Assembly (NCBI GenBank): GCA_002796305.1
Contig: PCWZ01000020.1
Coordinates: forward strand, 27,097 to 61,048
Direction of reading: 5' to 3'
Source of the DNA: Deltaproteobacteria bacterium CG11_big_fil_rev_8_21_14_0_20_49_13
GTDB taxonomy: Bacteria; UBA10199; GCA-002796325; 1-14-0-20-49-13
DNA: 33,952 nucleotides
Both the position numbers and the translations under genes were made by a program. The notes beneath the pieces are model-generated. The model was not told the DNA's origin and searched no databases. It was given only the letters and a program-made list of their open reading frames with translations. Positions 1-33,952 of the stretch are shown here, in pieces; the stretch's first letter is position 1, and each line of letters begins with the position of its first letter.

Positions 1-7
1 AGCGTCC

Positions 8-1411
8 ATGTCAAAAAAGACGAAGGTCATTGCGACGATCGGTCCCAAGTCCTCGGACCTTAAGACGCTCAAAAAAATGGTAGAGTCCGGCCTCGATGTC
101 ACCAGGATCAATTTTTCGCACGGTGAGAAATGCGAATATTTGGCAGGTATAAAGACCATAAGAGATGTCGAAAGGATCACCGGCAAACATATCGCCATCC
201 TTGCCGATCTCTCAGGCCCCAAGATAAGGACCGATAAGATTCCAAACCCCATCCAGATAAGGGCCGGTGAAAAGGTCATCCTGGCACCTGAATCCACAGC
301 CTCAAAAGGAGATATCCCTATTACCTATGCCGGGCTCGTGGGCGATGTCAAAAGCGGCGATACGCTTCTTATCGACGACGGCAAATTGGAAGTTAAGGTC
401 ATTTCTAAAAAGAGCGGAAAGATAATAGCGGAATCGAGGAGCTCCGGGTTCATAGGTGACCATAAAGGGATAAATCTCCCCGGCATTGCCATAAAGGGCG
501 GCGCGCTGACCCCGAAGGATGTTGAAAACCTGAAGTTCGCCGTCCGTAACGGGGTCGATTATATCGGCGTCTCGTTCGTTCAGGGGCCCGAAGATCTTGT
601 GAAGGCGAAGAAAATAATGAAAAAGGCGGGTAGAATACTTCCGCTCGTTGCCAAAATTGAGAGGGGCGTGGCCCTTGCCCATCTTAAAGAGATAGTGAAG
701 GAGGCCGATGCCGTTATGGTTGCAAGGGGCGACCTTGGCGTCGAAACGGCCATAGAGAGGCTTCCGATAGTTCAAAAAGAGATAATAAAAATGTGCGGCA
801 AGTTCAGACGCCCCGTAATAGTCGCCACTCAAATGCTCGAGAGCATGGTGACAATGACGAGGCCCACGCGCGCGGAGGTCAACGACGTCGCCACATCCGT
901 CTTTGAGGGGGCCGATTGCCTCATGCTTTCCGGCGAGACCGCAGTGGGTCACGATCCCGTTAACGCGGTCGCTACCATGACAAGGATAATCAGGGCCTCC
1001 GAGCTCAGCAGATATCACATCCATATCAAGTACGAGCTCGACCCTTCGGACGATAACTCCGTTACCGCGGTAACAAGGGCGGCTTCGTTCGCTGCCGAAG
1101 AGGCAAAGGCGAAGGCTATAATCGTCTTTACTATGACCGGAAAATCTCCCGTTTATGTCTCAAAACAGAGGCCGCACTGCGATATACTGGCCGTTGCATC
1201 CAGCATCGATGCGGCAAGAAGGAGCGCTCTTTTTTACGGCGTTAAGACATTCGTTATCCCCGCTTGGAGATCCATCGATGCTATGATAGAAAGCGGTATC
1301 AGGATGCTTAAAAAGAAGAGAGAGATCAAAAAAGGCGATAGGGTCGTTATCCTGTGCGGTACCGTTACGACCCCCGGCGCCACAAATATGCTCAAGATAG
1401 TCACATGTTAA
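8..1411 (+). CDS. pyk: Pyruvate kinase
   Basis: Cytosolic glycolytic enzyme converting PEP and ADP to pyruvate and ATP. The 467-residue product opens with the family signature TKVIATIGPKS and carries RINFSHGE, the metal/substrate-binding ARGDLGVE motif, ATQMLESM and PTRAEVNDVATSVFEGAD. The C-terminal allosteric-type domain is present and ends in GTVTTPGATN. The length is normal, so the gene looks complete. The ATG at 8 gives the expected N-terminus; only seven bases precede it, so its promoter is outside the window. The stop codon overlaps the start of the following L,D-transpeptidase gene, suggesting co-translation. Identification rests on unmistakable family motifs. Confidence 0.97.
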   Translation: MSKKTKVIATIGPKSSDLKTLKKMVESGLDVTRINFSHGEKCEYLAGIKTIRDVERITGKHIAILADLSGPKIRTDKIPNPIQIRAGEKVILAPESTASKGDIPITYAGLVGDVKSGDTLLIDDGKLEVKVISKKSGKIIAESRSSGFIGDHKGINLPGIAIKGGALTPKDVENLKFAVRNGVDYIGVSFVQGPEDLVKAKKIMKKAGRILPLVAKIERGVALAHLKEIVKEADAVMVARGDLGVETAIERLPIVQKEIIKMCGKFRRPVIVATQMLESMVTMTRPTRAEVNDVATSVFEGADCLMLSGETAVGHDPVNAVATMTRIIRASELSRYHIHIKYELDPSDDNSVTAVTRAASFAAEEAKAKAIIVFTMTGKSPVYVSKQRPHCDILAVASSIDAARRSALFYGVKTFVIPAWRSIDAMIESGIRMLKKKREIKKGDRVVILCGTVTTPGATNMLKIVTC

Positions 1412-2574
1412 GGATAAAGACGCTCATTTTAATTCTGCCTTTTGTCCTCCTTTCGTTCACGGTCTCGGCCTATTTCGACAAGGGCGCTGACCCGAGATAT
1501 CTTAATTTCCTGAAGGCCTACAATGAATTCGTAAAACAATATGCCGACGTTTCATGGCCCAAGGTCCCGTCCGGCAAAAAGACAGGGGAGGGCGATACCG
1601 ATCCAAGGGTGCCCATTTTGCGCGAAAGATTGCACGGAGAGGGACTTCTGAAAAAGCCGGCGAGCGGGGACGTGTTCGACCACGAACTTTCGCAGGCATT
1701 GATGGAGTTTCAAGGGAGGAACGGCATCTTAGATGACGGCGTCCTTGGAAAGTTCACCGTCACCCAGCTTAACATATCTCCGCAGGAGAGGATCTGCCAG
1801 ATGAGAATAGGCCTTAAGCGTCTTTCGGACATCCTTCCGCGCATCAGCTCCGACCGCTATGTCGTGGTGAATATACCCGACTACATGGCCAGACTTTATA
1901 TTAACGGCAATGTCGAATGGGAGAGCAGGGCGATAGTAGGAAGACTCGACAGAAAGACGCCGCCTTTGAACGATGAGATCGAATATATAGTCTTTAGCCC
2001 CAAGTGGAGAGTTCCTGTGAAGATAGCGGTTGAGGACAAGATACCTGAGATACAAAAGGACCCCGATTTTTTAAAGAAGATGGGGATGAAGGTCTATGCA
2101 AGGGAGAACGGAGAGCTCATAGAAACAGACCCCGCGACCATTGACTGGGGGGAGTTAAACAAGGACAACTTTGATTATCTGATAGTTCAGGATGCGGGGG
2201 GTGGCAATGCCCTTGGAAGGATAAAATTCATGTTCCCCAATAAGGACGACGTCTATCTTCACGACACTCCCACAAAGAAACTCTTTGAGAGCATGACAAG
2301 GACCTTTAGTTCCGGATGTATAAGGATACAAAGACCCGTAGAGCTTGCCGAGATAGTGCTAAAGGACAAAGAGGGCTGGGACAGGGAGAGAATAGAAAAA
2401 GAGATGCACAGAAAGAACGAGAGGTTCCTCAACCTTGACGAGCATATCCCTATTAGTGTGGTTTACCTCACTTCATGGGTGGACGATGATGGTGACCTGG
2501 AATTTAGAAGGGATATTTATAGTTACGACAGGCAGATGAAAAGGGGTCTTTGCGCGGACCTAAATGTTAAGTAA
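1405..2574 (+). CDS. L,D-transpeptidase, YcbB/LdtD type (peptidoglycan cross-linking)
   Basis: Predicted periplasmic enzyme that forms 3-3 peptidoglycan cross-links or attaches proteins to peptidoglycan. The 389-residue product starts with a hydrophobic signal peptide (residues 1-20). A peptidoglycan-binding_1-like helical domain follows (about 68-130), then a YkuD domain (about 150-335). The catalytic motif is SSGCIR, with nucleophile C305 preceded by the conserved H of YLHDTP. The ATG at 1405 lies inside the end of pyk (4-bp overlap plus stop) and puts the signal peptide at the N-terminus; an in-frame start at 1354 would add 17 non-signal residues and is rejected. The gene overlaps the next one by 11 bp. 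Coupling of a cell-wall enzyme to pyk may be incidental. The sub-family is inferred from the large insertion between strands in the YkuD domain. Confidence 0.9.
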   Translation: MLRIKTLILILPFVLLSFTVSAYFDKGADPRYLNFLKAYNEFVKQYADVSWPKVPSGKKTGEGDTDPRVPILRERLHGEGLLKKPASGDVFDHELSQALMEFQGRNGILDDGVLGKFTVTQLNISPQERICQMRIGLKRLSDILPRISSDRYVVVNIPDYMARLYINGNVEWESRAIVGRLDRKTPPLNDEIEYIVFSPKWRVPVKIAVEDKIPEIQKDPDFLKKMGMKVYARENGELIETDPATIDWGELNKDNFDYLIVQDAGGGNALGRIKFMFPNKDDVYLHDTPTKKLFESMTRTFSSGCIRIQRPVELAEIVLKDKEGWDRERIEKEMHRKNERFLNLDEHIPISVVYLTSWVDDDGDLEFRRDIYSYDRQMKRGLCADLNVK

Positions 2575-3190
2575 AATAATCATATTTATCACTATATTAT
2601 GTGTTAATGTTCAAGTTGTGGTTAATACTTATGCGGAGGACTTTTTAAAGTGGGAAGATTGTCTTAAATCGGCCAGAGAGGCCAATCCCAACCTTATTTC
2701 TTCAAGTGAGGCCGTGAAACAGCAAAAGGCGCAGAAGAATATAACGGCGAGCGCCAACAGGTGGAACCAGAACTGGCCTCCGAACACCAATCAGTTAAGC
2801 GTAGGCGTCGGGGTATCTATGCCGATATTCGAAGGGGGACTCCGTTTTGCACAGGTCGCAAAGGCAAAGGCGGTCCTGAAACAGGCGGCAGAGAACGAGA
2901 GGAGCGCCAAGGACCATGCCCTTGTGGGCCTTCAAGAGACGTGGGCCTCACTTTTAGACGCCGCGGAAAATGTTTCGGTGCAAGAACAACTTTTGGCCGC
3001 CACGCAGGAGCGTTCCAATATTGCCGACGCCCAGTATTCGACCGGTTTCGCATCGTTCGACAACTGGATCATCATAGAAGACGAACTGGTAAGGGCCAAG
3101 AAGACATATATCATGGCCAAGGCCGACGCACTTAGGGCTGAGGCCGGCTGGATATATGCGAAAGGTGGCACACTTGATTATGAAGAATAA
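2564..3190 (+). CDS. TolC-family outer-membrane efflux protein, internally deleted (about half length)
   Basis: The product is 208 residues, whereas TolC-family channels are normally about 400-480. It has a signal peptide (about residues 1-24), then a normal TolC opening (WEDCLKSAREANPNL). At about residues 60-66 it passes directly into what looks like the second repeat (QLSVGVGVSMPIFEGG) and continues to a normal C-terminus (GGTLDYE). The reading frame is kept across the join. Because TolC is built from two homologous halves, a deletion between them would give this product. It would not supply a full 12-stranded trimer as usually built, so function is doubtful. The ATG at 2564 overlaps the transpeptidase gene by 11 bp, and the end overlaps macA by 11 bp. 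A genuine half-size family member cannot be excluded by eye. Confidence 0.75.
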   Translation: MLSKIIIFITILCVNVQVVVNTYAEDFLKWEDCLKSAREANPNLISSSEAVKQQKAQKNITASANRWNQNWPPNTNQLSVGVGVSMPIFEGGLRFAQVAKAKAVLKQAAENERSAKDHALVGLQETWASLLDAAENVSVQEQLLAATQERSNIADAQYSTGFASFDNWIIIEDELVRAKKTYIMAKADALRAEAGWIYAKGGTLDYEE

Positions 3191-4142
3191 TAAATTTAAG
3201 TTGATACTCGGCGGTTGTTTGACGCTCGTTGCCTTGGTTATCCTCATAAAGATAGTTTCGTGCGCCGGAAAGCCGGACGAATATGTGAAGATCAAATCGG
3301 AGGTCGGATATATCGAGAATGTGATATCGTCAACGGGTACCGTCCTTCCAAAGAACAGGCTTGAGATAAAACCGCCCGTCAACGGCAGGGTCGATACCAT
3401 ACTTGTGAAAGAGGGAGGGCGGGTAAAGGTCGGCCAAACCCTTGCATGGATGAGCTCCACCGAACGTTCCGCGTTGCTTGATGCCGCGCGCGCTCAAGGT
3501 GAGGCTTCTCTTAAATATTGGAAAGAGGCCTATAAACCTATATCTCTTATATCCCCGATAGACGGCGAAGTGATCGTTTCGAAGATGCAGGCGGGGCAGA
3601 CCGTTACCGTAAATGAAGCCGTTATCGTCCTTTCGGACCATCTTATCATAAGGTCGCAGGTAGATGAGACCGATATCGGAAAGATAAAGCTGGACCAGCC
3701 GGCTTTTATCACACTTGACGCCTATCCGGAGACGAAGATAGACGCCAAGGTCGAACATCTCTATTACGAATCAAAGACGGTCAACAATGTCACCATCTAC
3801 GAGGTAGATCTTATCCCCGAATCACCTCCGGCCTTTATCCGTTCCGGCATGAACGCAAGTGTAAATTTCATCGTCGCCTTCAAGGACGATGCGCTCCTCC
3901 TTCCCATGGAAGCGGTCTCTAGCGTGAATGGTCATAAGGTGGTCTATGTGAGTGACGGCTCTAAAAGAGTGGAAAAGGTCATTGAGACCGGAATAACGGG
4001 CGAGGGGAAGATTGAGGTACTTTCGGGCGTAACCGCCCCGGACGAGATCCTTATTAAGGCCAAAAAATATGAGCCTCAAAGGTCGGACGCCAAGAACAAT
4101 CCTTTTATGCCGATGAGAAGAAAACAAACTAAATCAAAGTAG
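3180..4142 (+). CDS. macA: MacA/HlyD-family periplasmic adaptor protein
   Basis: Membrane-fusion subunit linking an inner-membrane ABC exporter to an outer-membrane channel. The 320-residue product has one N-terminal membrane segment (about 8-28), a split biotinyl-lipoyl-like domain (PPVNGRVDTILVKEGGRV and SPIDGEVIVSKMQAGQTV), a very short hairpin between the halves (about 95-118), and beta-barrel and membrane-proximal domains (DIGKIKLDQPAFITLDAYP). The start at 3180 places the membrane anchor at the N-terminus; an in-frame codon at 3156 is upstream inside the TolC gene. Short-hairpin adaptors exist naturally, so I do not call this one deleted. Its partners on both sides, TolC-like and MacB-like, do look damaged, so the tripartite system is probably inactive here. 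The symbol is by family resemblance. Confidence 0.85.
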   Translation: MKNNKFKLILGGCLTLVALVILIKIVSCAGKPDEYVKIKSEVGYIENVISSTGTVLPKNRLEIKPPVNGRVDTILVKEGGRVKVGQTLAWMSSTERSALLDAARAQGEASLKYWKEAYKPISLISPIDGEVIVSKMQAGQTVTVNEAVIVLSDHLIIRSQVDETDIGKIKLDQPAFITLDAYPETKIDAKVEHLYYESKTVNNVTIYEVDLIPESPPAFIRSGMNASVNFIVAFKDDALLLPMEAVSSVNGHKVVYVSDGSKRVEKVIETGITGEGKIEVLSGVTAPDEILIKAKKYEPQRSDAKNNPFMPMRRKQTKSK

Positions 4143-4145
4143 AAG

Positions 4146-4743
4146 ATGATAGAACTTAAAGAAGTACATAAGACGTACCAGATGGGCAAGGTGGAGGTTC
4201 GGGCCCTTCGCGGAGTCTCTTTAAAGATAGAGAAGGGCGAATTTGTCGCCATAATGGGTCCTTAAAGAACACAGGCTACTCACCAAGGACCAGCAGGATT
4301 CGTTCCAGATAAGGAACATGTCCGATATCAGAAAGACCCTTGAGGCGACCACAAAGACCATGAGCCTTTTACTTGGCGCCATCGCCGCCATATCGCTACT
4401 TGTCGGCGGCATAGGTATCATGAACATTACTCTTGTCTCCGTCACCGAGCGTACTCGCGAGATCGGGCTACGCAAGGCCATCGGCGCAAAGGATACGGAT
4501 ATTCTCGTTCAGTTCTTATGCGAGTCCACGCTGATGTCCCTGATAGGTGGCGTCCTTGGGATATGCATAGGATTTGTGATAGCGCTTTCCATGCTCATCT
4601 TTGCCGATTGGACCGTCAAGGTCTCAATTTCATCTATTTTACTTGCAACCATCTTTTCATTTGCAGTCGGTATTGTTTTTGGTATATGGCCTGCGCATCA
4701 GGCTTCAAAATTGAACCCGATAGAGGCCCTAAGGTACGAATAG
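4146..4743 (+). pseudogene. macB: MacB-like ABC transporter, internal deletion plus frameshift
   Basis: The first 39 codons encode the start of a MacB ATPase domain ([20 protein letters not shown], then EFVAIMGP). The frame then hits TAA at 4263-4265, exactly where the Walker A motif should begin. In the next frame the sequence resumes as [19 protein letters not shown] and the complete C-terminal permease end: a helix, the [20 protein letters not shown] motif, and a finish in [10 protein letters not shown]. About 1.3-1.5 kb of a normal 640-650-codon gene is therefore missing, including the whole nucleotide-binding core and most of the periplasmic domain. The join falls at TCCTTAAAG near 4259-4267. 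The downstream part could only be translated from an internal ATG at 4318 as a 141-residue fragment. An assembly collapse would look the same. Confidence 0.88.
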
Positions 4744-4762
4744 GGCGTACAAGGAGAAGAAA

Positions 4763-5281
4763 ATGAAAAAGAGACTGGCGCTTGTATTGATCGCGGCTTT
4801 AGTGGTTGTTTTTGCGTGCAAGAAAAAGGATTCTGACACCGTGGCGGAAAAGGGGATCGAAATGGATATAGCGAACGGAAAGACCGTCAGTATAAACTAT
4901 ACGCTAACGGTGGACGGCAAGGTCGCCGATTCATCGGAAGGACGCGAACCGCTGGTCTATGTGGCCGGTTCCGGACAGATAATACCCGGGCTCGACGGGG
5001 AGCTTGTTGGTCTTAAGAAGGGTGACAAAAAACATGTGAGCGTTGCTCCCGGGAACGGTTATGGAGTAAGGGATCCCAAGGCGGTCCAAAAAGTCCCGCG
5101 TACGGCACTTGAAGGTCAGCCAGACATCAAGCCCGGTAGCGTTCTTCAGGGAAGTGTGGGCGAACAGGAGTTTCAGGCCGTTATAACCAAGGTGGGCAAG
5201 GATGACGTAGAGATAGATCTTAATCATCCGCTTGCTGGCAAGACGCTCGAGTTTGACGTAGAGGTCGTGGACGTTCAGTAG
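4763..5281 (+). CDS. FKBP/SlyD-type peptidyl-prolyl isomerase lipoprotein
   Basis: Predicted envelope-anchored proline isomerase/chaperone. The 172-residue product has a type II signal peptide with a lipobox-like end (VVVFAC, lipidated C19). An FKBP fold follows, with VSINYTLTVDGKVADSS, then GSGQIIPGLDGELVGLKKGD and the VAPGNGYGVRD loop typical of SlyD-like enzymes, including an inserted insert-in-flap region before EFDVEVVDV. It lacks the histidine-rich SlyD tail. A Shine-Dalgarno (AAGGAGAAG) precedes the ATG. The gene sits 19 bp after the macB remnant in the same run. Length and motifs look intact. No natural client is suggested by the context. Confidence 0.9.
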   Translation: MKKRLALVLIAALVVVFACKKKDSDTVAEKGIEMDIANGKTVSINYTLTVDGKVADSSEGREPLVYVAGSGQIIPGLDGELVGLKKGDKKHVSVAPGNGYGVRDPKAVQKVPRTALEGQPDIKPGSVLQGSVGEQEFQAVITKVGKDDVEIDLNHPLAGKTLEFDVEVVDVQ

Positions 5282-5307
5282 TCAGGTCAGGGCAGTCAAT
5301 CTACATC

Positions 5308-5847
5308 GTGCATGGCAAGGGCGTTCATGTTGAGCTGATAGTGAGCGAGAGCGAAGAGATAGAGGACGGGGTGATAAGGGGGAAGTACGATATAGGGGTC
5401 ATCTCGGGTATAGGAATGCCGCATCCCCTTTTAGAAGAGAACGTGATAGATTCGGACAGGATAGACGCTCTTGTTTCGAGGAAGGGTCCGCTTGCGGCCT
5501 TAAAGAAGATAAGCGCCGAAGAACTTGTAAAACGGCCTCTCATAATGTATCCGAAAAAGAGCAGGACACGGCAGATAATAGATCTTGCTTTACGGCAAAG
5601 GGGCCTTGTTCCGAAAGAGGTAATTGATGTCTGGTATATCGGCGCCGCGGTAAGGCTTGCGGAGGCGGGTTTGGGGGTGGCGATGCTCTCTCACTTTTTC
5701 ATCAAGAACGAACTTATGAGTCACAAGTGCTCTCATTTAAGGATAACCGGCGATCCCTTTAAAAGGAACATTTGCGTTATCAAGAAAAGGGGGGCTATGC
5801 TTTCCGAGCCGGCCGCACTTTTCTATGAACTGCTGATGGGGAGATGA
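5308..5847 (+). pseudogene. LysR-family regulator remnant (effector-binding domain only)
   Basis: The 179 residues from a GTG at 5308 match the effector-binding half of a LysR-type regulator: YDIGVISG, then RGLVPKEVIDVWYIGAAVRL and AEAGLGVAMLSHFFIKNEL, with a family-typical end. The N-terminal winged-helix DNA-binding domain and the linker (about 90-110 residues) are absent. The same frame stays open upstream through 5278-5307 but encodes no HTH; that stretch already belongs to the end of the FKBP gene. This is best read as a 5'-truncated gene, consistent with the other deletions in this block. A free-standing effector-binding protein is a less likely alternative. Confidence 0.75.
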
Positions 5848-5848
5848 T

Positions 5849-5977
5849 ATGAAAGATCCAAGACCGATAAATGAGCTCGATTATAAAGAGGAGGCCAAAG
5901 AAGAGGACGAATACCTCACGCGCACCGGCCAACCTTCGATGACGGGAGGGGAGGGGTCACCCATTATTTTTTCCTAA
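5849..5977 (+). other. Short ORF probably truncated at the arsenic-island edge
   Basis: An ATG one base after the LysR stop opens a 42-codon frame beginning MKDPRPINELDYKEEAKEED. Its first 30 or so codons are acidic and charged, with codon use like the host block. From about 5940 the sequence becomes purine-rich (GGGAGGGGAGGGG) and the frame runs into the opposite-strand TVP38 gene, ending at 5977. The likeliest reading is the beginning of a host gene whose remainder was lost where the - strand cassette joins. It could also be a genuine small protein. No family is recognised. Confidence 0.35.
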
Positions 5978-6623
5978 TCATGATTCGGGTCGCAACCGTC
6001 AGCAGAATGACGAGCACGAATGGCCCCCATACTTGAATTTGCATCCATGTTGAGGGATCGGATAAATGAATGTGCCGTCCGGCAGAACCTAAAGAGGTGT
6101 ACACAAATGTTCCGGGAAGCATTCCCAGAAGTGTGGCGAGAGTGTAATCCCGAAAAGAGACTTTTGTCAGGCCTAAGCCGAAATTCAGGCCGTTGAACGG
6201 GAATAAAGGAACCAACCGTAATAGGAGTACGGAGTAAAATCCGTTGTTGCCGATTTTCTCGTCCATTCCCTGAAGAGTTCCTTTGCTCTTGAGAATCTTT
6301 GATACGGCGTCCCGCCCCAAATAACGGGCAATGAGAAAACTGATCAGGGCGCCCAGGCTGGCGGAGAGCCAGTTAATCAGCGTCCCCCACCAGGTACCGA
6401 ATAAGAGACCTCCGCCAATTGTCAAGACCGATCCCGGAAGGGCAAAGACCGTGGCGGCGATGTAGATGAGTCCGAAGACAAGGGGCGCTAGAGCCCCTTG
6501 CGACTGAATCCAAAGTCCCAATTGGTCAAACCCTTCCTTCGACAGATAAGTCTGCGCAGGGGTGAGAAAATAGAGCCCCAGAACAACGGAAATAAAAAGG
6601 ATGATGAGGAACCCTTTCTTCAT
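5964..6623 (-). CDS. TVP38/TMEM64 (DedA-superfamily) membrane protein
   Basis: The 219-residue integral membrane protein has an N-terminal transmembrane segment (about 5-22). The VTT/DedA core follows, with VFALPGSVLTIGGGLLFG, GALISFLIARYLGRD and the re-entrant motif LLRLVPLFPFNGLNFGLG. Further helices close with FVYTSLGS and a C-terminal segment. The ATG at 6623 is two bases past the oxidoreductase stop; an in-frame ATG at 6641 overlaps that gene and would add six residues. In many bacteria a TVP38 protein is adjacent or fused to a mercuric-reductase-like flavoprotein, and the same pairing is seen here. The transported substrate is unknown; an arsenical or a lipid is a guess from context. 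Confidence 0.88.
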   Translation of the reverse strand: MKKGFLIILFISVVLGLYFLTPAQTYLSKEGFDQLGLWIQSQGALAPLVFGLIYIAATVFALPGSVLTIGGGLLFGTWWGTLINWLSASLGALISFLIARYLGRDAVSKILKSKGTLQGMDEKIGNNGFYSVLLLRLVPLFPFNGLNFGLGLTKVSFRDYTLATLLGMLPGTFVYTSLGSAGRHIHLSDPSTWMQIQVWGPFVLVILLTVATRIMIRKK

Positions 6624-6625
6624 GT

Positions 6626-8044
6626 TTATCCAAATCTCCATCGGAAGTAACGCTTAAGCCATTTTTTTGAGCCGTCGGTCAGTCGACTGCGCTGGTAGAT
6701 ATCGGCAATGCGTTTGCTGACCTCCGCCAGCGTCGGATAGACATGAATCATCGTTGCCACTTTTTTCAAACCGATCTTCTGGTGCATGGCCAACGCCAGT
6801 TCATGCAATAAATCTCCGGCGTGGGAGCCGACGAGCGTAACGCCTAAAATTTGATCCGTCCCCTTGTGGGTCAGCACCTTGATAAATCCCTCGAATTCAC
6901 GGTCACAAACGGCGCGGTCGAGATCGCTAAAAGAGTATTGATACACATCGTGTGCCACGCTGTTTTGTTTGGCCTCGGATTCATTGAGGCCGACACGAGC
7001 GACTTCGGGCTCGGTAAACGTACACCACGGCACGACACGATAATCGATTTTGGATTTTCCGGGAAACAAGGCATTGCGCAAAATCAGCCGGGCCTGAAAA
7101 TCGGCGGTGTGCGTGAATTGATAAGGGCCGACAATATCGCCGCAGGCATAAATATTCTTGGCTGTCGTCCGGAGTGTCGCGTCTGTTTTGACCCCTTTTT
7201 TGTCGTACTGAACACCCGCTTTCTCTAAACCGAGGCCGTTCACATTGGGGGCGCGTCCGACGGCCACGAGAATCCGGTCGAATGTGATTTTTCTTTTCTG
7301 TCCGTCAGGACCAGAAACGATCAACCCACCATCGATTTGTTCGGCCTTCGTTTTGAGTAATACCGTAAGGCCTTCCGCCTCAAACCTCTCTTTGACCAGC
7401 TCGGATACTTCGGGATCCTCGCGAATCAACAGCCTGTCAGCCATTTCAACGACGGTGACGTGACTGCCGAGTCTCGCAAAGGTTTGCGCCAGTTCTGCTC
7501 CGATCGGACCGCCTCCCAAAACGATGAGATTTTTCGGCAACTCTTTTAACTGCCAGACATTGTCGCTCGTCAGATAGGGAATTTTATCCATTCCGGGAAT
7601 GGGAGGCACGAAGGGCGAGGCTCCGGTAGCAATGACAAAACGTTTAGCTTCCAATGTTTCCTTGCCGTTTGAAATTTGATTCGGAGAAATAAATCGGTAT
7701 TCACCCAGACGGACGTCGACTCCGAGCGACGTGAATCTTTCGACGGAATCATGGGGAGCGATCTTCTCTTGAACCTCGCGGACGGAGGCCAAAACCGAAT
7801 CGAGCTTGATGTCGAAGTTGTGGGATTGCAATCCGAATCGCTCGGCGGTTCGCGCATCATGGATGATTTTCGCCGAGCGGATGATGGCTTTCGACGGCAC
7901 ACAGCCGGCGTTGAGGCAATCACCACCCATCTTGTGTTTTTCAACCAGCGCCACCTTAGCACCAAGGCCGGCGGCCCCTGCGGCAACGACCAAGCCGCCG
8001 GAGCCGGCACCAATGACGATGAGATGATATTTTTTGGTTTGCAT
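6626..8044 (-). CDS. Class I pyridine nucleotide-disulfide oxidoreductase (mercuric-reductase-like)
   Basis: The 472-residue flavoprotein has an FAD-binding GAGSGG (about residues 12-17), the redox disulfide motif CLNAGCVPSK, a NAD(P)-binding GGGPIGAELA, the second FAD motif IYACGDIVG, and a dimerisation domain ending in HVYPTLAEVSKRIAD. It lacks both an N-terminal heavy-metal-associated domain and the C-terminal vicinal cysteines of true MerA. A mercuric reductase call is therefore not supported, although simple matching would suggest it. The ATG at 8044 has an AGGAG five to six bases upstream; a TTG at 8047 is too close to that site. Its position in the arsenosugar cassette suggests a redox step on an arsenical or another thiol/disulfide substrate, which is inference. 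Confidence 0.9.
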   Translation of the reverse strand: MQTKKYHLIVIGAGSGGLVVAAGAAGLGAKVALVEKHKMGGDCLNAGCVPSKAIIRSAKIIHDARTAERFGLQSHNFDIKLDSVLASVREVQEKIAPHDSVERFTSLGVDVRLGEYRFISPNQISNGKETLEAKRFVIATGASPFVPPIPGMDKIPYLTSDNVWQLKELPKNLIVLGGGPIGAELAQTFARLGSHVTVVEMADRLLIREDPEVSELVKERFEAEGLTVLLKTKAEQIDGGLIVSGPDGQKRKITFDRILVAVGRAPNVNGLGLEKAGVQYDKKGVKTDATLRTTAKNIYACGDIVGPYQFTHTADFQARLILRNALFPGKSKIDYRVVPWCTFTEPEVARVGLNESEAKQNSVAHDVYQYSFSDLDRAVCDREFEGFIKVLTHKGTDQILGVTLVGSHAGDLLHELALAMHQKIGLKKVATMIHVYPTLAEVSKRIADIYQRSRLTDGSKKWLKRYFRWRFG

Positions 8045-8054
8045 CAATGCTCCT

Positions 8055-8660
8055 TTAAGTTTGTGCCACGATCAATTTCAAAACATCACCCGTGATATCC
8101 TCTTCGTTGAGAATTCTGAAACCCGCTTCTTGTAGCGTAGCAAGTGTGTCTTGAGTAAAATCGACACCAAACATGAAACGAGTGTAGGGGGTCACCATCT
8201 TTTGGATCAATCGTCGGATCGGTTTTTTGGATAAGACGTATTCAAGGAAAAGGATTTTCCCGCCCCTCTTGCAAACGCGCCTCAATTCATGGGCGGCGAC
8301 GGCAGGTTGATCCACGACACAGCAGAGGAAGGTCGCGACAATGAAATCAAAGGATTCATCGGGAAAAGGAAGTTGATAGACGCTTGCCTTTTTGAACTCC
8401 ACGTTTTTCCCATCATACAAGGATGCCTTTTTTTTAGCGCGTTCAAGCATTCCCGCACTCAAATCAATACCGACCACAGCCGCATCCATTGGGTAGAAGG
8501 GCATATTACAGCCGGTACCTACACCGGCATCCAAAATCTTTCCTGATAATCCCTCCCATATTCGCTTCCTGATCCTTCGATAGCGGAATCTCTCAAAGGG
8601 CCAGTCAATCAAGTTATAAAAGCGGGAGGTCCGGTCGAATTTTTTCTCCAAATTTTCCAT
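8055..8660 (-). CDS. Class I SAM-dependent methyltransferase (UbiE-like) in arsenosugar cassette
   Basis: The 201-residue product has the SAM-binding motif I (ILDAGVGTGCN), motif II acidic residue (VVGIDLS), the LPFPDESFDFIVATF post-motif and RVCKRGGKILFLEY. This is the general layout of small-molecule class I methyltransferases of the UbiE/COQ5 type. The start at 8660 has a clear AGGAGA six bases upstream, although it lies 47 bp inside the preceding gene, so the two overlap out of frame. It is separate from the arsenite methyltransferase in the same operon and lacks that family's cysteine set. It may methylate an arsenosugar intermediate or an unrelated small molecule; the sequence does not decide this. 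Confidence 0.85.
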   Translation of the reverse strand: MENLEKKFDRTSRFYNLIDWPFERFRYRRIRKRIWEGLSGKILDAGVGTGCNMPFYPMDAAVVGIDLSAGMLERAKKKASLYDGKNVEFKKASVYQLPFPDESFDFIVATFLCCVVDQPAVAAHELRRVCKRGGKILFLEYVLSKKPIRRLIQKMVTPYTRFMFGVDFTQDTLATLQEAGFRILNEEDITGDVLKLIVAQT

Positions 8661-9231
8661 ATTGTTCTCCTGTGTCGATGTCTTCCAACTCCGGAAGCAA
8701 GGCCGTGCTTAAATTTAAGCCTCTTGCTCTCTCTAGCGTTTGCGCAAAAACACGTTCGGTCCCCCAATCGATTCCGGCAAAAAGCTCCGGATAAACTTGG
8801 CGGCATCCGATCAGATAATAACCGCCGTCCTTTGCCGGTCCGAGCACAAGATCGGCTTTCTCCAAATCCTGAAAAGCTTTCAAAATAAGGGGACGATCCA
8901 CATCAATGCAATCAGTCCCAATCAAGACGGCATGTTCGGTTTCTTCCAAGCTTTGAGTGAGAGCCTGCTTCATCCTCTCACCGAGATCGCCACCAGATTG
9001 AGGCTTAAGGTGGCTTATTTGCAGCCATGACTGAAATTTCTCTCTCAGCTCCGGAGGGTCGTAATACAAGACTTGGGTGAACTCCCCATTACAGGGTTTG
9101 GTACTCCTCATCACAATCTCCACCATTGTCTTGTATGCCAAAGCAGCATTGACCGCACCGATCGCTTGGGCCAAACGGATCTTGACCTTACCTGCTTCGG
9201 GGTGCTTTGCAAAAATTAAAAGTTGCTTCAT
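8614..9231 (-). CDS. TIGR04282-type (DUF2064) arsenosugar-associated transferase
   Basis: The 205-residue product begins MKQLLIFAKHPEAGKVKIRL, a diagnostic start of the DUF2064/TIGR04282 group. It has VLIGTDCIDVDRPLI and LVLGPAKDGGYYLIG, which resemble the GT-A-like nucleotidyltransferase fold of CofC/MobA-type proteins. Family members are annotated as arsenosugar biosynthesis glycosyltransferases by gene neighbourhood. The ATG at 9231 overlaps the stop of the preceding TIGR04283 gene (ATGA), arguing for translational coupling. A longer in-frame extension to 9387 is only the overlapping coding region of that neighbour. No Shine-Dalgarno is visible, as expected for coupled starts. It could activate a sugar rather than transfer one. 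Confidence 0.87.
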   Translation of the reverse strand: MKQLLIFAKHPEAGKVKIRLAQAIGAVNAALAYKTMVEIVMRSTKPCNGEFTQVLYYDPPELREKFQSWLQISHLKPQSGGDLGERMKQALTQSLEETEHAVLIGTDCIDVDRPLILKAFQDLEKADLVLGPAKDGGYYLIGCRQVYPELFAGIDWGTERVFAQTLERARGLNLSTALLPELEDIDTGEQYGKFGEKIRPDLPLL

Positions 9232-9842
9232 AAAGTTTTTTTTAATGAAGGCCATGCCTGACGAGTCCACCGACAGGCATACATCCACGTGAGCTTCGCC
9301 CAACCTGTTTCGGCGTAGCGGCGAGCGCTCGTGCGGAGCGGGGTGCCGGTGCACCGAAGCTGGACTCCCTTTTGCCTGGCCCGCCACACGAACAAATGGT
9401 CTTCCCCATAGAGAGCATCTTCAGGAAAACCCCCGATCTTTTCAAATTTTTCCTTTGATACACAAAATCCTTGATCCCCAAATGGAACACCGAGAATGCG
9501 GGAACGAATCCAGCACCCGATTTCATTGATAAACATCAGCGGCGGGCCATCGGGCAAAAAGCGCAGATTGAAATAATGAAGGGCATGTGGATTTTTGCCC
9601 AGAGATCCGAGCAAAGCGACGAGAGTTTTTGATGAGAGTCTGGAATCGGCATGCAGAAACCACAGAAAATCTCGTGTAGCCTTACGTGCCCCAACGTTCA
9701 GTTGTTTGGGCCGTGATGCCCCGCGAACGACGATCAATTCCGCCTCCTTTTCAATAGGTCGAAGATCTCCCAAGAGCGCTGAAAGCGCGCCTTCGCCTGG
9801 CCCGACAGGAATGATGATCGAAATGTCTTTAAAGGTAATCAT
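9228..9842 (-). CDS. TIGR04283-type GT2 glycosyltransferase (arsenosugar-associated)
   Basis: The 204-residue GT2-fold enzyme starts ITFKDISIIIPVGPGEGALS. It has the nucleotide-sugar region LIVVRGASRPKQLNVGAR, the metal-site-like FLHADSRL, and the family block GVPFGDQGFCVSKEKFEKIG followed by YGEDHLFVWRARQKG and RTSARRY. These match the short GT2 group (TIGR04283) that co-occurs with arsS and the DUF2064 gene. The ATG lies three bases after the arsM stop. The C-terminus overlaps the next start by ATGA. Predicted role: adding or transferring the sugar moiety of an arsenosugar, known only by genomic association as far as I can say. Confidence 0.87.
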   Translation of the reverse strand: MITFKDISIIIPVGPGEGALSALLGDLRPIEKEAELIVVRGASRPKQLNVGARKATRDFLWFLHADSRLSSKTLVALLGSLGKNPHALHYFNLRFLPDGPPLMFINEIGCWIRSRILGVPFGDQGFCVSKEKFEKIGGFPEDALYGEDHLFVWRARQKGVQLRCTGTPLRTSARRYAETGWAKLTWMYACRWTRQAWPSLKKTL

Positions 9843-9845
9843 GGT

Positions 9846-10901
9846 TTAACAGCACCCTTGGTTTGATGGTGTTTCCTCGGGACCGGTGGACCTTTGCGGT
9901 TTACAATCGAATAAACCGTAGTGAGTCGACACATCCCCTTCGACACGGAAGTGCGGCGCGTATCGGGTCTGTGTCAGCATGGCCGCCGTGTTTCTGCATA
10001 CGAGCACGGGTCTTCCTTTTTCAAAAAGGTGATGATCATCCAGCGGGAAGGCTTGCGGACATTGAGGGATGGTCCCCAAGTAATAGGCCACCTGGCCATA
10101 GTCCTCACAGCGATCCTCCAACTTCAGTTTGAATGCCCGAACGGTCACCGAATAAAATGAAATAGCCCCCAGTTGATGCTCAAGCTCAGGGTTCTCAATG
10201 GTAAGCTTTCTTTGCGTCACCACACGGTGGTCAAGGCACCCCACATCCATCATGAGTCTGCGAAAATCTTCGGTGTACAAGGCTCCACCGAGACATTCAC
10301 CTATCAACGTTGGATCTTCTGCCAGATATTTCGGGATTCTCCTGTCGGAAAAGATATCCGCGAAATAGAGTTCACCGCCGGGTTTCAGCACACGGAAGAT
10401 TTCGGAAAAGACCCGCCGCTTTTCCGGTGAGAGATTGATGACACAATTGGAGACCACGACATCAATGGAACCGGTCTTGATCCCCAGCCCCTCAAGGTCT
10501 TCGATATACCCGTTTAAGAATTCTATATTGCTCTTTTCGTGCCCGAAGGTTTGCGCGTGATAGTCGACATGCTTCTTGGCGACCGCCAATTGCTCCGCCG
10601 TCATATCGACACCGATCACCTTGCCTTCCGATCCCACGAGTTTGGAGAGAAGGAAGGTATCCCGCCCTGTTCCGCAACCGAGGTCCAGAACAGTTTTGCC
10701 CTCCAATACGGCGGGAATTGGCGAGCCGCATCCGTAAAATTTCTCCAACACCTCCGGATGAATCTGACCCAGGATGGGTTTCAGATGTACGGGCATGGCA
10801 TCCAACGTACAACAGGCGTTGGTCTTTAAGTCCGCATTGGTTTTGAGCGTCTTTCCATAATATTGTTTTACCGTTTCCAGGGTATGATGATTGTCTGTCA
10901 T
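9846..10901 (-). CDS. arsM: Arsenite S-adenosylmethionine methyltransferase, arsenosugar-cluster type
   Basis: Methylates trivalent arsenic using SAM, giving methyl- and dimethylarsenicals. The 351-residue product has the SAM motif VLDLGCGTGRD (about 71-81), GVDMTAEQL, and FLNGYIEDLEGLG. The cysteine pattern of ArsM is visible: the N-terminal pair C30-C31, C58, C153 in VVSNCVINLSPEKR and C203 in GECLGGALYTEDF. A C-terminal extension with a terminal GCC is present. The ATG at 10901 overlaps the arsS stop (ATGA) and has GGAGG nine bases upstream, inside the last codons of arsS, so an in-frame start at 10919 is not needed. Its position after arsS fits supply of dimethylarsenite to ArsS. Confidence 0.92.
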   Translation of the reverse strand: MTDNHHTLETVKQYYGKTLKTNADLKTNACCTLDAMPVHLKPILGQIHPEVLEKFYGCGSPIPAVLEGKTVLDLGCGTGRDTFLLSKLVGSEGKVIGVDMTAEQLAVAKKHVDYHAQTFGHEKSNIEFLNGYIEDLEGLGIKTGSIDVVVSNCVINLSPEKRRVFSEIFRVLKPGGELYFADIFSDRRIPKYLAEDPTLIGECLGGALYTEDFRRLMMDVGCLDHRVVTQRKLTIENPELEHQLGAISFYSVTVRAFKLKLEDRCEDYGQVAYYLGTIPQCPQAFPLDDHHLFEKGRPVLVCRNTAAMLTQTRYAPHFRVEGDVSTHYGLFDCKPQRSTGPEETPSNQGCC

Positions 10902-11854
10902 ATCAGTTTTCCTCCACAAGATGACCCGGCCCCCGCCGTGCAGCCATAGCAGTGGTTGGCAAAGGCGATGGGGCTTTTGTTAATTTGATCGAAGGTTTCA
11001 ATATCCCAAATGTTTGTTTTTGTCTTGCCACTAGGGATGTCTAACATCTGGTTAAAATCGCAATCATAGATGTTTCCATCCCACCCGATGGAAATCAGGT
11101 TTCGGCACATGACGATCGAAGCCGCAGTGGCATTGAAGTTGTTCGCGAGCAGTGTCATGTATTCTTCATATTTATTTTCTCTGACCAATTGATCCAAAAA
11201 TCGCTTGATCGGCATGTTGGTAATCGTGAAGAGATGGTTGAATTCGATGCCGAAGAGTTCGTGCAGTTCTTTTTTGTAATCGAGTTCGAGCTTCTCTTGT
11301 GAGGGAGGCAAAAAGGCCCCCAGCGGATTGTAAACCAGATCGAGTGTGAGTCCCGAATCGTTCTTTCCATAACCGAGTTCATTCAATAACAGTAAGGCGC
11401 GAATACTCTTATCGAACACACCACCGCCTCGCTGAGCATCTACATTCTTCTTGGAGTAACACGGAAGAGAGGCCACGACCTTTACCTGATGTGCTTTCAG
11501 AAAATGCGCCGTTTCCTCCTGGCCTTTCTCAAAGAAGACCGTCAGATTACATCGGTCGATCACTTCCTTGTTCCGCTGTCTGGCGGCTGCAACCAGTGTG
11601 CGAAAATGAGGATTGAGTTCGGGCGCGCCGCCGGTGATATCGACGGTGTAAATGGTGGGCGATTGATCCAAGAGTTCGATCAGGCGATCCACCGTTCTCT
11701 TTTCCATGATCTCGGTTCGCTTCGGTCCCGCCTCCACATGACAATGATGGCAGGCCTGGTTGCAGAGCTTGCCGACATTGACTTGCAGGATCTCCAGCGG
11801 TTTGTGCGTGATGTCGATCCGATGTTCAACCAGATTGTTTTCAAATGATCTCAT
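10898..11854 (-). CDS. arsS: Arsenosugar biosynthesis radical SAM enzyme ArsS
   Basis: Radical SAM enzyme of the family that joins a 5'-deoxyadenosyl group from SAM to a dimethylarsenical, the committed step to arsenosugars. The 318-residue product has the canonical cluster motif CNQACHHC (C31, C35, C38), then HVEAGP and VDITGGAPELNPHF. A C-terminal DUF3641 region follows with CRNLISIGWDGNIYDCDFNQ and the cysteine-rich tail CYGCTAGAGSSCGG, which probably binds auxiliary iron-sulfur clusters. It is the first gene of a seven-gene - strand operon and lies behind a recognisable promoter with an overlapping palindrome. The ATG at 11854 is preceded by GAAAGGGG. Length and all motifs look intact. 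Confidence 0.93.
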   Translation of the reverse strand: MRSFENNLVEHRIDITHKPLEILQVNVGKLCNQACHHCHVEAGPKRTEIMEKRTVDRLIELLDQSPTIYTVDITGGAPELNPHFRTLVAAARQRNKEVIDRCNLTVFFEKGQEETAHFLKAHQVKVVASLPCYSKKNVDAQRGGGVFDKSIRALLLLNELGYGKNDSGLTLDLVYNPLGAFLPPSQEKLELDYKKELHELFGIEFNHLFTITNMPIKRFLDQLVRENKYEEYMTLLANNFNATAASIVMCRNLISIGWDGNIYDCDFNQMLDIPSGKTKTNIWDIETFDQINKSPIAFANHCYGCTAGAGSSCGGKLI

Positions 11855-11872
11855 ATAACCCCTTTCACTTCT

Positions 11873-11901
11873 TGTTTATAAACAGGGCAATAAAATGTCA
11901 A
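11873..11901 (-). promoter_or_regulatory. Predicted sigma70-type promoter of the arsS operon with 12-bp palindrome
   Basis: On the - strand a perfect -35 box TTGACA (11896-11901) is followed after 15 bases by TATAAA (11875-11880), or after 17 by TAAACA. The perfect palindrome TGTTTATAAACA (11873-11884) covers the -10 position, where a repressor would block RNA polymerase. It lies about 19 bp before the arsS start codon. No ArsR gene is in the window, so the cognate regulator is unknown. Boxes are by eye; the 15-bp spacer is shorter than ideal. Confidence 0.5.
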
Positions 11902-12162
11902 GGATGTCTGGAACTGTCGCCGGCCATCTGAAAACCGACAATTACCTTCCCTTGTATTATATTGGCACACATCCCCCGGTAAACGCCAGTGGTGACGCCC
12001 TTGGGGTATACATCCCCCGCACACCGGCTCCTTACGGGCTGGGGCACACCGTCCATAATGGCGGTTTTGGGTGAAGTGCGTTATTTCGTTGCAAGATTAG
12101 TAGGATAAGCTACAAACCTGATGCGCGAATTTGTATCTGGGGGTGGTGTCGCGTCATATAAC
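11902..12162. other. Non-coding stretch between arsS and the inverted-repeat element
   Basis: About 260 bp between the arsS promoter and the repeat element before the glucan synthase gene. I see no convincing coding frame, RNA gene or terminator. It contains a direct repeat ACATCCCCC at 11969-11977 and 12010-12018, and two copies of CACACCG near 12020-12060. This may be decayed sequence at the right edge of the arsenic cassette. Confidence 0.5.
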
Positions 12163-12166
12163 TGGT

Positions 12167-12310
12167 GGGCACCTCTAAAAACCCATCGGCGTGTCATTGC
12201 GAGGGAGCGTAGCGACCGAAGCAATCCAGTGAAATCAAGTGTTTGCGGGGAGATTGCCGCGCCCCTTCGGGGCTCGCAATGACAGAACGAGCAGGTTTTT
12301 AGAGGTACCC
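12167..12310. mobile_element. MITE-like palindromic repeat element (144 bp)
   Basis: The ends are 17-bp inverted repeats, GGGCACCTCTAAAAACC at 12167-12183 and its complement at 12294-12310, with one mismatch. Inside is a perfect 12-bp inverted pair, TGTCATTGCGAG (12192-12203) and CTCGCAATGACA (12273-12284), then GCAATC/GATTGC and a small hairpin GCCCC-TTC-GGGGC (12261-12273). TGGT lies directly outside both ends (12163-12166 and 12311-12314), a possible 4-bp target duplication. It encodes no protein. The CATTGCGAG core resembles palindromic repeats I recall from many environmental bacterial genomes; that resemblance is from memory. Confidence 0.75.
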
Positions 12311-12340
12311 TGGTGTGTATAGGGGGATAATTAATACCAA

Positions 12341-15300
12341 ATGAAGATCAGCGTACTGATAGGCTACTTTGCCAAACAAGGAGAGGCTCGTGAGGCGCTC
12401 AAGAAATTACGGCATAAAGGTTTTGGCCGTGCCGCGTTATTAAGCAAGGGTGAGGACGGAAAGGTCAGGGCGCGACGTTCAATTTTTGGCGTCGACCGAA
12501 AGCTCATTAAATATCACGCGCGCCTGCTTGCGTCCGGCGAGACCGTCCTGATACTGCAGGAACCTATCGAAAAGATGCGGGTTCCGTTCGAACTCTTTCT
12601 CGAGATCGGTGAGATACCACCGGCCCTTTTTGTCCTTCATCAGCAGATCAAAGGTCCGAAACTGGAGAACGTTAGTCCCGGAGGAACATCGCTTAATCTC
12701 TCACAACTTCTTGAACATGCTAAAAGTCTGGCCGCAGATCATCAACTTGATCCAAAGCCCGTTAAAAATATAGAACTGTTAAGGCACCTCGAAGAGGGGC
12801 GCAAGTGGGTGCAGTGGGCGTGTCTTAACCTTTCCGAGGCCGGTCATCTGCAACAGAGCGTGTCGCCCGCGGCCGAGTGGCTCCTTGACAATGAATATAT
12901 ACTCGAAAGCACGGCCCGCGACATACGGCTCAATCTTCCGCGTAACTTTTACCGGCAGCTTCCTTCCCTTGCGAACGGCCCCGAACGCGGGTTGCCTCGC
13001 ATCTACGGCCTGGCTCGCGAACTCGTTTCTCACACCGATATGCGCCTAGACGAAGAGAACGTGCTCGCCTTTATCGAAACATATCAGTCCGAAAAGACGC
13101 TCTCGATAGGCGAGCTCTGGGCGGTTCCCCAGATGCTCAGGGCAGTACTGCTCGAAGGCATCGGACAGCTGGCTGAAAGGGCGGTCTCCGATCTGCGCGA
13201 GCGGGAACTGGCCGATCTGTGGGCCAACCGCCTCATAACGGTCACTCGTAGGAAACCACACCAGCTCTTTTCTATCATGGCGGAGCTCTCCGAGTCCGAA
13301 CCTAACCCCAGCCCATGTTTTGCCGCTCAGCTGATAGATTACCTCTACGACGAAGGGACCGCACTGGTCCCCGTGCAGGGCTGGCTTGAAAGAACATTCC
13401 ACAGGACATTGAACGAGCTGACCATTCGTGAGACTAACCGTCAGACCAAGGATCAGCTCTCGATAGGGAACGCCTTTATAAGTTTGCGTCAGCTTTCGCT
13501 TCTTGATTGGAAGAAATGTTTTGAGACACTAAGCAAGGTGGATCAGACGTTGCGGCACGATCCCGCGAACATCTATTCTAAAATGGATTTTGCCACGCGC
13601 GATATGTATCGCCGCGCCATTGAAGATCTCCACCGCGGGTCCGGCCTTTCGGAGGAAGAGGTCGCAAAACAGGCCGTCGAGATGGCTTCTGAAGCGAGCT
13701 TCGGCCCGGGGCGTGATGAGCTTTCGGGGCATGTGGGAACGTATTTGATAGGCGACAGGAGAGGGAATCTGGCCAAACGTGTCGGTTGCAGGGAGGCCCT
13801 TCGCTTCCGTTTTCTTCATTGGGCGTATAGGCATCATACCGCGGTATATTTGATCGGCATCTCCATCTTTACAGCCGCATGTTTTTTCTTCTCTTTCAGA
13901 TTTGGCCTCAACGCACATCTTATTTGGGCCCAGTTGCTCATCGCCGCACTTCTTGTGATCCCAGCGAGCCAGATAGCCCTTGAAACGGTCAATTATCTTA
14001 TAACGCGCATCTTTCCGCCGCGCACCCTGCCGAAAATGGACTTTAAGGTCTCGGGCATTCCCGACGCCTGCAAGACCCTTGTCGTGGTCCCGATGATGCT
14101 GACCGATCTGGAGACGGTGAGGGAAGAAGCGGAAAAGCTCGAGGTCCGCTATTTAGCCAATACGGACAACAATCTTTTGTTCGGCCTTTATTCTGATTTT
14201 ACGGATGCCGACAAGGACCATGTCGAAACGGATGCGCCTTTACTTCATGCCGCCAGAAAGGGCATCGAGTTCTTGAACCAGCGTTATGAAGGCGGGCGTT
14301 TCTTTCTCTTCCACCGCGAGAGGAAATGGTGCGCCTCGGAAGGAAAATTCATCGGCTGGGAGCGAAAGCGCGGAAAACTTGAAGAGCTAAATCGTCTGAT
14401 CGACGGAACAAGAGCGCCGGATGTCGATCCCCTTGTCTACGTAGGGGATCAGGACCGCCTTGCTAATATAAGATATGTGATCACCCTCGACAGCGATACA
14501 CAGTTGCCGCACGACACCGCTCGCAGGATGATAGAGACGCTGTCGCATCCTCTTAACGTGGCGCGTATGCATGGCACAGGTCGTGTCCGGTCTGGCTACT
14601 CTATCATACAACCGCGTGTCAGTCCTTCACTCCCGAGCACGAGCGGCGCGCCATTTAGCAGGCTCTTCTCCGACCCCGTGGGCATCGACCCTTACACGAA
14701 TGCCGTTTCCGACGTTTCGCAGGACCTTGCGGGTGAGGGCTCTTATCACGGCAAGGGTATCTACGACGTTCGAACTTTCAGTAAGGTCCTCTCCGGCAGA
14801 TTTCCGGAGGACCTGCTCCTCAGCCACGACCTTATCGAAGGCTCTCATGTCAGGGTAGGACTTGCCAGCGATATCGAACTGTATGATGAGTTCCCGCAGG
14901 ATTATTTAAGCTACGTTAAAAGGCAACACCGCTGGGTCCGGGGAGACTGGCAGATAGCCGACTGGATACTGCCGCGCGTTCCAAAGGCCGGCGGCGGGCG
15001 TCATGCTAACGTCCTTACGTGGTTCGACCGCTGGAAGGTGCTCGACAACCTCCGTCGCAGCTGGCTCCCCGCGACCAGTTTGGGCTTTCTCATTGCCTCG
15101 TGGTTCATCTCTTCACAGGCCGGGTGGATAGCTACTGCTGTGGTCGCCGTTCAATTGTTCTTTCACTCTCTGGCACAGCCGGTCACTTGGGCGACAACGG
15201 GGCAGGGAATAAAGGGCGTCTCTTTTGCCAAGAAGGTATACGACATGCTACGCGTGCTGGTGGAGGCGGCGTTACTTCCGTATCAGGCATGGCTTTCTTT

Positions 15301-18300
15301 TGATGCAACGATGAGGGTCTTTTATCGTCGGTGCATCTCCCATCGAAGGCTCCTTGAGTGGACCTCGGCACAGGCCGCGCATGGCATTGTCCAGGCCAAG
15401 GTGCCCGTCTTCATTCTTTCACTCGTTCTTATCAGTTCGTTAAGCGTGTTCGTAGGATGGGCGCTACTTCAATTCCGTCCGGAAAGTTTTCAGGCGGCGT
15501 TGCCGTGGCTTATCCTCTGGTTCATCTCGCCTCTCTTTGGATGGCTTCTTAACAGGCGGCCGAAGGTAGAACAGCCGCAATTCATGCTTCCGGCGGAGGA
15601 CCGTCAGTTCATGCGGGATGTTGCGCGGAGGACATGGCGCTATTTCACTGATTTCGTGAACGATGATACCTCGTGGTTGCCGCCGGACAATTATCAGGTC
15701 GCCTATCAGGACAAGCTCGCCATGAGGACGAGCCCTACCAATATTGGACTCTATCTGGTGAGCGTGCTCGGCGCCAAGGATTTTGGATATGTCACTCTAG
15801 ACGATGTTGTCTTTAAACTGAGCAAGACGATGGAGAGCATTGCAAAACTTGAGCGTTACGAAGGCCATCTTTTGAACTGGTATGATATTAAGACGCTGGA
15901 ACCCCTAAGCCCCCGCTATGTTTCCATGGTGGACAGCGGAAACCTGCTCGGTTCGCTCTGGTCCATGGACCAGGGGCTTATTGATCTCATTCAGTCGCCG
16001 CTCCTTGGGCCCCAGGCATTCGAAGGGCTCAAAGACGCGGTGCATGTCTTGCAACAGGTCATCCGCGACGAAAAACAGACTGGCTTTAATTTTCAGGTCA
16101 TGCGTGAACTTATGCAGGCATGGAAGTATCCGCCGGATACCGCTGTCGGGCTTCTTTCTCTCCTTCGAAGGACAGAAAAAGAGACCGGCGACCTTTTCAA
16201 GAGGGCGTTTGATGCCGCCGCACCTAACAAGAAGATAATATATTGGATAAAACAGGTTGAGGACCAGCTTGTGGCATGGAAGAATATCGCCGACCGTTAT
16301 CTTACGTGGATAGAGATCTTGAGCGAAAAGACGGAAGGCGAGATATCCATACTCGACCCTTATGCCGTACCTGCATTCCGTGCCGCCGTTCAAAACGTGC
16401 CGTCGCTTAAAGATATCGCCAGCGGACAGATTCCGTGCATAGCGTCCCTTGCTTTCATACGCACCATTGCGCCGGCGGGCGACGCTGCCCTGCGCGACTG
16501 GATAGACCGGGTCGTCAACGCCTTCGAAAAGTCAAAGTGGCTTGCCAATGAAAAGCTCGATCATTCCATCATACTAATGCATTCAGTGCGCGATCTCTCC
16601 GGCTCGATCAACATGAACTTTCTGTACAATACCGACCGCCGGTTGTTCTCTATCGGATACAACGTCTCTGAAGGACGTCTGGACCGCGCTTTTTACGATC
16701 TGCTGGCGAGCGAAGCGCGCCTGGGAAGTTTCGTTGCCATCGCCCGCGGTGATATTCCCACAGATCACTGGTTCTCCATGAGCCGTCCCTACGGCGCTAT
16801 CGGCCGGCGACGGGTGCTCCTCAGCTGGACCGGGACGATGTTCGAATATCTGATGCCTCTGCTCTTTCAGCGTAGCTATGCAAATTCCTTGCTCGACAAA
16901 TCGACGCGCGAAGCCGTGGCCATTCAGATGGCCTACGGTTCCAAACACCATGTGCCGTGGGGGATATCTGAGTGCGCATACGGCGATCTGGATATTCACA
17001 AGACCCATCAGTACGCGGCCTTCGGTGTGCCTGAACTGGGGCTCAAGCGTGATCTGGCAGAGAGGATGGTCGTTGCGCCTTATGCCACCATGCTGGCGCT
17101 AAATATCGCTCCACAGGCGGCGGTCAAGAACCTGAAAAGATTTTCGGAGCTGGGGCTCCTCAACGATTACGGATATTACGAGGCGATCGATTTTTCCCAA
17201 CAGCCAAGCCGCGAGGGCGAGCACGGCGTGGCGGTAAGAACCTATATGGCTCACCATCAGGGAATGAGCTTTATGGCGCTCACCAATCTGCTCCACGATA
17301 ATTCTCTCCAGCGCCATTTTCACAGCGATCCGCGCGTGCGCGCCGCCGAGTCCCTTTTGCATGAGCGTATTCCGAACACTCCTCCGCTACATCACATCTC
17401 CACGCGCGAGCGTGTTTCTTCCGTTGCGAGTATTGGCGACGTGACGCCCGCGGTGAGTCAGTTCGATACGCCTCATACCAGCAGTCCGAAGACACAACTT
17501 CTTTCCAACAGCCGTTACAGCCTGATGGTAACGAACGCCGGCGGCGGTTACAGCCGTTGGAACAATATTGAGATCACTCGCTGGCGTTCGGACAAGACCC
17601 GAGACCCATGGGGGACATTCTGCTACATACGCGATGTGGATTCGAACCAGCTCTGGTGTAACACCTACCAGCCGACCGTGGGAAAGGTATCTGACTACGG
17701 TGCGAACTTTACGCTCGACAGGGCCATGTTCCGACGCTTTGATCACGGAATAGAAAGTGAGACAGAGGTCGTTGTTGCGCCGGAGGACGATGTAGAGATA
17801 CGGCGGATCACGCTCATCAATCGTACCATGCGTACCCGCAGGCTTGATCTTACGAGTTACGTTGAGCTTTCGATGTCGACGCACGATGCGGACATTAAGC
17901 ATCCGGCCTTCAACAAGCTCTTTATAGAGACCGAAGCCTTGCCGGAGGAACATGTGCTACTCGCGCATCGTCGTCCTCGTCTTAGCGATGAAGCCCCTGT
18001 GTTCGTTGCGCACCGCCTGACGTTCGATGGCGAGCAGAACGAAGACCTGCGTTTCGAGACCGACCGTAGGCGTTTTATAGGCCGCGGAAGAACTATTGCA
18101 AGTCCCATGGGGGCGTCGCAGGAGCCGGGACGCAGCCAAGGATTTGTTCTGGACCCAGTATTGAGCCTTCGCAAGAGCGTGGTGCTTCATCCGGGTAAGC
18201 GAGTACAGGTATCCATGGTGCTTGCCGCGGGAGAGTCGCGGGAACATGCGCTTAGTCTGACCGCCAAGTACGGCGACGTGCATGCCATCGATCATGCACT

Positions 18301-21300
18301 TGATCTTGCGTGGGCCTCCGCCCAGCTTGAACTGCGTCTGCTACGCATTCAACCTGACGACGCCCGCTCTTTTCAGCAGCTGGCAAGTCATCTTCTCTAT
18401 CCCGGTTCGCTTCTTCGTTCTACATCTGAACGAATTTCACAGAATAGAAAGGGACAGTCAGGCCTCTGGGCCTATTCAATCTCCGGGGACCTTCCTATTC
18501 TCCTTGTCGCAGTCAGTGAGGCGAGGGACTTGGGGCTTGTAAGGCAATTGCTTCAGGCCCACACATATTGGCGGATGCACGGGCTGATGGCGGATCTCGT
18601 CATTCTTAATGAAGAGGCCGCCGGCTACACCCAGCCGCTACGCGAACAGCTTGAACATCTCGTTCAGTCTCATACCGCGGTCACGGGTGTGGATAAACCG
18701 GGCGGAGTGTTCCTTCGCAGTGCGGATATCATTGCGCCGGAAGACCTCACGCTTCTTAGGGCCGTGGCGAGCGTTGTGATGGTTGTGGCACGCGGCACAC
18801 TCCAGCAGCAATTGAGTGCGCCTCTCAAGGCCCCCGACATGCCGGAAAATATAGTTCTAAGGCGTGCTTCAAAGGATCCTTCGGCCGCACTCCCGTTCAT
18901 GGATCTCCCATTCTTTAACAGCGTTGGAGGTTTTACCACCGACGGCCGTGAATACGCCGTCTATCTTGCTCCGGGGATCAATACACCGGCACCTTGGGTA
19001 AATGTGATCGCTAACCCGAACTTCGGCACGCTCGTAAGTGAAACGGGTTCGGGATTTACTTGGGCCGGCAACAGTCAGCGCAATCGTCTGACCCCATGGT
19101 CGAACGATCCGGTCACAGATCCTCCTTCAGAGGCTATCTATATTCGTGACGAAGATACCGGCGTCTTCTGGACGCCGACCGCGTCGCCTATTCGCGAAAA
19201 GACCGCGTACCGCGCCAGACACGGTGCCGGATATTCTGTCTATGAACATAACAGCCACGGCATAGAACAGGAGCTGATAGTATTCGTTCCTGTGAATGAC
19301 GATGGCGGAGAGCCGATTAAGCTGCAAAGGCTCACACTTAAGAACGATACCGCAAGGACGCGAAAGATCTCTGTGACCCATTATGCCGAGTGGACGCTCG
19401 GAGAGATCCGCGAATCATCGCAGTCCCATATCGTCACTGACTGGGACAGTGATACGAATATTCTGACGGCACGCAATTTCTATAATCCAGATTATGGCGA
19501 CAAGGTAGCCTTTGCCGCCCTGAGCATGAACGCCGCTTCATACACCGGTGATCGCACCGCCTTTATGGGAAGGAACCGGTCCATGGAAGACCCTGCGGCG
19601 ATGGAGAGAAAGAGACTCTCTCGCCGGACGGGCGCCGGGCTTGACCCTTGTGCCGCGCTTCAGGTCACATTAAAACTTGCCCCGGGCGAACAGGTCGAGA
19701 TCACCTGCATGCTGGGTGAGGCTAACTCGGTTGACGAGGCTCAGGAGCTGGTCTTTGCCTATCGCGACGATCTCCATTTTTCGGACTCCCTTGAAGAGAC
19801 GAAGGACTGGTGGAACAACCGGCTTGGAACTATCGAGATACACACGCCGGAGCTGGCCACCGACATTATGATCAACCGGTGGACGCTCTATCAAAATCTT
19901 TCCTGCCGCATATGGGGACGTTCCGCGTTCTATCAATCAAGCGGAGCTTTCGGGTTCCGCGATCAGCTTCAGGACGTTATGGCCCTCTTGTACTCGTATC
20001 CGGACCTCGCGCGCTCACACATTCTTTACGTTGCAAGCCGCCAGTTCAAGGAAGGGGACGTTCAACACTGGTGGCAACCGCTTAGCGGAGAAGGGATCCG
20101 CTCTAGGATATCCGACGACCTTCTGTGGCTCCCCTTTGTGGCCGCCCAGTATGTCAGGGTCACCGGCGATACGGGGATCCTGAATGAAATTGTCCCGTAT
20201 CTCGATGCGCCGTTACTTAAAGAGGACCAGCACGAGACCATCCAGAAACCGGTGATATCATCCGAGAGCGGCACGCTCTTCGAACATTGCGAGCGCGCGG
20301 TAAAACGCGGCCAGAGGTTCGGTAGCCATGGATTGCCCCTGATGGGGACGGGTGATTGGAACGACGGAATGAATCTTGTAGGGGCCCAAGGGAAGGGCGA
20401 GAGCGTTTGGCTCGCATGGTTCATGGCGGAGGTCCTTAGCCGCATGTCGGAGATGGCAGTGGTCTTGAAACGTCCGGAACTGGGTAGCGCCTATATCAAA
20501 GAACGTGAAGCGATCATTGAACACGTTGAAAAATCTGCATGGGACGGAGAGTGGTATCTAAGGGCGTTCTTTGACGACGGTTCGCCGCTTGGTTCCGCAA
20601 CGAGCGATGAAGCCAAGATCGATTCAATAGCCCAATCGTGGGCCATTTTAAGCGGCGGCGGCGATAAGGTACGCACAGCGAAGGCCCTAGAGTCGGCGTG
20701 GAACCGACTTGTTAGCGAGGAGAAAGGTTTGGCAATGCTACTTGAACCGCCGTTCGACAAAGCGGTCCCTTCACCGGGATATATCAAGGGATATCCGCCG
20801 GGTATCCGTGAGAACGGAGGCCAGTATACCCATGCCGCTCTATGGCTTGCCATGGCCATGGCGCGCAGCGGAGACGGAACCCGTGCTTATAAGATACTCC
20901 GACTCTTAAATCCCATAGAACACGCGCACGACCCGGACATGGTCTGGCGTTACGGGTTGGAACCTTACGTAGTGGCGGCGGATGTCTATGCCGCCCAGGG
21001 ATGGATGGGACACGGCGGCTGGAGCTGGTACACAGGTTCGGCGTCGTGGATGTACCGCGTCTGGGTGGAAGAGATCCTCGGACTCAAGGTGCGAGGCGAA
21101 ACGTTGCAGATCGATCCGGTCATTCCGGGAGAATGGGACGGATTTAAGATGACCTACCGGCACGGTGATGCGGTCTATGATATAGAGGTCTTGAACCCGG
21201 AACGCTGTGAGAAGGGCGTTGCTTTTATGGAGCTCGATGGCAAGCGCATTAAAAATGGAGTGATAGGGCTAAGCCGTGAACTTATCAAGCATCGTGTTGT

Positions 21301-21328
21301 TGTGAAAATGGGAAAAGGCGTGGTATGA
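12341..21328 (+). CDS. ndvB: Cyclic beta-1,2-glucan synthase (NdvB/ChvB/Cgs family)
   Basis: Giant inner-membrane enzyme of 2,995 residues, comparable to rhizobial and Brucella homologues (about 2,830-2,870). The order of domains is: a small N-terminal domain (about 1-100) beginning MKISVLIGYFAKQGEAREAL; a cytosolic region; two membrane helices (about 499-550); a GT84 glucosyltransferase with DSD (D717, D719) and RQHRWVRGDWQ (861-871); more helices (about 905-950 and 1020-1070); a glucoamylase-like domain (about 1090-1650); and two carbohydrate-binding plus GH94 phosphorylase regions with GDWNDGMN (D2672-D2675). These parts initiate, elongate, and cyclise or trim a periplasmic osmoregulated glucan. 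No NdvA/ChvA-type exporter is adjacent. The start is the first ATG in frame with a full N-terminus; its Shine-Dalgarno is poor. No frameshift is apparent. Confidence 0.93.
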   Translation: MKISVLIGYFAKQGEAREALKKLRHKGFGRAALLSKGEDGKVRARRSIFGVDRKLIKYHARLLASGETVLILQEPIEKMRVPFELFLEIGEIPPALFVLHQQIKGPKLENVSPGGTSLNLSQLLEHAKSLAADHQLDPKPVKNIELLRHLEEGRKWVQWACLNLSEAGHLQQSVSPAAEWLLDNEYILESTARDIRLNLPRNFYRQLPSLANGPERGLPRIYGLARELVSHTDMRLDEENVLAFIETYQSEKTLSIGELWAVPQMLRAVLLEGIGQLAERAVSDLRERELADLWANRLITVTRRKPHQLFSIMAELSESEPNPSPCFAAQLIDYLYDEGTALVPVQGWLERTFHRTLNELTIRETNRQTKDQLSIGNAFISLRQLSLLDWKKCFETLSKVDQTLRHDPANIYSKMDFATRDMYRRAIEDLHRGSGLSEEEVAKQAVEMASEASFGPGRDELSGHVGTYLIGDRRGNLAKRVGCREALRFRFLHWAYRHHTAVYLIGISIFTAACFFFSFRFGLNAHLIWAQLLIAALLVIPASQIALETVNYLITRIFPPRTLPKMDFKVSGIPDACKTLVVVPMMLTDLETVREEAEKLEVRYLANTDNNLLFGLYSDFTDADKDHVETDAPLLHAARKGIEFLNQRYEGGRFFLFHRERKWCASEGKFIGWERKRGKLEELNRLIDGTRAPDVDPLVYVGDQDRLANIRYVITLDSDTQLPHDTARRMIETLSHPLNVARMHGTGRVRSGYSIIQPRVSPSLPSTSGAPFSRLFSDPVGIDPYTNAVSDVSQDLAGEGSYHGKGIYDVRTFSKVLSGRFPEDLLLSHDLIEGSHVRVGLASDIELYDEFPQDYLSYVKRQHRWVRGDWQIADWILPRVPKAGGGRHANVLTWFDRWKVLDNLRRSWLPATSLGFLIASWFISSQAGWIATAVVAVQLFFHSLAQPVTWATTGQGIKGVSFAKKVYDMLRVLVEAALLPYQAWLSFDATMRVFYRRCISHRRLLEWTSAQAAHGIVQAKVPVFILSLVLISSLSVFVGWALLQFRPESFQAALPWLILWFISPLFGWLLNRRPKVEQPQFMLPAEDRQFMRDVARRTWRYFTDFVNDDTSWLPPDNYQVAYQDKLAMRTSPTNIGLYLVSVLGAKDFGYVTLDDVVFKLSKTMESIAKLERYEGHLLNWYDIKTLEPLSPRYVSMVDSGNLLGSLWSMDQGLIDLIQSPLLGPQAFEGLKDAVHVLQQVIRDEKQTGFNFQVMRELMQAWKYPPDTAVGLLSLLRRTEKETGDLFKRAFDAAAPNKKIIYWIKQVEDQLVAWKNIADRYLTWIEILSEKTEGEISILDPYAVPAFRAAVQNVPSLKDIASGQIPCIASLAFIRTIAPAGDAALRDWIDRVVNAFEKSKWLANEKLDHSIILMHSVRDLSGSINMNFLYNTDRRLFSIGYNVSEGRLDRAFYDLLASEARLGSFVAIARGDIPTDHWFSMSRPYGAIGRRRVLLSWTGTMFEYLMPLLFQRSYANSLLDKSTREAVAIQMAYGSKHHVPWGISECAYGDLDIHKTHQYAAFGVPELGLKRDLAERMVVAPYATMLALNIAPQAAVKNLKRFSELGLLNDYGYYEAIDFSQQPSREGEHGVAVRTYMAHHQGMSFMALTNLLHDNSLQRHFHSDPRVRAAESLLHERIPNTPPLHHISTRERVSSVASIGDVTPAVSQFDTPHTSSPKTQLLSNSRYSLMVTNAGGGYSRWNNIEITRWRSDKTRDPWGTFCYIRDVDSNQLWCNTYQPTVGKVSDYGANFTLDRAMFRRFDHGIESETEVVVAPEDDVEIRRITLINRTMRTRRLDLTSYVELSMSTHDADIKHPAFNKLFIETEALPEEHVLLAHRRPRLSDEAPVFVAHRLTFDGEQNEDLRFETDRRRFIGRGRTIASPMGASQEPGRSQGFVLDPVLSLRKSVVLHPGKRVQVSMVLAAGESREHALSLTAKYGDVHAIDHALDLAWASAQLELRLLRIQPDDARSFQQLASHLLYPGSLLRSTSERISQNRKGQSGLWAYSISGDLPILLVAVSEARDLGLVRQLLQAHTYWRMHGLMADLVILNEEAAGYTQPLREQLEHLVQSHTAVTGVDKPGGVFLRSADIIAPEDLTLLRAVASVVMVVARGTLQQQLSAPLKAPDMPENIVLRRASKDPSAALPFMDLPFFNSVGGFTTDGREYAVYLAPGINTPAPWVNVIANPNFGTLVSETGSGFTWAGNSQRNRLTPWSNDPVTDPPSEAIYIRDEDTGVFWTPTASPIREKTAYRARHGAGYSVYEHNSHGIEQELIVFVPVNDDGGEPIKLQRLTLKNDTARTRKISVTHYAEWTLGEIRESSQSHIVTDWDSDTNILTARNFYNPDYGDKVAFAALSMNAASYTGDRTAFMGRNRSMEDPAAMERKRLSRRTGAGLDPCAALQVTLKLAPGEQVEITCMLGEANSVDEAQELVFAYRDDLHFSDSLEETKDWWNNRLGTIEIHTPELATDIMINRWTLYQNLSCRIWGRSAFYQSSGAFGFRDQLQDVMALLYSYPDLARSHILYVASRQFKEGDVQHWWQPLSGEGIRSRISDDLLWLPFVAAQYVRVTGDTGILNEIVPYLDAPLLKEDQHETIQKPVISSESGTLFEHCERAVKRGQRFGSHGLPLMGTGDWNDGMNLVGAQGKGESVWLAWFMAEVLSRMSEMAVVLKRPELGSAYIKEREAIIEHVEKSAWDGEWYLRAFFDDGSPLGSATSDEAKIDSIAQSWAILSGGGDKVRTAKALESAWNRLVSEEKGLAMLLEPPFDKAVPSPGYIKGYPPGIRENGGQYTHAALWLAMAMARSGDGTRAYKILRLLNPIEHAHDPDMVWRYGLEPYVVAADVYAAQGWMGHGGWSWYTGSASWMYRVWVEEILGLKVRGETLQIDPVIPGEWDGFKMTYRHGDAVYDIEVLNPERCEKGVAFMELDGKRIKNGVIGLSRELIKHRVVVKMGKGVV

Positions 21329-21335
21329 CGCAAGC

Positions 21336-21410
21336 ATGCTATCGGTGAACGAGAAAAAGGGCTCATATGAGACACATTACGACGGTTACGATAAATCGTG
21401 GGATGAGTAG
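21336..21410 (+). other. Possible 24-residue ORF after ndvB
   Basis: A frame from an ATG seven bases after the ndvB stop encodes a charged, tyrosine-rich peptide beginning MLSVNEKKGSYETHYDG and ending at TAG. No Shine-Dalgarno is seen and no family is recognised. It may be a small gene, the remnant of a longer one, or chance. It is listed because its composition looks protein-like and it lies before the terminator. Confidence 0.15.
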
Positions 21411-21466
21411 GTCGCGCTTAACCTCATAAAATCGAAATAGACCGGCTTTGGGTCTCGAGCTTTAGT

Positions 21467-21511
21467 AAAAAAAACCGGCAGGACGCCTAAAAGATGTCTG
21501 CCGGTTTTTTT
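21467..21511. terminator. Bidirectional rho-independent terminator
   Basis: An A-run is followed by ACCGGCAG (21474-21481), a loop of 16 bases, then CTGCCGGT (21498-21505) and a T-run to 21511. The stem can extend by GAC/GTC with one bulged G. The flanking A and T tracts allow termination in both directions. It separates the glucan synthase gene from the SWIB/kinase operon and is the clearest terminator in the window. Confidence 0.9.
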
Positions 21512-21630
21512 AGGAGTTTTTCCATTTCCACACAGGCATGGATGTGGTAATAGTCCCGCGGACGCGAGCTGGTTGGCGTTGTTCATTCTTGGCGGGCCAT
21601 TTTTTACTATCATTTCCCACAGATCTCGAG

Positions 21631-21636
21631 TATAAA
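21631..21636 (+). promoter_or_regulatory. Possible -10 box upstream of the SWIB operon
   Basis: TATAAA lies 37 bp before the SWIB ATG, downstream of the terminator, where a promoter for the operon is expected. The -35 region 16-18 bases upstream (around 21607-21614) matches TTGACA poorly, so an activator or an alternative sigma factor is possible. Weak call. Confidence 0.3.
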
Positions 21637-21673
21637 TTATCGAAATTAGGAACAACCAAACGGGGGGCTATTT

Positions 21674-21931
21674 ATGCCAGAAAAAAAGAACGCAGGATTC
21701 ATGAAGCCGTTGCAACCGGATGCGGCGTTGGCCGCGGTCGTAGGGGACAAACCGTTGCCCAGAACGGAAGTTGTTAAAAGTCTTTGGGTCTACATCAAGA
21801 AGAACGGTCTTCAGGATGCCAATAACAAGCGCAACATCAACGCAGACGAAAAACTGAAACTGGTGTTCGGCGGCAAATCACAGGTTAACATGTTCGAGAT
21901 GACGAAGCTCGTTTCCGCTCATCTGAAGTGA
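21674..21931 (+). CDS. SWIB/MDM2-domain protein
   Basis: The 85-residue product consists of one SWIB fold: LAAVVGDKPLPRTEVVKSLW, then VYIKKNGLQDANNKRNINAD, KLKLVFGGKSQVNMFEMTKL, and a C-terminal helix. SWIB domains are common in eukaryotic chromatin remodellers. Stand-alone bacterial versions occur in chlamydiae and some other bacteria, where a nucleoid or topoisomerase role has been proposed. A GGGGGG run lies a few bases before the ATG. The gene is 28 bp upstream of the histidine kinase and probably the first gene of that operon. Whether it regulates the operon or is only co-transcribed is unknown. Confidence 0.9.
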   Translation: MPEKKNAGFMKPLQPDAALAAVVGDKPLPRTEVVKSLWVYIKKNGLQDANNKRNINADEKLKLVFGGKSQVNMFEMTKLVSAHLK

Positions 21932-21959
21932 TCCATAAAAAGTGCTCGAGGCTAATTTA

Positions 21960-23423
21960 ATGTTACAGCTGGATAATTGTGTCACCACAAGCCATTTAGA
22001 TATTTTGTCCACCCGTATACATTGGTTCATCCAGATGAGGTGGATATTTATAACCATTCTCTTGCTTTTTTGCTGCGTGGCCGGCCTTTTTTATCCTGTC
22101 ATAGATGTTGAAAAATTCCTTGCCCTAGGATTTTTTCTTGTAGCTTTAAACGTGGTCTATCTTGTGATCGACAAAAGAACGAAGAAAAGGTATTCATCCT
22201 CGACTCAGATCTATGTTTTTATCGGCACCCAGTTCGTCTTTGATTACATTGTACTGTCGCTCTTTTTATACTATTCGGGAGGTGTCGCAAACCCCCTGAT
22301 CTACATATTTCTTTTCAATGTTATCATATCCTGCTTGCTGTTGCCGAACGCTTTAGTGTTGGCGATCACCTTCTCTTCGATCGTGTTCTTTCTTGCTCTC
22401 GCCTTCATGAGCCAGTTCGGTATCATACCATATTATCCTTTTCCGCTTGTCTGGCAGGGGATCATCATACCGAAACCCAGCAACGTTCTTTTTCTGATTG
22501 AAGCGGGATGTTTCGTTCTTGTGATCGCGGTGATGTTGTATTTCGTCGCCAACATCACTGCTCTTCTGCGGAAGAGGGAAGAGCTGCTTAGAGGCACCAT
22601 CAATGAGCTGAAGATGATGGAGGACGTTCGAATGAAGACGATGATGCACGTGGCGCACGATCTAAAGGCGCCGCTCGCCGCCGCCCAGTCTTCCATCAAA
22701 TCGGTCGCAGACGGTTTTGTCGGGCCCATCAGTGAAAAGGTGAGGTCGATCCTTTTTAACGCCTATCGTCGTTGCCACAACATGACAGCGATGGTCAAAG
22801 ACATGTTCGATCTCATAAGATTTGACGAACAGATAATGCGCGGCGAATTGATAGCGGAGAGATTTTCTCTGGGAGCTCTAATGGATAACGTAAAGGAGCA
22901 ATTCGATTCGCCATATCACGGGAAGAGCATTCAGTGGGATATCAAGATAGATGGAACAATAGAGATAAATGCCAATGTGGGGCAGATCGGAGCTCTGTTA
23001 TCACAGCTTGTCTCCAACGCGATTAAATATTCCGGAGACCCGGTCAATATATCCATATCTGCAGAAAAATCTGGCGACGACCTGATTTTAGTTGTAAACG
23101 ACGATGGAGTTGGGATATCCGTTGAAGAGCGGGAAAGGGTGCTGGATGAGTTCTACCGTACGGTCAAGGCAAAGAAGATGGAAAAGGACGGAGTTGGTCT
23201 TGGACTAGCCATAGTGCAAAAGATAGTGAAGTTCTACAACGGCAAGATCAGCATAGACGATGGACCGGAGAAAAAGGGGACGACGTTCACGATTCTCTTG
23301 TCGAATGTAATGGATGTTCGGGGGCCGCAAGCTTTTGTTGGGACGGATTTGGAGAGAGCCGCCAGGCGGCGTTTTTTTGAGCCCTGCGAGGAGTCTCCTA
23401 AAGAAATAGAAAATAAATGGTAA
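21960..23423 (+). CDS. Membrane-bound sensor histidine kinase
   Basis: The 487-residue kinase has about six hydrophobic segments in residues 20-200 and no large periplasmic loop, so it probably senses through its membrane region. A short coiled linker (LLRKREELLRGTINELKMME) leads to HisKA with the phospho-acceptor H233 in HDLKAPL. A HATPase_c domain follows with N-box QLVSNAIKYS, G1 DDGVGIS and G2 GVGLGLAIVQK. A short charged tail ends the protein. The ATG at 21960 has GAGG eight bases upstream; a GTG at 21942 would add six residues and lacks a site. It lies 22 bp before the gene for the receiver-citrate-synthase fusion, its probable partner. Confidence 0.93.
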   Translation: MLQLDNCVTTSHLDILSTRIHWFIQMRWIFITILLLFCCVAGLFYPVIDVEKFLALGFFLVALNVVYLVIDKRTKKRYSSSTQIYVFIGTQFVFDYIVLSLFLYYSGGVANPLIYIFLFNVIISCLLLPNALVLAITFSSIVFFLALAFMSQFGIIPYYPFPLVWQGIIIPKPSNVLFLIEAGCFVLVIAVMLYFVANITALLRKREELLRGTINELKMMEDVRMKTMMHVAHDLKAPLAAAQSSIKSVADGFVGPISEKVRSILFNAYRRCHNMTAMVKDMFDLIRFDEQIMRGELIAERFSLGALMDNVKEQFDSPYHGKSIQWDIKIDGTIEINANVGQIGALLSQLVSNAIKYSGDPVNISISAEKSGDDLILVVNDDGVGISVEERERVLDEFYRTVKAKKMEKDGVGLGLAIVQKIVKFYNGKISIDDGPEKKGTTFTILLSNVMDVRGPQAFVGTDLERAARRRFFEPCEESPKEIENKW

Positions 23424-23445
23424 CGGTAACGGAGGAACAAAGTCT

Positions 23446-25239
23446 ATGAAGAAGTTCAAGATACTTGTGGTCGATGACGATAAGGACCTGCTGGATGTCG
23501 TAAGGCTTGTTCTTGAGAAAGAAGGATTTGAGGTCTTTACCGCCGCGAGTTCCGGCGAGTGTTATGATTCTCTCGAAAAGAACGCTCCCGATCTTGTGAT
23601 ATTAGATGTGGTCATGGGGGAGAAGAAGGACGGATTCGAGATCTGCAGGGATATCAAGACGCAACCTAAATACAAGGGCATTCCGGTCATGATGCTTACG
23701 GCGGTGAACGAATATTTTCCGTTCGATTTCAAGTCGGACGAGAATTGGTTGCCCAGCGACGCTTTTTTGGATAAACCGTTTGAACCGGAGATTCTGGTCA
23801 ACTGCGCACGAAAACTTTTGGGGATTGCAACACAAAAGGCGGACGCGCCCAAGCTCAAATTCAACGTCCTGCCGGCGATCGATTCGTTGTGCTGGAAGGG
23901 GAAAGTGTCTTCTCCGCAAAAGCTACCGAATCCTGAACAGCCAAATTTACTAAGAGAGATATTTCCGTATTCAAGCGTTCCCAAGATTGCATTTGATAAC
24001 ATCTCCGTTCCCATGTCTCCGGCTGAGGAGATATGGATAACATGTACCACCTTCCGCGATGGACAACAGGCGCGCGTGCCATACACGGCCGATCAGATAG
24101 TCGATCTTTATGACATGCTACATAAACTTAGCGGCCCGAACGGCATCATTCGACAGTGCGAATTCTTTCTCTATAACAAAAAGGACAGGGAGGCTATTAT
24201 CAAGTGCCTTTCGCGAGGTTATCAATATCCGGAGGTGACGGGTTGGGTGCGCGCTTCCGAGGTCGATTTCAAGGGTATCAAGTGGATGGGGCTGAAGGAG
24301 ACCGGGCTTTTACTCTCGGCGTCCGACTATCACATCTATCTGAAAATGGGCAAGGACAGGGAGAAAGTGATGGATGACTATATAAAACTTGTCTGTCAGG
24401 CTATCGAAACCGGCGTAAAACCGCGTTGTCATTTAGAGGATATTACAAGGGCGGATATGTATGGTTTTGTTCTACCCCTTGTACAACGTCTCATGCGTGT
24501 GTCTGAGGACTCCAGGGTTCCCGTTAAGATCCGTATGTGCGACACGATGGGGTATGGCGTTCCGTTCGCGGAGGCTTCACTACCAAGAAGCGTTCCAAAG
24601 ATAGTGACGTTACTTAGGAAAGAAGCGGGCGTTCCTTCAGCACAGCTCGAATGGCACGGCCATAACGATTTTCACCTTGTAATGGCAAATTCCATGGCGG
24701 CATGGCTCTACGGTTGTTCGGCCGTTAACGGTACGTTGTTGGGGTTCGGCGAACGCACCGGCAACTCGCCGATCGAGGCCTGTTGCATTGCTTACGCGGA
24801 GCTGACCGGGACATCTAACGGAATGGACCTGACGAAGATAACCGATATCGCGAAATATCTTGAAGAAAAGACCGGATTCAATGTGCCGCCCAACTATCCT
24901 TTTGTGGGTAGATATTTCAACACAACCATGGCCGGCATTCATGCCGACGGGCTCATCAAAAATGAGGAAATATATAACATATTTGATACGACGAAGATAC
25001 TAAAGAGGCCGCTAGCCGCGCTTGTGAGCGACAAATCAGGTCTGGCCGGTATAGCCCTGTGGTATAGTCAGTTCCTGGGCTTGACGGGCGAGGATCAAAT
25101 AAAAAAGACCGACCCCGGCATAGAAAAAGTGTATGAATGGGTGAAGGCGCAGTATAGTGATAAGCGCGTCACCGCAATATCGCCGCAAGAGCTTATCGAA
25201 CAAGGGAGGAGATGCTTGGGCGACAGATTCTTTAGATAA
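23446..25239 (+). CDS. Response-regulator receiver domain fused to Re-citrate/homocitrate-synthase-type enzyme
   Basis: The 597-residue product is a two-part fusion. Residues 1-120 form a complete CheY-like receiver with acidic D10-D12, phospho-acceptor D54 (VILDVVMG), T85 (MMLTAV) and K110 (FLDKPF). A linker of about 70 residues follows. From about 190 comes an HMGL/DRE-TIM enzyme domain: TTFRDGQQ (R203, D204), RMCDTMGYGVP, the metal-binding HGHND (H403, H405) and LLGFGERTGN (433-439). The C-terminal LeuA regulatory domain of isopropylmalate synthase is absent. Location directly before aconitase and isocitrate dehydrogenase suggests it condenses acetyl-CoA and oxaloacetate to citrate (Re-citrate synthase). 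Homocitrate or isopropylmalate synthesis is not excluded by motif alone. GGAGG precedes the ATG. There is no DNA-binding output. Confidence 0.88.
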   Translation: MKKFKILVVDDDKDLLDVVRLVLEKEGFEVFTAASSGECYDSLEKNAPDLVILDVVMGEKKDGFEICRDIKTQPKYKGIPVMMLTAVNEYFPFDFKSDENWLPSDAFLDKPFEPEILVNCARKLLGIATQKADAPKLKFNVLPAIDSLCWKGKVSSPQKLPNPEQPNLLREIFPYSSVPKIAFDNISVPMSPAEEIWITCTTFRDGQQARVPYTADQIVDLYDMLHKLSGPNGIIRQCEFFLYNKKDREAIIKCLSRGYQYPEVTGWVRASEVDFKGIKWMGLKETGLLLSASDYHIYLKMGKDREKVMDDYIKLVCQAIETGVKPRCHLEDITRADMYGFVLPLVQRLMRVSEDSRVPVKIRMCDTMGYGVPFAEASLPRSVPKIVTLLRKEAGVPSAQLEWHGHNDFHLVMANSMAAWLYGCSAVNGTLLGFGERTGNSPIEACCIAYAELTGTSNGMDLTKITDIAKYLEEKTGFNVPPNYPFVGRYFNTTMAGIHADGLIKNEEIYNIFDTTKILKRPLAALVSDKSGLAGIALWYSQFLGLTGEDQIKKTDPGIEKVYEWVKAQYSDKRVTAISPQELIEQGRRCLGDRFFR

Positions 25240-25249
25240 ACAAAAAAAT

Positions 25250-27175
25250 ATGAACATCACAGAAAAAATATTAAGGGCGCACTTGCTTGAGGGTGAATAT
25301 AAGGATGGTGCCACCATCGGTATTAAAATAGACCAAACACTGACACAAGACGCCACCGGAACGATGGCGTTCCTGCAGTTCGAGGCGATAGGGCTGAAAA
25401 AGGTCCGGACCGAGCTGAGTCTGAGCTACGTTGATCACAATACGGTTCAGATGGGTTTTGAAAACCCGGACGATCATGCCTATCTGGCCGATGTTGCGGC
25501 AAAACACGGTGTCCTTTATTCACGATGCGGTAACGGGATATGCCATCAGGTTCATCTGGAAAGATTCGCTCGCCCCGGCAAAACTCTCATTGGCTCGGAC
25601 AGCCATACTCCGACAGCCGGCGGTGTGGGGAGCCTTGCCTGCGGAGCGGGCGGAATAGATGTGGCTGCCGCCATGGCGGGGGCACCGTATTACATTCAGG
25701 TGCCGAAGGTGGTGAACATCGTCCTTTCCGGACGTCTTCCACCATGGACATCCGCAAAGGATATAATCTTAAAAGTCCTTTCAATCCTGACCACTAAGGG
25801 AAACGTTGGTACGGTTATCGAATATTCGGGAGATGCGATAGCGCATCTTACCGTTCCCGATCGCGCCACAATAACGAACATGGGGGTGGAACTGGGCGTC
25901 ACAACTTCGCTCTTTCCGTCCGATGCACAGGCGCTGAAATTTCTGAAGGCGCAGAACAGAGAGTCGGATTTCGTCGAACTATTGCCCGACAGCGATGCGT
26001 CATACCACAGAACGATCAATATCGATCTGTCGGAGCTTGAGCCTCTCGCCGCAGGACCTCATAGCCCCGATAATGTAATGCCGGTCGGAAGCCTTGCCGG
26101 GCTTAAGGTAAGTCAGGTCTGCATCGGCAGTTGCACCAATTCGTCATACAAGGACATTGACACGGTTGCAAAGATGCTGGACGGCAGGGTCGTTCATAAG
26201 GATGTCAGCCTTGTCATTGTGCCCGGTTCAAGGCAGGTATTGGAAATGGCAGCAGGGAGCGGGGCGCTGGCGAAATTTGTCTCTGCCGGGGCAAGGATCG
26301 TCGAACCGAGTTGCAGTTTTTGCATCGGGATGGGGCAATCTCCGAAAAGCGGCGGGGTCTCTGTCAGGACGAACAATCGCAACTTTGAGGGTCGCTCCGG
26401 CACAAAGGACGCCAAGATCTATCTTGTGAGCCCGGAAATAGCGGTGCTTGTGGCTCTGCATGGCGAATTCGTTGACCCTTCGAAATTTGGCATCCCTCCC
26501 CGCGCGGAAATGCCGAAAAAATTCCTGATAAACGATAATATGGTAGTCTGGCCGCCGAAAGATGGGCAAGAGGTTACGATCAGGCGGGGTCCGAACATCG
26601 GCGATCCGCCGACGATCGGTGAGTATCCAAAGGACCTGACAGCAAAGGTGGCGATAGTCGTCGGCGATAAGATCACCACCGATCATATTATTCCTGCCGG
26701 CCAGAGAATGAAGTTCCGTTCGAATATCAAGGCCTATTCGCAATACGTCTTTGAAACGGTTGATCCGACGTTTCACGACCGATGCAAGGAAAATCTGAAG
26801 GGCGGTTTTAACAACGCCATAGTCGGCGGCCTGAGTTATGGACAGGGTTCATCCCGCGAACATGCCGCCCTGTGCCCGGCGTATTTGGGCGTGCGAACGG
26901 TTTTTGCAGGTTCTATCGAACGCATCCATTTTGCGAACCTGATCAACTTCGGGATACTTCCGCTCATATTCGAAGAAGGTGCCGCAAGACCTTCTGCCGG
27001 CGACGTGGTCGTTGTCGAGAACATCAGAAATAAGATAGTCAAGGATAGGGTTATTTCCGTTCTCAACAAGACCAAGGGAAATAGTTTTAATGTGATCTGC
27101 GATTTGTCCGACCGTCAACGGAGGATCGTGCTGGCCGGCGGGTTGCTCAATTTTATAAAGGGAGGAATGACATGA
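25250..27175 (+). CDS. acn: Aconitate hydratase, Aquifex-type short form
   Basis: Iron-sulfur enzyme interconverting citrate and isocitrate. The 641-residue product has [20 protein letters not shown], the cluster ligands C291 (CIGSCTNSS), C355 and C358 (CSFCIGMG), [13 protein letters not shown], and a swivel domain with [11 protein letters not shown] and [17 protein letters not shown]. The length fits the putative aconitase group of about 640-650 residues rather than the 890-residue AcnA or AcnB. The ATG at 25250 gives the normal N-terminus ([12 protein letters not shown]) ten bases after the upstream stop; the longer frame from 25157 is inside the fusion gene. No Shine-Dalgarno is visible, so translation may be coupled. 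The end overlaps icd by ATGA. Confidence 0.94.
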
Positions 27176-28425
27176 CGCCAGGATTTGAAAAGGTAGCAGT
27201 TCCAAAAAATGGGGAAAGAATAAGCGTTAGCGACGGGAAATTTCAGGTTCCAGATCATCCGATCGTATGTTTCATAGAGGGTGATGGGATCGGTCCGGAT
27301 CTGTGGAGGGCTTCGCAGAAAGTCTTCGACGCCGCTGTTGAAAAGTCTTATGGTGGCAAGAAAAAGATATCGTGGATGGAGATCTACGCCGGCGAAAAGG
27401 CAAATAAAGTGTATGGAAAGGAAGTTTGGCTGCCGGACGAGACGCTGAAGGCCCTGGAATATTTTCACGTAGGCATCAAGGGGCCGCTGACCACTCCGAT
27501 TGGCGGAGGCATCAGGAGCATCAACGTTTCACTTCGCCAAAAGCTCGACCTCTACACCTGTATCAGGCCCGTCAGGTGGCTCAAGGGGGCGCCTTCCCCC
27601 GTTAAGCATCCCGAGAAATTGAACGTGGTCATTTTTAGGGAAAACACCGAAGACGTCTATGCCGGCATCGAATGGGCCGCAGGAACTGAAGAGGCGGACA
27701 AGGTGCTAAAATTCCTGAACGATTCGCTCAAAACGAACATAAGGGAGCGGTCGGCAATAGGCATTAAGTCGATGAGCGCCTTTTGCAGCAAGCGGCTGGT
27801 AAGGATGGCGATAAACTATGCCAAGCAACACGGCATTTCAAGCGTGACCCTCGTTCATAAGGGCAACATTATGAAATTCACCGAGGGAGGATTTCGCGAT
27901 TGGGGTTATGAACTTGCGCGTCAGGAGTTCGCTGATGTAACGGTGACCGAAGAGATTGTGACCAAACAATACGGCGGCAAGGTGCCGGCGGGGAAGATCG
28001 TGATCAAGGACAGGATAGCCGACAGCATGTTCCAGCAGGCGCTATTGCGTCCCGACGAATATAGCGTCCTTGCCACGCCCAACTTAAACGGCGACTATCT
28101 GTCCGACGCGTGTGCCGCACAGGTGGGCGGTCTTGGAACGGCTCCGGGCGCCAATGTGGGCGATACGGTGGCGCTATTTGAAGCGACGCATGGCACCGCT
28201 CCAAAATATGCAGACAAAGATGTATCTAACCCTGGTTCGGTCATTCTTTCCGGCGTTATGATGCTGGAGCTTATGGGATGGAACGATGCGGCTTCGGCTA
28301 TCGTCAGAGCGCTTGAACGGACGATCGGGCAGAAGGTCGTTACCTACGACCTCGCTCGGCAGATGCCGGACGCTCGCAAGGTCAAGTGCTCGGAGTTTGG
28401 AACGGCGATAGTCAAAAATCTTTAA
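27172..28425 (+). CDS. icd: Isocitrate dehydrogenase, NADP-type
   Basis: Converts isocitrate to 2-oxoglutarate and CO2. The 417-residue product matches bacterial Icd throughout: [11 protein letters not shown], the substrate-binding [48 protein letters not shown] and [11 protein letters not shown]. The K-Y pair after THGTAP and the Y-R pair in TYDLARQM are those used for the NADP 2'-phosphate in the E. coli enzyme, so NADP is expected. The serine phosphorylated by the kinase/phosphatase AceK in enterics is present in SINVS; AceK is not in the window. ATG overlaps the aconitase stop. Length is normal and intact. Confidence 0.95.
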
Positions 28426-28451
28426 AATGCATTTAAAAAAAAGGAGGATCT

Positions 28452-30215
28452 ATGGCTACAGCGATCGAAAAATGGGTAGAAGAACAGGCAAATCTCGCGA
28501 AGCCCAAGAATATCCATTGGTGCGACGGTTCCGATGAAGAGGCGCATCGTTTGATAGAGATCGGCCTGAAGGAGGAGGAAATCAACGGCCACAAGGTCTT
28601 TTCAGAGCTCAGCAACTATCCGGGTAGCTACCTTCACCGAAGCCATCCGTCTGATGTGGCTAGAACGGAACATTTGACCTTTGTTTGTCATCCCGACAAA
28701 GAAACGGTCGGGCCCAACAATAACTGGATGGATCCTGCGTCAGCAAAGGCCAAGATGATCGCGCTTTCTGACGGTTGCATGAAGGGAAGAACTATGTACG
28801 TCCTTCCTTATATGATGGGTCATCCCGAATCTTCCTATGCCAAGGCGTGTATCCAGATCACCGACACTTCATATGTTGCAATCAGCATGAGGATCATGAC
28901 CCGCTTGGGCAAGAACGTTCTCGACAAGATAGGGAACTCGCAGAATTTTGTGAAGGGTTTTCATTCGATAGGGGACCTGGATCCGGAGAAGCGGTTCATC
29001 ATGCATTTTCCCCTTGAAGGTCTCGTTTGGAGCGTTGGTTCCGGATACGGCGGCAACGCGTTGCTGGGTAAAAAATGTTTTTCGCTTAGGATCGCTTCTT
29101 GGTTGGGCCTGAACGAGGGCTGGCTTGCCGAACATATGGTGATCATAGGCATCGAAGATCCCGAAGGAAAGGTCACTTATGTCACTGCCGCCATGCCTTC
29201 GGCCTGCGGCAAAACGAACCTTGCCATGCTTGAATCGGCGCTTCCGGGACATAAGGTCTGGACGCTTGGCGATGACATTGCGTGGTTGAACGTCGGCCCG
29301 GACGGAAGGTTATGGGCGATAAATCCAGAGGCCGGATTTTTTGGCGTGGCTCCCGGCACGTCCATGAGTACGAATCCAAACATGATACGGATGCTCAAAA
29401 AGGGGACGTTCTACCCGACTTTATTTACAAATACCGCGCTTGACACGAAGACGAACGAACCGTGGTGGGAGGGGCTTACCAAAACTCCGCCGGACGATCT
29501 TCTCGACTGGCAGGGCAGACCATGGAAGCCGGGTTCTGAAGGCAAGGCGGCTCATGCGAATTCCAGGTTTACCGTATCCCTTACACACTGTCCAACGCTT
29601 TCCAAGGAATCTGACAATCCGGTAGGCGTGCCGATATCCGCGATCATTTTTGGCGGGCGCAGAAAACAGCTCATCCCGCTCGTTACGGAAAGTTTCAATT
29701 GGGCTCACGGTGTCTTCTCCGGGGCACGTATGGGTTCTGAAACCACGGCGGCCGCGACCTCAAAGATAGGGCAATTGCGCAGAGACCCGATGGCCATGAT
29801 CCCGTTCTGTGGCTACAATATGGCGGACTATTTTGGGAACTGGCTGAAGATAGGAAAAAAGTGCACAAAGCCGCCGAAAATATTTTCGGTTAACTGGTTC
29901 AGGGCGGACGACGAAGGTAATTTTATCTGGCCCGGTTTTGGAGATAATATTCGCGTTCTCAAGTGGATCATCGATAGAACGGCCGACCGTGTTCCCGCGG
30001 AGGAGACCCCGATCGGTCTCGTACCGCGTATCAAGGACCTCGATGTAGACGGCATGGACATTCCAAAAGGCAAGCTAGCAAAACTTTTCGAAGTCGATAT
30101 GAGCGAATGGAAGGATGAGGTGAACGATATTCGCGGTTTCTTGGCCCGGTTCGGGACCCGCCTGCCAAAAGAGCTGGCGGATGAGCTGAAGAACCTTGAT
30201 GCAAAAGCGCGATAG
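28452..30215 (+). CDS. pckG: Phosphoenolpyruvate carboxykinase (GTP)
   Basis: Interconverts oxaloacetate and GTP with PEP, CO2 and GDP. The 587-residue product belongs to the GTP-dependent class: NYPGSYLHRSHPSDVART, the kinase loop PSACGKTNLAML (about 249-260), GDDIAWLN, and FSVNWFRADDEGNFIWPGFG with the nucleotide-binding asparagine and aromatic residues. A strong AAGGAGG lies seven bases before the ATG. It is the last gene of the + strand operon, downstream of icd by 26 bp. Since it consumes or makes oxaloacetate, it competes with the citrate-forming enzyme encoded in the same unit. Confidence 0.96.
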   Translation: MATAIEKWVEEQANLAKPKNIHWCDGSDEEAHRLIEIGLKEEEINGHKVFSELSNYPGSYLHRSHPSDVARTEHLTFVCHPDKETVGPNNNWMDPASAKAKMIALSDGCMKGRTMYVLPYMMGHPESSYAKACIQITDTSYVAISMRIMTRLGKNVLDKIGNSQNFVKGFHSIGDLDPEKRFIMHFPLEGLVWSVGSGYGGNALLGKKCFSLRIASWLGLNEGWLAEHMVIIGIEDPEGKVTYVTAAMPSACGKTNLAMLESALPGHKVWTLGDDIAWLNVGPDGRLWAINPEAGFFGVAPGTSMSTNPNMIRMLKKGTFYPTLFTNTALDTKTNEPWWEGLTKTPPDDLLDWQGRPWKPGSEGKAAHANSRFTVSLTHCPTLSKESDNPVGVPISAIIFGGRRKQLIPLVTESFNWAHGVFSGARMGSETTAAATSKIGQLRRDPMAMIPFCGYNMADYFGNWLKIGKKCTKPPKIFSVNWFRADDEGNFIWPGFGDNIRVLKWIIDRTADRVPAEETPIGLVPRIKDLDVDGMDIPKGKLAKLFEVDMSEWKDEVNDIRGFLARFGTRLPKELADELKNLDAKAR

Positions 30216-30222
30216 ATCTTTG

Positions 30223-30243
30223 CGCGAAGTCGTACGGTTCGCG
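30223..30243. terminator. Possible hairpin between convergent pckG and GNAT genes
   Basis: CGCGAA and TTCGCG form a perfect 6-bp stem around a 9-base loop in the 32-bp gap between convergent genes. It lacks a T-run on either side, so intrinsic termination is uncertain. Confidence 0.3.
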
Positions 30244-30247
30244 GGCC

Positions 30248-30775
30248 CTATTTGGTGACGTCGATTTCCATCTCCATGTCCGCTTCCATGTGTCCCGTTA
30301 GATGAAAACCGACTTTCTTGTAGATGTGCAATGCATGGCTGTTGCTACCCGAGACCGTAAGCCACATCGATTTGAAACGAAGAATGCGGGCCCACTTTAT
30401 CGAGGCCTCGCACAGTTTCGTTCCGATGCCGTTATTGCGGTGTTCTTTCATTACAACGACAATGAACTCACAGGATCTATTTGTCGGAAGTTCCATGAGA
30501 ACCGCATGGCCTACTATCTCACCGCCACCCAGCGTGGCCACAATATGATAACCGCGGCGCAAGAGTCCCTGTAGCCACGCCTTTCTTAATTCGATGTTTA
30601 ACGGGGGCACTCCCTGAAATTGCGATTCAAAGTCAAAATTCTCATAAAGGTCGATAAGCGAATGGATCAACTCGTTGTTAAGCTCACGAACACAGATCCT
30701 GAATCCTCGGCGATCTTCGAACTCTTCGCTTGTATAACTGACATCCGCAATGTTCAACTCGAACTCTATGATCAT
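30248..30775 (-). CDS. GNAT-family N-acetyltransferase
   Basis: The 175-residue acetyltransferase carries the acetyl-CoA pyrophosphate-binding motif in EHRNNGIGTKLCEASIKWA and the C-terminal VSGSNSHALHIYKKVGF block typical of GNAT enzymes. The preceding beta strand (CEFIVVVM) is well formed. Acceptor unknown. It lies 15 bp after serA on the same strand and may be the third gene of the serC-serA unit. The start gives a complete GNAT fold, with a weak GGA site upstream. No sign of damage. Confidence 0.88.
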   Translation of the reverse strand: MIIEFELNIADVSYTSEEFEDRRGFRICVRELNNELIHSLIDLYENFDFESQFQGVPPLNIELRKAWLQGLLRRGYHIVATLGGGEIVGHAVLMELPTNRSCEFIVVVMKEHRNNGIGTKLCEASIKWARILRFKSMWLTVSGSNSHALHIYKKVGFHLTGHMEADMEMEIDVTK

Positions 30776-30790
30776 CGCATTGATTCCACT

Positions 30791-31747
30791 TTAATTTGAT
30801 AATTTGTTAAGCGCATTTATGCTGAGGCCTTCGTCAAAGAACTTTGTTACAACAAGGGCCGCCTCGATCGCGACCGCTTCCTGTGCATCATGGGTAGAAG
30901 CGCCCAGGTGTGGAGTGGTGATACAGTTCTCAAGTTTGCGAAATATCTCTTCTTTATATGGTTCCTTTGTAAAGACGTCCAGGGCCGCGCCGGCTATAAG
31001 CCCCTCTTTTAACGCCACGGCCAGGTCATGCTCGTTGATAATGCCGCCTCGTGCGCAATTGACAAGGTAGGCGGTCTTTTTCATCGTTTTCAATTCGTCC
31101 AATGTCACCATATTTTTCGTTTCATCCGTCAGTGGCGTATGGAACGTGATAAAATCAGCCTTCTTGAAAATATCCTCTTTTGGGAGATGTTCAACTCCGA
31201 GCGATTCAAGTTGTTCTCTGGAAATGAACGGATCGAACCCAACGATATTCATGTTGAACGCTATTGCCCGTTTTGCAACCGCGCGTCCGATGCGCCCCAG
31301 GCCTATTATGCCGACGGTCTTTCCTGCCAGTTCGACCCCCTGAAATTTCTTCTTTTCCCATTCTCCTTCTGCCATAGAACTGGCCGCCTGCGGGATCCAT
31401 CTGGCGAGGGATAGGATCATTGCAAACGTGAGCTCTGCCGCGGATGTTGCGTTGCCCGCCGGCGCGTTAGCCACCAGAACGCCGTGTTTTGTTGCGGCGC
31501 CTATGTCTATGTTGTCCGTTCCAACGCCCGCGCGGACTACTATCTTCAGGTTCTTTCCGGCCTCGATCACATCGCGCGAGACGGTGGAAGCGCTTCTGAC
31601 GATCAGACCGTCAAATGAAGGCACCTTTTTAATGAGATCCTCATGGGAGAGCGATCTTTCAAATACCACATCAAGCGAAGCGCTTTTTTTAAGTTCCGTC
31701 AAACCCGCCTCCGCAAATCCGTCAGTACACAAGATCTTATGTTTCAT
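30791..31747 (-). CDS. serA: D-3-phosphoglycerate dehydrogenase, short form
   Basis: First step of serine synthesis, oxidising 3-phosphoglycerate to 3-phosphohydroxypyruvate with NAD. The 318-residue product has the D-2-hydroxyacid dehydrogenase layout: VVRAGVGTDNID, the nucleotide-binding GIIGLGRIGRAV, the catalytic R of NCARGGIINE, the E of FTKEP, and the H of TTPHLGAST. It lacks the C-terminal ASB/ACT domains of long SerA, so serine feedback through ACT is not expected. The ATG overlaps the serC stop (ATGA) and has AAGGAA upstream. The pairing with serC makes the assignment firm over other family members. Confidence 0.93.
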   Translation of the reverse strand: MKHKILCTDGFAEAGLTELKKSASLDVVFERSLSHEDLIKKVPSFDGLIVRSASTVSRDVIEAGKNLKIVVRAGVGTDNIDIGAATKHGVLVANAPAGNATSAAELTFAMILSLARWIPQAASSMAEGEWEKKKFQGVELAGKTVGIIGLGRIGRAVAKRAIAFNMNIVGFDPFISREQLESLGVEHLPKEDIFKKADFITFHTPLTDETKNMVTLDELKTMKKTAYLVNCARGGIINEHDLAVALKEGLIAGAALDVFTKEPYKEEIFRKLENCITTPHLGASTHDAQEAVAIEAALVVTKFFDEGLSINALNKLSN

Positions 31748-32820
31748 ATTTTCCTTTCGAACTCTTTCATGAATTCAGCCAGAGCCTTTGCGCCTTCGAT
31801 CGGAAAGACATTGTAGATCGACGCGCGAACGCCGCCTATGGCACGGTGACCCTTCAAGCCAACAAGTCCTTGCAATTCAGCTTCCTTAATAAAACGTTCT
31901 TCAAGATCTTCAGTGGGGAGGTTAAAGGTAATGTTCATTATCGAGCGGCTCATCTTCTCCGCGGTTCCTTTGTAGAACGTCGAATTATCGATGGCATCGT
32001 AGATAAGTTTTGCTTTTTCAAGGTTCCTTTTTTCGATTCCCTCGATCCCGCCGGATCTTTTTATCCAATTAAGAACGAGCATGACACTGTAGATGGTGAA
32101 TACCGGCGGAGTGTTGTATAGCGAATCGTTCTCCACATGGGTCGAATATTTCATCATAGCTGGGAGGGGGCGGTGGTTTATTTTTGCAAGGCCGGATCTG
32201 ATCACCACGACCGTAACGCCGGCCGGCCCTAGGTTCTTTTGTGCTCCCGCATAGATCAAGTCAAACCGGTTCACATCTATCTTATGTGACAGGATGTCGG
32301 ATGACATATCTGCCACTAGGGGGATATCGCCGGTCTCCGGATATTCATTATACTCGGTGCCGTAGATTGTGTTATTGGTCGTTATGTGAAGATAGCTTGA
32401 ACCTTTTGAGACCTTGATATCGCCATTTACCGGCGTTTTGTTGAAGTTCGTATCTGAGGATGAAAAGGGCTCGTTAACCTGCCCGAACAGCTTTGCTTCG
32501 GCGGCGGCTTTTTTTGCCCAATAGCCTGTAATAGAGTAACCGGCGGATCCGTTAAGCAGATTCATTGGTATCATTGCAAACTGCGTGGAAGCTCCTCCCT
32601 GCAGGAAGAGGATGCGATGATCAGCCGGTATCCCCATCAGTTCTTTTAAGAGCGATTTAGCGTCATCCAGTATCTTTCCGAATTCCTTTGAACGGTGGCT
32701 GATCTCTAATACGCTCATTCCGCCGAAATTCATAAAATTGTCACGGATTTCTTCCAGCACCTCAAGTGGTAGCGATGCGGGGCCGGCGTTAAAATTGAAC
32801 ACGCGTTGATTTGTTGACAT
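31744..32820 (-). CDS. serC: Phosphoserine aminotransferase
   Basis: Second step of serine synthesis, transaminating 3-phosphohydroxypyruvate with glutamate. The 358-residue PLP enzyme begins RVFNFNAGPASLP and has EISHRSKEF, FLQGGASTQFAMIPMNL, the PLP lysine in YAGAQKNLGPAG, and the C-terminal LKGHRAIGGVRASIYN. These are all hallmarks of SerC. The ATG at 32820 fits the family start; the frame continues to 32994 but that part overlaps the divergent gene and encodes no family sequence. Its product feeds back to SerA's pathway partner encoded next. Only 31 bp separate its start from the divergent DUF1015 start. Confidence 0.95.
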   Translation of the reverse strand: MSTNQRVFNFNAGPASLPLEVLEEIRDNFMNFGGMSVLEISHRSKEFGKILDDAKSLLKELMGIPADHRILFLQGGASTQFAMIPMNLLNGSAGYSITGYWAKKAAAEAKLFGQVNEPFSSSDTNFNKTPVNGDIKVSKGSSYLHITTNNTIYGTEYNEYPETGDIPLVADMSSDILSHKIDVNRFDLIYAGAQKNLGPAGVTVVVIRSGLAKINHRPLPAMMKYSTHVENDSLYNTPPVFTIYSVMLVLNWIKRSGGIEGIEKRNLEKAKLIYDAIDNSTFYKGTAEKMSRSIMNITFNLPTEDLEERFIKEAELQGLVGLKGHRAIGGVRASIYNVFPIEGAKALAEFMKEFERKI

Positions 32821-32851
32821 AATGTTAAATTCATATAAAAAAGGCGGTATC

Positions 32852-33754
32852 ATGTCAAAGATAAAACAGTTTGCCGCGCTTTTGCCAGTTCCTTCGCACG
32901 CGAAGGATGTTATCAGCCCGCCATACGATGTGATAGATGCCCCCGGCGCAAGGGCGTTCGCAAAAGATAACCCGCGCTCTTTTTTGCATATCACGCGTTC
33001 CGAGATCGATATGCCCGAAGACGTTTTTCCATACGATGACAGCGTGTATGAAAATGCGCTTTCGAACCTTAATTTGTTTCAAGAGAAGGGGTTGCTTGTT
33101 CGCGATGCCAGCTCTTTATATATCTACAGACAGGTGATGGGCGAACATTCACAGACGGGGGTCGTTGCGCTTGCAAGCGTGGACGAATATGTAAACGGGA
33201 AGATAAAGCGGCATGAGCTGACGCGTGAAGAAAAGGTTGTTGATAGAATGCGTCATGCAGACTTCATATCCGCTCATGCCGAGCCGGTATTTTTGGTGCA
33301 TAGGCGAAATGATAAGGTTTCCCGGCTGGTCTCGCAGGAGACAGCGGAAAAACCGTTGTATGATCTCATCGGATGGGACGGTGTTAGGCATATCTTTTGG
33401 CGTGTGAAAGAGGCGGGCGGGGTGTTGGAGGCGTTCGAGGGGTTTGATGCCCTGTACATAGCGGACGGGCATCACAGGAGCGAGTCGGCCGCGCGCGTGC
33501 GCGAGCTCAAACGAGGAAGAAATCCCGGCCATATCGGTACGGAAGGGTACAATTATTTTCCTGTTGTGATTTTTTCCGAGGACGAGGTGAGGATATTCGA
33601 ATATAAATGGGATGGCGATCCGCCAAAGAGGCCTTTGTCGAAATATTCAATGGCTGATGTAATGAAACTTGCCGATGAGGGAGGCATCATGCCGCCAAAA
33701 TCGACATGGTTTGCCCCCAAGCTGTCCAGCGGACTTTTTATGCATACCTTCTAG
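32852..33754 (+). CDS. DUF1015-family protein with apparent internal deletion
   Basis: DUF1015 proteins are of unknown function and often sit beside serA/serC, as here. The 300-residue product has the normal N-terminal half: VISPPYDVID, LYIYRQ, the HERT-like block KRHELTREEK, and ADGHHRSESAA. It also has the normal extreme C-terminus (DEGGIMPPKSTWFAPKLSSG). Family members are usually about 400-440 residues. The central region between IFEYKWDG and YSMADVMKLAD (about residues 255-275) seems to lack roughly 100 residues, without loss of frame. The ATG at 32852 matches the family start. Either this is a shortened gene or the assembly has collapsed. Activity cannot be judged. Confidence 0.78.
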   Translation: MSKIKQFAALLPVPSHAKDVISPPYDVIDAPGARAFAKDNPRSFLHITRSEIDMPEDVFPYDDSVYENALSNLNLFQEKGLLVRDASSLYIYRQVMGEHSQTGVVALASVDEYVNGKIKRHELTREEKVVDRMRHADFISAHAEPVFLVHRRNDKVSRLVSQETAEKPLYDLIGWDGVRHIFWRVKEAGGVLEAFEGFDALYIADGHHRSESAARVRELKRGRNPGHIGTEGYNYFPVVIFSEDEVRIFEYKWDGDPPKRPLSKYSMADVMKLADEGGIMPPKSTWFAPKLSSGLFMHTF

Positions 33755-33780
33755 GGAGACACGCCGTGTGTAGGCCCCGT

Positions 33781-33889
33781 AGACGGACTCATTTGAAGAC
33801 GTGAAGACGGAAACCCACAAGAACCCACAAGACGGACTCATTTGAAACCCACAAGACGCAAAGACGAACCCACAAGACGGACTCATTTG
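33781..33889. repeat. Degenerate tandem repeat, about 45-49 bp units
   Basis: AGACGGACTCATTTG occurs three times, at 33781, 33830 and 33875. The segments between contain further copies of ACCCACAAGA (four in all, some partial). The units are 49 and 45 bp long and start 27 bp after the DUF1015 stop. No protein or RNA gene is recognised here or in the remaining 63 bases to the window end. Confidence 0.85.
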
Positions 33890-33952
33890 GAGGAGATTGG
33901 GTGGTTTTGGATAAGTGACGTGGAGAGGGTGCGGTTCTACGCCGGCAGTTAT

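Follow-up and report, generated by a model that had tools for sequence, protein, structure and literature searches.

A single uninterrupted reading frame within the DNA analysed here (33,952 nucleotides, hereafter the window) joins a phospho-receiver domain to an enzyme that, by every test available to sequence comparison, belongs to the Re-citrate synthases of the Clostridium kluyveri type. This architecture probably makes the synthase itself a response regulator, in which the phosphorylation state of the receiver would alter the activity or the assembly of the enzyme. The frame starts with ATG, follows a good ribosome-binding site (GGAGG) and comprises 597 codons; it lies in a run of genes with the following features.

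21674..21931, + strand: SWIB/MDM2-domain protein, 85 aa, first gene of the run (Pfam PF02201, E 2.1e-29)
21942..23423, + strand: sensor histidine kinase, 493 aa (Pfam HisKA, with the H-box HDLKAP, and HATPase_c)
23446..25239, + strand: fusion of a receiver and a predicted Re-citrate synthase, 597 aa (open reading frame and Pfam)
23446..23823, + strand: receiver domain, residues 1-126 (PF00072, alignment with stand-alone receivers, AlphaFold2)
23605..23607, + strand: codon of the predicted phospho-acceptor D54 (sequence and alignment)
23824..23889, + strand: linker, residues 127-148, without homologue
23890..25236, + strand: predicted Re-citrate synthase catalytic region, residues 149-597 (PF00682, identity to relatives, invariant residues)
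25250..27175, + strand: aconitate hydratase, 642 aa (NCBIfam PRK07229 equivalog, 872.8 bits against a cut-off of 612)
27172..28425, + strand: NADP-dependent isocitrate dehydrogenase, 417 aa (TIGR00183 equivalog, 653 bits against a cut-off of 567)
28452..30215, + strand: GTP-dependent phosphoenolpyruvate carboxykinase, 587 aa (NCBIfam PRK04210 equivalog)

The kinase frame begins after a 10-nt gap from the SWIB/MDM2 frame, 22 nt separate the kinase stop from the start of the fusion gene, and aconitase starts 10 nt past the latter; the isocitrate dehydrogenase frame shares its first 4 nt with the end of the aconitase frame and is followed, after 26 nt, by phosphoenolpyruvate carboxykinase. The adjacency of the fusion gene to aconitase and isocitrate dehydrogenase, on which the preliminary description had leaned in naming the enzyme, is upheld by the equivalog matches. 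In 16 of 80 related loci, the homologue is likewise followed closely, on the same strand, by aconitase and/or isocitrate dehydrogenase; the distance is 72 nt in L032, the closest relative. A terminator-like hairpin with a T run (GCCGCCAGGCGGC GTTTTTTT) is found at 23358-23380 (+), within the kinase frame at its 3' end and just before the fusion gene; hairpins of this kind are no more frequent in the region than chance would give.

Elsewhere in the window, a gene run at 5964-11854 (-) encodes a VTT-domain protein, a pyridine-nucleotide oxidoreductase, SAM methyltransferases, a DUF2064 protein and a radical-SAM DUF3641 protein, and is reminiscent of arsenosugar (ArsM/ArsS) clusters. A 2995-aa frame with a family-2 glycosyltransferase stretch at 12341-21328 (+) resembles a cyclic beta-glucan synthase (NdvB-like).

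Reading frame, receiver and kinase

In the 597-residue product, Pfam places Response_reg (PF00072) at residues 6-119 with an E value of 1.3e-18 and HMGL-like (PF00682) at residues 198-470 with an E value of 3.3e-29, both better than the curated cut-offs. The claim that a complete receiver stands in frame with a complete HMGL/DRE-TIM enzyme is thus borne out by the single frame, the Pfam matches and the motifs. Residues 149-165 (CWKGK..) already resemble the N-terminus of the relatives, which reads KWRKPKG.. in L032 and VWREPTGKK.. in L045 (a W-K motif); the linker between receiver and synthase then amounts to only about 20 residues.

The two domains might nevertheless be separate genes, a prospect that the preliminary description had itself raised and that did not come true on computational checking, as one open frame spans both. 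Their joining by an assembly or sequencing error, or by a recent stop loss, appears most unlikely. Such an event would accord with a single draft genome of 92 contigs and with the lack of a second genome carrying the fusion; against it, the frame is open across the linker and runs into residues that are like the relatives' N-terminus, neither a second start with a good Shine-Dalgarno sequence nor a leftover stop is seen, and the third positions of the linker codons are rich in GC, like those of coding DNA, although this last sign is weak in so short a stretch. A frameshift or a missed stop between the domains was also considered and was rejected on inspection of the linker sequence. It is likewise very unlikely that two products are made, with a stand-alone synthase initiated at the internal GTG codon 154 (23905) and the fusion a minor or accidental species. 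The purine-rich stretch GGAAGGGGAAA precedes GTG154 and the resulting protein of about 444 aa would have the normal family length, but homology to the relatives already sets in at about residue 149-150, before this codon, and the Shine-Dalgarno-like stretch simply encodes K-G-K, such stretches arising by chance.

A scripted residue check found D10-D11-D12, D54, T85 and K110 in the receiver, that is, the acidic pocket, the phospho-acceptor Asp, the Thr/Ser and the Lys of a two-component response regulator, and when the domain is aligned with seven other receivers, D10, D11, D54 and K110 show no variation. A Pro is usual in receivers a few residues past the phospho-Asp (DxxMP). Here it is replaced by Gly (DVVMG), so that the receiver, which had been described as complete, is intact in its catalytic residues but departs from the usual form after D54. 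AlphaFold2 run with receiver homologues gave a receiver-like alternation of strands and helices over residues 1-126, mostly at pLDDT 80-94, with a weak stretch at residues 87-100 (the alpha4 region); in the run with enzyme homologues, the receiver stayed at pLDDT 50 or below. The Gly in place of Pro and the poorly predicted alpha4 region suggest that the output face of this receiver may be atypical.

A histidine kinase with a hydrophobic N-terminal half, HisKA and HATPase ends 22 nt upstream of the fusion gene, as befits a response regulator with its cognate kinase nearby, and this membrane kinase is presumed to be the partner of the fused receiver. Two related kinases, one a paralogue encoded elsewhere in this genome (G000:C65) and the other a homologue from a sister genus (G022:C108), are about 30% identical to it; the gene directly after each of them encodes a receiver that stands alone, is about 130 aa long and is 36-38% identical to the receiver of the fusion. 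An extended stretch after beta4 (VN..F...F....W.P) is common to the fused and the paired stand-alone receivers, and the latter stop where the fusion frame continues into the linker. The kinase-receiver pair is thus shown to be of a lineage type whose receivers normally stand alone. Since the paralogous kinases pair with stand-alone receivers, it is the receiver here that became fused to the synthase; sequence comparison therefore suggests that the receiver came from a kinase-receiver pair of the type that is native to this family. In two sister-family genomes, a stand-alone receiver adjoins a hydrogenase maturation protease-like gene (L021:329-868, +; L014:528-986, -), and these neighbours hint at redox or H2 as a possible stimulus of the paralogous kinase-receiver pair.

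Identity and probable acquisition of the enzyme

The motifs RDG (204-206), HGH (404-406) and GERTGN (435-440) are present in the fusion protein, and D205, H404 and H406 are predicted to form the metal site. With enzyme homologues, AlphaFold2 modelled a barrel from about residue 180 to 597, in blocks mostly at pLDDT 70-97, so that the profile match, the motifs and the fold all point to the DRE-TIM, HMGL-like catalytic domain that is proper to Re-citrate synthases. The top PDB matches of the modelled barrel are homocitrate, methylthioalkylmalate, isopropylmalate and citramalate synthases.

The relatives were drawn from a scan of one genome per species across 84,980 species. The best 80 are 55-64% identical to the fusion enzyme over nearly the entire synthase and come from Omnitrophota, Zixibacteria, Nitrospirota, anammox Planctomycetota, Desulfobacterota, Clostridia, Paenibacillus and others. 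The fusion enzyme retains each of the 90 residues that do not vary within the family, and 35 of these occur in none of the 12 LeuA-like outgroup sequences. In a tree of 57 sequences, in which LeuA-like proteins and three annotated NifV proteins served as outgroups, the fusion enzyme groups with the Re-citrate synthase family, apart from both outgroups, with 100/100 support. In this tree, the family is anchored through the Kuenenia homologue (L063) and PMC8027424 rather than through a characterised sequence: the fusion enzyme is about 58% identical to the Kuenenia homologues, and for the K. stuttgartiensis homologue, in turn, an identity of 55.1% to the characterised enzyme of C. kluyveri has been reported (PMC8027424). 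Labelling in Kuenenia revealed an oxidative route to 2-oxoglutarate though no citrate synthase is annotated, and the authors of that study themselves call for biochemical proof of the enzyme (PMC8027424). Re-citrate synthase has been named in Firmicutes, Chloroflexota and Thermodesulfobacteriota, and it is often misannotated as homocitrate or isopropylmalate synthase (PMC12016533).

Both of these assignments were considered for the fusion enzyme and rejected. For 2-isopropylmalate synthase (LeuA), no C-terminal LeuA regulatory domain was found by Pfam in the fusion protein, leuCD partners are missing, the curated LeuA model scores far under its cut-off and the tree split is 100/100. For homocitrate synthase (NifV/LysS), the scores lie below the cut-offs of TIGR02660, the NifV model (152.6 against 462.9), and TIGR02146 (109.6 against 413.6), and the tree separates the enzyme from NifV.

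The source genome, a draft of 1.96 Mb, is 96.4% complete, and a profile search found no Si-citrate synthase (PF00285) in it; the control search with this profile works in 13 of 14 genomes, and a match was obtained in about 40 of the 45 relatives from the same phylum, a strong one in about 36. The Re-type enzyme is thus found where the Si enzyme is absent, as in a replacement of the latter. One other HMGL-like gene is present, encoding a 351-aa aldolase-type protein that adjoins radical-SAM genes, and the genome has no LeuA-like second synthase. The aconitase of the run is the sole aconitase-family gene, without a second aconitase or LeuC. With a single aconitase-family gene and no second synthase, the usual leucine and homocitrate routes are therefore not on offer.

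The naming as a Re-citrate synthase, which had been inferred in part from the gene neighbourhood, is accordingly strengthened by the tree, the invariant residues and the genome complement, and the contrary outcome envisaged for it, a placement among isopropylmalate or homocitrate synthases, did not materialise. That the enzyme is some other DRE-TIM acyltransferase (a homocitrate, isopropylmalate or citramalate synthase) lying by chance beside aconitase and isocitrate dehydrogenase is extremely unlikely: homocitrate and isopropylmalate synthases supply the best-scoring library models and likewise the closest solved structures, yet all of these models score far below cut-off, and the 100/100 separation from LeuA-like and NifV sequences, the 35 residues absent from the outgroup and a genome lacking LeuC or a second aconitase as well as Si-citrate synthase all speak for a Re-citrate synthase. 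The Re stereochemistry itself is inferred from this family membership.

No orthologue of the Re-citrate synthase was found in the same-phylum relatives, where only LeuA-type matches at about 30% or receiver-only matches occur. The simplest reading is that the enzyme was gained from outside the phylum and that the native Si enzyme was lost. A distant relative, 39% identical, occurs on Deinococcus plasmids (L030:2694-5272 and L029:1696-4017), divergent to a gene for a Si-type citrate/2-methylcitrate synthase, and the L030 pair is flanked by transposases.

Distribution of the fusion and Cache-bearing relatives

The architecture was searched across genomes, as the preliminary description had proposed, and among the samples examined this genome alone showed the fusion. 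The search covered 46 same-phylum, 334 Omnitrophota, 395 L053/Desulfobacterota-group, 296 Nitrospirota, 133 Zixibacteria-group and 44 Auribacterota-group genomes and 80 named loci, with a strict cut-off for the Nitrospirota and Zixibacteria-group searches, and no second receiver-Re-citrate synthase fusion was found in these genome groups (for L053/Desulfobacterota, among the matches listed). The L053/Desulfobacterota group gave 192 matches, and among those listed all alignments begin at residue 143 or later; the alignments likewise begin past the receiver in 12 Omnitrophota matches and, at the strict cut-off, in seven Nitrospirota and two Zixibacteria-group matches. Among 135 frames read directly and 20 more, which are samples rather than a census, a receiver is present only in the fusion gene. 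In L029 and L177, the long open frames that lie upstream proved on reading not to be receivers, and a scan of viral contigs found nothing. As the fusion is unshared by the relatives, there is no conserved joint architecture from which selection could be proved. In a single Omnitrophota case (L122:2980-3360, -), a separate stand-alone receiver lies directly upstream, on the same strand, of a Cache-fused Re-citrate synthase, possibly as an unfused counterpart of the fusion.

A C-terminal Cache/PDC sensor domain is found on the Re-citrate synthases of 35 of 80 named loci, in 78 of 135 frames and in 15 of 20 Auribacterota-group loci. Its bearers include L034, L036-L038, L043, L045, L047, L053-L059, L065, L068, L071-L075, L077-L080, L082, L084, L086, L091, L092, L101, L102, L108 and L109, and the Cache-fused taxa comprise Desulfobacterota, Nitrospirota, Spirochaetota and most of the Omnitrophota and Auribacterota ones. 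The domain spans about 145-170 aa and has conserved R-x-W-F, Y and D residues (71 rows), a motif resembling that of the amino-acid-binding dCache_1 domains; by this analogy, it could possibly serve as a cytoplasmic feedback sensor, for example of glutamate. A paper on Cache-fused Re-citrate synthases was not found. The wider pattern, in many anaerobes, is thus one of Re-citrate synthases fused to signalling domains.

The Cache domain is missing from the fusion protein. In a 140-row tree, the fusion enzyme nevertheless falls inside a mostly Cache-bearing clade (98% SH-aLRT), next to L032, which has no Cache, and L045, which has one; the 57-sequence tree groups the same three at 98/81, the deeper branching order being without resolution. 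Because of this nesting, sequence comparison makes it likely that Cache was lost and a receiver gained in the fusion lineage. More tentatively, at somewhat less than an even chance, Re-citrate synthase may be seen as a repeatedly rewired, signal-controlled entry enzyme, in which control by a Cache ligand was swapped for control by kinase phosphorylation through a local receiver fusion, after acquisition from outside and loss of the Si enzyme.

Proposed mechanism and comparison with known systems

Citrate synthase is the entry to the TCA cycle, and its control is usually ascribed to metabolites or to gene expression. In the mechanism that we favour, the upstream membrane histidine kinase would sense a signal and autophosphorylate, and the phosphate would pass to Asp54 of the N-terminal receiver, a step suggested by the intact residues, the adjacent kinase and the general behaviour of receivers. 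The phosphorylation state of D54 would then alter, in one direction or the other, how active the C-terminal synthase is or how it assembles; the synthase would condense acetyl-CoA and oxaloacetate to citrate, to be converted through the aconitase and isocitrate dehydrogenase of the same run to 2-oxoglutarate and glutamate. Carbon entry into citrate would thereby come under phosphorylation control, and a membrane sensor would set TCA entry within seconds, without transcription. The switch can be tested directly with one purified protein and the neighbouring kinase.

The receiver may instead be fused without gating catalysis, serving in docking, localisation or stability, as a phosphate sink or as the passenger of a recent fusion, with the enzyme constitutive. 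Such a role, which we regard as unlikely, would agree with the occurrence of the fusion in this genome only among those examined, with AlphaFold2 having yielded no credible receiver-barrel interface (pTM 0.39, receiver-homologue run) and with the tendency of receivers to work through protein-protein interaction, as stated in PMC5847659. However, the phosphotransfer residues are all kept, a kinase of cognate type adjoins and the linker to the enzyme is only about 20 residues long, which argues against such a role.

By the chain of identities, the invariant residues and the genome without Si-citrate synthase, the fusion enzyme is of the same family as the C. kluyveri Re-citrate synthase (Li et al. 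2007, as cited in PMC8027424 and PMC12016533). It differs from the relatives in that these have either no extra domain or a C-terminal Cache, whereas the N-terminal receiver occurs, among the homologues found, only in the fusion. The Cache/PDC-fused enzymes, near which it nests, share the catalytic domain and the principle of an attached signalling module; however, theirs is a C-terminal ligand-binding sensor, while that of the fusion is an N-terminal phospho-receiver. The kinase-receiver pairs of G000:C65 and G022:C108 have the same gene order and related receivers, but these stand alone, with no enzyme attached.

The preliminary description held that receivers normally drive DNA binding or signalling, which is true; nonetheless, proteins in which a receiver is joined to a standard metabolic enzyme already form an acknowledged class, each with a narrow distribution, according to PMC5847659 (citing Galperin 2006, 2010), in which archaeal KaiC-REC, BcsA-like proteins, thioredoxin reductase and pyruvate phosphate dikinase are given as examples. 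A receiver fused to a citrate synthase was not found in the open-licence literature. The present fusion is like these regulators in combining a receiver with an enzyme, in its narrow distribution and in its presumed environmental control; its output, however, is the committing enzyme of citrate synthesis, which is not named among these examples. Receiver-enzyme fusions are thus known as a class, and what is new here, within the open-licence literature, is a citrate synthase as the output.
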